Assembly: GCA_009838645.1 (NCBI GenBank)
Contig: VXRC01000024.1
Span: 144,494 to 208,493 of the forward strand
Length of the DNA stretch: 64,000 nt
Source of the DNA: Gemmatimonadota bacterium
GTDB taxonomy: Bacteria > JAAXHH01
Direction: 5' to 3'
Positions 1-64,000 of the stretch are shown in pieces. Within the stretch, counting starts at the first letter, position 1, and every line of letters starts with the position of its first letter. A model generated the notes under the pieces. It made no database searches. It was not told the origin of the DNA and was given only the letters and a program-made list of their open reading frames with translations. Position numbers and translations under genes: made by a program.

Positions 1-414
1 ATCGCCGATGTGGAGATGACCGGCCAGCAGCGCGGCGGACTCCTTCACGCCCGCGCCGTCCAGCCGGGCCCGGCGCCCCGCGTGCATGCGCACCGGCAGG
101 ATGATGTTGTCGAGCACCGACAGGTAAGGGATGAGGTTGAACATCTGGAAGACATAGCCGATGTGCTCCGCCCGGAAGGCGTCCCGCTGTGGGGCCGAGA
201 GTGAGGCGAGGTCCTCGCCCAGCACCGTGACGTCGCCCTCGTTCGCTTCCAGGACCCCCGCCAGCACGCCGAGCAGCGTCGTTTTGCCGCTGCCGCTGGG
301 GCCGAACAGGAACGCGCGTGTCCCCCGTTCGAGGGCCAGCTCGGGGATGTCCAGCACCCAAGGGCCGCCGCCGTAGCGGAAGCGCAGATGCCGGATGTCG
401 ATGGCGAGGCTCAT
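1..414 (-). CDS. LolD-type ABC transporter ATP-binding protein (partial)
   Basis: The first ~138 residues of an ABC ATPase are present; the rest lies beyond the window edge. Residues 1-10 read MSLAIDIRHL, followed by a Walker A motif GPSGSGKTT near residues 38-46 and a Q-loop (VFQMFNLIPYLS) near residue 90, which is typical of the LolD/MacB/FtsE group working with an FtsX-type permease. The Walker B and signature motifs would fall outside. The DUF3299 gene lies just upstream on the same strand; LolD-like ATPases and DUF3299 proteins recur together in small export or metal-linked operons (from memory, the zinc-regulated zrg operon of Vibrio). The substrate cannot be told from this fragment. 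Confidence 0.88.
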   Translation of the reverse strand, partial: MSLAIDIRHLRFRYGGGPWVLDIPELALERGTRAFLFGPSGSGKTTLLGVLAGVLEANEGDVTVLGEDLASLSAPQRDAFRAEHIGYVFQMFNLIPYLSVLDNIILPVRMHAGRRARLDGAGVKESAALLAGHLHIGD

Positions 415-602
415 CTAAAACATATTCCTGCGAATCGTAGCTTCAAAAAAACCGGCGCATCCCCGGAAAAAGCGAGTGCGCGCGCTGAATGCATGCAGGC
501 GTCCTGGTCGTGTCGAGCAGGCGTCCACATCGTGACGTGCGGATGTTCGCGTCGCGTCATGTACGTGTTCGCGTCGCATGTTGCCGGCGTCCGCGTCGCG
601 GA

Positions 603-1130
603 TCAATACTCGTATGGATAGACCCGCTTGCCGGTGATGGTGAAGCCGACGTAGCCGTACACGCTCTTGGTCATCTCGATCTTGAGCACGCCTTCGACCC
701 ACACCGGGTTCCACCCGTTTAAAAACGCCCATTTGTCCTTTTCCATCTCGATGTAGATGAGCTGGTTGGGCGGGGGAGGCGGCGTATGGATGCAGGCGCC
801 GACATAGGGTACGAGGAGGAACTCCGTTACCGAGGACGCCCAGTCTTCAAGCGGTACCGCAAATCCAGGGACCTTGACGACTTTACCGTCGAGTTCCGCC
901 AACTCCTCGCCCGGCTTGCCGGTGCGGTAGTTGAGGCTGGCCAGGAGGTGCCAGCCCACCTTGATGGGCTCGTCGGCCGGCGCGACCGGCGGTGCGTACG
1001 CCGGTGCGTCGACCGGGGGCTCCGGATCGGCCTTCGGGACGGCCTCCGGAGGTTCGGGCACAATGCTGAGGGTTACCACGACCAGCAGGGCGGCGGATAC
1101 AAAGAGTAGTTTACGGGTGACGCCGATCAT
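603..1130 (-). CDS. DUF3299 domain secreted protein
   Basis: A 175-residue exported protein. The ATG at 1130 is chosen because a GGAG sits 7 bases upstream and the product then opens with a signal peptide (MIGVTRKLLFVSAALLVVVT); an in-frame ATG at 1175 would put 15 polar residues ahead of it and would overlap the predicted -10 region. A Pro/Ala-rich linker (about residues 26-50) leads into the DUF3299 core: the stretch from GWHLL, GKVVKVPGFAVPLE, LLVPYVGACIHTPPPPPNQ to GYVGFTITGKRV. The Cys-x-His in ACIHTPPPPPNQ is a conserved family feature that could bind metal. It is probably periplasmic or envelope-bound and co-transcribed with the downstream ABC ATPase. Function of the family is not firmly known. 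Confidence 0.85.
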   Translation of the reverse strand: MIGVTRKLLFVSAALLVVVTLSIVPEPPEAVPKADPEPPVDAPAYAPPVAPADEPIKVGWHLLASLNYRTGKPGEELAELDGKVVKVPGFAVPLEDWASSVTEFLLVPYVGACIHTPPPPPNQLIYIEMEKDKWAFLNGWNPVWVEGVLKIEMTKSVYGYVGFTITGKRVYPYEY

Positions 1131-1163
1131 CGAAAAACTCCGGTTGTCAGGTCGTCTGTTCGA

Positions 1164-1193
1164 TATATATAGCATTCAGCCAACTATTGGCAA
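1164..1193 (-). promoter_or_regulatory. Probable sigma-70 promoter for the DUF3299/ABC ATPase genes
   Basis: On the minus strand TTGCCA (1193-1188) is followed after 16 bases by TATATA (1171-1166), with a second overlapping TATATA at 18 bases. Transcription would begin near 1157, leaving a short leader before the ATG at 1130. The region between the two divergent genes is clearly AT-rich compared with its surroundings. Not experimentally supported. Confidence 0.45.
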
Positions 1194-1234
1194 TATAAAT
1201 GTATATGTTCCGTTTAACGCGTTAACTGCTTGAA

Positions 1235-2083
1235 ATGAAAACACGAGCCTGTCATTTCCATCTGATCCTTCTCCTGGCGTTCGCGACTCCCGCTTGCGAC
1301 AAACCGACGTCCAGCGTCTTCAGCGAACTGCAGATCCGGCTTGCGGCGCAGTCACCGAACCAGCAGCACGTCGGATCCGTAGTCGTGCGATTCTCCGAGA
1401 TGGCCGTTCGCTCCGCCGCGAACAGCGAGTACGGGACCCCTGGCGCCGTGCCCCACACGATCGACCTGGCCGAACTCGGCGGGAGTGAAACCCGTATCCT
1501 GGACGTGTTTTCCGTGGCCGAAGGCAGGTACGACGCGGCACGGCTCAAACTCGACGGCGTAACCGTGACGCTGACGAACGGTTCGCAGTTCAGCGAGGTG
1601 TTCTCGCCACCACTCGGCGTGGAGATCGTCGTCCAGGGATCTACCCCCGTAGTCGTCGAGCGAAATCGAAAGGCCGATGCGGTCATCGATTTCGATCCGA
1701 TGCGATCGATCACCCTCGAGGGGGACACGCGGCAGGTCCACGACATCACCGGCTTCAGGTTCCAGCCCAGGGCCCGGCTGGTCGACCTGGCGAGTTCGGG
1801 ACAGGTCTCCGGAACCGTCAAGCACGATAACGGCACGCCGGCAGTCCTCCGGGACGACGTGCCATTGCCCGGATACCCGATTACCCTCTTTCAACCCGGC
1901 GGGACGGATTCGGTGACGGTCCGTACCAATGACTCCGGCCGGTACACCGTTTTCTTCATGCCCGCCGGGTCTTACGCCATGTACGTACCGCAGACCGAAG
2001 CAACCGAAGCCTGGACATGGGAAAACATCGAGGTGACGACCGCCAGTACCACCCGCCAGGACATCGTCCTCGCCAGGCGCTGA
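1235..2083 (+). CDS. DUF4382 domain lipoprotein with carboxypeptidase-regulatory-like C-terminus
   Basis: A 282-residue lipoprotein. The signal sequence ends in a lipobox (FATPAC, Cys21). Residues ~30-180 match DUF4382: a beta-rich domain with VVVRFSEMAV, TIDLAELGGSETRILDVFSVAEGRY and an Ile-Asp-Phe-rich strand VIDFDPMRSI. Residues ~190-280 look like a carboxypeptidase-regulatory (CarboxypepD_reg) beta sandwich: GQVSGTVKHDNGTP, then SGRYTVFFMPAGSYAMYVP and the ending DIVLARR. It is likely tethered to a membrane facing the periplasm or outside. It is transcribed away from the DUF3299 gene across an AT-rich divergent region. No catalytic residues are evident; a structural or binding role is a guess. 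Confidence 0.82.
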   Translation: MKTRACHFHLILLLAFATPACDKPTSSVFSELQIRLAAQSPNQQHVGSVVVRFSEMAVRSAANSEYGTPGAVPHTIDLAELGGSETRILDVFSVAEGRYDAARLKLDGVTVTLTNGSQFSEVFSPPLGVEIVVQGSTPVVVERNRKADAVIDFDPMRSITLEGDTRQVHDITGFRFQPRARLVDLASSGQVSGTVKHDNGTPAVLRDDVPLPGYPITLFQPGGTDSVTVRTNDSGRYTVFFMPAGSYAMYVPQTEATEAWTWENIEVTTASTTRQDIVLARR

Positions 2084-2142
2084 AGTCGCGGCCGGGCGGC
2101 TGATCTCGCCAGGCGCTGAAGTCGCGGCCGGGCGGCTGATCT
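2071..2142 (+). repeat. Perfect 36-bp tandem repeat spanning the stop codon of the DUF4382 gene
   Basis: Two identical head-to-tail copies of 36 bp (2071-2106 and 2107-2142), each containing CGCCAGGCGCTGAAG. The first copy encodes the last codons and the TGA at 2081-2083; the second lies in the 3' untranslated region and therefore repeats the coding end. Identity extends a few bases on each side of the units, as expected for a slippage-type duplication. Confidence 0.9.
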
Positions 2143-2282
2143 CGCGGGAAATGAAGCCTTGACGGTACCGGGACCGGCCTGCACATTGTCTTTCTGTTTT
2201 CAAGGAAAATGGCTGGTCCGAATGCGAGCGATTCCGATACCGCGGCCCGGTGCGCCTGCCACCGCGTGGGAAGGGGCGTTTG

Positions 2283-3299
2283 ATGGCTTTTTACATGTAC
2301 CTGTCCATTACCGGCGAGGGTAAAATCACCCTTTATGAAATGGACCCGGACAGCGGCGGACTGACCTTCAAGGAAGATGTCGCCGCGGGCGCCGGCGTGA
2401 TGCCCCTGGTTGCGGGTGACGGCCTTGAACGTCTGTACGCCGGACTGCGCGGCGAGCCATCGGTACAGACCTACAGCCTGGATCGTGGAACGGGCCGCAT
2501 CACGCTGCTGGGCACCACGCCTTTCGACTGGGACACGACGTACATGTCCCTGGACAACACCGGCCGATTCTTGCTGTCGGCTTCCAACGGGCACGCCGTG
2601 GCGGGCGTCCATGCCATCGGTGACGACGGCATCGTCCAGAAAGCGCCGGTGGACCGGCAAAAGACGGCGCGGGGCGCCCACTACATCCAGACCGACCGGT
2701 CGAACCGTTTCGCCTTCGTGCCCCACGTGTCCGAATCGAACACGATCTGCCAGTTCAAGTTCGACGAGCACACCGGCAGGCTGACACCGAACGATCCGCC
2801 CCGGGTGGAGCAGCCCCCGGATACCGAGCCGCGGCATTATTGCCACCATCCCACGCTGGACGTGCTGTACGTCGACAACGAGAAGGCAAGCAGCGTGACG
2901 GCCTACCGGTTCGATCCGGACCGGGGGACGCTGGAGGCGATGCAGACGGTGTCGACGTTACCCGCGGGTTTCACCTGCGAGAACACCTGCGCGCAGTTCC
3001 ATATCCATCCGACCGGCCGGTTCGTATACGTGAGCAACCGGGGCCATGACAGCATTGCCGGATTCGCGATCGACCAGGACTCCGGACTGCTGCGTGCCAT
3101 CGGGCAGGCGCCGACCGAGAAGACGCCCCGCGCCTTCAACCTGGACCCGCAGGGCCGGTTTCTCTACGCCGCGGGACAGGCAGAAGGAAGACTGGCGTCC
3201 TACCGAATCGACCAGGACACCGGCGCGCTTGCGCCGCTCGACGTGTACGACGTAGGACCTTCGCCGGCCTGGGTGATGGTTCTGGATATGGATGCGTAA
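2283..3299 (+). CDS. Lactonase family protein (seven-bladed beta-propeller)
   Basis: 338 residues starting MAFYMYLSITGEGKI. This ATG has a GGAAGGGG ribosome site 8 bases upstream; an earlier in-frame ATG at 2250 lacks one. The protein is built of repeating blades with the 'G-x-L-x(n)-D-x-x-G' pattern of the 6-phosphogluconolactonase-like (YbhE/lactonase, PF10282) family: FYMYLS, RLYAGLRGEPSVQTYSLDR, FVYVSNRGHDSIAGFAIDQ, FLYAAGQAEGRLASYRID. No signal peptide is seen, so it is probably cytoplasmic. It is 19 bp upstream of the amidohydrolase gene and co-directional with it and the DapA-like gene, suggesting a shared catabolic operon in which lactone ring opening, cyclic amide hydrolysis and aldol cleavage act on one substrate or related ones. 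The substrate is unknown. Confidence 0.88.
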   Translation: MAFYMYLSITGEGKITLYEMDPDSGGLTFKEDVAAGAGVMPLVAGDGLERLYAGLRGEPSVQTYSLDRGTGRITLLGTTPFDWDTTYMSLDNTGRFLLSASNGHAVAGVHAIGDDGIVQKAPVDRQKTARGAHYIQTDRSNRFAFVPHVSESNTICQFKFDEHTGRLTPNDPPRVEQPPDTEPRHYCHHPTLDVLYVDNEKASSVTAYRFDPDRGTLEAMQTVSTLPAGFTCENTCAQFHIHPTGRFVYVSNRGHDSIAGFAIDQDSGLLRAIGQAPTEKTPRAFNLDPQGRFLYAAGQAEGRLASYRIDQDTGALAPLDVYDVGPSPAWVMVLDMDA

Positions 3300-3318
3300 G
3301 GACCGACGGGAGTAAGCC

Positions 3319-4695
3319 ATGGCATCCACCTTTGATCTCCTCGTAACCGACGGCCTGGTCGTCAACCAGGATGGCGTGACACCCGCCACGATCGCCGTGC
3401 GGGACGGACGCATCGCGGGCGTGCTCGAACCCGCCGCCAGGCCCGACAGCGCACAGCAGCTTTCCGCGAAGGGCCTGCACGTGCTGCCCGGCCTGATCGA
3501 TCCCCACGTGCATCTCCGGTCGCCCGGCCACGAAGAGCGGGAAGACCCCGTATCCGGCACGAGCGCCGCGGCCGCCGGCGGCATCACGACCCTGCTCGAG
3601 ATGCCCATCTCTCCGGTCGCTGCCAGCTCCGCCGAGGGTCTCCGCACGCGGGGCGAGGCCATCGGCGCGCATGCGCTGATCGATTTCGGTCTCTACGGCG
3701 CGGCCGGCCATGAGAACGTGGACCTCATCGCCGAGGTGGCCGAGGCGGGCGCCGTGGCCTTCAAGACCTTCCTGACCGCGCCCCCGACCCATCGCGAGGG
3801 TGAGTTCTTCGGCCTCTGGTGCCTGGACTACTCGCTGCTGCGGGACGTCATGGCCGCCACGGCCGCCACGGGCCTGCGCCACAGCTTCCACTGCGAGAAC
3901 TGGCCCATGATCGAGACGCTCATCGCACGGCTGTCCGCCCAGGGCCGCAACGACGGCCTGGCCCACGCGGAAAGCCGGCCCTCCATCGTTGAAGACACCT
4001 CGGTCGCCGTCATGATGAGCCTGGCCGCCGAGGCGGGCGGTCCGGTGGAAGTCGTGCACCTGTCGAGCCCGCGGGCCGCGCAGATGGTGAAGGAGGCCAA
4101 GGCGCGGGGCCTCGACGTCATCGCCGAGACCTGTCCCCAGTACCTCTTTCTGACCGACCAGGTCCTGGCCGCGCACCGCGGCTTCGCCAAGTGCAACCCG
4201 GCCCTGCGGCCGGCCGAAGAGGTCGAAGCGCTCTGGTCCTACCTGCACGACGGCACCCTGGAGTTCGTCGGCAGCGACCATTCCCCATTCCGGCCGGAAG
4301 AGAAGGAAGGGGACGATATCTTCGCCATTCCGCCCGGCCTGCCCGGCCTGGAATCCATGGCGCCCCTGATGCTGACCGCCGTCAACGACGGCCGCCTGTC
4401 GATCACCGATCTGGTGCGGCTGATGTCGACCCGCCAGGCCGAGATTTTCCGGCTTCCGGGCAAAGGACGCATCGCCATCGGTAACGACGCCGATCTCACC
4501 TTTGTGGACCTGGACGCGCGGTGGACTTTCGACCGGAACCAGTGCTTCACCAAGGCGAGGGATGTCATGCGCATCGTGCACGGCATGCCCATGAAGGGCC
4601 GCGTCCAGCGCACCATGGTGCGGGGGGAGACGGTGTACGAGGACGGCAAGATCACGGGCCGGCCCGGTTACGGCCGCTGGCTTACGCCCAACTGA
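3319..4695 (+). CDS. Dihydroorotase/allantoinase-family cyclic amidohydrolase
   Basis: 458 residues, a metal-dependent amidohydrolase of the dihydroorotase/allantoinase/hydantoinase group. Metal ligands are visible in order: His63 and His65 (DPHVHLR), the carboxylated Lys149 (VAFKTFL), a His in RHSFHCEN (188/191), His247 (VVHLSS) and Asp320 (VGSDHSP). ETCPQYLFLT near 270 is typical of allantoinase-like members. Length fits the family (430-470). The start ATG follows GGGAGTAAGCC. It lies between a lactonase and a DapA-family gene on the same strand, not near pyrimidine genes, so a catabolic cyclic-ureide or imide substrate is more likely than dihydroorotate; this is inference. Confidence 0.88.
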   Translation: MASTFDLLVTDGLVVNQDGVTPATIAVRDGRIAGVLEPAARPDSAQQLSAKGLHVLPGLIDPHVHLRSPGHEEREDPVSGTSAAAAGGITTLLEMPISPVAASSAEGLRTRGEAIGAHALIDFGLYGAAGHENVDLIAEVAEAGAVAFKTFLTAPPTHREGEFFGLWCLDYSLLRDVMAATAATGLRHSFHCENWPMIETLIARLSAQGRNDGLAHAESRPSIVEDTSVAVMMSLAAEAGGPVEVVHLSSPRAAQMVKEAKARGLDVIAETCPQYLFLTDQVLAAHRGFAKCNPALRPAEEVEALWSYLHDGTLEFVGSDHSPFRPEEKEGDDIFAIPPGLPGLESMAPLMLTAVNDGRLSITDLVRLMSTRQAEIFRLPGKGRIAIGNDADLTFVDLDARWTFDRNQCFTKARDVMRIVHGMPMKGRVQRTMVRGETVYEDGKITGRPGYGRWLTPN

Positions 4696-4727
4696 CCGCG
4701 GAAACCCGGCTGATCGAAAGGACAAAA

Positions 4728-5621
4728 ATGGCAGTTCCAGATCCCAGGGGCGTATACACCATTGCGCCGACGCCCTTTGAAGAAGACGGCAGCCTGGATA
4801 CGGGCAGCCTCTCGACCCTGACCAACTTCCTCATCGACCTGGGGATCGACGGGATCACCGTCCTGGGTGTCATGGGTGAAACCAGCAAACTGGTCGAAGC
4901 CGAACGGGACCGGGTCATCGCCGGCGTGGTCGAAGCCGCCGCGGGTCGGATCCCGGTCTGCGCCGGAACCAGCCACACGGGGACGGACGGATGCGTCGCG
5001 CTCAGCCGGAGGGCCGAGGAACTGGGCGCCTCCTCGCTCATGGTGGCGCCGTCGAAGCTGGCCAGGGGCACGGACGAGGCCCTGCTCGCCCACTACCTAA
5101 AGGTGGCCGACGCCGTATCCATACCCCTCGTGATCCAGGACCATCCCACCAGCAGCGGCGTCCAGATGAGTATCGACTTCGTCGCGACCGTCGCCGACCG
5201 GTCTCCGCAATGCCGCTTTCTCAAGCTGGAAGAAGAACCGTCGCCGCGCAAGGCCAGCCAGGTGCTCGCGGCCAACCCCGACGTGGAGATCTTCGGCGGC
5301 CTGGGCGGCGTCATGCTCCTGGAGGAACTCCGCCACGGGTGCATGGGCACCATGACCGGCTTCGCCTACCCCGATATACTGAAGGACATCCACACGAAGT
5401 ACATGTCGGGCGACGTCGACGGCGCCACCGAGACCTTCTACCGGTATTGCCCATTGATCCGCTTCGAAGGCCAGCCCGGCATCGGGCTGTCCATCCGCAA
5501 GAACGTCTACCAGCGGCGCGGCGCCATCAAGACCGCCCGGGCGCGCCAGCCCTTCGTCCCCCTGGACGACGGGACCCTGGCGGACCTGAACGATCTGCTG
5601 ACGAGACTCGGGTTGGAGTGA
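4728..5621 (+). CDS. DapA-family (dihydrodipicolinate synthase/N-acetylneuraminate lyase) aldolase, atypical
   Basis: 297 residues, a TIM-barrel class I aldolase of the DHDPS/NAL superfamily. The start ATG is preceded by GAAAGGACAAAA; a longer open frame upstream overlaps the previous gene and lacks the family fold. The Schiff-base lysine is Lys166 (CRFLKLEEE). The usual YNxP motif that supplies the catalytic tyrosine is replaced by IQDHPTS (Asp138), and GTTGE is replaced by GVMGETSKL. The enzyme therefore is unlikely to be lysine-biosynthetic DapA and more likely catalyses aldol cleavage or dehydration in a catabolic route. It is the third gene of the trio with lactonase and amidohydrolase, 32 bp after the latter. 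Confidence 0.87.
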   Translation: MAVPDPRGVYTIAPTPFEEDGSLDTGSLSTLTNFLIDLGIDGITVLGVMGETSKLVEAERDRVIAGVVEAAAGRIPVCAGTSHTGTDGCVALSRRAEELGASSLMVAPSKLARGTDEALLAHYLKVADAVSIPLVIQDHPTSSGVQMSIDFVATVADRSPQCRFLKLEEEPSPRKASQVLAANPDVEIFGGLGGVMLLEELRHGCMGTMTGFAYPDILKDIHTKYMSGDVDGATETFYRYCPLIRFEGQPGIGLSIRKNVYQRRGAIKTARARQPFVPLDDGTLADLNDLLTRLGLE

Positions 5622-5637
5622 TCGCAGAGGGAACCGC

Positions 5638-6615
5638 TCAATCCCGCCAGTCGAGCAGGACCCCCAGCGCTTCGCCCGGTTTCTGATAGAGCAGCGCGAA
5701 GGCCTCTGCTGCCTCGTGCCAGGGGAAACGGTGCGTGGTCATTCGATCGGTCAGGATCGCGCCCGACGCGAGGAGTTCCATGGCGCGGCGGGACTGGCGG
5801 GCCCCCGCACGCGTCCGGTAGTACCCGCCCAGTAATTTGCGCCCCTGGATTTTGTTCGAAGGCAGCGAAAGCGGCTGGTCCTCGTAGAGCCCGATCAGGT
5901 GCATCAGCCCGCCAAGGGCCAGCATGTCGAGACCCTGACCGAAGGCGGCCGGACCCGCGGGACCGCCCACGGCGTAGATCACGATATCGGCGCCGAGGCC
6001 GTTGGTCAGGCGCTTCACGGCCCTTACGGGATCTTCCTCGCGTGCGTTGATCACCGTGTCGGCGCCGCATTCCGCAGCCATGGCGCACCGGTTGGCCAGC
6101 GCGTCCACGGCCACCGCCCTGCCCACACCATTCGCCTTGATGACCTGAAGGATCAGGTTGCCCACGAGACCCTGGCCGAGCACGACCACGGTGTCATGGG
6201 GCTTGATATCCTCCAACTCCACCCAGGTGACCGCGCTGCCCGTCAGCGGATAGTAGGGGGCGCGGTCGAAGGAAAGGTCCGCCGGCATGGGCATGACGAT
6301 GGTCTGGTCCCAGGGAAAAACGAGCCGGGCCGGCCGGACCACGTACTGGGCGTGGGGCGCCAGGGCGACGACGCGATCGCCGGTTTCCAGGTGTTCGACC
6401 CCTTGCCCCAGCGCATCCACCGTCCCCGCCATGGAATAGCCCATGATGTCCGGGCTCACGGCGTGTTCCCGCGTGTACCGGCCGCCGAGTTCGGAACCCC
6501 GGCTGATGAGGCTGCACGCCGCCTTGATCCGGATCTCTCCGGGACCGGGTTCGGGAATCGGTACTTCCTCGAGTTCGATCCGGTGGAGCCCCTCGGGCTT
6601 GATGACGCGTTTCAT
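5638..6615 (-). CDS. Zinc-type alcohol dehydrogenase-like (MDR superfamily) oxidoreductase
   Basis: 325 residues from MKRVIKPEGL. The N-terminal GroES-like domain has IPEPGPGEIRIKAACSLISRGSELGG: the catalytic-zinc Cys-Gly-T-D/S segment of classical alcohol dehydrogenases is replaced by an SxISRGSE pattern, as in a zinc-free MDR subgroup annotated as 'zinc-binding dehydrogenase'. The structural-zinc cysteine loop is also absent. The Rossmann domain has VVLGQGLVGNLILQVIKANG (near 155-175), the NAD(P)-binding glycine motif. It converges on the DapA-like gene with only 16 bp between stops. The substrate is unknown; an oxidation step on the same carbohydrate-like pathway is possible but not shown. 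Confidence 0.85.
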   Translation of the reverse strand: MKRVIKPEGLHRIELEEVPIPEPGPGEIRIKAACSLISRGSELGGRYTREHAVSPDIMGYSMAGTVDALGQGVEHLETGDRVVALAPHAQYVVRPARLVFPWDQTIVMPMPADLSFDRAPYYPLTGSAVTWVELEDIKPHDTVVVLGQGLVGNLILQVIKANGVGRAVAVDALANRCAMAAECGADTVINAREEDPVRAVKRLTNGLGADIVIYAVGGPAGPAAFGQGLDMLALGGLMHLIGLYEDQPLSLPSNKIQGRKLLGGYYRTRAGARQSRRAMELLASGAILTDRMTTHRFPWHEAAEAFALLYQKPGEALGVLLDWRD

Positions 6616-6647
6616 GGTTGAGATCTGCTTTCCGTCAAACCCCAAAA

Positions 6648-7025
6648 TCAATCCAATGTGAACTTCGCCAGGGTTCTTTGTACGTCGGTGACGTCAATTC
6701 CCTTTTTGAACTCTTTCTTAACCGGCAATTCGTTACCTGAAATCCATACTTTCATCTCGGAGTCGAGATCAATCCGCCCCGCCGTCTCAAACGAAAAATG
6801 GGCGATTGACTTATACGGAATGGAGTGGTATTCGGTCTTTTTACCGGATATCCCCTGTTTATCCACCAGGATCAGCCGCCTGTCCGTGAAAGCGAACAGG
6901 TCTCTGACCAGCTTGAAGACCCTGACCAGTTTCTCATCCTCTATCAGTATCTGCGAGAACTCCTTCTCGATCTCTTCAACTTCGACCTCCGAAGCGTTGC
7001 CCATGATGGAGTTCAGAATCGACAC
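6648..7025 (-). CDS. PH domain-containing protein (bPH_1-like)
   Basis: About 125 residues. The GTG at 7025 is preferred because AGGGAGG lies just upstream and the product then starts at SILNSIMGNASEVEVEEI, the usual beginning of short bacterial PH-domain proteins; an ATG at 7073 adds 16 residues without a ribosome site. The body shows IEDEKLVRVFKLVRDLFAFTDRRLILVDKQG, a typical bPH_1 strand pattern, and ends with QRTLAKFTLD. It is probably cytosolic; the family's role is not well defined. Upstream, at 7050-7081, a 16-bp unit (TATACACTCTCTGGTT) occurs twice in tandem. Confidence 0.82.
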   Translation of the reverse strand: MSILNSIMGNASEVEVEEIEKEFSQILIEDEKLVRVFKLVRDLFAFTDRRLILVDKQGISGKKTEYHSIPYKSIAHFSFETAGRIDLDSEMKVWISGNELPVKKEFKKGIDVTDVQRTLAKFTLD

Positions 7026-7138
7026 AATGCCTCCCTGTGGTTTCTTCCGATATACACTCTCTGGTTTATACACTCTCTGGTTCTAGCTGAACAGCACCGG
7101 TTCTTCCTGAACAGTAATGCCGGTAAAGCGGCTGTCCG

Positions 7139-7495
7139 TCAAGACCGGTCTTCCTCATCCAGTAGCGCCGCGGCCTTTCGCAGGACGTCATCCATGGCCT
7201 CGGCGGGCAATGCACAGATTCGCACTACCGCGCCGGACCGCCAGTCCACGCTTTCGAGCTGGTCGGCCAGGATGATCCCGGTCGCCGCAAGCCCCGCGGG
7301 GATCGCGACTTCGAACGGATACCCCTTCTCCTCATTGGTAATCGGACAGAAAAGGGCCAGGCCGGCCCTGCGGTTGTAGGCCTCGGGCGAAACCGCCACG
7401 GCGGGCCGCCCGGAAGGCAGGTAGGTGCCCTTCCCCGACCTGGAATAGATCCACACGATTTCACCCCGAACCGGTACGTAGCTTGATGTAGCCAT
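7139..7495 (-). CDS. mazF: MazF/PemK-type toxin (endoribonuclease)
   Basis: 118 residues with the MazF/PemK/CcdB-fold landmarks: VRGEIVWIYSR, SGRPAVAVSPEAYNRRAGLALFCPITN, YPFEVAIP and GIILADQLESVDWRSG. The conserved Arg of the strand-turn (GRPAVAVS) and the Ser/Thr region (PITN) that form the RNase site in the family are present. A clear AAGGAG ribosome site precedes the ATG by 7 bases. It follows the AbrB-type antitoxin gene by 24 bp on the same strand, the standard antitoxin-first order. By family, it cleaves mRNA at short sequences when the antitoxin is degraded; the target sequence cannot be predicted here. Confidence 0.92.
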   Translation of the reverse strand: MATSSYVPVRGEIVWIYSRSGKGTYLPSGRPAVAVSPEAYNRRAGLALFCPITNEEKGYPFEVAIPAGLAATGIILADQLESVDWRSGAVVRICALPAEAMDDVLRKAAALLDEEDRS

Positions 7496-7519
7496 TGTTC
7501 GTCTCCTTGTATCTCGCCT

Positions 7520-7747
7520 TCAGCCGTGGCTGCCGATGCTGATTCTGCCGTGCAGGTTGCGTTTCGAGATGCCCGGCAGCAGGTCGGGCAGTTTGAACCG
7601 GGTTCGTTCCAGCGGGACGAGGGTCAGTTCCTTGCCCCGGAGCACGAGTACCACCGGTGAATCGTCCCGGACGCCCATCTGGACGGCGACCGGTTTCGGG
7701 ATGCGCAGCGCAAGGCTGTTGCCCCATTTCTTCACGCGGGATTTCAT
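7520..7747 (-). CDS. mazE: MazE/AbrB-type antitoxin
   Basis: 75 residues beginning MKSRVKKWGNSLALRIPKPV, the SpoVT/AbrB swapped-hairpin DNA-binding fold of MazE antitoxins, followed by a short acidic/basic C-terminal tail that would wrap the toxin. The ATG at 7747 has a perfect AGGAGG 5-6 bases upstream; an ATG at 7813 is not supported by a ribosome site. As in other mazEF modules, the antitoxin probably represses its own promoter; an inverted repeat GTCGAG-(14)-CTCGAC sits upstream near 7831-7856 and could be an operator. Confidence 0.9.
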   Translation of the reverse strand: MKSRVKKWGNSLALRIPKPVAVQMGVRDDSPVVLVLRGKELTLVPLERTRFKLPDLLPGISKRNLHGRISIGSHG

Positions 7748-7888
7748 GCAAGCCTCCTGTGAATGTGATGTAGTGCCTCGTTTAGACACACCGCCAATGG
7801 GTGTATCTACCATGGTTCGTTAATTGATTAGTCGAGGCTATCTGAAGGGTCTCGACTGAATAGATAACGGATACGAGAATCTCCGCTG

Positions 7889-7918
7889 TTGACATGAAAC
7901 CCGTTATGTGCATATATT
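7889..7918 (+). promoter_or_regulatory. Probable sigma-70 promoter of the lone hicB-like gene
   Basis: TTGACA at 7889-7894, an 18-base spacer, and TATATT at 7913-7918. Transcription would start near 7925, about 33 bases ahead of the TTG start codon. Confidence 0.6.
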
Positions 7919-7957
7919 TGCACAAATAGGAAGAAGTAGACTACAGGAGGAATAGAG

Positions 7958-8359
7958 TTGCTTAAAAATGACTCAGTCCGGTATCCTGCACTGATCGATG
8001 GCGAAAAAGGCGCCTATGGCGTGGCCTTCCCCGATCTTCCGGGCATCGTTGCCATGGGAAACACCATAGACGAGGCCCTGCTGAATGCGGAAGAAGCACT
8101 CAGGGATTATGCAATTGAAACGGAATTGGACGGCGATACCATCGCACGACCGTGCGAACTGGACGAAGTCCTGGTTGAACCGGGTCAGATCCTGACGGCC
8201 GTTCCACTGATTCGTCAGTCCGGGCGAAGCGTACGCATACACATGGCCATCAACGAAGGTGTGGCCGTTTTCATAGACAGCGAAGCGAATCGGCGAGGAA
8301 TGACACGCACCGCCTACGTGGAATGGATGGCGAGGCGTATTGCCATGATGGGTGGATAA
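7958..8359 (+). CDS. HicB-family antitoxin-like protein without adjacent HicA
   Basis: 133 residues. The start is a TTG: AGGAGG lies 7 bases before it and the protein then begins in register with the HicB fold. Residues ~8-75 are the partial RNase-H-like HicB domain (YPALIDGEKGAYGVAFPDLP, then GIVAMGNTIDEALLNAEEAL), and residues ~90-133 look like a ribbon-helix-helix segment (VRIHMAINEGVAVFIDSEAN, RRGMTRTAYVEWMARR). HicB normally neutralises a ~60-80-residue HicA mRNA interferase encoded next to it. No hicA reading frame lies between the promoter at 7889 and this gene, and downstream is a GNAT gene on the other strand. It may act as a stand-alone repressor or serve a distant HicA, such as the hicBA pair 1 kb away. 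Confidence 0.85.
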   Translation: MLKNDSVRYPALIDGEKGAYGVAFPDLPGIVAMGNTIDEALLNAEEALRDYAIETELDGDTIARPCELDEVLVEPGQILTAVPLIRQSGRSVRIHMAINEGVAVFIDSEANRRGMTRTAYVEWMARRIAMMGG

Positions 8360-8365
8360 GGCAGG

Positions 8366-9310
8366 TTACTTCACCGTCTTCCGCAAGGTATACCGTCCCG
8401 GTTCGGGGACGTACCCCAGTTTACGGTTGAGCGCCAGCATGGGACTGTTCGTCGAGTCGTTGTGCGTACTGATCGACCGTGCGCCCTGGCTTCGGGCATA
8501 GCGTATCGCGGCGAGTTTCAGCGCGAGGGCTATGTTTCGCCTGCGGTACGACCGGATCACCCCGGTATGCACGTTGAAAGCCTGGCGCACCTCCGGGTAA
8601 AGCCGGACGGCGCAGATCCCAACCCAACGATCGCCGTCGGCCGCGAGTAACTGGCCGTCCGGACGGTACCAGCCCGCCTCGTAGACCCACTCGTTGAACT
8701 CCTCGAAGGACAGCCCGGGCCCGGTCCAACCCGGCACATCCCGGTCGGTGATCGCATTGACTTCGTAGAGTTTCCCGCGCGCCTCCGGCGTATCTCCGAA
8801 ATCTGCAAGCGAGTGTATCCGCAGACCCGAAGCCGCACTGTCCGCGATGATCTGCGCATAAGGTGATTCGTCGAAATGTTCCAGGTCCAGGCTCGACTGA
8901 AACAGATGTCGGTCGTTCTCGAATCCCCGCCGCCTTGCGAAGGCCTGCGAAACGGCGCAGTCGTCCCGGACTTCGCTCGTAACCGTGCTGGCGTTGTGGT
9001 GCTTCAGAAACTCGAGCATATCCGAATAGAGCGCCGCGCCGATGCCCCGTCCGCGCCACGCCGGCGCGACCCCTGCCCAGGCGTAGAACTGTCCTTCCGG
9101 GTCCCAGGTCTCGTGGACCGACACCGCGTAGCCCACCACGGCGTCCTCCCCGTTTACGGCGACTCGGCGAAAACTGATTCTGCCCGGCGCATCGTGGATC
9201 AACCACTCGTGCACGGTCTCTACTGATACGGGATTCTGCTCGAAGGTATTGACGACGGAAGCGATGCCGGGTTCGTCGGTGGAGGGAAGGGCGGGGCGGA
9301 GGCGGTACAT
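8366..9310 (-). CDS. Tandem GNAT-domain N-acetyltransferase
   Basis: 314 residues with two GNAT-like halves. The N-terminal half has the acetyl-CoA-binding signature AWRGRGIGAALYSDMLEF (around residues 87-104; the R/Q-x-x-G-x-G/A loop RGRGIG) and MFRLRPALPS-like beginning MYRLRPALPSTDEPGI. The C-terminal half has VHTGVIRSYRRRNIALALKL (RRRNIA as a degenerate loop) and the ending SMLALNRKLGY-type sequence (MLALNRKLGYVPEPGRY), the usual GNAT end. Only the first half keeps the full signature, so one active and one structural or substrate-binding domain is likely. It converges on the lone hicB gene. Substrate unknown. Confidence 0.87.
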   Translation of the reverse strand: MYRLRPALPSTDEPGIASVVNTFEQNPVSVETVHEWLIHDAPGRISFRRVAVNGEDAVVGYAVSVHETWDPEGQFYAWAGVAPAWRGRGIGAALYSDMLEFLKHHNASTVTSEVRDDCAVSQAFARRRGFENDRHLFQSSLDLEHFDESPYAQIIADSAASGLRIHSLADFGDTPEARGKLYEVNAITDRDVPGWTGPGLSFEEFNEWVYEAGWYRPDGQLLAADGDRWVGICAVRLYPEVRQAFNVHTGVIRSYRRRNIALALKLAAIRYARSQGARSISTHNDSTNSPMLALNRKLGYVPEPGRYTLRKTVK

Positions 9311-9341
9311 GTCGAGTGACTACAGATTATATCAACGAAGA

Positions 9342-9581
9342 TCAGGCGTCCTGATAAGCATCCAGAAACTCCTGTCTGGTAATTCGAGCTTGGGTGCAGA
9401 TACGGCGTAACGTAGAGGATTTGAGCTTACGATGATTTGGCATGGTCAATGGAGTCCGTGTTCCATCTGGGTTATCTCTGACCATTGAAATATGATTGCC
9501 TTCGCGAACGATTTTGAAACCCAGCTTCTTCAGTGCAGTTGTCACCCGTTGGCGAGGTGCGTCGACAGGGAAAACCGCCAT
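9342..9581 (-). CDS. hicA: HicA toxin (mRNA interferase)
   Basis: 79 residues of the double-stranded-RNA-binding-like HicA fold. The diagnostic pattern is KKLGFKIVREGNHISMVRDN: glycine then the catalytic His in GNHISM, followed by LTMPNHRKLKSSTLRRICTQA. The catalytic His of family members is therefore kept. The ATG shares its A with the hicB stop (TGATG), so the two are translationally coupled. The order here is antitoxin first. Confidence 0.92.
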   Translation of the reverse strand: MAVFPVDAPRQRVTTALKKLGFKIVREGNHISMVRDNPDGTRTPLTMPNHRKLKSSTLRRICTQARITRQEFLDAYQDA

Positions 9582-9805
9582 CAGTCCGTGAGTTCCGTAT
9601 CTGTTACGTAAGCACTAATGACCTCAGCGTCATCCTCAAATGCTTCCGACCCGAAGCTTTCGATATGAAACACGATGGCGGAGGTCACATCCTTTAGCGC
9701 CTCGTCATATGTATTTCCCTGACCTACAACCACTCCGGCGAGACCCAATGGATACGCAACGAAACCGTCAACGTGTTCTTCAACGATGATTTTTAATCTA
9801 CGCAT
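9581..9805 (-). CDS. hicB: HicB antitoxin
   Basis: 74 residues: MRRLKIIVEEHVDGFVAYPL, then GVVVGQGNTYDEALKDVTSA, the short HicB form lacking an obvious ribbon-helix-helix tail. The ATG at 9805 is chosen over one at 9868 because the family's first strand begins here and an AGGAAAAGCGAG sequence lies upstream. It is paired with hicA and would bind and inhibit it. Confidence 0.9.
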   Translation of the reverse strand: MRRLKIIVEEHVDGFVAYPLGLAGVVVGQGNTYDEALKDVTSAIVFHIESFGSEAFEDDAEVISAYVTDTELTD

Positions 9806-9895
9806 TGCAATCTCGCTTTTCCTAATACGTGACTTGTTACTTTGAATATCATCTCCACTATAAAACAAACAGACGGAATCGCATCACATCTCGCA

Positions 9896-9923
9896 ATTAA
9901 AACATAATTGGGAACTTAGTCAA
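9896..9923 (-). promoter_or_regulatory. Probable promoter of hicBA
   Basis: On the minus strand TTGACT (9923-9918) is followed after 16 bases by TTTAAT (9901-9896). This would give a leader of about 85 bases before hicB. The surrounding 120 bp is AT-rich and carries no other gene. Confidence 0.45.
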
Positions 9924-9970
9924 TTGGCACTCCGACACGAAAATACGATACTTAGCCGACAGACAGGCCC

Positions 9971-11881
9971 CTACACCAGCACCCCGGGCATTGGCTTGAA
10001 CTGGCAGGCCTCGACGAAGATCTCGAAGAAGTCGGGGGTGGTCTCGAGTTCGACGTGCTCGATGTTCTTGACCAGCGCCTCCAGCTCCGCGCGGCGGGAG
10101 CGGGACAGGAGGATCTCCCGAGCGCCCTGGACGGCGGCGTTGCCGACCTTGACGATGCGGTCCTCGGGCACGGGGGCCAGGAACCCGATGTCGATGGCGT
10201 TGCGCACGTCCACGTAGTTGGCGAAACCCCCGGCCAGGAAGAGGCGGTCCACGTCGCCGGGCGCGACGCCAAACCTGCGCAGCACGATGTACTGTCCGCA
10301 GTAATTGGCAGCCTTGGCCTGGGCCAGGTTGCTGGCGTCCTGCCGGGACAGGGTGATGCCGGACTCGGCCACGACGTCCACTTCGAACTGTTTCCGGTCG
10401 GAAAACACGCCCTTCGGGCTCATCATCTCGTGGCGGCGCAGTTCGGCGAGGAGGTCGATCAGGCCGGAGCCGCAGATGCCCTGGGGCGTGGCATCACCGA
10501 TGGTGCTCCAGGCGAACCGGCTATCCTCCCACTTCAGCGATTCGATGGCGCCTTCGTAACCCGGCATGCCGTACTGGATGCCGCCGCCTTCGAAGGCGGG
10601 TCCGGCGGGGCACGAAGCCGTGATCATGCGCCCGTTGCCCGCCACGACCACCTCGGTGTTGGTGCCCACGTCCACGAGCATGGATACGCCGGGCTGCGCG
10701 GCCAGTTCGACAGTCGCCAGATCGCCAGCCACGTCGCCGCCCACGTGGCTGGCGATGAGGGGCAGGCCGTAGACCCGTGCCTTCGGGTTGGCCCGGAGTC
10801 CCAGGCGGCGGGTGCCGATGGTGAGCGCCGTGGTCTCCCGTTTACCCGCGAGATATTCGTTTTCGATTTGTGACTTGTAAGGTTTCTGTCCGATGCTCTG
10901 CACGTCGAGCCGGAAGAAGAGGTCCCGCATGGTGGAATTGCCCGCGACGACGATCTCGTAGATCTCCTGCCGCGCCGTTCCCGTGCGCTCGCACCAATCC
11001 ATGATCTCGTGATTGACGGCGTTGATGATGGCGTTCCAGAGTTCGTCCTCGAAGGCGCCGTCGTAGGAAATCCGGTGCATCACGTCGCTGCCGCCGAAGC
11101 GCTGGGGGTTCTCGAAGGAGCAGACGTGGACGCTCTTGCCGGTCTCGAGGTCCACGAATTCCATGACCACCGTGGTCGTGCCCAGGTCGATCGCGAGTCC
11201 GTAGACGTGTCCGCGGTACTGGTCCACCTGCTCGCCGTCGTAGAAGACGTCATCGCCTCGCCGGGTGACCATTGGGTCGAGCGCCGTGTCTTTTTCTTCG
11301 GTAAAGGTCAGGATCTTGGGCGTGCGGCGCAGGGGTGAGAAGGCGACGTCCATGTTCGGGTCGATGACGCGGGCCTGGCAGGCGAGGCGGTAGTTCTCCC
11401 GCAGGAAGGACTCCGGCTTCGTCCGGGGCGCCAGCCCTTCCATCCCCTGCCGGATTTCCACGATGCATTCGTGGCAGATGCCGTTGCGGAAGCAGGACGT
11501 AGGCACCTGCACGGCGAGATCGTCGGCGTAGTCGAAGATGGACTTGCCGATAACCGCGGGCCGGGTCGTCGTGCCGTCGGTCACCGATCCGCCTGTCAAC
11601 GATCCGTCGGTCGGGTCCGCGGATATGTCCAAAGGCGTTTCCTCCGTCTCCCAGGCGCTGCGGTAGTCGAGCTTGTCGTCGCCGCCGCATACGAGCAGTC
11701 CGCCGGCTTCCCGGGGCTTGCGCTGGTTGCGGCACCCGAACCGGGCCGTGCATTCGTCGAAACGGTTCTTGTAGGGGCAGCGGTAGGTAGCCTGCTCGGT
11801 CGCGTGGGCCATCATGTCCTTGAAGATGGCCGTAATGCGGTCCAGCCGCTCCTGATACGCCGCCTTGTCGATCTTTTTCAT
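9971..11881 (-). CDS. RACo-type reductive activator of corrinoid proteins (2Fe-2S + ASKHA ATPase)
   Basis: 636 residues. Residues ~110-205 form a ferredoxin-like [2Fe-2S] domain with C130-x5-C136-x2-C139 and C168, the C-x5-C-x2-C-xn-C pattern of RACo proteins. From ~225 on is the ASKHA/DUF4445 ATPase: YGLAIDLGTTTVVMEF, VVAGNSTMRDLFF, MLVDVGTNTEVVVAGNGRM and LFLAGGFANYVDVRNAIDIG. RACo enzymes use ATP to drive one-electron reduction of inactive Co(II) corrinoid back to Co(I). It is the last gene of the corrinoid operon, 27 bp after the B12-binding protein, which is its expected client. Odd: an N-terminal extension of ~65 residues with four more cysteines (C35, C44, C50, C65) that could hold another cluster or metal. 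Confidence 0.92.
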   Translation of the reverse strand: MKKIDKAAYQERLDRITAIFKDMMAHATEQATYRCPYKNRFDECTARFGCRNQRKPREAGGLLVCGGDDKLDYRSAWETEETPLDISADPTDGSLTGGSVTDGTTTRPAVIGKSIFDYADDLAVQVPTSCFRNGICHECIVEIRQGMEGLAPRTKPESFLRENYRLACQARVIDPNMDVAFSPLRRTPKILTFTEEKDTALDPMVTRRGDDVFYDGEQVDQYRGHVYGLAIDLGTTTVVMEFVDLETGKSVHVCSFENPQRFGGSDVMHRISYDGAFEDELWNAIINAVNHEIMDWCERTGTARQEIYEIVVAGNSTMRDLFFRLDVQSIGQKPYKSQIENEYLAGKRETTALTIGTRRLGLRANPKARVYGLPLIASHVGGDVAGDLATVELAAQPGVSMLVDVGTNTEVVVAGNGRMITASCPAGPAFEGGGIQYGMPGYEGAIESLKWEDSRFAWSTIGDATPQGICGSGLIDLLAELRRHEMMSPKGVFSDRKQFEVDVVAESGITLSRQDASNLAQAKAANYCGQYIVLRRFGVAPGDVDRLFLAGGFANYVDVRNAIDIGFLAPVPEDRIVKVGNAAVQGAREILLSRSRRAELEALVKNIEHVELETTPDFFEIFVEACQFKPMPGVLV

Positions 11882-11908
11882 GGGAGAATGTAGGGAGGTT
11901 GCCGGCGC

Positions 11909-12673
11909 TCAGGCTTCCTGTTCCTGCTTGAGCTCTACGAGGAGGCGCTGGGCCAGTTCCACGCAGCCCACCGCGTCCTCGGCGGTGCCGTCGGCGCCCA
12001 TGTCGTCGGCGAACTCCTGGGTGACCGACGCGCCGCCCACCATGATCTTGACGTCCTCCCGCATGTCGTTGTCGATGAAGGCGTCGATGGTCTTGCCCAT
12101 GTTGGGCATGGTCGTGGTGAGCAGGGCCGACATGCCCAGCAGGGGCGCTTCATGCTCCTCCACCGCGTCCATGAACTCGTCCTCGGAGGTGTCCACCCCC
12201 AGGTCGTGGACCACGAACCCGGCGCCGCGCAGCATCATGATGCACAGGTTCTTGCCGATGTCGTGGAGGTCGCCCTTGACCGTGCCCATGATGACGGTGC
12301 CGACGGGTTCGATACCTGAGGCGGAGAGGATGGGCTCGATGTGGGCCATCCCGGCCTTCATGGCCCGGGCGCAGGCGAGGACTTCCGGGACGAAGATGAA
12401 GTTCTCCCGGAACTTGATGCCCACGACGCTCATGCCGGCGATCAGGCCGTCGTCCATCACCTCCAGCGCCTCGACCCCGCCATCCAGCGCCGCCCGGGTC
12501 AGCGTGTCGACCGTCCCGTTGTCCCCATCGATGAGGGCCGCGGAGATCTCCTGCATGGCGGGCGTCGCCCGGGCGAACGCGTCAATGATCCGCGTCCGCT
12601 CGTGGGGTCGTTCGATGAACTCTTCTATCTCGTCCTTCAGAAAGTCGTTGGCGATATCGTTTAGTGCTGCCAT
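11909..12673 (-). CDS. Corrinoid (methylcobamide-binding) protein, MtbC/MttC type
   Basis: 254 residues. An N-terminal helical cap domain (~35-110) precedes a B12-binding Rossmann-like domain with the base-off signature D135-x-H137-x-x-G140 (TVKGDLHDIGKNL), then LGMSALLTTTMPNM and MVGGASVTQEFADD. His137 would ligate cobalt. Length is slightly above the usual 210-220 owing to extra N-terminal helices. An AGGAG precedes the ATG. It sits between a UroD/MtaA-type methyltransferase and the RACo activator, so it is the methyl carrier of the operon. Confidence 0.93.
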   Translation of the reverse strand: MAALNDIANDFLKDEIEEFIERPHERTRIIDAFARATPAMQEISAALIDGDNGTVDTLTRAALDGGVEALEVMDDGLIAGMSVVGIKFRENFIFVPEVLACARAMKAGMAHIEPILSASGIEPVGTVIMGTVKGDLHDIGKNLCIMMLRGAGFVVHDLGVDTSEDEFMDAVEEHEAPLLGMSALLTTTMPNMGKTIDAFIDNDMREDVKIMVGGASVTQEFADDMGADGTAEDAVGCVELAQRLLVELKQEQEA

Positions 12674-12698
12674 GCGCTCCTGTCCGGTCCTCCCGGTT

Positions 12699-13742
12699 TC
12701 ATGCCGTGTGAGTCTTGTGCCAGTCCTTCACCGCCTGCGGGATCGCCTTCAGGTTCTCGACGGACGCCTGCAGGGGCACGGCACACTCCGGTCCCACCAT
12801 GTGAATACCGTGTTCCAGGTTCTGACAGACTTCCTGGCCCACTTCTTCGGGACCACGCGCGAAAAGCGTCTCGGGATTATTGATGTTGCCCACGAGGGAG
12901 ATCTTGCCGTCGACCGCCTCCATGGATTCCTGGGGCTTGTTTTTCGAATCGAAATGAAAGGCCGCGAAACCGGTCTCCGCGATATAGCCCATGCGGTCCA
13001 CGGTGCGCCCGCAGATATGCATGATCAGCGGGATGGGAATCCGTTCGGCCATCTCGATGTGCAGGTCCCGCAGGAAACGGCGGTAGTATTCGCCACTCAC
13101 CAGGTCGCCCGTGGCGTGGTCCGGCAGGGTCAGGGCGTCCGCCCCGGCTTCGATCTGCGCGATGCCGAACTCCACCGTGGCTTCCTTCATGCGGTCCAGG
13201 GCGAGATGGGTCCGGCCTGGGTCGTCGAGGGACATGAGCAGGAAGGGTTCCACGCCGAAGCAGTGGTAGCCCAGGGACCAGGGCCCCATGGTCTTCCCGA
13301 CGACCGCCACCTCGTCGCCGTATTCCTTCTTGAGCTTTGTGATGGCGTCGAGGACGCACTTCGTGTCCCGGTGCGTCAGGAAATCCGCAGGGATCTTGAT
13401 GTCGTCCACGTCGGTCCAGATAGGTTCGCGCATCTTGACCGTGGGCCAGTTGTCCTTCTGCTCCCACTGGATCTTGCACCCAAGCGCGGAGGACTCCTGG
13501 ATGATGGTGAATACCGGCATGATGGTGTCGAATCCGAGTTCCGTGTAGCTCGTGGCCGCGAGGCGCGCCATGAGCTCCGGGTCCCGGTTGGCATCCGGAA
13601 AAGGTGCGTCGACGAGATCCATCAGTTCCACCGTGGCGACTGACGTCGGATTGCACACGGGCGTGCGGTCCACGGGCTCTCCCCGCAGGGCGGCCAGGAC
13701 CCGGTCCCGGCCCTTCATCGGCTTGATGATGTCGTCGCTCAT
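12699..13742 (-). CDS. UroD/MtaA-family zinc methyltransferase (corrinoid-linked)
   Basis: 347 residues starting MSDDIIKPMKGRDRV; AAGGAGG lies 5 bases before this ATG, so the in-frame ATG six codons upstream (which contains the ribosome site) is rejected. It belongs to the uroporphyrinogen-decarboxylase fold, MtaA/MtbA/CmuA branch: His242-x-Cys244 (IMHICGRT) and Cys320 (GPECAVPL), with 75 residues between the cysteines, match the H-x-C-x(~75)-C zinc site that activates thiols in methylcobamide:thiol methyltransferases. True heme-pathway UroD lacks this site. It either transfers methyl between the neighbouring corrinoid protein and a thiol or demethylates a growth substrate. A CoM role is not implied. 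Confidence 0.9.
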   Translation of the reverse strand: MSDDIIKPMKGRDRVLAALRGEPVDRTPVCNPTSVATVELMDLVDAPFPDANRDPELMARLAATSYTELGFDTIMPVFTIIQESSALGCKIQWEQKDNWPTVKMREPIWTDVDDIKIPADFLTHRDTKCVLDAITKLKKEYGDEVAVVGKTMGPWSLGYHCFGVEPFLLMSLDDPGRTHLALDRMKEATVEFGIAQIEAGADALTLPDHATGDLVSGEYYRRFLRDLHIEMAERIPIPLIMHICGRTVDRMGYIAETGFAAFHFDSKNKPQESMEAVDGKISLVGNINNPETLFARGPEEVGQEVCQNLEHGIHMVGPECAVPLQASVENLKAIPQAVKDWHKTHTA

Positions 13743-13752
13743 GACTGCCTCC

Positions 13753-14391
13753 TTATCCATCCTGCTGGCTCGGCGCGGCCAGGACGCCCCGGCTCGCGAC
13801 GGCCTCCTGTTCGCGCAGGACGGCCCGGACGTTGGGCGCGCGGACCAGCAACAGCCCCACCAGGGCGTCGTGTACCTGGCCGCAGGGGAAGACCACCTGG
13901 TCCAGGGTGCCGCTTACTTCGTCCATCTCGGCTAGCTTCATCAGGCCGCCCGCGATGAAGGAAATGCGGCGCTCACGGTCTTTTCCCTCGCCGTGGGCCG
14001 TGACCCGGTAGACGCCGTCGCCCTCGCTCAGGACCTGGATCTGCAGGCCCGATTTCTTATCCAGGATCTCCAGCGGCCGAGGTTCGACGGGACCCGCCGG
14101 ATCCAGTTTGCAGGCTTCGAGGAACACTCGCTTTACCGCCAGATGGTGTGCATAGCCGCAATGAAACCGCAGGCGCCCGCCGTCGGCCGGCTCCATACCT
14201 CCGAGTACTTCCATGGCCTCCACCACGAAGGCGATCCGGTCCTCGACGCCTTCCCGCCGGCTGTAGGTGAATACCTGGTAGACCGGTCCCGTATCGTCCT
14301 GCTGGCGATACAGGCCGATCGAAATGTCGCCGAAATGTGTATCCAGCGGAACCAGTTCGATGCGCCTGCCTATGTCGACCGTCTGTCCCAA
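13753..14391 (-). CDS. Conserved protein of unknown function in the corrinoid operon
   Basis: 212 residues with no family I recognise. The likely start is TTG at 14391 with GAGGTAGGGAT just upstream. The protein looks soluble: a beta-rich first half (IELVPLDTHFGDISIGLY, VYQVFTYSRREG) and a second half with GRLRFHCGYAHHLAVKRVFLEACKL containing a Cys and two adjacent His residues, then KSGLQIQVLSEGDGVYRVTAHG and a C-terminal VFPCGQVHDALVGLLLVRAP. The Cys/His pairs could bind metal. It stops 11 bp before the UroD-type gene and follows the small 'virulence factor'-like gene, so it almost certainly belongs to the methyl-transfer operon. Function not assigned. Confidence 0.7.
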   Translation of the reverse strand: MGQTVDIGRRIELVPLDTHFGDISIGLYRQQDDTGPVYQVFTYSRREGVEDRIAFVVEAMEVLGGMEPADGGRLRFHCGYAHHLAVKRVFLEACKLDPAGPVEPRPLEILDKKSGLQIQVLSEGDGVYRVTAHGEGKDRERRISFIAGGLMKLAEMDEVSGTLDQVVFPCGQVHDALVGLLLVRAPNVRAVLREQEAVASRGVLAAPSQQDG

Positions 14392-14495
14392 ATCCCTACC
14401 TCGTTCATGGCCGTTCGCGGCCGATCACATTCTCGATTGCTGCAGCCAGCCCTCTCACCTAATCATTGCTCCATTCCCGGCCGCCGCGGCCGGCC

Positions 14496-14777
14496 CTATC
14501 CCTTGTCGTAACCGTCTTCCAACTGCTTCAAAAGGGCTTCGGCCACCGCTTCGGCCTCTGCTTCCTGACCGGGCCAGTCCTGCTTCTCGGACCAGTGCCA
14601 CTCGTCCAGGTAGGCGTCAGTGCCGGTCAGCCCGTCCCGCATGGCCACCCGGTCGATTTCCTGCTGGAACCAGTCGGGCATCTGGCGTGAAAGGGGCCGG
14701 CGACCCCCATTGCGCCCTTCGTAGACGCGCACCTGTGCCGGGATGTCCCGCCAGTACAGTACTTGGTACACCGCCAT
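14496..14777 (-). CDS. Small conserved protein of the 'virulence factor' family
   Basis: 93 residues from MAVYQVLYWRDIPAQVRVYE, with MPDWFQQEIDRVAMRDGLTG in the middle and an acidic helical tail ending in AVAEALLKQLEDGYDKG. This pattern resembles the short family labelled 'virulence factor' that, as I recall, often sits beside corrinoid and folate methyltransferase genes in alphaproteobacteria. No signal peptide or catalytic motif is evident. Its 5' end lies 17 bp after the homocysteine methyltransferase stop. The family name reflects a plant-pathogen screen and says little about function; a role in methyl transfer is inferred from context. Confidence 0.7.
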   Translation of the reverse strand: MAVYQVLYWRDIPAQVRVYEGRNGGRRPLSRQMPDWFQQEIDRVAMRDGLTGTDAYLDEWHWSEKQDWPGQEAEAEAVAEALLKQLEDGYDKG

Positions 14778-14794
14778 GCCGACCGATCCCGTGC

Positions 14795-15793
14795 TCAGAC
14801 CGCCCGGTCCATCGCCTCGCGAAAGGCGCGGATATGGGCGACACCCGTGCCGCAGCAACCGCCGATGAAGTAGGCGCCGGCCTCGAGGAGTTCCGGCACG
14901 TGGGCGGCCATCTGTTCCGGGGAATTTTCGTAGTAGGTCCGGTGCTGCTCGTCCAGCCGGGCCCTGCCCGCGTTCGGATAGGCCATCATGCGTCTCGGCG
15001 CCTCCCCCCGGGCATCCATGGCGCGCTTCAACTGCCCGATGCCGTTGATGGCGTAGGGCATCCCCGTGTGCTCGTCACGCCGGGACTCGGCGCCGCAGTT
15101 CAACCCGACGACCTGAATGTGCCCGAGCAGGTCGCGTCCGCCGGACTGCGCGCCGGCCGCAAGGATCTCCAGGAGATCGGCCGCCGAATGGCCCCAGTCC
15201 GTCTTGTAGATGACCTCGCCCGTGGCGCGGTCCTTCGTATACTTGTACGTCTGGTTCACGGCGATGGGCAGATCGAACTGCCTCAACACGTCCACGGCCA
15301 GGGCCGCCTCGTTGGCGGAGAACATGGTCTCGACGCAGAAGAAATCCACGCCGCCCTCCGCGAGCGTCGTGCCCACGCGCTCGTGAGCGTCCCGCGCGAT
15401 GCTGTTCGCGATGCCGAACTCCGTGTCGCCGCTGTCGGCCTCGATGGCGCCAGGCAGGGGACCGATGGAACCGGCGAGGTACACGTCCCTTCCGCTGCGT
15501 TCGATGGCGGCCCGGGCATGTTCCACGGACAAGCGGATCAGCCCGTCGGATTCCGAGGCGTCCTTGCCGGCCATTTCGAGATGGGGAAAAGACGCCACGA
15601 ACGTGTTCGTCCCGATCGCTTCCGAGCCTGCTTCAATATAGTCGAAATGGATGTCCCTGACAATGTCGGGGTACAGTTCATTGGCCAACGCGCTGTTGGC
15701 CAGTTCGATGCCGCGGGCGAAGAGTTCGGTACCGAAACCGCCGTCGTAGAGGAGGGGGCGGTCGTCGGCGATGCGTTCAAGAAAAGATTTCAT
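14795..15793 (-). CDS. Homocysteine S-methyltransferase (BHMT/MmuM-family zinc enzyme)
   Basis: 332 residues of the Pcys_methyltransferase fold. The three zinc cysteines are all present: Cys233 (VVGLNCGAES) and Cys313-Cys314 (IGGCCGTGVAH). N-terminal LLYDGGFGTELFARGIEL and GSEAIGTNTFVASFPHLE match the betaine/S-methylmethionine-homocysteine methyltransferase group. GGAG lies 7 bases before the ATG. In this operon it may take methyl groups from the corrinoid protein to make methionine from homocysteine, or demethylate a betaine-like donor. The start of the gene lies ~60 bp after the PanE-like gene. Confidence 0.9.
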   Translation of the reverse strand: MKSFLERIADDRPLLYDGGFGTELFARGIELANSALANELYPDIVRDIHFDYIEAGSEAIGTNTFVASFPHLEMAGKDASESDGLIRLSVEHARAAIERSGRDVYLAGSIGPLPGAIEADSGDTEFGIANSIARDAHERVGTTLAEGGVDFFCVETMFSANEAALAVDVLRQFDLPIAVNQTYKYTKDRATGEVIYKTDWGHSAADLLEILAAGAQSGGRDLLGHIQVVGLNCGAESRRDEHTGMPYAINGIGQLKRAMDARGEAPRRMMAYPNAGRARLDEQHRTYYENSPEQMAAHVPELLEAGAYFIGGCCGTGVAHIRAFREAMDRAV

Positions 15794-15852
15794 GCGTTAT
15801 GCTCCGGAAGCCCGGTCCGGCCGCCGGGCGACAGAATGGCTGCCGGCGCGGC

Positions 15853-16800
15853 TCAGGGCGCCTCGAAGGGCACCTGCTCGCGGGTGCGCAGTTCCATCGG
15901 CCGAAGCGCATGGTAGATGAATTCGTTGACCGGCGTGGGCACGTCCGCTTCCCTGCCCATGCGGACCAGCGCGCCGGTCTGGGCCTCCAATTCCGAGAAC
16001 CGTTCTTCCATGATGTCCCGCTGCATGGAGGCGGTACCGCCGTATTCCACGCTGTCCAGGATGGCCAGGGTCTGGGCCACGATGTCATCGGGGAGGTTGA
16101 CCCCCAGGGCGGTGGCCACCTGGTGGATCTCCTCCATGGCCGTCTCGAGGAGTCGCCGTGTTCCGGGCTGGCTGCGGACGACACCGATCGGCGCGCGGGT
16201 CACGCCGCCGATCCCGCTCCACGAGGCGATGAGAATGTACTTGCGCCACATGGCGGCCTGAATATCCGCCGGCGTGTCGACGATGAGTCCCCTGGTGCCT
16301 TCGAAGGCCCGCCGCAGCCGGTCCACCCGTTCGCTGGGCTGGTTGTCCCATTCGCCGAAATTGACGAAGGGTTCGTAGGCGACGTGCCGGATGAGTCCCG
16401 GTTCGGCGATGAACGAGACGATTCCGCATACGCCGCCGAGTACGTGACGCCAGCCGAATTCCTTTGCGAGTTGCTCCGGGGTCTCCACCCCGTTTTCCAT
16501 GGGCAGGATGCAGGTGTCCGGGCCGAGCAGGGGCCGGAGTCCGTCGAGGGCGTCGGGCACCTGCCAGCACTTGACGCAGAGCATGACGACGTCCACGTCG
16601 CCGGCCTGCCTGGAATCGCCGAAGGCCTCGATGGAGGGCAGCGTAAAGTCGCCCTTGGTGCTTTCCACGCGGAGACCGTCCCGCTGGAGGGCTTCCAGGT
16701 GCTCGCCGCGCGCGATGAAAACGACCTCTTCCCCCGCCTCGGCAAGCCGTCCGCCGTAATAACCGCCTACGCCTCCTGTACCGAATACCGCAATGCGCAC
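15853..16800 (-). CDS. 2-dehydropantoate 2-reductase (ketopantoate reductase) family protein
   Basis: 315 residues. The N-terminal NADP-binding motif is IAVFGTGGVGGYYGGRLAEAG, with IARGEHLEALQRDGLRVES next; VMLCVKCWQ and PMENGVETPEQL are the family's second and third landmarks, and the C-terminal helical domain includes a Lys in MWRKYILIAS. The start is GTG with GGAGG 6-7 bases upstream. It is the first gene of the corrinoid operon. Many PanE-like proteins are not pantothenate enzymes but reduce other 2-oxo acids; linkage to methyl-transfer genes suggests reduction of a 2-keto acid derived from the methylated substrate, which is speculation. Confidence 0.9.
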   Translation of the reverse strand: MRIAVFGTGGVGGYYGGRLAEAGEEVVFIARGEHLEALQRDGLRVESTKGDFTLPSIEAFGDSRQAGDVDVVMLCVKCWQVPDALDGLRPLLGPDTCILPMENGVETPEQLAKEFGWRHVLGGVCGIVSFIAEPGLIRHVAYEPFVNFGEWDNQPSERVDRLRRAFEGTRGLIVDTPADIQAAMWRKYILIASWSGIGGVTRAPIGVVRSQPGTRRLLETAMEEIHQVATALGVNLPDDIVAQTLAILDSVEYGGTASMQRDIMEERFSELEAQTGALVRMGREADVPTPVNEFIYHALRPMELRTREQVPFEAP

Positions 16801-16926
16801 ATGTGCCTCCGCTGGTCCGGGAATCCCGGTCGATGAATCAATTTCCTTATGACGCCTTCCATATGACGCCGCGCCGGGTCGTTAGCCGCCTTCGACTCCG
16901 GTCCGGCTCCGTCAAGCAAGCAGGCC

Positions 16927-16956
16927 AATATAATGGCATGAAGTTCGGGAGAGCAA
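16927..16956 (-). promoter_or_regulatory. Possible promoter of the corrinoid operon
   Basis: On the minus strand TTGCTC (16956-16951) is separated by 18 bases from TATATT (16932-16927). It would give a leader of ~120 bases before the PanE-like GTG. I looked for cobalamin-riboswitch-like conserved boxes in that leader and saw none. Confidence 0.35.
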
Positions 16957-17034
16957 CTGCTTTTCAAGTGATCCGGCGGGAGACCGCGGCCGGTGAGACG
17001 CACGGAGTACAACTCGCTCGTGCCGCTGTGTTCG

Positions 17035-18885
17035 TCAACCCCCGCCGCGCTCGAGGACGAAGGCTTCCATGGCGTAGTACTGGGGGAAACCGAGCTTGTC
17101 GAGACGCCGGGCCGTGTGGGTGTTGCGGTCCTGCACCCGCTCCCAGAATTCCCGGTCGTCGTACGCGCCGGGGAACATGGCGGTGTCCTTCTGGGATTCG
17201 TGCCGGAAGATGGCCTGGATCTTGCGCTGGAGGTCTTCGTAGGAAAGGGGAATGAACACGTCCGCCTCGTCCACTTCCCACTCCTGCCAGGCGCCCCGGT
17301 AGAGCCACACGTCCGGATCCGTCCTGTCGTAGACGGCGAGGGCCTGGTCGATGACCTCCTTGCACATGCGATGGGTGCCGTGGGGATCGGACAGGTCTCC
17401 GGCGACGAAGACGACTTCGGGGCGGATGTCATTGAGCAGATCGAGGACGATCCCCACGTCTTCTTCGCCGATGGGAAGCTTCTTCACCTGGCCGGTCTTG
17501 TAGAAGGGCAGGTCCAGGAACCTGGTCTTTTCCGGCGGGATGTCGAGCGTCGAAGCCGCCGCGATGGCTTCGGAACGGCGGATATTGGTCTTGATGACCT
17601 GGACTTCGGGGATGTCCACCTGGCCGGCCTGTTTCGTCTCGATGAAAGACCGCACCTTGTCCACGATGCCGTCGAACTTCGCGTGGGTGCATCCCAGGTC
17701 CCGGAAGGTCAGGCCGATGAAATCGATGAGCCGTTTCACGTCCTCGTCGAAGACGGCGATATTGCCGCTGGTCATGTAGGCGATGGTGATGTCGTTCCCG
17801 GCGCCGGACAGACGGTACAGCGTGCCGCCCATGGAGATGACGTCGTCGTCGGGGTGGGGCGAGAAGCAGATGCACCGCTTGTTGGAGAAGAAGTCCTCGC
17901 GGCCGTAGATCTTGGCGCGGACCGCCTCGAAGGTCTTCCGGTTGAGTTCATCGACCGAAGGGACGGTATCGACCAGGGAGTAGAGGTCGCAGGCGTTGTA
18001 ATCCCTTCGCTGCAGGTGCAACACCGGTTTCTCCACCTGCTCGCACAGCCAGAGCACGGCCCGTTGCGAGAGCTGGTCGGTCCAATCCACCGCGTGATTG
18101 TTCAGCCAGGGACGCTTTACCCGGGTCAGTTCGGTGGACGCGGGCGGATCGATGAAGACCGTCGCGTTCGGGTGGTTCTGGAGGTAGCTGGCCGCCACGA
18201 GGGGGCTGACTTCGCCCTCCACCGCCTGCCGGATGATGGGCGCCTTGTGTTCGCCCGTGGCCATGAGGATGATGCGTTCCGCGTCGAGGATGGTTCCAAC
18301 GCCCATGGTCACCGCCTCGATGGGCACGTTGTCCTCGCCGAAGAAATCGGAAGCGGCGTCCTTGCGCGTGCTCTCGTCCAGCCGGATCAGCCGGGTGCGG
18401 GTGTTCGGCAGGGAACCCGGCTCGTTGAATCCGATGTGGCCGGTGCGCCCGATGCCCAGGAGCTGGATGCCGATGCCGCCCACGGACCGGATCCGTTCCT
18501 CGAACCAGGCGCAGTGATCCTCGATTTCCTCCGGGGCCAGGTCGCCCAGGGGGATGTGGATCTGGTCCGAGGGTATGTCGACGTGGTCGAAGAGATACTC
18601 GTGCATGTAGCGGTGATAGCTCTGGGCCGACTGCCGCGACATGGGGTAGTACTCGTCGAGGTTGAAGGTGACGATGTTCTCGAAACTGACGCCGCCGTGG
18701 TGCAGCGCGATCAGTTCCCCGTATACGTCGATGGGCGTGGAACCCGTGCAGAGCCCCAGAACGGCCATCTTCCCCGCCTCGGCGCGCGCCTGCGCGTAAT
18801 CGACGATCTCCCTGGCGACGGTCCGGGAGAGCGCCTTGTGGTCGGGACAGATGGCGACGGGAATGTGTTCGGTGGCAGGATGCAT
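17035..18885 (-). CDS. NagB-like glucosamine-6-phosphate deaminase fused to PIG-L deacetylase
   Basis: 616 residues in two domains. Residues ~10-260 are NagB-like: VLGLCTGSTPIDVYGELI, FNLDEYYPM and LGIGRTGHIGFNEPGSLP. Residues ~330-580 are a PIG-L/LmbE N-acetylglucosaminyl deacetylase: FSPHPDDDVISMGGTL (343-358) with the PHPDD zinc motif, and a later DLSDPHGTHRMC with the third zinc His. The order deaminase-then-deacetylase suits stepwise use of N-acetylglucosamine-type substrates. Odd: the catalytic Asp of E. coli NagB (Asp141 in GNDGHI) is Thr148 here (GRTGHI), which also seems typical of long fused forms. Long NagB/PIG-L fusions occur in Bacteroidetes and relatives. Confidence 0.9.
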   Translation of the reverse strand: MHPATEHIPVAICPDHKALSRTVAREIVDYAQARAEAGKMAVLGLCTGSTPIDVYGELIALHHGGVSFENIVTFNLDEYYPMSRQSAQSYHRYMHEYLFDHVDIPSDQIHIPLGDLAPEEIEDHCAWFEERIRSVGGIGIQLLGIGRTGHIGFNEPGSLPNTRTRLIRLDESTRKDAASDFFGEDNVPIEAVTMGVGTILDAERIILMATGEHKAPIIRQAVEGEVSPLVAASYLQNHPNATVFIDPPASTELTRVKRPWLNNHAVDWTDQLSQRAVLWLCEQVEKPVLHLQRRDYNACDLYSLVDTVPSVDELNRKTFEAVRAKIYGREDFFSNKRCICFSPHPDDDVISMGGTLYRLSGAGNDITIAYMTSGNIAVFDEDVKRLIDFIGLTFRDLGCTHAKFDGIVDKVRSFIETKQAGQVDIPEVQVIKTNIRRSEAIAAASTLDIPPEKTRFLDLPFYKTGQVKKLPIGEEDVGIVLDLLNDIRPEVVFVAGDLSDPHGTHRMCKEVIDQALAVYDRTDPDVWLYRGAWQEWEVDEADVFIPLSYEDLQRKIQAIFRHESQKDTAMFPGAYDDREFWERVQDRNTHTARRLDKLGFPQYYAMEAFVLERGGG

Positions 18886-18915
18886 ATAACGTTCCGGTCA
18901 AACGTCTGACACTGT

Positions 18916-18970
18916 GTGGCGACGGTTACGCCGTGCGGCGACGGTTACGCCGGGCGGCCACAGTTACGCC
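18916..18970 (+). repeat. Short tandem repeat (three ~17-19 bp units)
   Basis: Three units ending in GGTTACGCC or GTTACGCC at 18916-18932, 18933-18951 and 18952-18970; the second and third differ at a few positions. The array lies between the NagB/PIG-L gene and the methyltransferase stop codon (18964), overlapping the latter's end. Confidence 0.75.
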
Positions 18971-19602
18971 GCGGGTTTCTGCCCCGAGGCCATGAAGATC
19001 CCTATGCGGGCGAAATCGTCACAGCAGGTCGACTGCACTTCGCAGCAGGTGCCGGCGTCGTCCACGCGGACGTCCCGCAGTCCCGCGGCCTCGAACCAGG
19101 TCCTGATATCGGTTCGCTTGAATCCCAGCCAGCGGTCGTGGTGCTCTTCGCGCAGAAACTCGAACTTGTGTTCGTCCGCGTCCGTGATCACCAGTTTCCC
19201 TCCCGGTTTCAGGATTCTTGACATTTCCCGGATGGCGTCCGGCGGTGATTCAACGTGATGGAGGCACATGTTGGCGAAGGCGTAGTCGACCGTTTCAGCT
19301 TGAACGGGCAGGTCCTCGGCGTTTCCGACGCGATAGTCGATCGCCGGGTGCCCGGCGAATTTCGTCTTCATTTCGTTCAGGATGGCTTCGGACTGGTCGA
19401 CGGCAATCACCCGCAGCCCTTCCTCGATCAGGCCCTGTGAGATTAACCCTGTGCCGGCGCCGATGTCGGCGGCGACTTTGCCCGCTTCGACCGCGGCGGC
19501 CGCCAGGGCGCCCACCCGGACGTCGTCAGAATAATACCCTTCGCGCATTTCGTCCCAGTCCCGGGCGACGCGATCGAAGAAGTCCCTGCTGCTCATCGGC
19601 AT
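18964..19602 (-). CDS. Class I SAM-dependent methyltransferase with Cys-rich C-terminus
   Basis: 212 residues, UbiE/Methyltransf_11-like Rossmann fold: motif I VAADIGAGTGLIS (~44-56), AVDQSEAIL, NAEDLPVQAETVDYAF, LHHVESP and LKPGGKLVITDAD. The C-terminal 25 residues carry two cysteine pairs, Cys186-Cys187 and Cys193-Cys194 (GTCCEVQSTCCDDF), before IGIFMASGQKP. Such paired cysteines recall metal(loid)-responsive methyltransferases, so a thiophilic substrate such as arsenic is possible, but the classic ArsM cysteine set is not present. Two start ATGs are possible (residue 1 or 3), both served by AAGGAAGG. It is a single gene with no obvious partner. Confidence 0.85.
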   Translation of the reverse strand: MPMSSRDFFDRVARDWDEMREGYYSDDVRVGALAAAAVEAGKVAADIGAGTGLISQGLIEEGLRVIAVDQSEAILNEMKTKFAGHPAIDYRVGNAEDLPVQAETVDYAFANMCLHHVESPPDAIREMSRILKPGGKLVITDADEHKFEFLREEHHDRWLGFKRTDIRTWFEAAGLRDVRVDDAGTCCEVQSTCCDDFARIGIFMASGQKPAA

Positions 19603-19807
19603 GCCTTCCTTGTGTGTGCCATGGCTGGCCTGTGTGCCTTGCGTGTACCATCTCGCGTACGCGCAGGCTTGTATTATAATTGCACGCGTTCAATATACAT
19701 ATATTATCAAATTACACGCGAAAGTGTCAATTCCTTCACGAACCCGTGCCCGGACGTTCACGTAACTGACTTGAATAACGGGAGTTATTCATCGTTTCCC
19801 ATTCCTC

Positions 19808-20662
19808 ATGAGACTATGCCTGGATAGTTTCGTCCCGCCGCTCGAGCGAATCACGAAGGGAACCGCAAGCTGGGTCAGGGAGCTGGGTTTCGACGTCATC
19901 GGCGTGGACCTGGAACCGGCCGTGCCGGTCGATGCGAACGCCTGCCGCGCAGTCCGCGAGATCCTCGAGGATGAAGGCGTCTCTATCGGGCAGGTCTGGA
20001 GCGTGGGCACGCCGCTCGTGCGTCCGGATCCCGATGAATCCGCGGCTCATCTCGAGGTCCTGCGCGAGCGCGTGCCCCTGGCCGCGGCCCTCGGTTGCCG
20101 CGTGCTGCTCACGGAGGCCGGCGGCATGCATCCGGCGAACGCCTGGTATCCCCACCCGGAGAACCACGGCGAAGAAGCGCTGGCGCGTCTCGTCGCGGCG
20201 TTGAAGGAGATCGCACCCTTCGCCGCGGACCACGGCGTTATCATCGCGCCGGAGATGTCGCTGATGACGATCCTGTCCACGGTGGCCCGGGCGGAAGCCA
20301 TGGTCGCGGAAGTCGGCCACCCCGGCGTAGGGGTCAACTTCGATCCCGCCAACATACTGGATCCCCTGTCCCTTTTCGGTTCCGGCGCGTTCGTGGACGA
20401 TGCCTTCGACCGCCTGGGAGGCCACATCGTGAACGTCCACGCCAAGGATGCGGCGGCCCGGAACGTGCCGCTCATCGTGCACCTCGAGGAACGGCCCGCC
20501 GGGCAGGGCGTGCTGGACTACGAGCGCCTGTTGCGCCGCGCGGCATCCCTGCCGGAATGGACGTGCATCGTCGTGGAGCACCTGACCGATTACGGACAGG
20601 TGGATGCGGTGAGGCGGTTCCTGGTGGAAACGGCCGAAAAGGCGGGCGTGCGGTTCGAGTAA
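19808..20662 (+). CDS. Sugar phosphate isomerase/epimerase (xylose-isomerase-like TIM barrel)
   Basis: 284 residues of the AP_endonuc_2 / IolE-like TIM barrel. MRLCLDSFVPPLERI opens the first strand; metal-binding residues typical of the family are seen as a Glu in VIIAPEMSLM, an Asp/Asn in VGVNFDPANILD, a His in HIVNVHAKDAA (with Lys-Asp), and a final Glu in CIVVEHLTDYG. Members isomerise or epimerise ketoses, inosose or related sugars. No strong ribosome site is visible upstream. The gene stands alone, with the PhyH gene convergent downstream. Confidence 0.85.
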   Translation: MRLCLDSFVPPLERITKGTASWVRELGFDVIGVDLEPAVPVDANACRAVREILEDEGVSIGQVWSVGTPLVRPDPDESAAHLEVLRERVPLAAALGCRVLLTEAGGMHPANAWYPHPENHGEEALARLVAALKEIAPFAADHGVIIAPEMSLMTILSTVARAEAMVAEVGHPGVGVNFDPANILDPLSLFGSGAFVDDAFDRLGGHIVNVHAKDAAARNVPLIVHLEERPAGQGVLDYERLLRRAASLPEWTCIVVEHLTDYGQVDAVRRFLVETAEKAGVRFE

Positions 20663-20744
20663 CCGGCCGCGGGTGACCTCCCGGCTCGGGACAGGTTGGT
20701 GCGCTGCGCGCTGCCGGCATCATGGGCAACCGGCCGCGGGCGAC
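20661..20744 (+). repeat. Near-identical 17-bp direct repeat between convergent genes
   Basis: AACCGGCCGCGGGTGAC at 20661-20677 recurs with one change (GGGCGAC) at 20728-20744. The second copy overlaps no coding end other than lying just before the convergent PhyH stop. No function inferred. Confidence 0.55.
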
Positions 20745-20746
20745 TC

Positions 20747-21718
20747 CTACGCGCAGAGCTCGTGGTCTTTGCTCCACCGGTTGAAGGACGGGTTCGGCAG
20801 ACCGGCGAGGGCGTCCCTGGCATCCAGCCACATCTGGTTCCAGGCCACGGGATCAGTCAGGATACGCTCCGGGTTGGCCTGACTGCGTGCCACGAATCCG
20901 GGAAAAGCGCCTCGTCCCGACGCCTGGCCGATGGGGTTGTAGCGCAGGTCGTAGCTCCACCGGATCTCGTTGCTCTTGTTGGGCAGCGACGAGTGGCAGG
21001 TGTGCTTGTGCAGGAACAGGACGTCGCCGGGCTTTGTCGGCTGGGGAACGGCCGTGGACCGGTCCTTTACCTTCTCGGGGATTTCGAGACCCCAGATATC
21101 GGGGCAGTGGTGAAGCAGCCCGTCGCGGTGGCTTTCGGGGATGACGGCCAGGCATCCCTGGTCGACGGTCGCCTCTTTCAACGAGAACCAGACCGTCAGC
21201 ATGTCGGTGTCGTCGGCCTCTTTCGTGACGACGCCGTTGTCCTGGTGCCACGGCGAGATGCCGAGTTGAATGCGTCCCGTGTTGGGGTTGATCGGCGTCA
21301 GGTGCTCGGGCAGCTTGATGCGCACGTGCTGGACCGGGTTGGAGTAGATCTCCGGACCGATGAAGCACTCCACTGCATCGAGCAGCCGGGGGTTGGTCAG
21401 GACGTTGAACACCGCGGGACCGCACCAGAACGGTGTGTCTTCCTTGATATTACCCTGGGGCAGGGTGAAATCGAAATACTGCTGGTGTACCATGCCGCTC
21501 TCACCCCAGACTTTCGTGATGCGTTCGCCGAACGGCAGGTCTTCGTACCTGGATTCGATTCTACCGGCCAGGAAGAGCTCTTCCGCCAGTTGATCGAGCA
21601 CGGTTCCGTACTCCTCGATCACGGGGTCGAGTACAGATTCCTGGTCCAGCAGGCCCCGCACCATCAGGTATCCCTGGTCTTCGAAGAAGGCCATCTGTTC
21701 GTCGGAAATGGGTGACAT
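20747..21718 (-). CDS. Phytanoyl-CoA dioxygenase (PhyH) family protein
   Basis: 323 residues of the Fe(II)/2-oxoglutarate-dependent PhyH family. It starts FFEDQGYLMVRGLLD after six residues, has the iron-binding His158-x-Asp160 (ISPWHQDNGVV), a distal His in LFLHKHTCHSSLPNKSNE followed by the 2-oxoglutarate Arg (IRWSYDLRYNP). AGGGAGG precedes the ATG. The family hydroxylates unactivated carbons on varied small molecules (phytanoyl-CoA, ectoine, halogenated or lipid substrates). It has no metabolic neighbours that fix the substrate. Two other PhyH genes lie further along the window. Confidence 0.9.
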   Translation of the reverse strand: MSPISDEQMAFFEDQGYLMVRGLLDQESVLDPVIEEYGTVLDQLAEELFLAGRIESRYEDLPFGERITKVWGESGMVHQQYFDFTLPQGNIKEDTPFWCGPAVFNVLTNPRLLDAVECFIGPEIYSNPVQHVRIKLPEHLTPINPNTGRIQLGISPWHQDNGVVTKEADDTDMLTVWFSLKEATVDQGCLAVIPESHRDGLLHHCPDIWGLEIPEKVKDRSTAVPQPTKPGDVLFLHKHTCHSSLPNKSNEIRWSYDLRYNPIGQASGRGAFPGFVARSQANPERILTDPVAWNQMWLDARDALAGLPNPSFNRWSKDHELCA

Positions 21719-22016
21719 TACAACCTCCCTATCGCCTTTCGCCGGGGTCTGGCGGGTCGTCCGCGTCAGGACGCGTCAACATATAGACAAGAATTCGGCG
21801 CGTCAGCGGTATATTCTGGGTGGAACCGGGTTCGACGTTATACTATTCATATTGTATAGTCGGCAAGTATAGTCGGCCGGTCTTATTATAGCGGCCGTTC
21901 GGACCGCGCGCAAGGGAAGATGGCTCGCGGTTCTCGATAGCGGTTCCTTAAGTTCGCAACCGGTGTTTGTGTTGGCGGCGCCCGCGTCATGCCCGATCCG
22001 CCGCATTGACTGAAAG
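21719..22016 (+). other. Divergent intergenic region
   Basis: No gene is seen between the PhyH start and the ECF sigma gene. The part 21836-21895 is AT-rich and contains TATAC-(10)-GTATA as an inverted repeat and two copies of GTATAGTCGGC about 12 bases apart; these may be promoter or operator elements for one of the divergent genes. No convincing -35/-10 pair with normal spacing was found. Confidence 0.4.
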
Positions 22017-22607
22017 GTGCCGTTGCCCGTGGCCGAAAACCATCGATCCGGACCGGGACGGGATGATGCGCCGGATGACCGGCAGGAGGTCTTTCAAAGG
22101 CTCTTCGACGCGTGGCACGGACGCATCTACCAGACCTGCTTCCGGCTCATGGGACACCCGCAGGAGGCGGAGGACATCACCCAGGACGTTTTCGTACGGG
22201 CCATGCAGGCTTACGACCGGTTCCGGGGCGACGCCGACCCGGGCACGTGGCTTTACCGTATCGCGGTGAACCAGTGCCTCAACGTCCGGCGCCGAAAACG
22301 CCGGCTGCAGTGGCTGGCCCTGGACTTCTGGAACGAGGGCGTCGACGAGACGACATCGACCGGAGACCGGAGCGGCGGTGTCGAGGACGAACTTCAGCGG
22401 ACGGACCGGGAGCGCATCGTCGGGAAGGCTATCGACGCGCTCCCCGAACGGCAGCGCACGGCCCTGATCCTCTCCCATTTCGAGCGCATGTCCTACAAGT
22501 CCATAGCCGAAACCATGGACTGCACGCCTTCCGCGGTGGAGTCCCTGCTGCACCGGGCCAAGACCAATCTCGCCAGGCGCCTGCGGCCGCACCTGGGCGA
22601 GCTGTGA
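22017..22607 (+). CDS. ECF-type sigma-70 family RNA polymerase sigma factor
   Basis: About 196 residues. Region 2 (~25-95): FDAWHGRIYQTCFRLMGHPQ, EAEDITQDVFVRAMQAYDRF and TWLYRIAVNQCLN. Region 4 (~140-190): DALPERQRTALILSHFERMS, YKSIAETMDCTPSAVESLLH. Starts are GTG at 22017 or GTG four codons later, the second better spaced from GAAAGGTG. It heads a gene row: a membrane protein with anti-sigma features, a Spy-like protein, the RND adaptor and two RND pumps. This sigma factor probably controls that efflux/envelope-stress operon and its own gene. Confidence 0.92.
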   Translation: MPLPVAENHRSGPGRDDAPDDRQEVFQRLFDAWHGRIYQTCFRLMGHPQEAEDITQDVFVRAMQAYDRFRGDADPGTWLYRIAVNQCLNVRRRKRRLQWLALDFWNEGVDETTSTGDRSGGVEDELQRTDRERIVGKAIDALPERQRTALILSHFERMSYKSIAETMDCTPSAVESLLHRAKTNLARRLRPHLGEL

Positions 22608-22778
22608 TTCGTTCGCGCGGCCCCGCCGCAATACGTGGGCCGGTCCAGTCGCATCGAGTTGCACAAAAAACGAATGGATCGGGCGATCGGGTTGTCTAAG
22701 CGAACAGATAGGGACAGTCAGTGAACCGACCGCACCGTCCCACGGACCCACAGGACCATCAACAGGCGGACGAACATC

Positions 22779-23273
22779 ATGAATCAACGGTACTTCGAAG
22801 ACCGGATCATGCTCTATATCGACGGCGATCTTCCGCCCGATGAAAGGGCCCGGTGCGAAGAGTACCTGCGTTCCCATCCGCGATACCGCGAGCGGGTCGA
22901 CGCGCTTCGTCAGGCCTGGAATTCGGATAACCTGCTGAACGTGACCGGGCCTACCCTGCGACTGCGTATGCGTTTCGAGGCCGCGCTCCGGGGCGAAGAC
23001 ATCATCGAAACCGGCCCAACAGTGGGGACGCGGATCGCCTGGCTTGCCCGTCCGGCGCTGATGGCCGTTACGCTGGTCGCGGGCATCCTGATCGGGACCT
23101 ATCTCGGCAGCGGCACCAACGGAGATATGGCGGGGATCGAACCGTTACCCGTGCAAACCGGCGTAGTGGCTTACTCTTTTGCCAATGACCTGCAGGAAAT
23201 CTCATCCGAGCCGGTGGAACAGGAATTCCTGCTGCTGGACTGGGTCGAAACAGGGGACGATACCGGACGATGA
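22779..23273 (+). CDS. Putative anti-sigma factor (single membrane span)
   Basis: 164 residues. The first ~75 residues resemble the cytosolic anti-sigma domain of the zf-HC2/RseA kind (DRIMLYIDGDLPPDERARCEE and YLRSHPRYRERVDALRQAW), although only one Cys is present so zinc coordination is incomplete. A hydrophobic span follows (ALMAVTLVAGILIGTYLG, ~93-110), then a ~50-residue periplasmic tail ending in EFLLLDWVETGDD. Position directly after an ECF sigma gene supports the role. Its stop codon overlaps the next start as ATGA. Confidence 0.8.
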   Translation: MNQRYFEDRIMLYIDGDLPPDERARCEEYLRSHPRYRERVDALRQAWNSDNLLNVTGPTLRLRMRFEAALRGEDIIETGPTVGTRIAWLARPALMAVTLVAGILIGTYLGSGTNGDMAGIEPLPVQTGVVAYSFANDLQEISSEPVEQEFLLLDWVETGDDTGR

Positions 23274-23728
23274 AGAAGAAGCTGATCATATGGGGCGTGG
23301 TCCTGCTGACGGTCATCAACCTGGCTTCGCTGGCGACGCGCGCATACCATCGCTGGGGCGACGACGAGCGCCGCAGCCGGGAGGACCGGCGCGAGGCAAG
23401 GATGTCCATCACCGAACGGCTCGGCCTCACCGAGGCCCAGGTGGAACAGGTCAGGCAGATGCGGACCGAACTCGGAGATCAACTGACGCCCTACCGGGAT
23501 GGTTACCGTGAAAAACGGGACCAGTTGTACGATCTGCTCATGGCGCCGGACGTCGACCGCGGGGAGATCGACCGGGTCAAGGCGCAGATGGATTCGCTCC
23601 AGGCGGAGCGGGAAGCCATCGTCTTCGACTACATCGTGGCGCACAAGGAAGTGCTTACCCCGGAGCAGCAGACGGAATTCTTCACCATGATCAAGGAGCG
23701 GTTCCGAAGCGGATACCGTCGTAGATAG
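23270..23728 (+). CDS. Spy/CpxP-like periplasmic protein
   Basis: 152 residues. An N-terminal membrane or signal segment (MKKKLIIWGVVLLTVINLAS) is followed by a charged linker and an all-helical region with ITERLGLTEAQVEQVRQM and VLTPEQQTEFFTM: two LTxxQ-type motifs, the mark of the Spy/CpxP/ZraP group of periplasmic chaperones and metal sensors. Coupled to the anti-sigma gene by a 4-bp overlap. Such proteins feed envelope or metal stress signals to the sigma/anti-sigma pair or protect periplasmic proteins; here it may be the sensor for the efflux operon. Confidence 0.83.
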   Translation: MKKKLIIWGVVLLTVINLASLATRAYHRWGDDERRSREDRREARMSITERLGLTEAQVEQVRQMRTELGDQLTPYRDGYREKRDQLYDLLMAPDVDRGEIDRVKAQMDSLQAEREAIVFDYIVAHKEVLTPEQQTEFFTMIKERFRSGYRRR

Positions 23729-23845
23729 CGGGGCCGGCCGCGTGTGTGCCCGGGAAAGCCTGGAGGGCGTCGGAAAAAACCCGCGGCGCAGCTGGGAAAA
23801 CGTTGAAACCGGATTGTGAAGGATCTACCATCGGAGGAGCAGTTC

Positions 23846-25312
23846 ATGTTCAAGCGGCTTGGGATAAGTAAACTGGCGTACTGGCCCGTTGTGCTGGCGA
23901 TCGCAGGCGTCCTCGCCTGCGGCGGCGGCGAGGAGGAGTCGGAAGACGCGGCGCAGAATCAGCGCGGCGGCCGGCCCGGGATGGGCGCCATGGCGCGTAC
24001 CGGCGCTTCCATACCGGTGGAGGTGAAGACCGTGGGCCGCGGCAACATCGCCGCGACGCTGCTGACCTACACGTCCCTCGAGGCGGAGCGGCACGTGGAC
24101 GTGGTCTCGCGCACGCAGGGGCTCGTGAAGTCGATCCTGGTCGAGGAGGGAGACCGGGTGACGGAGGGGCAGCCGCTGGCCCAGCTCGACACCGACGCGC
24201 TGGAATTGACGCTCAGGGAGCGGGAAGTGAACATGAACAGCCTGGAATCGAACTACAAGCGGTCCCAGGAACTGTTGGAGCAGGAGCTGCTCAGCAGCCA
24301 GGAATTCGAACAGACCAAGTTCCAGTACGAGGCCGCCGCGACCCAGTACGAGTCGGCGAAGCTTCAACTGGCATACGCCACGATCCGCAGCCCTTTCTCC
24401 GGCATCGTCACGGAGCGGTTGGTCGAGGTGGGCAACCTGGTGAATGCGAATGACGTGGTATTCCGGACGGCGGATCTCGATCCGCTGCTCGCCCGCATTC
24501 ACGTGCCCGAGAAGGACATCGGACAGGTTCGGCCGGGGCAGTCGGTGCGTATCAACGTGGAAGGGTCTGACCAGACTCACACGGGCCGGGTCGCTCTGAT
24601 CAGTCCCATCGTGGATCCCGAGAGCGGCACGGTCAAGGTCACGGTGGAAATCCGGGACCGGATGGGCACGTTGAGACCGGGCATGTTTACGACGGTGAAC
24701 CTGGTGATCGCGATCCAGGATAACGTGCTGCAGGTCGAGAAGAAGGCCCTGGTAGCCGAGGCCGAGGGATCCTACGCCTTCCTGTTCCAGGACGGCACGG
24801 CAGAAAAACGGCTCCTTGAGATCGGCATCGCGGAAGGGGATTACGTGGAGGTGCTGTCGGGTCTGTCCGACGGCGACTCCATCATCACCGTGGGCCAGGA
24901 GGGACTCCGAAACGGCGCGCCCGTCCGCATCGCGGGACAGATACCGCCCGCCGCGGAAGGCATGGGCGGTGGACCGGCGGGCATGGGCGGTTCAGCCGGT
25001 GAAGCGTCCCAGGCGCCCTCCGCGCGGCCGGCGAGCGCAGGAGAAGGAACCGGCGGGTCCGGCAGGCCCGGCATGGCCGGCGCGAACCAAGGCGGCGGAC
25101 AGCCAGGCGGGATGGGCGGCGGACGCATGATGGCCATGGACCTCGACCAGATGAAGGAGCGGATGTTCCAGAACCCGGACATCAAGGCGGCTTATGACAA
25201 GCAGGTGGAAGAAGATCCGAGCTTCGCGGAAGACGAAGAAAGGCAACGTACGTTCCTTATCCAGCAGATGCGCCAGATGCGTGCGCAGCGCGGAGGGGGA
25301 CGGCAGCAGTAA
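23846..25312 (+). CDS. RND efflux periplasmic adaptor (membrane fusion) lipoprotein
   Basis: 488 residues from MFKRLGISKLAYWP; this ATG has CGGAGGAG 6 bases upstream. A lipobox (AIAGVLAC) predicts a lipoprotein. The lipoyl/barrel-sandwich parts flank a coiled-coil hairpin: TLLTYTSLEAERHVDVVSRT, GLVKSILVEEGDRVTEGQPL, then ELTLREREVNMNSLESNYKR and YATIRSPFSGIVTERLVEVG, followed by the beta-barrel (IHVPEKDIGQVRPGQSVRI). Odd: after ~residue 370 a Gly/Met/Pro-rich low-complexity segment of ~75 residues leads to a helical, Met/Gln-rich C-terminus (MKERMFQNPDIKAAYDKQ; RQMRAQRGGG). It would link the two downstream RND permeases to an outer-membrane channel, which is not in the window. Confidence 0.93.
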   Translation: MFKRLGISKLAYWPVVLAIAGVLACGGGEEESEDAAQNQRGGRPGMGAMARTGASIPVEVKTVGRGNIAATLLTYTSLEAERHVDVVSRTQGLVKSILVEEGDRVTEGQPLAQLDTDALELTLREREVNMNSLESNYKRSQELLEQELLSSQEFEQTKFQYEAAATQYESAKLQLAYATIRSPFSGIVTERLVEVGNLVNANDVVFRTADLDPLLARIHVPEKDIGQVRPGQSVRINVEGSDQTHTGRVALISPIVDPESGTVKVTVEIRDRMGTLRPGMFTTVNLVIAIQDNVLQVEKKALVAEAEGSYAFLFQDGTAEKRLLEIGIAEGDYVEVLSGLSDGDSIITVGQEGLRNGAPVRIAGQIPPAAEGMGGGPAGMGGSAGEASQAPSARPASAGEGTGGSGRPGMAGANQGGGQPGGMGGGRMMAMDLDQMKERMFQNPDIKAAYDKQVEEDPSFAEDEERQRTFLIQQMRQMRAQRGGGRQQ

Positions 25313-25354
25313 CATGTACGCTCTATCAACTTTCACATTCGTGGGAGGTGAGTT

Positions 25355-25819
25355 ATGCGTTGTTTGATCATTGCACTCATATTGGTGATTGCGTTACCGG
25401 CCGCGGCCCAGGACGATCAGAAACTCGAGGAACTGATCCAGCGGTCCCTGACCTTGGAAAGCCCCGATCCGGCCAAGCTGGAAGAGGTCGAAAAACAGTT
25501 TCGGACCGCCTATGCGAAACTGCACGAACTGTGCAACTGCGAACCGGCCGATATAGGCGAGGTGCTGGCCACTGCATGGGATGAAGTGCGGAAGGCGGAA
25601 TTCAAGGACGGTTTCCTCGAGACGGTCGAGATGTTTCAACTGACGCTGGACGGCGTTCGCGGCGAGCTGGATTCGGCCGGCGCATACACGCCGTCGCTTC
25701 AGATATGTCAGCAGTATGCAGACCTCTACGTCTCCGCCCGCCGCGAGGCGCCGACCATGGATGACGCGCGAAAGGCGCTGGTCGAGATGATTCACAATCT
25801 GATCGGCGACGAGCATTGA
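25355..25819 (+). CDS. Secreted protein of unknown function in the RND operon
   Basis: 154 residues with a clear signal peptide (MRCLIIALILVIALPAAAQ) and GGGAGGTG upstream of the ATG. The mature part is acidic and helical: LEELIQRSLTLESPDPAKLE, LHELCNCEPADIGEVLATAW with two cysteines in CNC, and DARKALVEMIHNLIGDEH. No known domain recognised. It lies between the adaptor (42 bp) and the first pump (27 bp) and is surely co-transcribed; it may be a periplasmic accessory or sensing factor. Confidence 0.75.
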   Translation: MRCLIIALILVIALPAAAQDDQKLEELIQRSLTLESPDPAKLEEVEKQFRTAYAKLHELCNCEPADIGEVLATAWDEVRKAEFKDGFLETVEMFQLTLDGVRGELDSAGAYTPSLQICQQYADLYVSARREAPTMDDARKALVEMIHNLIGDEH

Positions 25820-25846
25820 AACGAAAGGTAACACGGTAAAGGATTC

Positions 25847-28800
25847 ATGAAAATTATCGGTTTCTCCATCGGCAGGCCCGTGACGATCATCATGCTGATG
25901 ACAGCGATGCTGCTCTTCGGCACCATCGCCTTCTCGCGGTTGCCCATCAATCTGCTCCCGGACATCACGTACCCGACCCTGACGGTGCGCACCGAGTATG
26001 TCGGCGCCGCGCCGAACGAGATCGAAAACCTCATCTCCGAGCCCATCGAAGAGGCGGTGGGCGTGGTGACCGGCGTGGTACGCGTCAGCTCCATTTCCCG
26101 CCCCGAGCGGTCCGACGTCATCCTGGAGTTCGAGTGGGGCACCAACATGGATTTCGCCAGCCTGAACGTGCGGGAGAAGATCGACCTGCTCAACCTGCCC
26201 CAGGCGGCGGAGAAACCCATCCTCCTCCGATTCGACCCGAGCCTCGATCCCATCCTGCGCATCGCGCTGTCCGGCAACGAAAGCCTCACCGCCCTGCGGA
26301 TCATGGCGGAAGAGGAGATCAAGCGCGAGCTGGAAGCCCTCGAGGGCGTCGCCGCCGTCAAGATCAGCGGCGGCCTGGAAGAGGAGATCCACGTGGAACT
26401 GAACGAGTCCCGGCTGGCCAGCCTCGGCATACCCATCACCCAGGTGGCCACCCGGCTCGAGCAGGAGAACGTCAATCTCGCGGGCGGCACCATCAAGGAC
26501 GGCGAGACGGAATACCTGGTGCGCATCCTGAACGAGTTCCAGGCCGTGGACGAGATCGGCGACATCATCGTCGGGCAGGTCAACACCGTGCCCATCCTGC
26601 TATCCGACGTCGCCTCCGTTACGAAAAGTCACAAGGAACGCAAGCTTTCCGCCCGGATCAACGGCCGGGAGAGCATCGAGATCGCCATCTACAAGGAAGC
26701 CGGGACCAATACGATCCAGGTGGGCGAGGTGGTCAAGAACCGGCTGAACTCGGTGCGGGAGACCGTGGCTGGACTCACCTCCGGGGTGAACCTGGAGGTC
26801 GTCTTCGACCAGTCGATCTTCATCCAGCAGTCGGTGGACGAGGTGCTCAAGACGGCCATGTACGGCGGTATCCTCGCCATCCTGGTCCTGTACCTTTTCC
26901 TGCGCAGCTCGAGCAGTCTCATCATCGGGGTTTCCATCCCCATCTCGGTGGTCACCACCTTTTTCTTCCTCTACGCCTTTGACGTTTCGCTCAACATCAT
27001 GTCCCTCGGCGGCCTGGCCCTGGGGGTCGGGATGCTGGTGGACAACTCCATCGTGGTCCTGGAAGGCATCGACCGGCACCGGAGGCGAGGGGGCGACCAG
27101 CCCGTTGCGGAGCGGGTGCGCCTCGGCGCGTCCGAGGTTGGACAGGCCGTCGTAGCCGCAACGCTGACCACGGTGTGCGTGTTCGTGCCCATCGTCTTCG
27201 TGGAAGGCATCGCCGGGCAGTTGTTCCGGGACCTGGCGCTGGCCGTTACCTTTTCGCTCATCGTGGCCACCCTGGTGGCCGTCACCCTGATCCCGGTCAT
27301 ATCGTCGATCCTGCACCGCGACCGGGAAGCGCTCGCGGCCGACGGAGACGACCTGTCCGCGAAGGAACCGACCACGGCGATGGGCAGGATCCGGTCCGTG
27401 ATCGGGACCGTCTGGACCGTATTCTCCCGTGGGCTGGGATACATCGTAACCGGCGTATTCTACCTCGTCAGGTGGGTGCTCTTCTCGGTCTGGGGACTGG
27501 TGCGCGTCGTGCTCTGGCCTGCGGGCTGGCTGTTCGACCGTATCTTCCCGATCATCCGCCGGGCCTACCCGCCTTTCCTGCGCTGGGCCCTGGCCAACCG
27601 CGTGCTTACGCTGTTTACCGGGACCGCCCTGCTGGCGGGCTCCCTTTATGTCGTCCCCACGATCGGCATCGAGCTGATCCCCCAGATGAGCCAGGGCGAG
27701 TTTTTCGTCAACGTGAAGCTGCCCGTGGGCACGCCGCTGCCCGTAACCGAGGACGCGTTGAATCGCATGTCGGAGATCGCCGGGGACTACCCTGAAGTAA
27801 GCACGGTGTACGTGCTGGCGGGAACCATGGGTCAATCCGGCGGAAACGCGGGCGAGGAGCGGGAGAACATCGGCCAGTTGCACATCCGGCTGGAACCAGG
27901 CCTACGCGGCGCGGTGGAAGAGGACGTCATGAACCGCCTGCGGGACAGCTTCGCGCCCATTCCGGGCATCGAAGCGCCCGAGTTCGCCCGTCCCGCGCTC
28001 TTCAGCTTCAAGAACCCGGTGGAGGTGGAAGTCAGCGGGTACAACCTCACCCGTCTCACGGAAGTCTCCGAGGAACTCGCGGCGGAGATGTCCACGGTAC
28101 CCGGCCTGACCGACGTGAAAGCCAGCATGGAGGGCGGGAATCCCGAAGTGCAGATCCTCTTCGACCGCCGGAAGCTCGCCAACCTGGGACTCAATCTGGG
28201 CACGGTCACCCAGATCGTGCAGAACAAGGTCCAGGGCAACGTGGCCACGGAGCTCACCCGCCGCGACCGGAAGATCGACATCCGCGTGTGGGCGGAGGAC
28301 GAGACCCGGCTGAGCCTGGACGCCATACGGCGGCTCGTGGTGAACCCGGAGGGCACGGTGCCGGTGCCGCTGGCGGCCGTGGCGGAAGTCCGCGTCGCCC
28401 AGGGTCCGAGCGAGATCCGGCGGGTCAACCAGCAGCGGGTGGCCATCGTGTCCGCGGGTCTTACGGAACGTTCGCTCGGTGACGCGGCCGAAGACATCCA
28501 GGGAATTATAGACGGCTTCATGCTGCCCATCGATTTTGTGGTGGGTATCAAGGGGCAGAACGAGGAAATGCAGGTGGCCTTCGCAAGCCTGCAGTTCGCC
28601 ATTCTGCTCTCGATCTTTCTCGTCTACCTGGTCATGGCGTCCCAGTTCGAATCGTTGCTCCATCCCTTCGTGATCATGTTCACTTTCCCCTTCTCGATCA
28701 TCGGCGTGGTCGCGACGCTGGTGCTCACGGGCCAGACGATCAGCGTCGTCGTGCTGATCGGGGTGATCATGCTTACCGGGATCGTGGTGAACAACGCCAT

Positions 28801-29137
28801 CGTACTGGTGGACTATATCAACCAGCTGCGACGCAGGGGCACGGAACTGCAGGAGGCCATCGTCGAGGCGGCGCAGACGCGCCTCTGGCCCATTATGATG
28901 ACGACGGCGACCACGGTCCTCGGTCTGCTTCCGATGGCCATCGGCGTCGGTGAAGGCGCCGAGTTGCGCGCGCCCATGGCCATCACCGTGATCGGCGGCC
29001 TGATCGCCGGAACGATGGTGACGCTGGTCCTGGTGCCGCTCATCTACATGACGATCGAGTCGGCCATGGCAAGAGTGTACGGGCTGTTTACAAGAACCGC
29101 CGGGCAACCGGTGTCCCAGGAGGTGGTAGAAGCATGA
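25847..29137 (+). CDS. RND family efflux permease (HAE-1/AcrB-like), first of two
   Basis: 1096 residues. The start MKIIGFSIGRPVTIIMLMTA and the repeated halves (YPTLTVRTEYVGAAPNEIEN; SIPISVVTTFFFLYAFDVSL; LGGLALGVGMLVDNSIVVLE; and in the second half VLIGVIMLTGIVVNNAIVLV) are typical of proton-driven RND pumps; the Asp in MLVDNSIVV is the expected proton-relay position in TM4. Odd: about residues 510-575 contain an additional hydrophobic, Trp-rich stretch (GYIVTGVFYLVRWVLFSVWG, then VVLWPAGWLFDRIF) between the two halves, making it longer than most. Overlaps the next gene by 4 bp (ATGA). Substrate unknown; drug, metal or lipid-like compounds are possible. Confidence 0.95.
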   Translation: MKIIGFSIGRPVTIIMLMTAMLLFGTIAFSRLPINLLPDITYPTLTVRTEYVGAAPNEIENLISEPIEEAVGVVTGVVRVSSISRPERSDVILEFEWGTNMDFASLNVREKIDLLNLPQAAEKPILLRFDPSLDPILRIALSGNESLTALRIMAEEEIKRELEALEGVAAVKISGGLEEEIHVELNESRLASLGIPITQVATRLEQENVNLAGGTIKDGETEYLVRILNEFQAVDEIGDIIVGQVNTVPILLSDVASVTKSHKERKLSARINGRESIEIAIYKEAGTNTIQVGEVVKNRLNSVRETVAGLTSGVNLEVVFDQSIFIQQSVDEVLKTAMYGGILAILVLYLFLRSSSSLIIGVSIPISVVTTFFFLYAFDVSLNIMSLGGLALGVGMLVDNSIVVLEGIDRHRRRGGDQPVAERVRLGASEVGQAVVAATLTTVCVFVPIVFVEGIAGQLFRDLALAVTFSLIVATLVAVTLIPVISSILHRDREALAADGDDLSAKEPTTAMGRIRSVIGTVWTVFSRGLGYIVTGVFYLVRWVLFSVWGLVRVVLWPAGWLFDRIFPIIRRAYPPFLRWALANRVLTLFTGTALLAGSLYVVPTIGIELIPQMSQGEFFVNVKLPVGTPLPVTEDALNRMSEIAGDYPEVSTVYVLAGTMGQSGGNAGEERENIGQLHIRLEPGLRGAVEEDVMNRLRDSFAPIPGIEAPEFARPALFSFKNPVEVEVSGYNLTRLTEVSEELAAEMSTVPGLTDVKASMEGGNPEVQILFDRRKLANLGLNLGTVTQIVQNKVQGNVATELTRRDRKIDIRVWAEDETRLSLDAIRRLVVNPEGTVPVPLAAVAEVRVAQGPSEIRRVNQQRVAIVSAGLTERSLGDAAEDIQGIIDGFMLPIDFVVGIKGQNEEMQVAFASLQFAILLSIFLVYLVMASQFESLLHPFVIMFTFPFSIIGVVATLVLTGQTISVVVLIGVIMLTGIVVNNAIVLVDYINQLRRRGTELQEAIVEAAQTRLWPIMMTTATTVLGLLPMAIGVGEGAELRAPMAITVIGGLIAGTMVTLVLVPLIYMTIESAMARVYGLFTRTAGQPVSQEVVEA

Positions 29138-32100
29138 GCATTGCCGAATTTTCCGTAAACCGACCGGTGACGACGATCATGATCATCGTCAGTGTCGTCA
29201 CCCTGGGCATGATTTCCTATACCAAGCTGCCGCTGATGTTCCTGCCGGACATGTCCTTCCCGTCCCTGAACGTCAGCGTGCCGTATCCTTCCTCGTCGCC
29301 CGAGGAAGTGGAACGGCTGATCACGCGGCCGCTGGAGGACGCCTTCGGCACACTGAGCAACATGAAGAGCATGGAGTCCCGTTCCAACGACGACAACGCG
29401 CGGGTCCGCATCGAGTTCGAGACGGGGACGGACATGAACATGGCGGCCATGGAGGTCCGGGACCGGATCGACCAGGTCCGGGGTGAACTGCCCGACGACG
29501 TCGAACGCATAACCATCCGGCGCTGGAACCCGAACGATATGCCCATCTACAACTTCAGCGTCGCATGGAGCGGGGACCCCGCCGAGTTCTACAACATCGT
29601 CACCAAGGTGATCCAGCCGCGCATCCAGCGCGTGGACGGCGTGGCGAACGTTGAAATCAGCGGGATGATCGACAAGCAGTTGCTCGTGCACGTGGACAGC
29701 GAGAAGCTGCAGTCCCACAACCTCGATCTGTTCAATCTCAGCCAGACCCTGACGCAGAACAACGTCACCATGACGGCCGGGACCGTCACCGAGGGCGGGA
29801 AGAAGTACTCGGTGCGTTCCGTGAACGAGTACCGGGCCGCCGAAGAGGTGGCGAACCTGCCCATACCGGGCACGACCCTTTCGCTCCGCGACGTGGCGGA
29901 GGTAAAGTACGACTATCCGGAAGACAACAGTTTCCAGCGCCTGAACGGGGTCGACGCGGTCACGATCCGGGTGTACAAGACGTCTACAGCCAACATCGTG
30001 GACGTGGCGCAGCGCACCCAGTCCGTGCTGGACGAACTCGTGACGCAGCCCCAGTTCGCGGACCTTGAAACGCGGGTCTTCTTCGACCAGTCGCAGAGCA
30101 TATCGGACCGGCTTTCGGACCTGCGGAACACGGGACTGCTGGGTGGCATGCTGGCCGTCATCGTGCTGTTCCTCTTCTTGCGGAACGTGCGGAGCACCAT
30201 GATCATCGGCCTGGCGATCCCCATATCGATCATCTGCACCTTCACCTTCATGTACCTGCTGCGCCAGGGCGCCGGGTCCACGGTTTCCATCAACCTGATC
30301 TCGCTCATGGGCCTGATGCTGGCGGTAGGCATGCTCGTGGACGCGGCCGTCGTGGTGCTCGAGAGCATCTACCGGCATCGCCAGGAGGGCAACCTGCCGG
30401 CTCGGATCGCGGCTGTCGTGGGTACCCGCGAGGTAACCATGGCCATCATCGCGGCCACGGCGACGACTCTTTGCGTGTTCATGCCCCTGGTCTTCCTGGG
30501 CGGCGGCAGCCGGTTCATGCTCTTCATGAAGGACTTCGTCGTCACCTTCTGCATCGTCATGGTCGCGGCCGTCTTCATCGCGCTGACGCTCATACCGCTG
30601 GTATCGTCGAGGCTGTTCAACCGGCCGTTGGGCAAGCCCTCGGCGTTCTTCGCGAGGCTGTCGGGCTTGTACACGACGGTCCTGGCCTGGAACCTCAAGC
30701 ACCGTTTCGTCACGGTAGTTTCCTTCGCCGCGATCCTCTACGGCAGCTACTGGCTGTACCAGAACATCGAGACGGAGTTCCAGCCCATGGCGCCGACGCG
30801 GGACATCGCGATAGCCGCGGACCTGCCGGGCAGCTACAACATCGAGGACGTCAAGGCCGTATTCACGGACGTGGAGACGCTCCTGCTGGACCGCAAGGAG
30901 GACTTCCACATCGAATCCATTTCGTCCTACGGCAGCCTGCGCCGGGCCAATATCCGCATCGTGCTGACTCCGCCGGAGGAGCGGCAGGAGTCGGCCACGC
31001 AGCTTCAGACCCGGATCACCAGGGCGCTGCCTGAAATCGCCGGCGTACAGTGGAGACCCGGTCGCATGCGGCGTTACGGCGGCGGGCAGTCGGGTGTGGA
31101 CGTCGAGCTGAAGGGCGACAACATGGCGGTGCTTTCCAACATCGCCCAGGATATCCGGACCCGGATGGAGGTCATCCCGGGCCTCAAGGACGTGGATACC
31201 AGCCTGGAGCGGGGCGACGAAGAGATCCAGGTACAGGTCGACCGGGCCGTGGCGCAGACGTACGGGATCTCGCCGAGGCAGGCTGCCCGTACGGTACAGG
31301 CGGCGCTGAGCAGCCGGGCGCGGGGCAAATTCAAGGCCGACGACCGCGAGGTGGATATCCTGCTGCACCTCGAGGAAGAGGACCGCGCCAGCATGCAGAA
31401 GCTGCAGAACATGACGTTCGAGCGGGCCGAAGGCGGCATGATCCCCGTGGGGAACCTGGCCAGTTTCTCCAGGCAGAAGGGACCCGACGCCATCGAGCGG
31501 AAGGACCGGGAATCACAAGTTGAAGTGGGCGGAAACACGACAGGGCCGGGCACGCGTGCCATAAACACCCAGGTGACGGAGATGATGGAAAGCATTGAAC
31601 TGCCGCCGGGCTATTCGTGGAACATGGGGCGCAATTTCAACATGATGCGGGAGTCCCAGGGCGAGTTCCTCTTCGCCATCATGCTGTCCGTGGTCCTGAT
31701 CTACCTGATCATGGCGGCCATATCGGAGTCCTTCATCCAGCCCTTCACGATCCTGTTGTCGGTGCTCTGCGGACTGGTGGGCGCCTTCATCGTGTTCTAC
31801 CTGTCGGGGACGACGCTGAACACGAACTCGTACCTCGGGGTCATCGTGCTATCCGGACTGGCGGTCAACAATGCCATTGTGCTCATCGACCACGTGAACC
31901 ATTTGCGCCGGGAGGGGATGACCCGCACGGAGGCCCTGCTCCTGGGCGGCCGGCACCGGTTGCGGCCGATCCTGATGACGTCGCTGACGACCATCTTCGG
32001 CCTGCTGCCCATGGTGGCCCCACTCCTCTTCCCCGAGTTCTTCGGTCCCGTGGAAGATCGCGGCGCCAACCAGTGGGGCCCGGTCAGCCTGGCCCTGGTG

Positions 32101-32214
32101 GGCGGCCTGACCACTTCCGGCATCCTGACGCTCATCCTGCTGCCGACGGTCTACACCATCTTCGAGGACCTGAGCAACTGGGTCACGTCGAGCGTCAAGC
32201 GGGCCTGGGCGTAG
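29134..32214 (+). CDS. RND family efflux permease, second of two
   Basis: 1026 residues, RND superfamily. MSIAEFSVNRPVTTIMIIVS opens TM1; LMGLMLAVGMLVDAAVVVLE is the TM4 region, and YLGVIVLSGLAVNNAIVLID its counterpart in the second half. Compared with the first pump it has the normal length and MLVDAAVVV in place of MLVDNSIVV. Translationally coupled to the first permease through an ATGA overlap. Paired RND genes after one adaptor suggest a hetero-trimeric pump (as in MdtBC) rather than two separate systems. A strong terminator follows its stop. Confidence 0.95.
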   Translation: MSIAEFSVNRPVTTIMIIVSVVTLGMISYTKLPLMFLPDMSFPSLNVSVPYPSSSPEEVERLITRPLEDAFGTLSNMKSMESRSNDDNARVRIEFETGTDMNMAAMEVRDRIDQVRGELPDDVERITIRRWNPNDMPIYNFSVAWSGDPAEFYNIVTKVIQPRIQRVDGVANVEISGMIDKQLLVHVDSEKLQSHNLDLFNLSQTLTQNNVTMTAGTVTEGGKKYSVRSVNEYRAAEEVANLPIPGTTLSLRDVAEVKYDYPEDNSFQRLNGVDAVTIRVYKTSTANIVDVAQRTQSVLDELVTQPQFADLETRVFFDQSQSISDRLSDLRNTGLLGGMLAVIVLFLFLRNVRSTMIIGLAIPISIICTFTFMYLLRQGAGSTVSINLISLMGLMLAVGMLVDAAVVVLESIYRHRQEGNLPARIAAVVGTREVTMAIIAATATTLCVFMPLVFLGGGSRFMLFMKDFVVTFCIVMVAAVFIALTLIPLVSSRLFNRPLGKPSAFFARLSGLYTTVLAWNLKHRFVTVVSFAAILYGSYWLYQNIETEFQPMAPTRDIAIAADLPGSYNIEDVKAVFTDVETLLLDRKEDFHIESISSYGSLRRANIRIVLTPPEERQESATQLQTRITRALPEIAGVQWRPGRMRRYGGGQSGVDVELKGDNMAVLSNIAQDIRTRMEVIPGLKDVDTSLERGDEEIQVQVDRAVAQTYGISPRQAARTVQAALSSRARGKFKADDREVDILLHLEEEDRASMQKLQNMTFERAEGGMIPVGNLASFSRQKGPDAIERKDRESQVEVGGNTTGPGTRAINTQVTEMMESIELPPGYSWNMGRNFNMMRESQGEFLFAIMLSVVLIYLIMAAISESFIQPFTILLSVLCGLVGAFIVFYLSGTTLNTNSYLGVIVLSGLAVNNAIVLIDHVNHLRREGMTRTEALLLGGRHRLRPILMTSLTTIFGLLPMVAPLLFPEFFGPVEDRGANQWGPVSLALVGGLTTSGILTLILLPTVYTIFEDLSNWVTSSVKRAWA

Positions 32215-32265
32215 GAAAGGTAGGGTTGGCCGGAAGGGCAGCGCACTCGATACGAGGTTAGCATG

Positions 32266-32313
32266 AAAAACGCCCGTCTCCGGGAACGATCATTCCGGAG
32301 ACGGGCATTTTTT
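32266..32313. terminator. Bidirectional rho-independent terminator
   Basis: A perfect 12-bp stem, GCCCGTCTCCGG at 32272-32283 and CCGGAGACGGGC at 32295-32306, with an 11-base loop. Six T residues follow on the plus strand and five A residues precede it, so it can stop both the RND operon and the convergent sigma-ankyrin gene. Confidence 0.9.
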
Positions 32314-32368
32314 GTGACCTCTTCAGGAAGAAGCATAGAGCGCGCTGTTCGCCGCAAGCCGTCCCGGT

Positions 32369-34657
32369 CTAGCCACCGTTCATGCGATCCCGCAGCAAAG
32401 CCACCACCTCCCCGTGGCCTTCCTTCTCGGCACCGTAGAGCGGTTGGGCCCAGACCGACTCGGCCGGTACGGTCGGATTGGCGCCCTGGCCCAGCAGGAA
32501 ACGCACCATTTCCGTCTTCCCGCTGCGCGCCGCTGCCGCCAGGGGTGTTCCCCCGTATTCGAGCTCGATCGCATCGATGTCGGCACCGAGTTCCAGGAAA
32601 GCACGAGCCGCCGCGACATCGCCCTTTTCGGCACAGCCGTGCAGAAAGGTCCGGCCGATCCAGTTGGCGCGGCACAGGTCGAGGCCGTGGCCGGCCAGGG
32701 TGCGGATCATATCGGGATCCGAGGGGTAGTTTCCACCCCATATGTCCGTCAGACGGAAAAGATCGCCGACGTCCGGCGTGTTTTCCAGAAAGACGTTGAT
32801 GAGTTCGGCATTGTTCCGTCCCATTAACTCATGCAGAAACTGAGGATGCGAAACGACGGCTCCTCCCTCGCGCACGGCCCGTTCCAGTTCCGAATCGTCC
32901 ACCATGGCAAAGGGCGGCGTCACGGCGCCATACTCGTGCAACATGGCCTGCATCCGATGGCCGTCTGTGCCATGATTGTACTCGACAGTAGTCAAACAAG
33001 ATCCGGATGAGTCCACCTCGGCGTTTGGATCGGCACCGCGTTCGAGCAGCAGTTTCGCCGTCTCAATGTGGTTGCCCGAGCAGGCGCCGAACAGTGCCCC
33101 GCCGCGCGGTGCGTTTTCTTCCGGCAGGTTGGGGTCGGCACCCAGGTCCAGCAGTTTTTCGACGATCTGTGTGTGTCCCCTGCCAGCGGCATAGGCAAGC
33201 GGACTGCGTCTGCCGGCATCGAGCGTGCGGGCCAGGACCGGGTTGGACGCCAGTACCGCATCGACCCGGTTCTCATCGCCGGCCGCACAGGCGACGCTCA
33301 GGGCGTATTCCGCGCCGCAGGCGAGAAGGTGCCGCGTGATGACCCAGGTATCTTTCGGGGCCTCCGCCGGCAGATCGCGCGATCGGAACCAGTAGTCCCC
33401 GTTGAGTGAGACCAGCAGTGGGGTCTGGCCGTCGGCGCGGCGGGCTTCCAGGTTGGCGCCCCGCGCGACGAAGAGATTCACCAGGTCGTTCTGCCGCGTG
33501 ATCACCGCCCAGTGCAGGGGGCCGTTGCCCAATGCGTCTGATGCGTGTATCAAGTTGGCCCGGGCGGCCAGCACCACCTCCACACGCGCATGGTCACGGC
33601 TTTTTATCGCGTCCGCCAGCTCCTCGAAAGCTGGATCGTACCCGAATCGTTCCCGCATCGCCGCCTCGAGCAGCGCCTGTACACTGTTGAAGCCGCGCTC
33701 CTGCGAGATGTCCAGCAGCTTGTCCCACGAATTGTACGTATATCGCGACTGGCCCGGGTCGGCACCGGCCTGCAACAGCAGTTGGACCACCTCGGCATGG
33801 CCCTCGCGCACTGCCATGTGGATGGGAAACTGATACCAGTACTGGGCATTGACCAGCATGGGGTCGCGGTCCAGCATCGCGCTGACCCGCGCCAGGTCGC
33901 CTGCTCCGCTGGCGCAAAACAACGCCCAGGCCTGGTGGCCGTCTACGGCTTCGATCCCATACTGGTAGCGTTCGGTCTTCAGGTCATCGGGCTGGAGCAG
34001 ACTTGCGATCCGTTGCGCGAAGCGATCGTCGCGCGAGGGTGCCTGTCCAGGTATTTCCCTTTCAGCCATTTTCATCATCTCCTTTCGTAGCCGTTTGCGA
34101 GCCGATCGCAGCCGGTTGTTGACCGTCGACGCCGACAGGCCCAAAAACGAGCCGACTTCCCGGTGCGAATACGTCGAAATGTAGAACAGCAGGACCGACA
34201 TGCGCTCTTCGTCGGGCAACCGGCCTATCGCGGCCATGACCCGGGTTTTCTCATCACGCGACTCCAGTTCCTCTCCCGGGTCGGCCGTCACCAGCGATCC
34301 CACCGTCGCCAGCGATTGAGCCGCCACCAGCGTTTCCGCCGCCGCGTGTTCGATGGCCGCAGCATGCTCGATCGCGACGGGTTGCCGCTTGCGCAATACA
34401 CGGCTGCAGCGCATGAAGACGATCCGCTTGAACCATCCTGGAAACGCAGCCGGTTCGTGCAGGCGCGGCAGTTCGGTCCAGGCGCCGACGAAGGCCTCCT
34501 GTGCGGCGTCTTCGGCCAGGTGGAAATCGCCCAGCAGGGCGGAGGCGTAGCCCACCGCCATGTCCTGGAACCGGAGGACGATGTCGTCGTAGGCCGCGCG
34601 GTCGCCGGTCTGGGCACGGACGACCAGTGAAGAGAGATTGGATTCGCTCATAGGCAT
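32369..34657 (-). CDS. Sigma-70 (ECF-like) factor fused to ankyrin repeats
   Basis: 762 residues in one uninterrupted frame. Residues 1-190 are a complete ECF-type sigma factor: region 2 with YDDIVLRFQDMAVGYASALL, FHLAEDAAQEAFVGAWTELP and FPGWFKRIVFMRCSRVLRKR; a linker with a small internal repeat (AIEHAAAIEHAAAE); region 4 with RLPDEERMSVLLFYISTYSH and REVGSFLGLSASTVNNRLRS. From ~225 to the end run many ankyrin units of the 'G-x-TPLHxAA-x-x-G-H/N-x-x-VxxLL-x-x-GAD' type, e.g. PIHMAVREGHAEVVQLLLQA, PLAYAAGRGHTQIVEKLLDL, GALFGACSGNHIETAKLLLE, PLAAAARSGKTEMVRFLLGQ. No membrane span. Ankyrins likely bind a protein ligand or the sigma domain itself, acting as built-in control. It starts 68 bp after the end of the glnE-like gene on the same strand. 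Confidence 0.92.
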   Translation of the reverse strand: MPMSESNLSSLVVRAQTGDRAAYDDIVLRFQDMAVGYASALLGDFHLAEDAAQEAFVGAWTELPRLHEPAAFPGWFKRIVFMRCSRVLRKRQPVAIEHAAAIEHAAAETLVAAQSLATVGSLVTADPGEELESRDEKTRVMAAIGRLPDEERMSVLLFYISTYSHREVGSFLGLSASTVNNRLRSARKRLRKEMMKMAEREIPGQAPSRDDRFAQRIASLLQPDDLKTERYQYGIEAVDGHQAWALFCASGAGDLARVSAMLDRDPMLVNAQYWYQFPIHMAVREGHAEVVQLLLQAGADPGQSRYTYNSWDKLLDISQERGFNSVQALLEAAMRERFGYDPAFEELADAIKSRDHARVEVVLAARANLIHASDALGNGPLHWAVITRQNDLVNLFVARGANLEARRADGQTPLLVSLNGDYWFRSRDLPAEAPKDTWVITRHLLACGAEYALSVACAAGDENRVDAVLASNPVLARTLDAGRRSPLAYAAGRGHTQIVEKLLDLGADPNLPEENAPRGGALFGACSGNHIETAKLLLERGADPNAEVDSSGSCLTTVEYNHGTDGHRMQAMLHEYGAVTPPFAMVDDSELERAVREGGAVVSHPQFLHELMGRNNAELINVFLENTPDVGDLFRLTDIWGGNYPSDPDMIRTLAGHGLDLCRANWIGRTFLHGCAEKGDVAAARAFLELGADIDAIELEYGGTPLAAAARSGKTEMVRFLLGQGANPTVPAESVWAQPLYGAEKEGHGEVVALLRDRMNGG

Positions 34658-34724
34658 TCACCCATAAGCACCGGCGACGAGGTTGTTCTGGTAGGTTTTT
34701 TCGAATTGGCGTGCGATCGTGCCG

Positions 34725-36302
34725 TCACATCGCCGAGTAGAAGACCCGGTCGTAGACCTGGTGGACACGAGCGGTGTGTTTTCCGTAGGCTTCGAGCATT
34801 CGTCCGGGGCCGGCTTCCCGCTCGTCGCGGGTGGGGCCGGACAGTCCCATCATGCCGGCCAGGACGGCCTGTGCGCCGTGTTCCCGGGGGATCTCATGGG
34901 TCTGGTGGCCCGATGTCATCTGGATGCGGTTCTCCAGGTCCCGCAGGAAGAGATAGGCTTCGTCCAGGTCGGACGCCTCTTCATCGGATAGATACCCCTT
35001 TTCCGCCAGCGCGGTCAGCATCCTTCGGGTGCCCCGTTCCCAGGGCCAGCCCTGGAACCCGGCGTACACCAGCTGGAATCCCTGGGCGATGAACTCGATC
35101 TCCCGGATGCCGCCCTTCCCCAGCTTGACGTGGTAGTCGCCGCTGCCCCGTTCGATCAGCGCCTTCGCGATACGTTCCCGCATATGGTTTATATCTTCCA
35201 GGATCAACGGCTGGTCGAGGGCGGGGTAGAACACGAAGGGCTGGATCGTGTCGAGAAACCGGCCTCCCACCTCGCTGCTCCCCGCTGAGTGCCGGGCCTT
35301 CAGGAGCGCCTGGCGCTGCCAGGCCTGTCCCTGGATCTCGTAGTGCCAGCGGTAGCCTTCGATCGAGTTGGCGATGTCGCCGGCCCTCCCCTCCGGACGC
35401 AGGCGCAGGTCGACGCGGAAAACCTGGCCGTCCGGCGTGAGCCGGCTGATGAGGTCGGTGATTGCCCGGGCGAGCTTCGGGTAGTACTCGTAGGTGGAGG
35501 TCCCGTCCTTCTCGGTGCGTCCGTTCGTGACATCGTAGACATAGAGCAGGTCGATGTCCGAGCTGAAGTTCAGGTCCCGGCCACCCAGCTTCCCCATGCC
35601 GATGACGGCGAAGCCGCTCGGCTTCGATCCCTCGAGCATCGGCCGGCCGTGACGGGCCTGCAGTTTCGCGCCGCACACGTCGTGGGCCGCCTGGAGGCAG
35701 AGGTCGGCCACGTCCGTGAGCCGTTCCAGGACCGCCGGCGTACCGGACTGCCGCATCAGGTCGCACACGGCGATGCGCAGGTAGGCCTGCTGCTTGAACG
35801 TGCGGAGGGGTTTCATGGCCTCGTCCGGCGTAGACACGCCGTCGAGCATGCCCGCCAGTACCGCGTCCAGTTCTTCCGCTGGCTGCAATGCGCGCCACGC
35901 ATCGCCCGCGAAAGTGTCGAGCAGGAATCCCACGTCCTGGACGAGCGTCGTGGTGAGGTAAGGGCTGGCCGAAAGGATCGTGAGCAGCGCGTCCCGGGAT
36001 TCCGACGGCGCGGCCAGAAGGTCCATCAGGGCCGGGACCTGCGTGTCACCGCTTCGCGTAATGAGCGCGTGCATGCTGATGAGGGCCCGGTCGGGTTGCA
36101 GGGAACTGCCCGCCGCCTCGGCCAGTGCCGGAATGAGGTGCTCCGGGGCGCTCACGCCAAGCGGGGCCAGCCGCGCATCGATCTGTCCCAGCATGCGCCA
36201 GGCGTCTTCCGGTTGCTCGAATCCAGAGGCGCGCAGTTGGTCGGATACTGCGGCCGGCAACGGCGAGGAAAGCGCGTCGCGGTTAAATGAGAGGGTCGTC
36301 AT
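34725..36302 (-). CDS. glnE: Half-length GlnE: N-terminal glutamine synthetase deadenylylase domain only
   Basis: 525 residues against ~950 for full GlnE. The nucleotidyltransferase motif FAVIGMGKLGGRDLNFSSDI with DIDLLYVYD, the segment RVDLRLRPEGRAGDIANSIE and the following helical part (LGKGGIREIEFIAQGFQLVY, YLFLRDLENRIQMTSGHQTH) match the N-terminal adenylyl-removing half of E. coli GlnE, which has SSDIDL where the C-terminal half has DSDLDL. The protein ends naturally after RVHQVYDRVFYSAM; nothing downstream in any frame looks like the C-terminal adenylyltransferase half, and the next gene is the sigma-ankyrin fusion. By homology it would remove AMP from glutamine synthetase by phosphorolysis. 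The cognate glnA lies immediately upstream. Confidence 0.88.
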   Translation of the reverse strand: MTTLSFNRDALSSPLPAAVSDQLRASGFEQPEDAWRMLGQIDARLAPLGVSAPEHLIPALAEAAGSSLQPDRALISMHALITRSGDTQVPALMDLLAAPSESRDALLTILSASPYLTTTLVQDVGFLLDTFAGDAWRALQPAEELDAVLAGMLDGVSTPDEAMKPLRTFKQQAYLRIAVCDLMRQSGTPAVLERLTDVADLCLQAAHDVCGAKLQARHGRPMLEGSKPSGFAVIGMGKLGGRDLNFSSDIDLLYVYDVTNGRTEKDGTSTYEYYPKLARAITDLISRLTPDGQVFRVDLRLRPEGRAGDIANSIEGYRWHYEIQGQAWQRQALLKARHSAGSSEVGGRFLDTIQPFVFYPALDQPLILEDINHMRERIAKALIERGSGDYHVKLGKGGIREIEFIAQGFQLVYAGFQGWPWERGTRRMLTALAEKGYLSDEEASDLDEAYLFLRDLENRIQMTSGHQTHEIPREHGAQAVLAGMMGLSGPTRDEREAGPGRMLEAYGKHTARVHQVYDRVFYSAM

Positions 36303-36325
36303 GGTCGTGGTCTGCCTGGCCTGAA

Positions 36326-36364
36326 AAAGACCGCGCCTCCCCGCGTCGAAACGGTGGAGGCGCG
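36326..36364 (-). terminator. Probable terminator/attenuator between glnA and the glnE-like gene
   Basis: On the minus strand CGCGCCTCC (36364-36356) pairs with GGAGGCGCG (36340-36332), a 9-bp perfect GC-rich stem with a 15-base loop, followed by a GTCTTTTTC run. It sits 36 bp past the glnA stop and ahead of the glnE ATG (36302), so it would reduce glnE expression relative to glnA. Confidence 0.75.
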
Positions 36365-36399
36365 CGTTACGATGAAACGCTACTGCCCTGCGATCCGGA

Positions 36400-37815
36400 C
36401 TAGATGTCGTAGTAGAGTCCGAACTCCCACGGGTGCGGACGCAGGCGAATCTGGTCCAGCTCGTTCTCCCGCTTGTAATCGAGATAGGTCTCGACCAGGT
36501 CGGGCGTGAACACGTCGCCCTTGAGGAGGTATTCGTGATCGTCCTCCAGGGCGTCCAGCGCCTCGCCGAGGTCCTGCGGCGTGTGGGACACTTCCGCGGC
36601 CTGTTCCGGCTCGAGATCGTAGAGGTCGAGGTCGATCGGCTCCGGCGGCTCGATCCGGTTCTCGATGCCGTCCAGGCCGGCCATCATCATGGCCGTGAAC
36701 GCCAGGTAGGGATTGGCGCCCGGATCCGGCGTGCGGAACTCGATCCGCTTGGCCTTCTCGCTCTTCGAGTACATGGGGATCCGCACGCAGGCGCTTCGGT
36801 TGCGCTGCGAGTAGATCAGGTTGATCGGCGCTTCGTAACCCGGGACGAGTCTCCGGTAGGAGTTGGTCGTCGGCGCGGCGAAGGCCAGCACGGAGGCGCA
36901 GTGATGGAGCAGGCCGCCGATGTAGTGCCGGGCCATGTCGCTCAGGTCGGCGTACGTGCCGGCCTCGAAGAAGAGGTTCTTGCCTTCCTTCCAGAGGCTC
37001 TGGTGCACGTGCATGCCCGAACCGTTGTCCTCGAAGATCGGTTTCGGCATGAAGGTCACCGTCTTGCCAGCCTGCCGGGCGACGTTCTTGACGATGTACT
37101 TGTACATGAGCAGGTCGTCGGACATGCGCAGCAGCGTGTTGAAGCGGATGTCGATCTCGGCCTGCCCCGCCGTGCCCACCTCGTGGTGGTGCACTTCCGA
37201 CTCGATGCCCATGCTCCGGAGCGTCAGCACCATGCGCGTGCGCAGGTCCTGGTGGGTGTCGTTGGGGGGCACGGGGAAATACCCGCGCTTGTAGGGGATC
37301 TTGTTGCCGAGGTTGGGGCTCTCGGCCCGTCCCGTGTTCCACCAGCCCTCGCCGGCGTCGACCCGGTGGAAGCTGGCGTTCGGCTTCTGGGCGAACCGCA
37401 CGTCGTCGAAGATGTAGAACTCGGCTTCCGGACCGAAGTAGGCCGTGTCCGCGATGCCCACGGACTGCATGTAGGCCTCGGCCTTCTGGGCGACGTACCG
37501 CGGGTCGCGCGTGTACATTTCAAGCGTCACCGGGTCCTTGACGTTGCAGACCAGGATCAGCGTCTTCGCCTCCATGAAGGGATCGATCTTGGCCGACAGC
37601 GGGTCCGGGATCAGGATCATGTCGCTCTTGTCGATGGTCTGGAATCCCCGAACGCTCGAACCGTCGAACCCGACACCTTCTTCGAAAGTGTCTTCTTCCA
37701 GCGTTTCGATCGGCGCCGAGAAATGCTGCCAGGTTCCCGGTACGTCGATGAACCGGAAGTCGACCATTTCCGCGCCCTGGTCCCTAGCGAATGCGATTAC
37801 GTCAATTGGGGTCAC
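36400..37815 (-). CDS. glnA: Type I glutamine synthetase
   Basis: 471 residues, the usual GSI length. Landmarks: [44 protein letters not shown] with [32 protein letters not shown] and [11 protein letters not shown]. The adenylylation segment is intact: Tyr399 in [11 protein letters not shown] aligns with the AMP-accepting Tyr397 of E. coli, so this is the GSI-beta type controlled by GlnE. The start is GTG with GGGAGGAGC upstream. It makes glutamine from glutamate and ammonia in the cytosol as a dodecamer. The neighbouring gene encodes only the AMP-removing half of GlnE. Confidence 0.96.
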
Positions 37816-38143
37816 GAGTATAGCTCCTCCCTGTTGATTATACGATGAATCGATGACCGGGAAACCGGGTCCTGAAAGGACCGGCGTATCACCGCGTCGA
37901 TTGGCACCTCTTCGTACACTTAGTCATTGGAACAACCTAGCGAATCTAATGTACACGGTCATTGTTTCGCAAGTGTTTCCCCGAGGTTAAATCCTTGTTA
38001 ATTCGCGTTTTTTTTATTTTACACCTCGTGGATATTTCACCGTTGCCGGCCCGGTTCGGATACCGCCCATCATGCCGGTCTATGGCGCGGTATCATGCCG
38101 GTCGCGGCGCGGTTGACGGCGCTCCGGACCCCGGAAAAAGGTA
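37816..38143. other. Divergent control region upstream of glnA and htrA
   Basis: No gene is seen. The AT-rich part at 37920-38030 holds a possible glnA promoter on the minus strand (TTGCGA, 17 bases, TTAGAT near 37944-37972) and long T-runs (TTTTTTTTATTTT near 38010-38022). No sigma-54 GG-N10-GC element was recognised. Confidence 0.4.
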
Positions 38144-38172
38144 TTGACTCCTTACCCCTCCGCGCATATAAT
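38144..38172 (+). promoter_or_regulatory. Strong sigma-70 promoter ahead of htrA
   Basis: TTGACT at 38144-38149, 17-base spacer, TATAAT at 38167-38172. Transcription would start near 38179 and read into htrA, psd, pssA and the DUF4321 gene with a ~140-base leader. Confidence 0.7.
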
Positions 38173-38317
38173 GAGGTAACTGTTTCAGGAGCCGGAAACC
38201 CGATTGGAGCATGGTGTTTCCGGGTCTTTCAGACGCACGACTTTTCCAGGCATTTCCGACTGAAATCAGCGTTGTTCAGCCCTGCATGGTTGCGGTGCGG
38301 ATGCCCGGTGCCGATCG

Positions 38318-39727
38318 ATGCAGAACTTGGGAGAACGCCATACGGGCTACGCGGCGGCCAGACGGACCCCGATGGCGGTGTGGTACATCCTGGCGGCCTT
38401 CGTTGGCGCGTTGTTGGGTATCGTCTTCCTGGTCGTGGCCTATCCCGATGCACTGAGCACGCTCGGCGGGGGGCCGGCCGGGAACGCGAACTCGGCGCAA
38501 ACGTATATACCTGAAAGCCCGGCATCGTCCGGTCAGCCTGGATCGGATGGTCATTCTGGCCAGCCTGGCCAGCGCGGGACGGAGGGCCTGTCCGGTTCAC
38601 TTGGGCGTAGCGGTGCGTTCGGGGCGCCGAGGGGTGGCGGAATCGCGGATCCCCGCGCGGAATCCCGGCGTTCGCCGGCGGGACTGATCGCCGCCAACGA
38701 AGCGATCAGCACGTCCCGGCGCACGTCCATCGTATCCGCGGTTGAACGGGCGGGACCGGCCGTCGTGAGCATCGTCGCGACGTTCCAGATGCGGCGGCGC
38801 GGATTCTCCCCGATGTTCGACGATCCCTTCTTCGGCCATTTCGTGGTGCCGCGGCTGTACACCCGCGAAGAGCCGAACACGGGTTCGGGCGTGATTATCG
38901 ACGAAACGGGCTACATCGTCACCAACGCTCACGTGGTTCAGCTTGGCGACTATACGGCTCGGCGAATCCGGGCCGTCCTGACTGACGGCCGAAGCCTGGC
39001 CTGCACCCTGGTGGGCGTAGATGTCATGTCGGATCTGGCCGTGCTCCACGTGGAAGGCGAGGACCTCCCGGTGGCGGCGCTGGGCCGGTCCGACGACATC
39101 ATGACCGGCGAGTGGGCCATCACCATCGGCAATCCGCTGGGCCTGGCCGTGGAGGACGCCCAGCCGGCCGTGGCGGTCGGCGTGGTCAGCGCGCTGGGAC
39201 GGAACTTCCGCCGGCAGCAGAGGTCGAGGACGGTCTACCGGGACATGATCCAGACCGACGCGACCATCAATCCGGGCAACAGCGGCGGTCCGCTGGTCAA
39301 TGCCTTCGGCGAGGTCATCGGCATCAACACGTTCATCCTGTCCGAAAGCGGCGGCTCGGAGGGCGTGGGTTTCGCCATACCCATCGATCGGGTCCGGCGC
39401 GTCGCGGACGAGTTGATCCAGTACGGCGGAACCAGACGGGGTTGGACGGGCCTGTCGGTGATCGACATCACGGAATACGTGGCCCAGGAGTTGAATATCG
39501 TCAATCGACAGGGCGTGCTGGTGAACGAGATCGATCCGGACAGCCCGGCGGACTTGGCCGGCATCCTGGTCATGGACGTGATCAGGAAGATCAACGGGGA
39601 AGCGATCGCCAGCTACCCCGAAGCGCGGGAAGCGCTGTACGGCAGCCTGGTGGGTGATTCCATCGAACTGGAGGTCGAGCGGGACGGCCGCCTCATGCCC
39701 CTGGTCCTGCATATCGCCGAGTTGTGA
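38318..39727 (+). CDS. HtrA/DegP-family serine protease with collagen-like linker
   Basis: 469 residues. A membrane anchor (~20-42, VWYILAAFVGALLGIVFLVV) is followed by a low-complexity linker; residues 72-104 are eleven unbroken Gly-x-y triplets (GQPGSDGHSGQPGQRGTEG and on), a collagen-like pattern. The trypsin-like domain has the triad His205 (VTNAHVVQL), Asp239 (VMSDLAVLHV) and Ser322 (NPGNSGGPLVN). One PDZ domain follows (~365-465; RGWTGLSVIDITEYVAQELN, DSPADLAGILVMDVIRKING). It acts in the periplasm on misfolded or stress-signal proteins. The start is uncertain: an ATG at 38372 begins right at the anchor, and neither has a strong ribosome site. Confidence 0.92.
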   Translation: MQNLGERHTGYAAARRTPMAVWYILAAFVGALLGIVFLVVAYPDALSTLGGGPAGNANSAQTYIPESPASSGQPGSDGHSGQPGQRGTEGLSGSLGRSGAFGAPRGGGIADPRAESRRSPAGLIAANEAISTSRRTSIVSAVERAGPAVVSIVATFQMRRRGFSPMFDDPFFGHFVVPRLYTREEPNTGSGVIIDETGYIVTNAHVVQLGDYTARRIRAVLTDGRSLACTLVGVDVMSDLAVLHVEGEDLPVAALGRSDDIMTGEWAITIGNPLGLAVEDAQPAVAVGVVSALGRNFRRQQRSRTVYRDMIQTDATINPGNSGGPLVNAFGEVIGINTFILSESGGSEGVGFAIPIDRVRRVADELIQYGGTRRGWTGLSVIDITEYVAQELNIVNRQGVLVNEIDPDSPADLAGILVMDVIRKINGEAIASYPEAREALYGSLVGDSIELEVERDGRLMPLVLHIAEL

Positions 39728-39735
39728 GGAACAGT

Positions 39736-40377
39736 ATGGTACGCGACGGTTGGGTCATGGTCATCCCTCTGGCTGCGCTTGCGGCCGTCAGCGTGGTGAT
39801 CGGCTACCTGGCCCCCGGTGCGGTCTGGATCATACTGGCGTCGGTTTTCGGCGGCCTGGCCCTGTTCGTCGCGTTCTTCTTCCGTGACCCGGTCAGGCAG
39901 GTGCCCCCGGGCGACGGACTGGTGATTTCCGGCGGCGACGGCAAGGTGGTGACCGTCGAGGAGATTGAGAACGACGCCTTTATCGGAGGACCGGCCACGC
40001 AGATCAGCGTGTTCCTGTCTATCGTGGACGTGCACGTCAACCGGATTCCCATCACCGGCGTGGTCAGACTGCGCCGGCGGATCGAAGGGAAGTTCAAACT
40101 CGCCTTCAAGGACGAGGCCTCGGGCGACAACGCCCAGATGGTCCTGGGCATCGAAGGAGAAAAGGGCCGGATCCTGATCAAGCAGATCGTCGGTTTCGTG
40201 GCCCGGCGTATCGTCTGCAACGTCAACGAGGGCGACGAGGTGCGTATAGGCGACCGGTTCGGCCTGATACGCTTCGGATCGAGAATAGACGTCATCGTGC
40301 CGGTCGGCGCCGAAATCCGGGTTAAGAACGGAGACCGGGTCCGGGGCGGCGAAACGATACTGGGAGTGCTTAAATGA
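39736..40377 (+). CDS. psd: Phosphatidylserine decarboxylase (short, archaetidylserine-type proenzyme)
   Basis: 213 residues from MVRDGWVMVIPL; GAGGA precedes this ATG. Two N-terminal membrane segments (~8-50) precede the catalytic part: VFLSIVDVHVNRIPITG with the conserved His, and RFGSRIDVIVP, where self-cleavage between Gly181 and Ser182 creates the pyruvoyl cofactor. The short FGSR type lacks the long N-terminus of E. coli Psd (LGST). It makes phosphatidylethanolamine from phosphatidylserine at the inner membrane. It overlaps pssA by 4 bp, so the two consecutive pathway steps are coupled. Confidence 0.93.
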   Translation: MVRDGWVMVIPLAALAAVSVVIGYLAPGAVWIILASVFGGLALFVAFFFRDPVRQVPPGDGLVISGGDGKVVTVEEIENDAFIGGPATQISVFLSIVDVHVNRIPITGVVRLRRRIEGKFKLAFKDEASGDNAQMVLGIEGEKGRILIKQIVGFVARRIVCNVNEGDEVRIGDRFGLIRFGSRIDVIVPVGAEIRVKNGDRVRGGETILGVLK

Positions 40378-41132
40378 AAACCTGGATGCGCGTCGCGTTA
40401 CCGAACGTGTTCACGCTGGGCAGCATCTTCTGCGGGGTTTCCGCCATCTTCTATTGTATCGACGGGTTCAACGCCCTGACCGGCGACCCCGGTCGTGCGC
40501 CGTGGCTCATCATAGCCGCCGCCCTGCTGGATTGCATCGACGGAAAGGTCGCGCGCTTCAGCCAGGGGGCTACCCGGTTCGGCATCGAGTTGGATTCCCT
40601 CGCGGACGTGATTTCCTTCGGGGTCGCGCCCATGGTCCTCGTGTATACCCTGAAGCCCTTCGGCGAGATCACCTGGGTGCTCTGCCTCCTCTTCCTGATG
40701 TGCGGCGCCATCCGCCTGGCCCGGTACAACGTGATGACGCTGCGCCGCGTGGAGCGGATCAACCAGGAGAAGGATAACTTCATGGGCCTGCCGATTCCCG
40801 TGGCGGCCATCGCCGTGGCGTCCTACGTCATCTTCTGCTGGGACCGATGGGAGGAACTGCACCTGGAAGGCCCGTTCATGGGGTTCATGCTCGTACTGTC
40901 CATTCTCATGATCAGCCCCCTGTCCTACCGTACCCTGCCTTCCCTCGCCTTCAAGAGCAAGTGGTCCATCCTGAAGCTGATCGCCATCGCCGCGGCCCTG
41001 GCGGCCCTGGTCTGGAATCCGCAGCTCACGATCTTCCCCATCGTGCTGCTGTACATCCTCTCCGGCATCGCGGCCTGGGGCGTCCACATGGTCCGTCACG
41101 ATGAGGACATGGCGCTATCCGTGGAAGAGTAA
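40374..41132 (+). CDS. pssA: CDP-diacylglycerol--serine O-phosphatidyltransferase
   Basis: 252 residues, an integral membrane CDP-alcohol phosphatidyltransferase. The signature DGx2ARx8Gx3Dx3D is exact: D56-G57, A60-R61, G70, D74, D78 (in CIDGKVARFSQGATRFGIEL and DSLAD). NVFTLGSIFCGVSAIFY at the N-terminus and several further hydrophobic helices are as expected for type II PssA. It makes phosphatidylserine, the substrate of the Psd encoded just upstream. Confidence 0.93.
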   Translation: MKTWMRVALPNVFTLGSIFCGVSAIFYCIDGFNALTGDPGRAPWLIIAAALLDCIDGKVARFSQGATRFGIELDSLADVISFGVAPMVLVYTLKPFGEITWVLCLLFLMCGAIRLARYNVMTLRRVERINQEKDNFMGLPIPVAAIAVASYVIFCWDRWEELHLEGPFMGFMLVLSILMISPLSYRTLPSLAFKSKWSILKLIAIAAALAALVWNPQLTIFPIVLLYILSGIAAWGVHMVRHDEDMALSVEE

Positions 41133-41144
41133 GGGAGTCCGGCC

Positions 41145-41420
41145 ATGGCACAGCGTAAAGGGATGGGTCTGCTGGTGTTCTACATCCTGGTAGGCGCCAT
41201 CGTCGGCGGGGTGGTCGGTGAGTTGATCGCACTCCTCTTCGGATACTTCATGCCCGGCAGCATGGTGGAGAAGTTCTTCCTGGAAGCCTTCGTCTACACT
41301 TTCCCGCCCGCCACACTGCCGCTCGTCATACTCTCCGTCACCTTCGGCTTCACGGTCAAGGTGAACCTCATCAGCCTCCTCGGGATCGGTTTCGCCACCT
41401 ATTACTATCGCTGGTACTAG
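41145..41420 (+). CDS. DUF4321 small membrane protein
   Basis: 91 residues with two hydrophobic segments: LLVFYILVGAIVGGVVGELI (glycine-rich) and the C-terminal half LPLVILSVTFGFTVKVNLIS. This is the DUF4321 pattern. It starts 12 bp after pssA and probably belongs to the same transcript. Function unknown; phospholipid-gene context is noted but does not prove a role. Confidence 0.85.
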   Translation: MAQRKGMGLLVFYILVGAIVGGVVGELIALLFGYFMPGSMVEKFFLEAFVYTFPPATLPLVILSVTFGFTVKVNLISLLGIGFATYYYRWY

Positions 41421-41432
41421 CACCCTGACGAG

Positions 41433-43337
41433 ATGACGAAACCATTTTCAAGCGGCATCCATCCATTCCGAATTATCCTACCCTCGACACACAACCACCA
41501 GCGGCGGCCATACAGGAGGATAGAGCTGCGTTCGATCGTTAGGCTCGTCCAGCTGCCGATCGTGTTGGCGGTCGCGTTGTTTCTCACGGGCGGCTATGTT
41601 CACGCCGGCCAGGCAAATACCGCCGCGCAACCCGCCGGTTACGCATTCGACAGCTACGAAATCGACATCGGCCCGGCGGTCCGGCAGACGGTGCTGACGG
41701 GATACCTGCTGGGTGGTGAAACAGCGGAATTGGCCGTGGTGACGGTTGACGAGGACGGCAGCCGACGGTTGCGTATCTATGGTTACGAAGGAGAACCTAG
41801 TGAAGGCGGACCGGGAGAAGCTGAAACGCGTACGTCGTCCTCGGCGAACGGTACCTGGGCACTGCGGATGGATACGCGGCTGCGTCCCGGTGTGACCTTC
41901 GTCGACATTGCCCGCATAGATGGCCGCGATCGCCTGATTATCGGCGAACCGGGGCGGCTCAACGCGTGGGATCCCGGTTCGGACACGGAACACGAACTCG
42001 TGTCCGTCATGCCCGCCGCCACCGTCACGACCGTCAAGTCCGGCGCAACCGGCTTCCGTGCTCCCCATGAAGGTGAAGTGCCGCACGTGGACGTCACCCG
42101 GGACGTGAACGGCAATGGCCGGATGGACCTGGTCGTAACCGGCGACAATGGCTTCCAGATTTACGTCCAATTGGAAGACGGCGCCTTCGCCGATCCGTTT
42201 GAAACCGGCCCACCTCCCAACCTGGATCCGATCCTCGGCGCCGACGGTTACCGGTTCGACCCCTGGAGCGTGAGCCGGATCCACGAATTCGACTGTGACG
42301 GCGACGGCCGCGTCGACCTGGTGTCCTGGAACGGAAACCACTTCGAAGCGCATGTACAGGACGAACAGGGCCTCTACGACCCCGAACCATTGAATTTCAC
42401 CACCGACGTGTCTTTCGATACCGATGATGTTACCTCGCTTGCCGAGGGGGAAATGACGGGCCGCGCGCTTCACTCGTTCGGCGACCTGAACAGCGACGGC
42501 ATCGCCGACATGGTGGTCTACGTCCTCGAGGGAGCACGGATTAAGGACAAACGATCCGCTTACGAAGTGTATTTTGGGGCGCGCGGAGTCGAAGGCGCAG
42601 GCGGACCCGATGGAACGTTAGGGACTGGTGGCAACGGATCCGATGTGCTCGGTTCCGGCAGCCCCATCCAATTCGCGACCATGCCGGATGTCACGATACA
42701 GACCGAAAACCAGGTCCAGCTCGCTATGGAACGCCGCGATCTCGACGGGGACGGCGAAGACGACCTCGTCGTCACTTCGATCGAGAACAAGTATCTCGAA
42801 GGCGGCCTCTTCAAGCGGATCAAGGGCTTCATGGGAGATGACGTCTGGTTGAATGTCGCCTCCTACCACGTGCGCGACGGCCACATCCCGGACCGCGCCA
42901 CGGCCACGCGGCGCATCCAGCTGGACGGCGCGCCGAGTCCTCGGGAGCCGGGTTGGGTTCCGTTGGAGGTCGTGCTCCAGGGCGGAAAACACGCACGACG
43001 AAGGGATCGCGAACAGTACTTGCGTGCGTTCAACAAGAACCTGTTCATTGGGGACGTGACGGGAAACGACCGCGCCGACCTGCTGATCGAGTGGACCCAC
43101 CGGGAACTGCATATCTACGAGGGCGTGCCTGCCCCTGGCCTGTTTGCGGACGAGCCAAAGAAGGTGACGATCGAACTGCCCAACGACGAGGAATTCGCCT
43201 GGATGACGGACCTAAACCGGGACGGCCGCCAGGACATCGTCATGCACCATCCGTTTACGAAACGTGACGCGCACGGGGCGCCAATGGAACTGCCGGGCGC
43301 GGAGTCTCACCGCGTGACCCTGTTGATCGCGCGGTAA
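41433..43337 (+). CDS. Secreted VCBS/FG-GAP repeat protein
   Basis: Up to 634 residues. At least six calcium-binding FG-GAP/VCBS loops are visible: DVNGNGRMDLVVTGDNG, EFDCDGDGRVDLVSWNGN, DLNSDGIADMVVYV, DLDGDGEDDLVVTS, DVTGNDRADLLIEW and DLNRDGRQDIVMH, each with the D-x-D/N-x-D/N-x-x-D spacing, spread over a beta-propeller-like body. The start is doubtful: from the ATG a 31-residue polar stretch precedes the signal peptide, whereas a CTG at 41526 has a perfect AGGAGG 6 bases upstream and opens directly onto the signal peptide (RSIVRLVQLPIVLAVALFLT). Outside-facing binding or structural role by family; no enzyme domain seen. Confidence 0.88.
   Translation: MTKPFSSGIHPFRIILPSTHNHQRRPYRRIELRSIVRLVQLPIVLAVALFLTGGYVHAGQANTAAQPAGYAFDSYEIDIGPAVRQTVLTGYLLGGETAELAVVTVDEDGSRRLRIYGYEGEPSEGGPGEAETRTSSSANGTWALRMDTRLRPGVTFVDIARIDGRDRLIIGEPGRLNAWDPGSDTEHELVSVMPAATVTTVKSGATGFRAPHEGEVPHVDVTRDVNGNGRMDLVVTGDNGFQIYVQLEDGAFADPFETGPPPNLDPILGADGYRFDPWSVSRIHEFDCDGDGRVDLVSWNGNHFEAHVQDEQGLYDPEPLNFTTDVSFDTDDVTSLAEGEMTGRALHSFGDLNSDGIADMVVYVLEGARIKDKRSAYEVYFGARGVEGAGGPDGTLGTGGNGSDVLGSGSPIQFATMPDVTIQTENQVQLAMERRDLDGDGEDDLVVTSIENKYLEGGLFKRIKGFMGDDVWLNVASYHVRDGHIPDRATATRRIQLDGAPSPREPGWVPLEVVLQGGKHARRRDREQYLRAFNKNLFIGDVTGNDRADLLIEWTHRELHIYEGVPAPGLFADEPKKVTIELPNDEEFAWMTDLNRDGRQDIVMHHPFTKRDAHGAPMELPGAESHRVTLLIAR
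41514..41528 (+). promoter_or_regulatory. Ribosome binding site for a possible CTG start
   Basis: AGGAGG at 41514-41519 with 6 bases to CTG at 41526-41528, in frame with the VCBS protein and directly before its signal peptide. The upstream ATG at 41433 has only a weak GACGAG. Confidence 0.5.
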
Positions 43338-43366
43338 AAACGCCGACTATGCATTTGGAGTAACGC

Positions 43367-44923
43367 GTGGCAAACTTAATCGAAATGGCGGCCCACGAAC
43401 TTGCGCCGCGGATCCAGTCCGGCGAGGTCACCGCGGAAGAGGTGGCCAGGGAAGTCCTCAGCCTTATCGAAGAAAAGGATCCCGCCATCAATGCCTATCT
43501 CGCAGTCGACCGGGAGGCGGTGATCGAAGACGCGCGGGACGTGGACCGTCGTATCGCTGCCGGCGAAACGACCGGACCTCTGGCCGGCGTGCCCATCGCC
43601 ATCAAGGACGCCATCTGCACGAAGGACCTGGAAACCACCTGCGCTTCCCGTATCCTCGAGGGATTCGTGCCGCCCTACGACGCCACGGTCATCGCCCGGT
43701 TACGCGCGGCGGACGCCGTGATCGTCGGCAAGACCAACATGGACCAGTTCGGCATGGGGTCCTCCAACGAGAACTCCGGGTTCGACGTCTGCCGGAACCC
43801 CCTGGACACCTCCCGCGTACCGGGCGGTTCGAGCGGAGGTTCCGCCGCGGCCCTGGCGGCGGGCACGGCGGTCCTGGCCCTGGGCGAGGACACGGGCGGT
43901 TCGATCCGCCAGCCCGCGGCCTTCTGCGGCGTCGTGGGACTCAAGCCCACCTACGGACGGGTTTCCCGCTACGGCATCATCGCCTATGGTTCATCCTTCG
44001 ACCAGGTCGGCCCCATGGCCCGGAACGTGGAAGACTGCGCACAGCTACTGGGCGTCATCGCCGGCCACGACCCCATGGATACCACGTCGGCATCGGAAGC
44101 GGTGCCGGACTACACGGCCACCCTAAAACAGGACATTGCCGGCCTGCGCATCGGCGTGCCCGAAGAATATCTGGCCGAGGGTCTCGACGCATCCGTGAAG
44201 GAAAGCGTAAGCCGGGCGATCGAACGCATGGAATCCCTGGGCGCCCGCGTGGAAAGCGTTCACCTGCCCCACACCGAATACGCCGTGGCCGCTTACTATA
44301 TCCTGGTCACCGCGGAAGCCTCTTCCAACCTGGCCCGATATGACGGGGTAAAGTACGGGTTTCGGGGTGATCAGGATGGGGGGGCGTCGGCCACTGAAGC
44401 GCCGGCCGGAGGATCAGGGGTCGCGCCGGAGGCACCAGCGACGCCGGCCGACAGCGGAACCGGGGTCGGCGCGCCAGCGCTCGCGCCCGAAGACCGGCTG
44501 GACGCCATGTACGGATCGACCCGCAGCGGGGGGTTCGGCCTGGAGGTGAAACGCCGCATCATGCTCGGTACCTACGTGCTCAGCGCCGGCTACTACGACG
44601 CCTACTACGACAAGGCCCAGCGCGTGCGCACGCTCATCAAGGGCGACTTCGACCAGGCCTTCGAAAAGGTCGACCTTCTGGTGGCCCCCACCACGCCTAC
44701 CACCGCCTTCCGCATCGGCGAGAAGATCGACGACCCGCTTCAGATGTACCTGTCCGACGTATATACCGTGCCCATCAACCTCGCCGGCGTGCCGGCCATC
44801 TCCCTGCCCTGCGGAACGGATCCCGGCGGCATGCCCATCGGCCTGCAGATCATCGGGCCCCATTTCGGCGAGGAGCGAATACTGCGGGCGGCCTTTGCCT
44901 TCGAGGAGGCGACGCGGTCATGA
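43367..44923 (+). CDS. gatA: Asp-tRNA(Asn)/Glu-tRNA(Gln) amidotransferase subunit A, with low-complexity insert
   Basis: 518 residues, amidase-signature family. The Ser-cisSer-Lys site is clear: Lys in [12 protein letters not shown], and the serines in [15 protein letters not shown]; the [16 protein letters not shown] region is also standard. The start is GTG with GGAG upstream. Odd: residues 334-377 (44366-44497) are an Ala/Pro/Gly-rich insert inside a conserved part of the enzyme, between [14 protein letters not shown] and [14 protein letters not shown]. It releases ammonia from glutamine to amidate mischarged Glu-tRNA(Gln) or Asp-tRNA(Asn), together with GatB and GatC. gatC is not in the window. 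Confidence 0.95.
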
Positions 44924-46452
44924 GCGACGCAGTGATGAAGTATGAGTCCGTGATCGGGCTGGAAGTGCACGCCCAGCTCTTGACCAACTCGAAGATCTTC
45001 TGTGGATGCCCGGTGGCCTTCGGCGGTGAGCCGAATACCCGCGTCTGCCCCATCTGCCTCGGCATGCCCGGCGTCCTGCCCGTCCTGAACCGCCGCGCCG
45101 TCGAATACACGATCCGCATGGCTCTGGCCGTGGACGGCCGTGTGGCCGAAACCAGCGCTTTTGCCCGCAAGAACTACTTCTATCCGGATCTGCCCAAGGG
45201 CTACCAGATCTCGCAGTACGACCGGGCGGGCGAGCCCATTTCCCTGGCCGGCGGCATCGAGATCGAGGGCGAAGACGGCCCCCGTTTCGTCCGGCTCCGG
45301 CGGATCCACCTGGAGGAAGAAGCCGGAAAGTCCATCCACAATGAACCCGGGTACGATCCCGACCTGAGCTACATCGATTTCAACCGGACGGGCGTGCCCC
45401 TCATGGAGATCGTCAGCGAACCCGACATCCGCAGCCCCCGCGAAGCCTCGGTCTACCTCGCCCGGCTGCGGCAGATCCTGCAGTACATCGGCGTCTGCGA
45501 CGGCAACATGGATGAGGGAAGCCTGCGCTGCGACGCCAACGTGTCCATCCGCAAGCCCGGCGATCCCCTGGGCGAACTCGTCGAGATCAAGAACATGAAC
45601 TCCATGCGCTCCATGGAACGGGCCCTGGAATTTGAAATCGCCAGGCAGTCCGAACTGCTCGATGACGGCGGCACCGTCGCACGCCAGACCCGCCTGTGGG
45701 ACGAGGAGAAACGGGAGACCTTTCCCATGCGGTCGAAGGAAGAAGCCCACGACTACCGGTACTTCCCCGACCCCGATCTCGTCACCGTCGAGATCACCCG
45801 ATCCTGGGTGGACGAGATCGGCGAAGACCTGCCCGAACTCCCCGATGTGCGCATGCAGCGTTTCGTCGAAGCGTACGAACTGCCGCAGGACATGGCGCGG
45901 CAACTGACGGAGAACCGGACCCGGGCCGACTACTTCGAGGCATGCGTCTCTCATGCGGTCGGCAAAGCAACGGGTGGAACGGCCGGCGAAGCATCAGATG
46001 AAGCAATGGAAGGATCGGCCGGCGACGCGCGCACCGTCAGCAACTGGATGCTCAGTGAACTCCTGCGTGTCCAGCACGAACGCCGCATGGACCAGGAGAC
46101 CCTCGAAGCCCGCATTCCACCCGATCACCTGGCCCAGCTCCTCGGACAGATCAAGAAAGGCAAGATCAGCGGCAAGATCGGCAAGGACGTCCTCGACATC
46201 ATGGCCGAAACCAGCAAGGCACCGGCCAAGGTCATCGAGGAACAGGGCCTCGTGCAGATCTCGGATACCGGCGAACTCGAAGGCGTCGTCGACGGTATCC
46301 TCGCCGAACATCCCGACGACGTGGCCGAATACCGGGCCGGCAAGACCAAGCTCCTCGGCTTCTTCATGGGCCAGGTCATGCGCGCGACCCAGGGCAAGGC
46401 GAATCCGAAGATGGTGAACGAGTTGCTCCGGAAGAAGCTGGCGGAAGGTTGA
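44920..46452 (+). CDS. gatB: Asp-tRNA(Asn)/Glu-tRNA(Gln) amidotransferase subunit B
   Basis: 510 residues. [20 protein letters not shown] and [18 protein letters not shown] give the C-x-C...C-x2-C zinc site; [28 protein letters not shown] and [18 protein letters not shown] are family hallmarks, and the C-terminal YqeY-like tail domain is present ([10 protein letters not shown] to [13 protein letters not shown]). Odd: residues 348-371 ([20 protein letters not shown] and on; 45961-46032) form an extra Gly/Ala/Glu-rich segment absent from most GatB proteins. Overlaps gatA by 4 bp (ATGA). Confidence 0.95.
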
Positions 46453-46467
46453 GACCGTTCGTAGGTA

Positions 46468-46710
46468 TCAACCGGAATCCGTGATCTTCAGCAGGCCCTC
46501 GACGCGGCCGAGCCTACCGTTCATGTCGTGCATTTCCTCCCGGATGGCGGTAACTTCCGTGCGCACGGACGCGATCTCTCCCTTTAACTCCTCCTTCATT
46601 TCCTTCATATCGGACTTAAGTTCGTTGCTGATGGCCTTTGTCTGTTTCCAGATAAAGATAAAGGCCGTCAGCAGCGTGACCGGGGTGATGAGAAGTTGGG
46701 CAAGTTCCAT
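46468..46710 (-). CDS. Small membrane/coiled-coil protein (tandem paralogue 3)
   Basis: 80 residues starting MELAQLLITPVTLLTAFIFI: a single membrane helix, then a charged coiled coil (SNELKSDMKEMKEELKGEIA) ending in EEMHDMNGRLGRVEGLLKI. The ATG at 46710 is preferred to one three codons upstream, because GAGGAGG lies only one base from that first ATG but 10 from this one, and the two paralogues begin at the same residue. Topology would place the coiled coil in the cytosol or periplasm; it probably oligomerises. No family recognised with certainty. Confidence 0.72.
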   Translation of the reverse strand: MELAQLLITPVTLLTAFIFIWKQTKAISNELKSDMKEMKEELKGEIASVRTEVTAIREEMHDMNGRLGRVEGLLKITDSG

Positions 46711-46798
46711 CAGAGTCATTCCTCCTCTTAGATTGGGGGCGCAGTTTGGCGGTTATTCCAGGTCCGTTTGTCAGTACATTTTTCTTTGTTGACGTTTG

Positions 46799-47101
46799 TT
46801 ACTCATTGCTTGATCGTGCGACGTCGGAGGTCATCAGCAGGCCTTCGACGCGGCTGAGACGTCCGTTCATGTCGTGCATTTCTACACGAATGGAAGCGAC
46901 TTCCTTGCGAATCGATGTTGTTTCTTCCTTAAACTCCTCCTTCAGTTCTTTCATATCTGTTTTCAGTTCTGACTTCAAATCCCTCATATCTGCCTTCAAT
47001 TCCCGCCTCAGTTCTTCCCTGCCGGTTTTGGCCTGCTTCCAGAAGAAGATGAATGCCATCAACAAGGTGGTTGGTGTGACAAGAAGCTGTGCAATTTCCA
47101 T
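46799..47101 (-). CDS. Small membrane/coiled-coil protein (tandem paralogue 2)
   Basis: 100 residues starting MEIAQLLVTPTTLLMAFIFF with GGAGGGAAGATC upstream. It has the same layout as its neighbours but a longer coiled coil containing heptad-like repeats of K-x-D-M-x-x-L-K-x-E (ADMRDLKSELKTDMKELKEE), which looks like an internal duplication of an 11-residue unit. Ends VEMHDMNGRLSRVEGLLMTS. Confidence 0.75.
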   Translation of the reverse strand: MEIAQLLVTPTTLLMAFIFFWKQAKTGREELRRELKADMRDLKSELKTDMKELKEEFKEETTSIRKEVASIRVEMHDMNGRLSRVEGLLMTSDVARSSNE

Positions 47102-47186
47102 GATCTTCCCTCCAATCTGTGAGGGACACAGTCCGGCAATCGATCCAGCCATTCTCGTCCCGGCCATGGCGCGAGAAGGAATTCGA

Positions 47187-47423
47187 CTACTTCTTACGTA
47201 GTTTTTCAAAGTCCAGGGTCATCAACAGACCCTCGACGCGGCCGAGACGTCCGTTCATGTCGTGCATTACTTCCCGGATGGATGAAACATCGTTACGAAC
47301 GGCCTTGATGTCTTCCTTTAACTCTCTTTTCAGTTCGTTGCTGATAGCTTTGGTCTGTTTCCAAAAAAAGATAAAGGCCGTCAGCAATGTGACCGGGGTT
47401 ATGAGCAACTGAGCAAGTTCCAT
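47187..47423 (-). CDS. Small membrane/coiled-coil protein (tandem paralogue 1)
   Basis: 78 residues starting MELAQLLITPVTLLTAFIFF, then WKQTKAISNELKRELKEDIK and EVMHDMNGRLGRVEGLLMTL. GGGAGG lies 8 bases before the chosen ATG. Of the three paralogues this is the closest to paralogue 3 (N-terminal 26 residues almost identical). The three are co-directional with 85-88-bp gaps and probably co-transcribed. Confidence 0.75.
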   Translation of the reverse strand: MELAQLLITPVTLLTAFIFFWKQTKAISNELKRELKEDIKAVRNDVSSIREVMHDMNGRLGRVEGLLMTLDFEKLRKK

Positions 47424-47793
47424 GTTCAATATCCTCCCATGCAGTTTGGGTGAATGGTCTCATTCGGGCTTCGAATCGATGTGAGCGACCAACGCTCTTT
47501 TACGAATCAGTCGTAGAAATCGTAGCAAATCTGGAAACAATCGTGTGAAAATGAGGTTTTTGTGCGGGCTTGAGTAACCGAGGCGACTGTAGTGCGGATC
47601 CAGAAAGCGGATGAAGACGAGAGGTGTTTTGCGGGAGAAACAGGAGAGGAACAGGTCGATCCGGCGGTGGGAATCTCCGGTTGAGTCACTAGACGATCTT
47701 GTTTCGTGTATACTTTGTAGATACCTTGTTTACCGTATCCTAGGATGGGGTTGATCGAAAGTACCTGGCTTCACTTCACAGAATGAGGATCCC
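47424..47793. other. Intergenic region between the coiled-coil genes and a PhyH gene
   Basis: No gene is seen in these ~370 bases. A possible -10 element TATACT lies at 47709-47714 but without a well-placed -35. A 60-codon open frame on the minus strand (47507-47689) has no ribosome site and no recognisable product, and I treat it as chance. Confidence 0.5.
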
Positions 47794-48579
47794 ATGTTCC
47801 CCGAACAGGCCATTGAAAAACGCCAACAACTGCTGCGCGACGGCTTCTGCGTGGTCGACGATATCCTCGGCAGTGCTTTCCTTCAGGAGCTGCGTATCGA
47901 AACCGAGCGCATGATGGAAAACTGGGTGCCGCCACCCGATGTCAGGTACCAGGGCCAGCACGTCACCGCGCAGGGGACTGAGAACCCGACCATTCAGAAG
48001 CTGCTCGACTGGCCCGCCACGCGGCGCGCCCTTGAACAGATGGGTCTGGGCGACTTTGCCAGCACCGGTGGGGTCATCCTTCTCACCAAGGATCCGGGAG
48101 AACCGGCACTGTACTGGCACCAGGACTGGATGCAGTGGAACGATCCGATGAGTTGCTCTCCCTGGCCGCAGATCATCTTCGTATCGTATTACCTGAGCGA
48201 TACGTCGCGAGAGAACGGATGCCTGAAGATCATACCGGGCACCCACCTGAAGCGCATCCCGCTGCACGACCAGCTGGTGCCGGCTCATGAGCAGGGCGCC
48301 CGCTTCATTGCCGAAGACCATCCCACCATGTTCAGCGACCACCCCGACCAGGTCGAGGTCTGCGTCAAGGCCGGTGACCTGGTACTGGCCGATGCCCGCG
48401 TGCTGCATTCGGCGCATCGGAACTTGACCGACGAGCGCCGTACTCTGGTACTGGCCTGGCACCGGCGCCCCGACACCGTGCCGGCCTATTGGACCGATCC
48501 GGTGCCGACCATCATCGCCGAGCGCGACCCTGAGATGGAGTATCCAGGATCCAGGATTCCGGGTGAACTTTTGCAGTAG
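47794..48579 (+). CDS. Phytanoyl-CoA dioxygenase (PhyH) family protein
   Basis: 261 residues. QQLLRDGFCVVDDILGSAFL opens the domain; iron ligands are His109-x-Asp111 (LYWHQDWMQWND) and a later His in ARVLHSAHRNLTDERRTLVL with the 2-oxoglutarate Arg. SDTSRENGCLKIIPGTHLKR is the usual core strand and 'GTH' turn. Non-haem iron hydroxylase; substrate unknown. Compared with the other two PhyH proteins here it is clearly a separate subfamily. Confidence 0.92.
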   Translation: MFPEQAIEKRQQLLRDGFCVVDDILGSAFLQELRIETERMMENWVPPPDVRYQGQHVTAQGTENPTIQKLLDWPATRRALEQMGLGDFASTGGVILLTKDPGEPALYWHQDWMQWNDPMSCSPWPQIIFVSYYLSDTSRENGCLKIIPGTHLKRIPLHDQLVPAHEQGARFIAEDHPTMFSDHPDQVEVCVKAGDLVLADARVLHSAHRNLTDERRTLVLAWHRRPDTVPAYWTDPVPTIIAERDPEMEYPGSRIPGELLQ

Positions 48580-48666
48580 GAGTGAGGTAAATCAGTTGGA
48601 AAGGCGTGGAAGTCGACTGAAGCAGATGTGAAATGAGTAAACCATGTTGTAAGATTTCAAAGTTTT

Positions 48667-48695
48667 TTGATGACATGGTATACATTTTTCATACA
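48667..48695 (+). promoter_or_regulatory. Possible promoter of the DUF3883 gene
   Basis: TTGATG at 48667-48672, 17 bases, CATACA at 48690-48695, in a markedly AT-rich stretch (48650-48720). Confidence 0.3.
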
Positions 48696-48795
48696 AACGA
48701 GCGCATAGTTAACATGGGCGCACCCTCAAGATTACAAACAGTTGCATTTGTTTGACAAAGGTGTTGCCTGGCAACTAAAGACACACAAAGCCCCC

Positions 48796-49677
48796 ATGCC
48801 CCGTAACTGGTCTGAAAGCGAAATCGCCGCCATCGTAGAAGACTATTTCGAGATGCTCGCGCTCGAGCTCGAAGGGCGCCGTTACAACAAGACCGAGCAT
48901 CGACGTGCGCTCATGCACACCATCGAACGTAACCATGGATCGATTGAGCGCAAGCACATGAACATCAGCGCGGTGTTGGCCGTTCTCGGTCTTCCCTATA
49001 TCAATGGGTACAAACCTTACAGCAACTTTCAGCAGGCCTTGTTCGAGGCGGTGCAGGCACGACTTCATGATGACGCTGTTCTTTATGCGTCTCTGACGGG
49101 CGAGGCTGCCGCAGTAGGGGAACCTTTACCCGAGTTTCGCATTGATACGGAACAGATTGTAGACCCGGAACGAGTCTATGTAGACGCGCCGTTACCTCTG
49201 GAAGTCACAGATCCGCAATTGCCGGCAGACATCAGCAGGATTGTACGGAAGTTCGAACCTCCCGCCGAACGGGATGCCCGCAATCGAATGCTAGGAAAGG
49301 CAGGCGAGGAGTTCGTATTCGAATTGGAGAGGAAGAGGTTGTCCATGCTGGGCAGGCAGGACCTTGCGGACAATGTACGTTGGGTCGCCCGGGACGATGG
49401 GGATGGTTTCGGCTTCGACATCCTGTCTTTCCATGGTTCAGGCACAGGTTACAAGGCCAGCCGCGAGCGCTGGCTGGAGATCAAAACGACGAACGGTCCG
49501 AAGACCACCCCGTTTTTCATTACCAGGAACGAACTGAGCGTATCCGAGGAAAACCCGGAAATCTTCAGGGTCGTAAGGTTATACGATTTCCGGAGAAGGG
49601 CACGAGCCTACCGCCTGGAACCGCCGCTGGAGGATCGAGTTCGTCTTACGCCTGCAATTTACAGGGCTTACCCCTGA
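48796..49677 (+). CDS. DUF3883 domain protein (probable PD-(D/E)XK nuclease fold)
   Basis: About 293 residues from MPRNWSESEIAAIVEDYFEM, which is where family members usually begin; an upstream in-frame TTG at 48742 is less likely. Residues ~1-95 form a conserved helical N-domain (RRYNKTEHRRALMHTIERNH). The C-terminal DUF3883 domain has LGKAGEEFVFELERKRL, then Asp208 in FGFDILSF and Glu228-Ile-Lys230 in RWLEIKTTNG, fitting the D-x(n)-E-x-K nuclease pattern with an upstream Glu. Such proteins are often defence or restriction associated, but no methylase, helicase or other defence gene is adjacent. Solitary function unknown. Confidence 0.83.
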   Translation: MPRNWSESEIAAIVEDYFEMLALELEGRRYNKTEHRRALMHTIERNHGSIERKHMNISAVLAVLGLPYINGYKPYSNFQQALFEAVQARLHDDAVLYASLTGEAAAVGEPLPEFRIDTEQIVDPERVYVDAPLPLEVTDPQLPADISRIVRKFEPPAERDARNRMLGKAGEEFVFELERKRLSMLGRQDLADNVRWVARDDGDGFGFDILSFHGSGTGYKASRERWLEIKTTNGPKTTPFFITRNELSVSEENPEIFRVVRLYDFRRRARAYRLEPPLEDRVRLTPAIYRAYP

Positions 49678-49694
49678 ATCCTGCCCGTTTTGTA

Positions 49695-49722
49695 TTGATA
49701 ATCAGCCCAATTGACCTAACTT
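49695..49722 (+). promoter_or_regulatory. Possible promoter of the first solute-binding protein gene
   Basis: TTGATA at 49695-49700, 16 bases, TAACTT at 49717-49722. Spacing is acceptable, the -10 is weak. Confidence 0.3.
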
Positions 49723-49798
49723 AGCGTCATCAGGTCAACCAACCGTCCATTCTACCGGCCATCGCGTTTCCATTCCGAACAACCGGGGATAAGTCCGT

Positions 49799-50911
49799 AT
49801 GCCGAGTAATACCTTCATGGTCCGAATCCTACGTACATCCCTTGTGGCAGTGGCCTTACTCACTGCATATCCCCCGGACCAGGCATCGGCCCAGAACCAG
49901 ACGATCACCGTCGTCAGCTTCGGCGGCTCCTACTCCCGCGCCTGCGAGAAGGGCTACCACGAGCGGTTCGAAGCGGAAACGGGTATCAAGATCAACTTCG
50001 AGGACTACAACGGCGGGCTGGCGCAGATCCGCGCGCAGGTGGACGTGGGAAATGTATACTGGGACGTAGTTGACATGAATATCGCCGATATCGTCCGGGG
50101 TTGCGATGAAGGACTGCTCGTTCCGATCAACATCGACGGTTTTTCTCCGGGCGCTGATGGCACGCCGGCCGTGGACGACTTCGTTGAAGGTACGATTTCG
50201 GAATGCGGCGTGACGACCCTGTTCTTTTCGACGGTTATTGCGTACAACGACAAACGCATCGGCGACATGAAGCCCAAGACCGTCGACGACTTCTTCGACC
50301 TGGAAAAGTTCCCGGGCCGCCGGGGCATGCGGCGCGTTCCGCGGGTCAATCTCGAATTCGCGCTGATGGCGGACGGGGTGCCGCTGGACAAGGTGTACGC
50401 CACGCTGGACACCGAGGAGGGCATCGCCCGGGCCTTCCGCAAGCTGGATACCATCAAGGAACACATCATATGGTGGGAGACCGGGGCCCATCCGCCGCAG
50501 TTGCTGGCCGACGGCGAGGTGGTGATGACCACGGCCTACAACGGGCGCATCTTCAACGCCCAGGTGCTGGAGGATCAGCCTTTTGTCATCGTTTGGGACG
50601 GGCAGGTCCTGGATACGAGCGGGTTCGGCATCGTCGAAGGCACGCGCAACCTTGAATCCGCGCTTCGGTTTTTCGACTTCGCCGCCACGGCGGAGTCCAT
50701 GGCCGGCCTCGCCCGGTACATCGCCTACAGCCCGACGCGCCGTTCCGCCATGCCCCTGATCTCGACCCACGCCGAAAAGGGGGTGGACATGCGGCCGCAC
50801 ATGCCCACGACACCGGAGAACGCGGCGCGCGCCCTGCACAACGACTGGGAATGGTGGAGCGACAACGGCGAAGAGATGAACGAACGATTCAGCACGTGGC
50901 TGGCCCGGTGA
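49799..50911 (+). CDS. Extracellular solute-binding protein (PotD/spermidine-putrescine-like), copy 1
   Basis: 370 residues. Signal peptide ends near ASA-QNQ (residue ~32). The mature protein has ITVVSFGGSYSRACEKGYHE, ETGIKINFEDYNGGLAQIRA, WDVVDMNIADIVRGCDEGLL and a C-terminal THAEKGVDMRPHMPTTPENA, as in COG0687-type periplasmic binding proteins that feed polyamine-like ABC importers. It lies 32 bp before copy 2. No permease or ATPase gene is in the region, so it is an orphan binding protein in this window. DNA is unusually similar to copy 2 at both ends. Confidence 0.9.
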   Translation: MPSNTFMVRILRTSLVAVALLTAYPPDQASAQNQTITVVSFGGSYSRACEKGYHERFEAETGIKINFEDYNGGLAQIRAQVDVGNVYWDVVDMNIADIVRGCDEGLLVPINIDGFSPGADGTPAVDDFVEGTISECGVTTLFFSTVIAYNDKRIGDMKPKTVDDFFDLEKFPGRRGMRRVPRVNLEFALMADGVPLDKVYATLDTEEGIARAFRKLDTIKEHIIWWETGAHPPQLLADGEVVMTTAYNGRIFNAQVLEDQPFVIVWDGQVLDTSGFGIVEGTRNLESALRFFDFAATAESMAGLARYIAYSPTRRSAMPLISTHAEKGVDMRPHMPTTPENAARALHNDWEWWSDNGEEMNERFSTWLAR

Positions 50912-50943
50912 AGAGAGAAGACCGTATACCGAGCAGTTGCCCC

Positions 50944-52038
50944 ATGATTCGAATTGTCCTGTCGGCCCTGGTGGTATCGGCCTGGCTCTCTGCATATCCC
51001 CCGGGCCAGGTATCCGCACAGAACCAGACGATCACCGTCGTCAGCTTCGGCGGTTCTTACGCTCGGGCCTGCGATATAGCCTACCACGAACGGTTCGAGG
51101 CGGAAACAGGCATAGGCATAAACCTGGAGGACTACACCGGAGGATTGGCGCAGATCCGTGCCCAGGTGGAGATGGGTAACGTGTTCTGGGATGTTGTCGA
51201 TCTGAATATGCCCGAACTCGTCCGGGGTTGCGACGAAGGGCTGCTCGTTCCCGTTAGTATCGACGACCTGCCAAAGGGCGCCGACGGCGCGTCCGCGGCG
51301 GATGATTTCGTCGAGGGTACGATCACCGAATGCGGCGTAACCAAGTTGTTCTTTTCGAGAATGATCGCGTACAACGACGCGCGAATTGGCGACGTGAAAC
51401 CCACCACAATAGCCGACTTCTTCGATCTGGAAAAGTTTCCGGGCAGACGGGGAATGAAACGTTCGCCCGTGGCCAACCTCGAGTTTGCCCTAATGGCTGA
51501 CGGCGTTCCGCGGGAGGATGTATATACCACGCTTGACACCGAGGAAGGGGTACGCCGTGCGTTCCGCAAACTGGACACGATCAAGGAACAGATCGTATGG
51601 TGGGAGACGGCGGCCCATCCCCCGCAGATGCTGGCCGACGGTGAGGTGACGATGACCACGGCAGCCAATGGACGTATTTTCAACGCCCAGGAGCTTGAGG
51701 GACAACCCTTCATCATACTCTGGGACAGCCAGATTCTGTATACGAGCGGGTACGGCATCGTCGAAGGCACGCGCAACCTCGAAGCCGCACGCCGGTTTCT
51801 CGACTTCGCCAGCCGGGCGGAGTCCATGGCCGGCCTCGCCCGGTACATCGCCTACAGCCCGACGCGCCGTTCCGCCATGCCGCTGATCTCGACCCACGCC
51901 GAGACGGGGGTGGACATGCGACCGCACATGCCCACGAGTCCGGAGAACGCGGCGCGCGCGCCGCACGACGACTGGGAATGGTGGAGCGACAACGGCGAAG
52001 AGATGAACGAGCGGTTCAGCACGTGGCTGGCGCGGTGA
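50944..52038 (+). CDS. Extracellular solute-binding protein (PotD-like), copy 2
   Basis: 364 residues from MIRIVLSALVVSAWLSAYPP, a good signal peptide cleaved near VSA-QNQ; an earlier in-frame start at 50851 would overlap copy 1 and is rejected. Same domain layout as copy 1 (ITVVSFGGSYARACDIAYHE; WDVVDLNMPELVRGCDEGLL; NGRIFNAQELEGQPFIILWD). Protein identity to copy 1 is high, with the 3' part almost the same at DNA level. Ligand unknown; conserved aromatic and acidic residues of the cleft (WWET, WDG/WDS) are kept in all three copies except small changes. Confidence 0.9.
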   Translation: MIRIVLSALVVSAWLSAYPPGQVSAQNQTITVVSFGGSYARACDIAYHERFEAETGIGINLEDYTGGLAQIRAQVEMGNVFWDVVDLNMPELVRGCDEGLLVPVSIDDLPKGADGASAADDFVEGTITECGVTKLFFSRMIAYNDARIGDVKPTTIADFFDLEKFPGRRGMKRSPVANLEFALMADGVPREDVYTTLDTEEGVRRAFRKLDTIKEQIVWWETAAHPPQMLADGEVTMTTAANGRIFNAQELEGQPFIILWDSQILYTSGYGIVEGTRNLEAARRFLDFASRAESMAGLARYIAYSPTRRSAMPLISTHAETGVDMRPHMPTSPENAARAPHDDWEWWSDNGEEMNERFSTWLAR

Positions 52039-52087
52039 TTTAACACTCCATCGCACGACCGGCCACCGGCCCGGTGAGGAGACCTAA

Positions 52088-53002
52088 ATGCCCCTTGCAA
52101 TGACGCCCCAGCAGGCCCAAGACTTTGACGAGAAGGGCTTTATAGTTCTCGAGGAATTCTTCGACCAGGCCGAACTCGACCGGTTGCTTGCGGCCATCGA
52201 CGAGGTGGGCGACCGGATAAGATCAGAGAAGGAACTGGGCCCCGATGACCCCTATGCCGTGCGCAACGCATTGGCCCATCACGAGGCCTTTCTCGATCTC
52301 ATCGACCACCCGCGCATGCTGCCCCTGGTGGTGGACGCCATCGGCTGTAACATCCAGATCCGTACTACGCACCTGGACTACCGGCCGCCCTATCCCGAGG
52401 ACCTGAAGGGCCGCATTTCGGGCGTCGGCAAGGGCGAAGACCACCAGGCGGGGTACCGCAACGTCGGCTGGCATCCCGATCTGGCGAGCGACGACCTGTT
52501 CCTGGGGCCTTCCCTCGATGGACGCCTTCCGTTCATGGAGATCAAGGTCTTCTACGTGCTCTACGACATGACCGGATCCAACTGCGGCAACCTGTGGCTG
52601 GTGCCGGGCAGTCACCGGCGCAGGCCCGCGGAACTGCGGGAGCGGGAAAACGGGACGGATCCGGAAGGGGCGGTCGAACTCAGGCTGCCCATCGGTTCGG
52701 CCGTGTTGTGGCGCACCGCGGTGTGGCACTGCGTCGGCCCCAACCTCTCGCGGAAGACGCGCAAGATCATGCACGTGGGGTACCATTACCGCTGGCTTCG
52801 GCCGACCGACTACAACGAGCAGGACCCCGGGCTCATCGAACGAAGCTCGCCCGTCCGGCGGCAGCTGCTGGGCGCTCTTTCCCCGAAGGGCGATCCGATG
52901 GGACCGGACCCGGGCTACCATCCCGCGTCGCGGCATTGGATGTCGGAAGACAAAGACGACGTACCGCTCCGCGAATGGGCGGAGGCGAGGGAGCCGGGCT
53001 GA
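52088..53002 (+). CDS. Phytanoyl-CoA dioxygenase (PhyH) family protein
   Basis: 304 residues. QAQDFDEKGFIVLEEFFDQA opens the fold; iron ligands His129-x-Asp131 (VGWHPDLASDD) and a later His in AVWHCVGPNLSRKTRKIMHV, with LWLVPGSHRRRPAEL as the core turn. AGGAG lies ahead of the ATG. It begins 50 bp after solute-binding protein copy 2 on the same strand and so is plausibly co-transcribed, suggesting that the bound solute is hydroxylated after uptake; this is inference. Confidence 0.92.
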   Translation: MPLAMTPQQAQDFDEKGFIVLEEFFDQAELDRLLAAIDEVGDRIRSEKELGPDDPYAVRNALAHHEAFLDLIDHPRMLPLVVDAIGCNIQIRTTHLDYRPPYPEDLKGRISGVGKGEDHQAGYRNVGWHPDLASDDLFLGPSLDGRLPFMEIKVFYVLYDMTGSNCGNLWLVPGSHRRRPAELRERENGTDPEGAVELRLPIGSAVLWRTAVWHCVGPNLSRKTRKIMHVGYHYRWLRPTDYNEQDPGLIERSSPVRRQLLGALSPKGDPMGPDPGYHPASRHWMSEDKDDVPLREWAEAREPG

Positions 53003-53080
53003 GCAACACGGGCACCGCCTGTGTCGACCTACTCTCCCCGAGCGCTCGACCCGTTCTACTTCGGCGGTCCTTACGACGCC

Positions 53081-54541
53081 TCAATACGCCCCCTTAACCT
53101 TCCCGAACCACCCCCGTAGCGGGTCTCCCAACTCCTCCATGTAGCGTTCCATCCGCCCTTTCAGGTCCCGGCGCACGGCGTCGTAGGCCGGATCGCCGTA
53201 CACGTTGTCGAGCTGATAGGGGTCGCGCTTCAGATCGTACAACTCGCCGGGATCGGTGGCGTTGAAGGTGAACTGGTGGTTTCGGGTGCGGACCATCCGC
53301 TGGTTGGCGACGGTGAAATGGCGGTCGAACACGCAGTAGACTTCTTCGCGGCCGTTCGAAAAGGGACGTCCCTCGATGGCCTGGAGGAAGGACTGGCCGT
53401 CGAGATCCGCGGGCACATCGAGACCCGCGGCGTCGAGGGATGACTGCATGATTTCGTGGAGGTAGACGAACTCGCCGCAGGCCGTGCCGGGTGCCTGGCA
53501 TTCGGGATGGGCGATGACGAGGGGAATGCGGTAGATCTCGTCGTACATGAACTCGCCCTTCTCGATCAGCTTGTGCGCGCCGAGGCAGTCCCCGTGATCG
53601 GACGTATATACAATGATGGTGTTGTCGAGCTCGCCCAGTTTCTCCAGGTGCGCCACGACCCGTCCCACCATGTCGTCGATGAGTGTGCAGTGCCCGAAGT
53701 AGCGCGCCGCGATTTCCTGGAATCCCTCCCAGCCGTAGTCGCCCAGCCCCCACATGTGTTCGATCAGCTGCTGGCGGTAGGGCTTATTCTCGAAGGTCTC
53801 GGCGTATCCCGGGTGTTCCGGTATAGCCTTCGGATCGTACATGGAAAAGTACGGCTCCGGGACCAGCGAAGGGCTGTGCGGTCCCCAGAAATTGGCCCAC
53901 AGGTAGAAGGGCTCCTCGCCGGCGGCCACCTCGTCGAGCACGCGGATGGCTTCCTCGGCGACGTAATACTCGATGCACGACTCGACCGGCCCCTCGTGCA
54001 GGGCGAACATCTCCTGCCGCTGGTTCGCGGGATTGGTGCCGACGTAGCGGTGCGAAACCGTGGGCGGCGGGTCGAAACCGTGCTCTCTCAGAAAGTCGGC
54101 GTAATGGTTGTGACTGCTTAGGCTGCCGCCGAACTGCAGACCGGGCAGCAGATTCCCCCCGGGGAAGCCGTAACCCATGAAGTCCTTGCCCGTGAACCCG
54201 TAGCCCGTCGGACCGGTCTCCTGGTCCACGTGCCACTTGCCGGCGTATCCGCAGCGATAACCTGCATCCGACAGGTAGTGATTTATGCCCCGCACGCCCT
54301 CGCGTATACACAGTCCGTTGGCCGTCACCCCGTGATTGTGCGGATAGAGACCCGTGTAGAAGGAGGCGCGGGCCGGCGAGCAGATCGCCGTCGGCGTGAA
54401 CGCCCAGTCGAAGCGCACGCCGCGCGCGGCCAGGGCGTCGATGTGCGGCGTCCGGCACACCTCGTTCAGCCCGTAGCAACTCACCGTGTCGAGCCGCTGC
54501 TGGTCGGACATCAGGACGACGATATTGGGTCGCTTTGGCAA
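53081..54541 (-). CDS. Type I sulfatase (arylsulfatase A family)
   Basis: 486 residues. RPNIVVLMSDQQRLDTVSCY supplies the first metal site (Asp13-Gln14), and Cys54-Ser-Pro-Ala-Arg58 (ICSPARASFYTG) is the formylglycine modification motif. Later landmarks are GKWHVDQETGP, YTSDHGDCLGAHKLIEKGEF (metal Asp-His) and the C-terminal strand region. No signal peptide is evident, so it may act in the cytoplasm. The start is TTG at 54541 with AGGAG 6 bases before. A maturase (formylglycine-generating enzyme or anSME) is needed but is not in the window. It converges on the PhyH gene. Confidence 0.93.
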   Translation of the reverse strand: MPKRPNIVVLMSDQQRLDTVSCYGLNEVCRTPHIDALAARGVRFDWAFTPTAICSPARASFYTGLYPHNHGVTANGLCIREGVRGINHYLSDAGYRCGYAGKWHVDQETGPTGYGFTGKDFMGYGFPGGNLLPGLQFGGSLSSHNHYADFLREHGFDPPPTVSHRYVGTNPANQRQEMFALHEGPVESCIEYYVAEEAIRVLDEVAAGEEPFYLWANFWGPHSPSLVPEPYFSMYDPKAIPEHPGYAETFENKPYRQQLIEHMWGLGDYGWEGFQEIAARYFGHCTLIDDMVGRVVAHLEKLGELDNTIIVYTSDHGDCLGAHKLIEKGEFMYDEIYRIPLVIAHPECQAPGTACGEFVYLHEIMQSSLDAAGLDVPADLDGQSFLQAIEGRPFSNGREEVYCVFDRHFTVANQRMVRTRNHQFTFNATDPGELYDLKRDPYQLDNVYGDPAYDAVRRDLKGRMERYMEELGDPLRGWFGKVKGAY

Positions 54542-54678
54542 TGGGTGCTCCTCTCAACTAGCACGTCCATACATAAACAAACTCAGCAATGAAGTAATGA
54601 ATCTAAACCTGATGTCCCGGTCAAGTTAACAAGTGCCATGTACTACTCGTAGGCCAAGATTGGAATTGAAGGCACACA

Positions 54679-54707
54679 TTGCGCTCAATCAGGACACCAT
54701 GTATAAT
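54679..54707 (+). promoter_or_regulatory. Probable promoter of solute-binding protein copy 3
   Basis: TTGCGC at 54679-54684, exactly 17 bases, TATAAT at 54702-54707; ~70-base leader to the ATG at 54778. Confidence 0.6.
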
Positions 54708-54777
54708 CAGTCGCCAGCGTTTCCGACAAATTGTGTTAAGTAAAGAGTGCTTGTTCCTTGAACTTCAGGGCGTAGAT

Positions 54778-55881
54778 ATGTGTCTGATCCGAAAAAGAAG
54801 TAGAATTGCCTTCGCGGTTTTACTTGCTGCGGTTATGGCGGTATGCGGAATCGAACGCTCAGAAGCTCAGAAGCTGACGGTAGTAAGTTGGGGCGGTGCT
54901 TTTTCTCGTGCCAGTATCAAAGCCTATCACGAAAGGTTTACCCGGGAAACAGGTATTGCGATCGACTATGAAGACTACAACGGAGGACTGGCGCAGATCC
55001 GCAGCCAGGTTGCCGCAGGCAACGTATACTGGGACGTTGTAAATTTGGAAATATCGGATTTCGTAAGGGGTTGCGACGAAGGACTGCTGGTGCCCCTCTC
55101 TATAGAGGAGTTCCCTGATGGTGCGGATGGAACTCCAGCCAGAGAAGACTTCATGGACGGAACGATACTGGAATGTGGTGTGGGCATGCGTTTCGCGTCT
55201 ACCGTGTACGCTTACAACGAACAGAGCATTCAAGGCGACAAGCCGACGACCATCGCCGACTTTTTCGACTTGGATCGTTTTCCGGGACGGCGGGGAATGC
55301 GTCGTTCGCCATTGGTGAATCTGGAATTCGCGCTTATGGCCGACGGTGTTCCCGTCAGCCAAGTCTATGAAGTCCTGGATACACCCGAGGGTGTAGAGCG
55401 TGCATTCCGCAAACTTGGCTCCATTAAAGACTACATAATTTGGTGGGAGACCGGCGCACAACCACCACAGTTACTGGCCGACGAAGAGGTAGTGATGACT
55501 ACGGCCTACAATGGCCGGATTTTCAATGCCCAGATCCTGGAAAACCAGCCATTCGTTATTGTTTGGGACGGGCAGGTATTGGATTCGGGTGGTTTAGGCA
55601 TCGTCGCGGGTACCAAAAATCTCGAATATGCAAAAGCTTTCGTTCATTTCGCGACCACGGCTCAATCCATGGCGGGTTTAACGAGGTACATTTCCTACAG
55701 TCCCACTCGCCGATCCGCCATACCCCTGATTACGACACATGCGGAATCAGGAGTGAACATGAGGCCACACATGCCGACAACTCCGGAGAACACAGCCCGG
55801 GCATTATTCAACGACTGGAATTGGTGGAGCGATAACGGCGAGGAATTGATCGAACGCTTCAGTACCTGGCTAGCGAGGTAG
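54778..55881 (+). CDS. Extracellular solute-binding protein (PotD-like), copy 3
   Basis: 368 residues from MCLIRKRSRIAFAVLLAAVM, a signal peptide ending near SEA-QKL. Same fold as copies 1 and 2 (LTVVSWGGAFSRASIKAYHE; EDYNGGLAQIRSQVAAGNVY; NGRIFNAQILENQPFVIVWD). The gene is visibly less GC-rich and uses more A/T-ending codons than copies 1 and 2. It has its own promoter and lies between the divergent sulfatase and the broken kinase gene. Again no transporter gene is adjacent. Confidence 0.9.
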   Translation: MCLIRKRSRIAFAVLLAAVMAVCGIERSEAQKLTVVSWGGAFSRASIKAYHERFTRETGIAIDYEDYNGGLAQIRSQVAAGNVYWDVVNLEISDFVRGCDEGLLVPLSIEEFPDGADGTPAREDFMDGTILECGVGMRFASTVYAYNEQSIQGDKPTTIADFFDLDRFPGRRGMRRSPLVNLEFALMADGVPVSQVYEVLDTPEGVERAFRKLGSIKDYIIWWETGAQPPQLLADEEVVMTTAYNGRIFNAQILENQPFVIVWDGQVLDSGGLGIVAGTKNLEYAKAFVHFATTAQSMAGLTRYISYSPTRRSAIPLITTHAESGVNMRPHMPTTPENTARALFNDWNWWSDNGEELIERFSTWLAR

Positions 55882-55904
55882 GCAATCAACCACCGAGGTT
55901 ATAA

Positions 55905-56267
55905 ATGACCAACCATGACCCGCATGTGACCTCCCTAGCATTTTACCTGGCGGACCACTACGGCCTGACTCAACCTGTCGATGTACGCGAACTGGAGCCC
56001 GGGGCCAATCGGAACTTCGTCGTTACTTCGCAGGGTCAGCTGTACGTCTACAGGATCTATACGGACCATGACTTCTACGTCCGTAATCCCGATGCCTACC
56101 GGTACAAACTCGACCTGCTGGCATTTCTGGGAGCATACAACCTGGCTGTACCCGAACCGGTCAAGCGGCTGGATGGACAAAAGCTGAGTGTTTCGGAGGC
56201 TATATTCGGCGCTCAAATCGGTGTTCAAATTGACAACCTGCCGGTTTTAGCGAACGCCTGGACGTAA
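55905..56267 (+). pseudogene. Internally deleted phosphotransferase (APH-like kinase) remnant
   Basis: A 120-codon frame whose first ~106 residues (FYLADHYGLTQPVDVRELEP, NRNFVVTSQGQLYVYRIYTD, NLAVPEPVKRLDGQKLSV) match the N-terminal lobe of the intact kinase at 57577-58644, and whose last nine residues (LPVLANAWT) match residues 304-312 of it. About 200 residues in between, including the whole catalytic loop and metal-binding Asp, are missing, and a TAA follows at once. It cannot be an active kinase. It still has a GAGG ribosome site and may be translated as a short peptide. Confidence 0.88.
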
Positions 56268-56284
56268 GAACACGCTCGCAGGAT

Positions 56285-57406
56285 TCATTCGGCCCCGATC
56301 CATGCGGTACCGTAGTCGTTATCCATCTCTCGATACATGCTGTGAACGTGATCTACGGTGTCCTCGCCGTTCTGAACCGCATATTCGAGTACGATGGACG
56401 TGCCGGTTACGCGGAAATACGCTGCGCCCGGGACATTCTGCCGTCCCCACCATCCAAAGTACGTGTCCTCGATATCGGCCTCCACGGCTTTCATTTTCTG
56501 TGCATAATCGTCATTGTTCATGAAACCCAGTCGGGCCTCAATGACATCCAGGAGCAACGTTTTCTGCATGGCGGTCAGTTCGCTTCCCCTGATGCCTTCC
56601 GGCGCAACGGTAACACCATACTTACCCGGCCCCAGCAGAAGGTCGATGGGCCGATCTGAACGCACGGCTTGTCCTTTCTGTTTGTCCGTAAGGCTCTCCA
56701 TGAACACCTGTGCCGCCGCAGTTTCCTTTCGCGTAACGAAGATGTCGTCTCCGTCCAGGTGCAGGTGCAGCGGTTGGCCGCCTGTCAGCATAGGTGAAAA
56801 GGAAACGTTCGGTCCGAATACGGTGGCGTTTATGGCGAGATGATGCCCTCCGAACTGGAACATCCAGGGCTCAGTAGTGGACGGTTCACCGAGAAAAGCA
56901 GCGGTGAAATACCTGCTGCCGTACTTCATGACGCCGAGTACGTCTCCAGAGATCAGCAAGTCTTCCGCGGCCAGTTGATGCGTGATGTTCTCCATACCGG
57001 CTTCACTCAGCAGTTCCCCAAGAAGTTCATCCAGAATCGCCCGCTGTGCTTCAGAGAGCACACCGAGCATTACACCTCCTCGCGGAACCATGCCCTCGGG
57101 TAAGTTGGACCAGTTCGAGCGCTGTGCGTTATCGGTAAACCGGTATGTTGCCGCCTGTCTTTGACTGTCGTCCAGCGAATCCAGCAAGAGCCTTGCAGCT
57201 GCCACGATGGCCTCGGTTTTCTTGTCTGCAACAGGGACCTCGTAATCGTTTTTGAACTTGATTTCTACCGATGAGGGGCCCGTTCCAAAGAAAATCCGCG
57301 TCCCAACATCCGGGCGAAACAACAGATAGGCGAAAAACGCGGCAACGACCATCATTGCACCGAGAAGGCAAATCAACACACGATTCATGAATCCCGCCTT
57401 ATTCAT
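56285..57406 (-). CDS. DUF3500 domain membrane-anchored or secreted protein
   Basis: 373 residues from MNKAGFMNRVLICLLGAMMV; ribosome site TGAGGAATGT supports this ATG, with a second possible start six codons on. An N-terminal membrane span (~7-30) precedes the DUF3500 domain: EAIVAAARLLLDSLDDSQRQ, LLGELLSEAGMENITHQL, WMFQFGGHHLAINATVFGPN, VSFSPMLTGGQPLHLH and VAPEGIRGSELTAMQKTLLL. It is typical of a family seen in planctomycetes, acidobacteria and relatives, of unknown function. The Gly-His-His motif in QFGGHHLAIN could bind a metal. Its 5' end abuts a sulfatase remnant. Confidence 0.86.
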   Translation of the reverse strand: MNKAGFMNRVLICLLGAMMVVAAFFAYLLFRPDVGTRIFFGTGPSSVEIKFKNDYEVPVADKKTEAIVAAARLLLDSLDDSQRQAATYRFTDNAQRSNWSNLPEGMVPRGGVMLGVLSEAQRAILDELLGELLSEAGMENITHQLAAEDLLISGDVLGVMKYGSRYFTAAFLGEPSTTEPWMFQFGGHHLAINATVFGPNVSFSPMLTGGQPLHLHLDGDDIFVTRKETAAAQVFMESLTDKQKGQAVRSDRPIDLLLGPGKYGVTVAPEGIRGSELTAMQKTLLLDVIEARLGFMNNDDYAQKMKAVEADIEDTYFGWWGRQNVPGAAYFRVTGTSIVLEYAVQNGEDTVDHVHSMYREMDNDYGTAWIGAE

Positions 57407-57420
57407 ACATTCCTCAGAAA

Positions 57421-57523
57421 GATGTGCGGTGTCCGGCACATCTCGTTCAGTCCGAAGCAACTCACCAGGTCGAGCTGTTGCTGGCCGGACATCAGGACGA
57501 TGATATTGGGTCGCTCAGGCAAT
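57421..57523 (-). pseudogene. Sulfatase 5'-end remnant
   Basis: Translating the minus strand from 57523 gives LPERPNIIVLMSGQQQLDLV then SCFGLNEMCRTPHI, the first 34 residues of the sulfatase at 53081-54541 with changes. By hand alignment the DNA matches 54440-54542 over 103 bases without gaps, 12 mismatches. The metal-binding Asp13 is Gly here, and the frame ends after ~38 codons where DUF3500's leader begins; the formylglycine motif and the rest are gone. Confidence 0.85.
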
Positions 57524-57576
57524 GAAATTAAACTTGTTGCCCTGGTCAAGTTTGCAGACTAATATCTGCACCCATC

Positions 57577-58644
57577 ATGAACAATACTTTCGACTCTTCC
57601 GCATCTGCCGGATCAACGGGGCAGTCCTGTGCCGCAGTCGCCACTTTCCTAGTGGAGCACTATGGCCTGGCTCCACCCGTCGACGTACGCGAACTGGAGC
57701 CCGGGGCCAACAGGAACTTTCTCGTCACCTCGCAGGATCAGCGATACGTCTACCGGATCTATACTGACCACACTTTCTACGTCCGCAATCCCGAGGCCTA
57801 CCGTTACGAGCTCGACCTGCTGGATTACCTGGGGGAATACAACCTGGCCGTACCCGAACCGGTCAGGCGGCTGGATGGCCAACGGCTGAGTGTAATGGGC
57901 TCTGCGACCGATAATCCATCCGGTCCTTCTTCCGGACCATGGAGCGACGGGACCTGCGGCGCCCTGTTTCGCTTCTTTGAGGGAGAGGAACATGTAACCT
58001 GGTATCCTGAGGTGAAAGAACCTGTCGTAATCTCATTTGGTGCTTCCGTGGCCGAGATGCACCAGCGGGCGGACCAGTTTCAGAAACCATATTGCCGTCA
58101 CCATTTCGATCTGCAATACCTGCTGGACGGTCCGCTGCAGACGCTGGAATCCATCCTGAAGGAGCGGCGCGGCGAGGACCTGTCTTTCTTCAAAGATTAC
58201 GCCGATCACATGCGCCGACAGATCAACGCGCTGGGCAAGGGTAAGGACATCTACGGTCTCATCCATGCCGATCTGCACGTCGGAAACATCCTGTATCATC
58301 CCGACAACGGATACTGCATCCTGGATTTCGACCAGTGTGCCTTCGGCTGGCGGGCGTATGACGTGGCGACCTTCAAGTATAACATCATCGAGACGGTGCC
58401 GGATCATTTGACGGACGAAATCTGGCGTTGCTTCCTGGAAGGATACAACCGGGTACGTCCATTAACCAAGGCGGAACTGGACTGCCTGCCGGTCTTCGCG
58501 AACGCCTGGACGCTATGGGATATCGGCGAGACGTTGGTACTGGCAACGGAGTGGGGCGGTCACCGGCCGGACCTGGTCGAGGGAGATCTGACTCAGGACG
58601 AGTATTTGGACTGGGCGGTTGAGACTTTGCGGGGGATGGTGTGA
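57577..58644 (+). CDS. Phosphotransferase enzyme family (APH/choline-kinase-like) protein
   Basis: 355 residues, protein-kinase-like fold. N-lobe VDVRELEPGANRNFLVTSQD with ATP-loop features; catalytic loop His230-x-Asp232-x4-Asn237 (LIHADLHVGNILYHPDNG) and the metal Asp250/Asp252 in CILDFDQCAFGW. LFRFFEGEEHVTWYPEVKEP in the middle is typical of the SrkA/homoserine-kinase-II/choline-kinase group of APH-family enzymes. It phosphorylates a small molecule, perhaps an amino alcohol, but the substrate is not determined. Its divergent upstream neighbour is the sulfatase remnant; downstream, the next gene overlaps its stop. Confidence 0.9.
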   Translation: MNNTFDSSASAGSTGQSCAAVATFLVEHYGLAPPVDVRELEPGANRNFLVTSQDQRYVYRIYTDHTFYVRNPEAYRYELDLLDYLGEYNLAVPEPVRRLDGQRLSVMGSATDNPSGPSSGPWSDGTCGALFRFFEGEEHVTWYPEVKEPVVISFGASVAEMHQRADQFQKPYCRHHFDLQYLLDGPLQTLESILKERRGEDLSFFKDYADHMRRQINALGKGKDIYGLIHADLHVGNILYHPDNGYCILDFDQCAFGWRAYDVATFKYNIIETVPDHLTDEIWRCFLEGYNRVRPLTKAELDCLPVFANAWTLWDIGETLVLATEWGGHRPDLVEGDLTQDEYLDWAVETLRGMV

Positions 58645-59207
58645 GAAGGATACCGAAAACCGTATTCATTTTACTGCTTTCTGTGGGTTATCCGTCGTTT
58701 ACTGAGGCACAGAGTGTGGGAGACAGGCTTCGCGTCACTACGCCGTATGCTCGTTATGATGGTTACCTATCGGCCCATGACTCAACCGGCTTTAGCTTGA
58801 GTCAGCGAGATGGTCATCATCTGCGGATTCGCCATGGCGAAATCGAATTGCTTGAGCGTCACGTGGGTACACAGTCATACAGGGCAGTAGGTTTCCTTGT
58901 TGGCGGGGGCATCGGGATCGCGGCAGGCATTGTGTTAAGTCAAATCGCAGATAACTCCTGTGACCAGGGTACGGTATCTGATGATTCCTGTGAAGGAAAA
59001 CCCTGGATCGATGGAAAGCTGGCTGCTTCGATTGGCGGTTCCAGCCTTGCGATAACCGGGTATATGGTCGGCGTGCTGATCAGGAGGAATGTCTGGCAGC
59101 AGACTTCCGTCCCAACAGTCGGAAGTCTTCAGTTTTACCCTACAATAGAAGTCCAATTTGCCTATCAATCGGCCTGGGTAGGTATCGGTCTGGCTATGTC
59201 GTTCTAG
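58641..59207 (+). CDS. Small envelope protein, paralogue of the next gene (1)
   Basis: 188 residues. GTG start overlapping the kinase TGA, with GGGGGA upstream. Signal peptide ends in TEA-QSVGD. A small beta domain (RLRVTTPYARYDGYLSAHDS; LLERHVGTQSY) resembles an SH3/LysM-size barrel, followed by two glycine-rich hydrophobic segments (GFLVGGGIGIAAGIVLSQIA and ASIGGSSLAITGYMVGVLIR) flanking a Cys-x(~10)-Cys loop (NSCDQGTVSDDSCEG). The ending LQFYPTIEVQFAY resembles an outer-membrane strand. No known family recognised. Confidence 0.75.
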   Translation: MRRIPKTVFILLLSVGYPSFTEAQSVGDRLRVTTPYARYDGYLSAHDSTGFSLSQRDGHHLRIRHGEIELLERHVGTQSYRAVGFLVGGGIGIAAGIVLSQIADNSCDQGTVSDDSCEGKPWIDGKLAASIGGSSLAITGYMVGVLIRRNVWQQTSVPTVGSLQFYPTIEVQFAYQSAWVGIGLAMSF

Positions 59208-59339
59208 TGTTTGTCTTGCGGCACAGCATTCAACCGATAGCACGCTTATGGCTTTGATGTCTCCAATGTCTGTAACTACAAAAGACTACCGAGATATGTG
59301 ATTCCGAAGTACCCGTCTGAAGTAAGAGAGGTTCGAGTG

Positions 59340-59903
59340 ATGCACATTTGCCGAGTCCTGTTCGGCCTGTTGATACTCATCATACAGCCCATTTCGACGG
59401 CACAGATCGTGGGAGACCGGCTAAGGGTCACGACCACAGAGGGACGTTTTGATGGGTACGTGACAGCAATTGATTCCACTGGTATCGATCTCGATTTACG
59501 GAATGATGGTTCACACTTGGTACCACATGCCGATATCGTACTACTTGAGCGATTTATGAGGACGCGGTCCTACAAGAAAGAAGGATTGCTGATCGGAGCA
59601 GGTGTGGGCGTCTCGGCAGGCATTATTGCGGGTTTGATTGTGGATGGCTCTTGTGAACAAGGAGTGAAATCCGATGGTTTATGTGACGTAAACGGCTGGG
59701 CTGATGGAAGATTGGCTGCTTCGATCTGGGGTACTGGTCTCGGATTGAGCGGTTTTATTATAGGCGCGTTGATTAGAAAAGACGAATGGCAGCAGATTGC
59801 CACCCCAACGCTCGGAAATCTTCGGTTTTACCCTTCGATCGATGTCCGTTTTAATAACCACACAGCCTGCGATGTGCGTGTTGGTTTTGCAGTAAAGTTC
59901 TAG
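59340..59903 (+). CDS. Small envelope protein, paralogue of the previous gene (2)
   Basis: 187 residues from MHICRVLFGLLILIIQPIST; AGAGAGG upstream supports this ATG (a GTG one codon earlier and another at 59298 are alternatives). Same layout as its neighbour: QIVGDRLRVTTTEGRFDGYV, LLERFMRTRSYKKEG, GLLIGAGVGVSAGIIAGLIV, the Cys loop GSCEQGVKSDGLCD, and the ending LRFYPSIDVRFNN. The two are ~40-45% identical by eye, a tandem duplication. Possibly a structural lipid-bilayer protein with glycine-zipper helices. Confidence 0.75.
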   Translation: MHICRVLFGLLILIIQPISTAQIVGDRLRVTTTEGRFDGYVTAIDSTGIDLDLRNDGSHLVPHADIVLLERFMRTRSYKKEGLLIGAGVGVSAGIIAGLIVDGSCEQGVKSDGLCDVNGWADGRLAASIWGTGLGLSGFIIGALIRKDEWQQIATPTLGNLRFYPSIDVRFNNHTACDVRVGFAVKF

Positions 59904-59944
59904 TGGCTTGAAGGATCAATCCCTGTTTTAGCCCACCATCTGTT

Positions 59945-59972
59945 AAAAGAGGGTGTCACAAGCCTGACACCC
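59945..59972 (-). terminator. Rho-independent terminator of the PEGA gene
   Basis: On the minus strand GGGTGTCA (59972-59965) pairs with TGACACCC (59958-59951) around a 6-base loop, followed by TCTTTTAAC. The stem lies 43 bp after the PEGA stop codon; read on the plus strand the T-tract is lacking. Confidence 0.8.
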
Positions 59973-60014
59973 CCCTTATAGGTTCTGCAATACAAGTGAA
60001 GAACCAATGTGATT

Positions 60015-60479
60015 CTACTTAATTTCCAGTTGACCTATTTTCACCCAGTCAATATTCGGGATTAATACTGTAACAATGTAAATACCTTCGTCTGATCTAT
60101 TAACGGTGGATGACTGACTAACCAAAGTGGCACTTAACTGTGCAGGTTCAAATTTGTAGAGCCCGCCAGTGATCGCATCAACAGCTAGCCCGATAGCTGC
60201 ACCGAAAATGATGTTTCCCCACATCCAGCCACTTACTTTACGTTGAAACGTAAGTCTTGCTGTGTGGTAACCATCTAGAGATATGTTTACTACATGCTGA
60301 TCTTTACGTTTCATTTCAATAAACAGTGGCGTAATCCCCAAGTGTTGGTTGTTTACCGAAACTGTAGCACCTTCAGGCACACTCGATACCCCAACAGATT
60401 GAGTCTTTCCATGCATAATCGTCGCACACCCGATGGGTAATACAACCATTATTAATGGGAGCCACTGACGCAGTTTCAT
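60015..60479 (-). CDS. PEGA domain lipoprotein
   Basis: 154 residues; lipobox LPIGC (Cys18). The PEGA motif is SSVPEGATVSVNNQHLGITP, with the following strand VNISLDGYHTARLTFQRKVS. A hydrophobic glycine-rich stretch (MWGNIIFGAAIGLAVDAITG) precedes the C-terminus, a combination seen in small surface lipoproteins of many Gram-negatives. GGGAG is upstream of the ATG. Function is structural or unknown. Confidence 0.86.
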   Translation of the reverse strand: MKLRQWLPLIMVVLPIGCATIMHGKTQSVGVSSVPEGATVSVNNQHLGITPLFIEMKRKDQHVVNISLDGYHTARLTFQRKVSGWMWGNIIFGAAIGLAVDAITGGLYKFEPAQLSATLVSQSSTVNRSDEGIYIVTVLIPNIDWVKIGQLEIK

Positions 60480-60600
60480 TCGTACTCCCTTAGCTAAAAG
60501 CGAATTTCATAGTGTCAATCTAACTATTACATCAGAGATTTGTATAGGACTGTCAAGAATCGATATCTGAGTTGGTGATTACTTGCCAAATGCTGGTTTA

Positions 60601-61737
60601 TTATCCGCCCAACCCCCTCCTCGCCTCCACCACCCTTTCCACCGCCTGCTCCCGCGTGTCCGCCATAGCTGTCAAGTGCCCCATCTTTCTGCCTGGCCGG
60701 GCTTCCTGTTTCCCGTATAGATGTAATTTGATCTCCGGAATGGCCAGGACCGCCGCCCAGTCGGGCTCGCCATTCGCCCACAGATCTCCCAGCAAGTTGG
60801 CCATGGCCGCGGGCCGGGGCTGCTCGGTCGATCCGAGGGGCAGGCCGCAAACGGCTCGGACCTGTTGCTCGAACTGGCTGGTAACGCAGGCGTCGAAGGT
60901 GAAGTGACCCGAGTTGTGGACGCGGGGCGCGATCTCGTTGATGATGAGGTTCCCGGTGCGGTCGAGAAAGTACTCGACGCAGGCGACCCCGACGACGTCG
61001 AGGGCTTCGAATACCTTCCGCGTGAGGTTCACGGCGGTGACGTTTACCGCGCCGGACACGTCGGCTGGAGCGGTCGTAACGTCAAGTATGTGGCGACTGT
61101 GCTTGTTCTCGACGGCACCGTAGTGGGCGAAATCGGCGTTCAATCCTCTCGCGGCGACCACGGACAGTTCGAGTTCGAAATCGATAAACGCTTCTAGCAC
61201 CGCTTCCTGCCCCGCCATGGTCGTCCAAGCGTCGCCCACGTCGTCAGCCGAATCGATCTTTACCTGACCCTTTCCGTCATATCCGAAACCGGCCGTCTTG
61301 AGCACGGCGGGCGTACCGATTTCCTCGACGGCCGCTGCCAGTTCCTTCCCCGACTTGACGTGACGAAACGGCGCGACCGGAAACCCGTGCTCCGCCAAAA
61401 AAGTCTTCTCCCGCAGGCGGTTCTGCGTCGTGTGGAGTACGCTGCCTTTGGGGCGAACCGGTGCGATGGGCGATGCGGCGTCGACGCATTCGGCGGATAT
61501 GTTCTCGAACTCAAGGGTGATGACGTCCACATCGGCGGCGAAGCGCTTCACAGCTTCCACATCGTCATAGGCGGCCACGACTTCGCGGTCTGCGACGTGA
61601 CCGGTAGGCGAGTCGGATTCTGGTGAGAGGGTGTGGATGCGATAGCCCATGCGCCGGGCGGCGATGGCGATCATGCGGCCGAGTTGGCCGCTTCCGAGGA
61701 TACCGATGGTCGATCCTGGAAGGATTGGGTCGTTCAT
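60601..61737 (-). CDS. purK: 5-(carboxyamino)imidazole ribonucleotide synthase
   Basis: 378 residues, ATP-grasp fold. IGILGSGQLGRMIAIAARRM at the N-terminus, VLKTAGFGYDGKGQVKI in the ATP-binding domain, ELSVVAARGLN, NEIAPRVHNSGHFTFDACVT, which includes the conserved Asn-Ser-Gly-His. It carboxylates AIR with bicarbonate and ATP to N5-CAIR, the substrate of PurE. It lies downstream of purE, 67 bp apart on the same strand. Confidence 0.95.
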   Translation of the reverse strand: MNDPILPGSTIGILGSGQLGRMIAIAARRMGYRIHTLSPESDSPTGHVADREVVAAYDDVEAVKRFAADVDVITLEFENISAECVDAASPIAPVRPKGSVLHTTQNRLREKTFLAEHGFPVAPFRHVKSGKELAAAVEEIGTPAVLKTAGFGYDGKGQVKIDSADDVGDAWTTMAGQEAVLEAFIDFELELSVVAARGLNADFAHYGAVENKHSRHILDVTTAPADVSGAVNVTAVNLTRKVFEALDVVGVACVEYFLDRTGNLIINEIAPRVHNSGHFTFDACVTSQFEQQVRAVCGLPLGSTEQPRPAAMANLLGDLWANGEPDWAAVLAIPEIKLHLYGKQEARPGRKMGHLTAMADTREQAVERVVEARRGLGG

Positions 61738-61804
61738 GTCGCGGAGCCGTCCGTTACGGTCCGGTCGTTTATAGCGCTCGCGACGGCCAGTTCGTGTGTT
61801 CCAC

Positions 61805-62308
61805 TCACGTCAGCTCGTCCCCCATGACCTTCCCGGTCTGATCCTCCCGATACTTCCTCAGTTTCTCCCGCAGGTCCGGCCGCGAGTTGGCCAGGATGGC
61901 CACGGCGAGCAGGCCCGCGTTCACGGCGCCGGACTGGCCGATGGCCAGGGTGCCCACGGGGATGCCGCGGGGCATCTGGACGATGGAGAGCAGGGAGTCC
62001 ATCCCATTGAGCGCCTTGCTTTCTACAGGCACGCCGAGTACGGGAAGGAGCGTCTGGGCAGCCATCATGCCGGGCAGGTGGGCTGCGCCGCCGGCGCCTG
62101 CGATGATGACTTCGAGGCCTCGTCCCTCGGCCTCGGCCGCGTACTCGGCCAGCCAGACGGGCGTGCGGTGGGCCGAGACGATCCGGCATTCGTGGGGCAC
62201 GCCAAACTGCTCGAGCACCTCCTGGACGTTCCGCATGGTGTCCCAGTCGGACTTGCTGCCCATAACCACGCCGACGAGGGGATTGGAAGTGGGTTTGTTT
62301 ACGTTCAT
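61805..62308 (-). CDS. purE: N5-CAIR mutase
   Basis: 167 residues, class I Pur[21 protein letters not shown] and [20 protein letters not shown] are the diagnostic active-site motifs; [20 protein letters not shown] with PVLGVPVES and [20 protein letters not shown] follow. GAGGTGA precedes the ATG. It converts N5-CAIR to CAIR in purine synthesis and functions as an octamer. Confidence 0.96.
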
Positions 62309-62431
62309 GGATTCACCTCTTCAACGACAAGGGCATTGGCGTGTAGCAACTGAGCAACCTGATGAAATGTCGCCACGTACGGAAGGTCGCCACCCGCGGC
62401 ATGGCACACCGCGGACAGTGAAACATTCGTC

Positions 62432-62746
62432 TCAAATCTTGCATGCGTCGCCGTTGCATCCCATTTTTCTTCGTCCCGCGATCTTCAGGACGGGCGGCAG
62501 GTACAGCAGCAGTCCGAAAGGAACCAACAGGGGAACCTGCAAGCACACTTTGCGAGCCGCATAGATCCCGGTGAAAGTCCGGTCCGTTCTGTTTTCGACC
62601 ACGACGATTTCGCCTGCGGGAACTTCTCCAATCGGCGACCGGTCGGTCCGCAGCTCGACCCGGTCCAGCCAGTCCATGCGACCCGTGCGTGCCGCCTTTC
62701 GCGCGCAGTCGGGACAGTGCTCATTGAAATACAGTCTTACACTCAC
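62432..62746 (-). CDS. DUF393 / DCC-like small thiol protein
   Basis: 104 residues. LYFNEHCPDCARKAARTG, a Cys-Pro-Asp-Cys pair in a thioredoxin-fold N-terminus, as in DUF393 'thiol-disulfide oxidoreductase DCC' proteins; a hydrophobic stretch (LQVPLLVPFGLLLYLPPVLK) and a C-terminal Cys pair (GCNGDAC) follow. The start GTG shares one base with the stop of the YpdA-like gene (TAGTG). Coupling to a bacillithiol-disulfide-reductase-like enzyme suggests both act in thiol redox balance. Confidence 0.78.
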   Translation of the reverse strand: MSVRLYFNEHCPDCARKAARTGRMDWLDRVELRTDRSPIGEVPAGEIVVVENRTDRTFTGIYAARKVCLQVPLLVPFGLLLYLPPVLKIAGRRKMGCNGDACKI

Positions 62747-63723
62747 TACTTAACCCCGTCCTGCGCCAGAATATGCTCCACCACCTTCGGTCCATGCAAG
62801 CGGCTATTTTCGATGAAGATGTCGCTGCTTACGTTGCCGGCGGTGATGACGCCGATGATGTAGATACCGGGCACGTTGGATTCGAAGGTGTCGGGGTCGT
62901 GGACCGGAATGTTGTCTTCGGGCAGGACTACGACGCCTGTGCCGCTGAGAAAGGGCACGTCGGGGCCGTGGCCCGTCATGCAGAATACGAAGTCGTTCGG
63001 GATCACGCGCTTCGAGCCCGACACGTCCAGGACGACCTCGGTCTGCCGGATCTCCTTCAGCGTGGAGTCCATGATGGCCGTGATCGATCCCTCGGCGATG
63101 CGGTTCTCCAGGTCGGGCAGGACCCAGTACTTAATGCCCCGGAACGCGCCGCGGCGGTAGGACATGGTCACCCGCGCGCCGGCGCGGTAGAGGGTCAGGG
63201 CCGTCTCCACGGCCGAGCTCTTGCCGCCCACGACGAGGACGTCCCGGTCGAAGTAGGGGTGGCCCTCCTTGAAGTAGTGGAAGACCTTGGGCAGTTCCTC
63301 GCCCGGCACGCCGATCCGGTTGGCGCTGTCGAAGGCGCCGGTGGCCAGGATGACCTTCCGGGTGCGGTAGTGGCGGTCGCCCTCTCGCTGCGAGACCGAT
63401 TCGATCTCGAAGTCTCCGTCCTGACCCGAGATGCGGGTGACCTCCTCGTAGGTGTTCACCTTGAGTCCCTGGGACTCGACGAATTTCAGGTAGTAGTTCA
63501 GCGCCTCTTCCCGGGTGGGCTTGAGCCCCTGGACGATCATGGGCACGTCGCCCAGCGAGATGAGTTCCGGGGTCGAGTAGAAGATCAGGCCCGTGGGGAA
63601 CTGGTAGATGGTGTGGACGATGCACTGGCGCTCCACGACCACGTAGTCCAATCCGACCTGCCTGGCGGCGTAGGCCGCGGCGAGTCCGGCCGGTCCGGCT
63701 CCGATGATGACGGCGTCGTACAA
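62746..63723 (-). CDS. ypdA: YpdA/Bdr-type FAD-NADPH disulfide reductase
   Basis: 325 residues. FAD motif VIIGAGPAGLAAAYAARQVG, family marker FYSTPELISLGDVPMI, NADPH motif LVVGGKSSAVETALTLYRAG, and the C-terminal FAD motif GIYIIGVITAGNVSSDIFIE. These match YpdA, the putative bacillithiol disulfide reductase of Firmicutes and Bacteroidetes-Deinococcus type bacteria; the lack of a CxxC pair is as in YpdA. Likely keeps the low-molecular-weight thiol reduced. It implies bacillithiol or a similar thiol in this organism, but bshA/B/C are not visible here. Confidence 0.9.
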   Translation of the reverse strand: MYDAVIIGAGPAGLAAAYAARQVGLDYVVVERQCIVHTIYQFPTGLIFYSTPELISLGDVPMIVQGLKPTREEALNYYLKFVESQGLKVNTYEEVTRISGQDGDFEIESVSQREGDRHYRTRKVILATGAFDSANRIGVPGEELPKVFHYFKEGHPYFDRDVLVVGGKSSAVETALTLYRAGARVTMSYRRGAFRGIKYWVLPDLENRIAEGSITAIMDSTLKEIRQTEVVLDVSGSKRVIPNDFVFCMTGHGPDVPFLSGTGVVVLPEDNIPVHDPDTFESNVPGIYIIGVITAGNVSSDIFIENSRLHGPKVVEHILAQDGVK

Positions 63724-63736
63724 GTTTCCTCCGATC

Positions 63737-64000
63737 CTAGTCTTCCAGTTCCATGGCGACGACCTCCCACTCCAGGTAGAGATTCTCCAGTTCCTGCCGG
63801 GCGCGTGCGTAGGCGCTGCCGACCCGTTCGACCTGCTCCCGGTCGGAGAAGGTCCCTTCCTCGCCGAGGTCGCCCTCGAGTCGGGCGATCTCCGCCTCCT
63901 TCTTCCGAATGGCCTCCTCCAGCGCTTCGGCCATCATCCGCTGCTCCTTGCGTTCCTTTTTCCGGGGATCGTAGGCCGTCCCGCCCGCCCCGCCCGTCGT
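63737..64000 (-). CDS. ABC-F family ATPase, C-terminal end (partial)
   Basis: The last ~87 codons of a gene that continues past the window. The frame is open to base 64000 and reads a basic/acidic segment GGTAYDPRKKERKEQRMMAE followed by a two-helix coiled coil (EEAIRKKEAEIARLEGDLGE; VERVGSAYARARQELENLYL) ending EWEVVAMELED. This is the C-terminal coiled-coil of Uup/ABCF3-type ribosome-associated ATPases. The ATPase domains are outside. Confidence 0.7.
   Translation of the reverse strand, partial: TTGGAGGTAYDPRKKERKEQRMMAEALEEAIRKKEAEIARLEGDLGEEGTFSDREQVERVGSAYARARQELENLYLEWEVVAMELED

Follow-up and report, generated by a model that had tools for sequence, protein, structure and literature searches.

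The gene at 32369..34657 on the minus strand of the window (the whole 64,000-nucleotide stretch analyzed) encodes a 762-aa protein in which an ECF sigma factor is joined, in one open frame, to a long ankyrin-repeat array (ATG at 34657, stop ending at 32369). By analogy with the TPR-tailed ECF42 factors, we give about an even chance to the reading that this is a true ECF sigma factor of the one-component kind, with a C-terminal array of ~15 repeats that senses a cytoplasmic partner protein. The array would stand in for an anti-sigma factor. A cytoplasmic protein would bind it, and binding would activate or silence the sigma half by way of the linker at residues 192-239, which comes directly after the sigma-4 helices. 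Less certainly, the array may also be made alone, from an ATG at codon 197 with its own ribosome-binding site inside the gene, and this free form would buffer the switch by competing for the partner. The replacement of an anti-sigma factor by a C-terminal extension is published logic for ECF factors (PMC8999054, PMC8103513), and protein-binding models have been published for ECF42 (TPR) and ECF57 (WD40) (PMC8999054). By analogy with these models, the self-contained regulator proposed by an earlier sequence-only reading can fairly be inferred.

Architecture and integrity of the fused gene

The 762-codon ORF contains both sigma regions and the repeats announced by the sequence-only reading, and the domain search that it recommended matched the Sigma70_r2, Sigma70_r4_2, and Ank families alike (Pfam). 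Sigma70_r2 (PF04542; residues 27-92; 34382..34579, minus strand) scored 40.7 bits against a cut-off of 24, and Sigma70_r4_2 (PF08281; residues 139-190; 34088..34243, minus strand) scored 42.1 bits against 25.7. The protein also matched TIGR02937 at 73.8 bits, above the cut-off of 42.9. Since sigma70 region 3 found no Pfam match in the protein and regions 2 and 4 are present, the domain content is that of an ECF (sigma70 group 4) factor. The junction or linker that follows (residues 191-239; 33941..34087, minus strand) carries APSRDxxFxxRV, a motif common to stand-alone array proteins. The array itself (residues ~240-760; 32378..33940, minus strand) was delimited by Pfam, an AlphaFold2 model, and Foldseek, and its Ank_2, Ank, Ank_3, and Ank_4 matches reached 92-126 bits (Ank_2, 126 bits). 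In the AlphaFold2 model, built on an alignment of 37 relatives (mean pLDDT, 85.6; pTM, 0.75), confidence was low mainly at the sigma-2/sigma-4 linker (residues 92-124). A helix at residues 192-205 leads out of sigma-4, and from residue 240 on there is a regular run of ~15 helix pairs, whose best Foldseek matches in the PDB are ankyrins and DARPins (E values down to 6e-14). The C-terminal repeats are, by both profile and fold, ankyrins. Because ankyrin arrays bind proteins, a property established for the fold, the reading of the tail with the best support is partner sensing of the kind proposed for the TPR tails of ECF42.

The frame is intact in seven distinct copies: that of this genome, those of five congeners (L030-L034; 84-95% identity), and that of the more distant record JAJEIO010000024.1 (L059). 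Three identical duplicates of congener copies in the public collection (L057, L058, and L060) were left out of this count. The glnE and RND neighbors are retained around the gene in the congeners. Ratios of dN to dS (NG86) were 0.03-0.12 for sigma-2, 0.03-0.42 for sigma-4 (mostly 0.1-0.3), and 0.12-0.24 for the ankyrin array, values low enough to indicate that both halves are maintained and functional under purifying selection. The seven intact copies and the low dN/dS together rule out that two genes were joined by an assembly or sequencing error, a reading to which we leave practically no probability. No record of this gene supports such a join; the N gaps of L064 and L068 and the frame change in the head of L065 concern other records. 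Thus, the statement that the frame holds no stop, frameshift, or poor join stands.

The window gene also looks mosaic when its copy (L017) is set against L030 and L033, as its 5' sigma end is nearest L033, most of its array is nearest L030, and a further switch lies near nucleotides 1800-2100 of the gene. This pattern suggests recombination within the genus.

Arrays with and without a sigma head

The taxonomic survey proposed at the outset found the fusion in other families of the phylum, but it also revealed the array without a sigma head in several lineages, which the sequence-only reading had missed. Also overlooked were a second sigma-ankyrin gene, a cluster of ankyrin genes, and the ribosome-binding site with its in-frame ATG at the junction. 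The second sigma-ankyrin gene of this genome (L018, contig 49) is 40% identical to the window gene over its full length and has orthologues in the congeners searched; together with a sigma-less homologue (L019), it lies in an ankyrin-gene-rich region. There, ~12 ankyrin-repeat ORFs, L018 and L019 included, occupy both strands between 527 and 572 kb of contig 49 (L010, L027, and L028). An internal stop in this paralogue was discarded, since the matches reach the end of the array and the one TAG/TAA flagged by the search looks like the terminal stop.

The phylum has more distant sigma-ankyrin proteins in further families and orders (L043, L077, L079, L080, and L081), and a Poribacteria-labeled contig from a public genome collection (L068) carries a sigma factor plus array, its sigma part containing Ns. 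The closest named relatives are MAGs labeled Latescibacterota or Gemmatimonadetes; these phylum labels conflict with one another and were therefore not relied upon. Some of the MAG names we take to belong to sponge metagenomes, from which a sponge setting of this genome might be inferred.

In ten loci (L061, L062, L063, L066, L067, and L069-L073), the match to the protein begins at about residue 192 or 220, with 46-80% identity, and the frames of these stand-alone arrays begin near the first repeat. A split-off sigma gene adjoining them was rejected, since tblastn found no sigma-like sequence in up to 6 kb of flank. A tree of 50 arrays, obtained by a quick search and having long branches, requires eight changes between the fused and stand-alone states, and well-supported branches force at least five of these. 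One tight cluster is mixed, with L059 fused and L061, L063, and L067 unfused. Furthermore, the motif APSRDxxFxxRV, which follows sigma-4 in the fused relatives, is retained in that or a close form by the stand-alone proteins L061, L062, L066, L067, and L070. This linker motif and the mixed cluster suggest that stand-alone arrays descend from fused ancestors through loss of the head.

The occurrence of the stand-alone array in so many relatives makes partner binding probably a sigma-independent property of the array. In the alignment, Y275, R321, S550, G552, and W736, which are not part of the ankyrin consensus, show no or almost no variation across fused and stand-alone proteins; as they are kept with or without the sigma head, a conserved partner surface seems to be common to both forms.

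The main rivals of partner sensing are masking by the array itself and a reading in which the array comes first, and the stand-alone proteins bear on both. As in ECF41 and the IutY-like fusions, the array could be an intramolecular inhibitor, a built-in anti-sigma that packs on regions 2 and 4 and is relieved by a ligand or by proteolysis. Fusions of sigma and anti-sigma factors are published (PMC8999054), no anti-sigma gene adjoins this one, and the ribosome-binding site and ATG at the junction look like a former two-gene overlap. However, arrays lacking any sigma-like sequence within a flank of up to 6 kb (L061, L062, L066, L069, L071, and L073) would be odd for a dedicated inhibitor, and Pfam found no zf-HC2-type anti-sigma domain in the 762-aa protein; we consider such masking rather unlikely. 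Alternatively, the array could be the working module, acting on cell or host proteins, with an expendable and repeatedly lost sigma head that mainly controls its expression or location. Stand-alone arrays under several phylum labels, the at least five state changes that the tree forces, and the ankyrin-gene cluster on contig 49 would fit this, and the enrichment of ankyrins in candidate phylum PAUC34f and Poribacteria relative to Latescibacteria (PMC7081726) also counts in its favor. We nevertheless judge it improbable, given the strong purifying selection on the sigma half where that half is present and the start of the predicted free product, MAEREIPGQ, in which no secretion signal is evident by eye.

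A candidate start site at the junction

The coding sequence contains a Shine-Dalgarno-like AAAGGAG at 34079-34085 (minus strand), and 9 nt beyond it lies the in-frame ATG of Met197 (34067-34069, minus strand), a candidate site for initiating a free ankyrin protein of 566 aa. Read on the minus strand, the boundary sequence is CTA CGA AAG GAG ATG ATG AAA ATG GCT GAA. Several stand-alone relatives start at a position equivalent to the codon 197 region. In L061, L062, L066, L067, and L070, an equivalent ATG lies near the start of the frame, with a purine-rich sequence upstream (AAAGGGAG in L066, AGAAAGGG in L070, and AGAGGG/AAAGGG in L061, L062, and L067). No ATG occupies the corresponding position in the paralogue L018.

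A set of 106 ORFs from this genome supplied 754 internal in-frame ATGs for comparison; it is a non-random sample of otherwise ordinary ORFs in which the sigma loci were deliberately included. Only three of these ATGs had AAGGAG at that spacing, all of them at sigma-fusion junctions, and 12 of the 754 had a Shine-Dalgarno consensus match of six or more bases. The anti-Shine-Dalgarno sequence was assumed, since the pattern tried for the 3' end of the 16S rRNA gave no match. With the amino acids around the site fixed (Arg-Lys-Glu), synonymous resampling produced the ribosome-binding site at the junction in 48% of draws (P = 0.48), and so lends no independent support to selection on the site in this gene. 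Codon-level support was limited to the L011/L093 family (contig 1; P = 0.025 and 0.005). A scan for synonymous constraint across the seven orthologues did not single out the junction either; synonymous divergence was lowest in the windows at residues 558-574 and 14-28. In this copy, as in most orthologues, third-position GC reaches its lowest level in the gene near the junction.

Three more ECF sigma factors of the same genome have long C-terminal domains (~290-430 aa) without a Pfam match, two of them on contig 25 (L009:2974-4917 and 5202-7079) and one on contig 1 (L011:4354-5784). All three have an in-frame ATG and a Shine-Dalgarno-like sequence at the domain boundary, namely, GAAAAGGAG-TCTATCGCC-ATG and CAGGAG-ACTATCGCC-ATG on contig 25 and AGAAGGAG-TACGGCC-ATG on contig 1. 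Relatives keep such boundary sites, which recur throughout a second sigma-fusion family, and a third family has them in both of its members.

From its sequence, a free array product starting at codon 197 is plausible. The broader proposal is that internal ribosome-binding sites at sigma/tail boundaries let these genes produce the tail alone alongside the fusion, giving a regulator and a competing sensor, and that the head could be shed by way of the internal start. We hold this only tentatively, as a possibility that falls somewhat short of even.

Genomic setting and known systems

A glnE-type gene on the same strand (34725..36302, minus strand) ends 67 bp upstream of the sigma-ankyrin gene and is itself preceded by glnA, encoding glutamine synthetase (36400..37815, minus strand). 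On the other side of the sigma-ankyrin gene, a terminator-like hairpin (32272..32306) separates it from the convergent RND genes. As the sequence-only reading stated, no anti-sigma gene adjoins it, the neighbors being the convergent RND pump and glnE/glnA, and the contrasting pair that it pointed out upstream is indeed present, as the ECF sigma and zf-HC2 anti-sigma genes of the RND pump (22017-22607 and 22779-23273). The plus-strand region from 22017 to 32214 forms one array of ECF sigma, zf-HC2 anti-sigma, Metal_resist/LTXXQ-type protein, and RND efflux genes. No terminator-like site is listed between glnE and the sigma-ankyrin gene, so a shared transcript with glnE is possible; a link to nitrogen is a guess. 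The GlnE-type protein itself is only 525 aa long and combines a single GlnE domain with a single UTase-type domain. Bacterial GlnE is usually about twice that length.

Of the 11 genomes of the genus that were examined around glnE, this one included, six contain the sigma-ankyrin gene. Two others (L101 and L103) keep a 21-nt piece just downstream of glnE, CGGATCGTCTTCATGCGCTGC, which is sigma region-2 coding sequence and marks a deletion scar; in the remaining three, glnE runs directly into the intergenic region of the pump. The gene, missing from five of the 11 genomes, is therefore dispensable within the genus. This loss, with its two 21-nt sigma remnants, and the abundance of ankyrins in the genome would suit an accident of domain shuffling with no special regulatory meaning. 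We consider that very unlikely, as sigma-ankyrin fusions are common to several families of the phylum and to the Poribacteria-labeled contig, and dN/dS is low.

Among known systems, ECF42 (Sven_0747 and P. putida ECF-10) offers a close parallel to the partner sensing proposed here, with sigma-2 and sigma-4 followed by C-terminal helical protein-interaction repeats and no anti-sigma factor. However, its TPR extension has ~200 aa, whereas the tail here is ankyrin and ~520 aa long, and a YCII-type gene is absent among the genes adjoining the sigma-ankyrin gene. The C-terminal TPR extension typical of ECF42 is missing, as the tail matched ankyrin and no TPR model. ECF57 likewise has a C-terminal repeat array proposed to bind proteins, but its repeats are WD40-like rather than ankyrin, and no WD40 model matched the 762-aa protein. 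ECF41 (SnoaL) and ECF238/CorE share the use of a C-terminal extension in place of an anti-sigma factor; their SnoaL-like or metal-binding cysteine-rich domains differ from the repeat array found here, and the protein has no Pfam match to a SnoaL-like domain, the C-terminal domain of ECF41 and ECF56.

Two other cases bring sigma70 and ankyrin together in one chain. In cyanobacterial sigma70 proteins, Ank_2 is a listed accessory domain that makes up 5.59% of the accessory domains counted (PMC11119718); the likeness lies in domain content, in another phylum and in proteins that were counted there, not characterized. MzaA of the MZA anti-phage system (NCBIfam NF041931) combines both segments in one profile but in the reverse order, with the ankyrin part N-terminal and the sigma part C-terminal, and the sigma genes of this genome that its sigma segment matches are the longer primary-type ones rather than the ECF. 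The window protein scored 61 bits against the NF041931 cut-off of 800, no protein of the genome exceeded that cut-off, and no MZA operon partners lie beside the gene, whose neighbors are RND pump genes, glnE, and glnA. An MZA defense sigma was thus rejected by score, domain order, and neighbors.

The bare combination of sigma70 and ankyrin is therefore already known (PMC11119718; MzaA profile). Our literature search on ECF-ankyrin fusions found nothing beyond the cyanobacterial catalogue (PMC11119718), and ankyrin is unmentioned in two ECF reviews (PMC8999054, PMC8103513). The apparently new features are the long array carried by an ECF head in this lineage, the repeated separation of head and array, and the candidate start site at their junction. 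Repeat-tailed ECF factors are an acknowledged gap, as extensions are found in many ECF groups but partners are known for few of them. The occurrence of this array with and without a sigma head in related genomes offers a natural separation of partner binding from transcription control, and initiation at codon 197 provides a simple test for two products from such genes.
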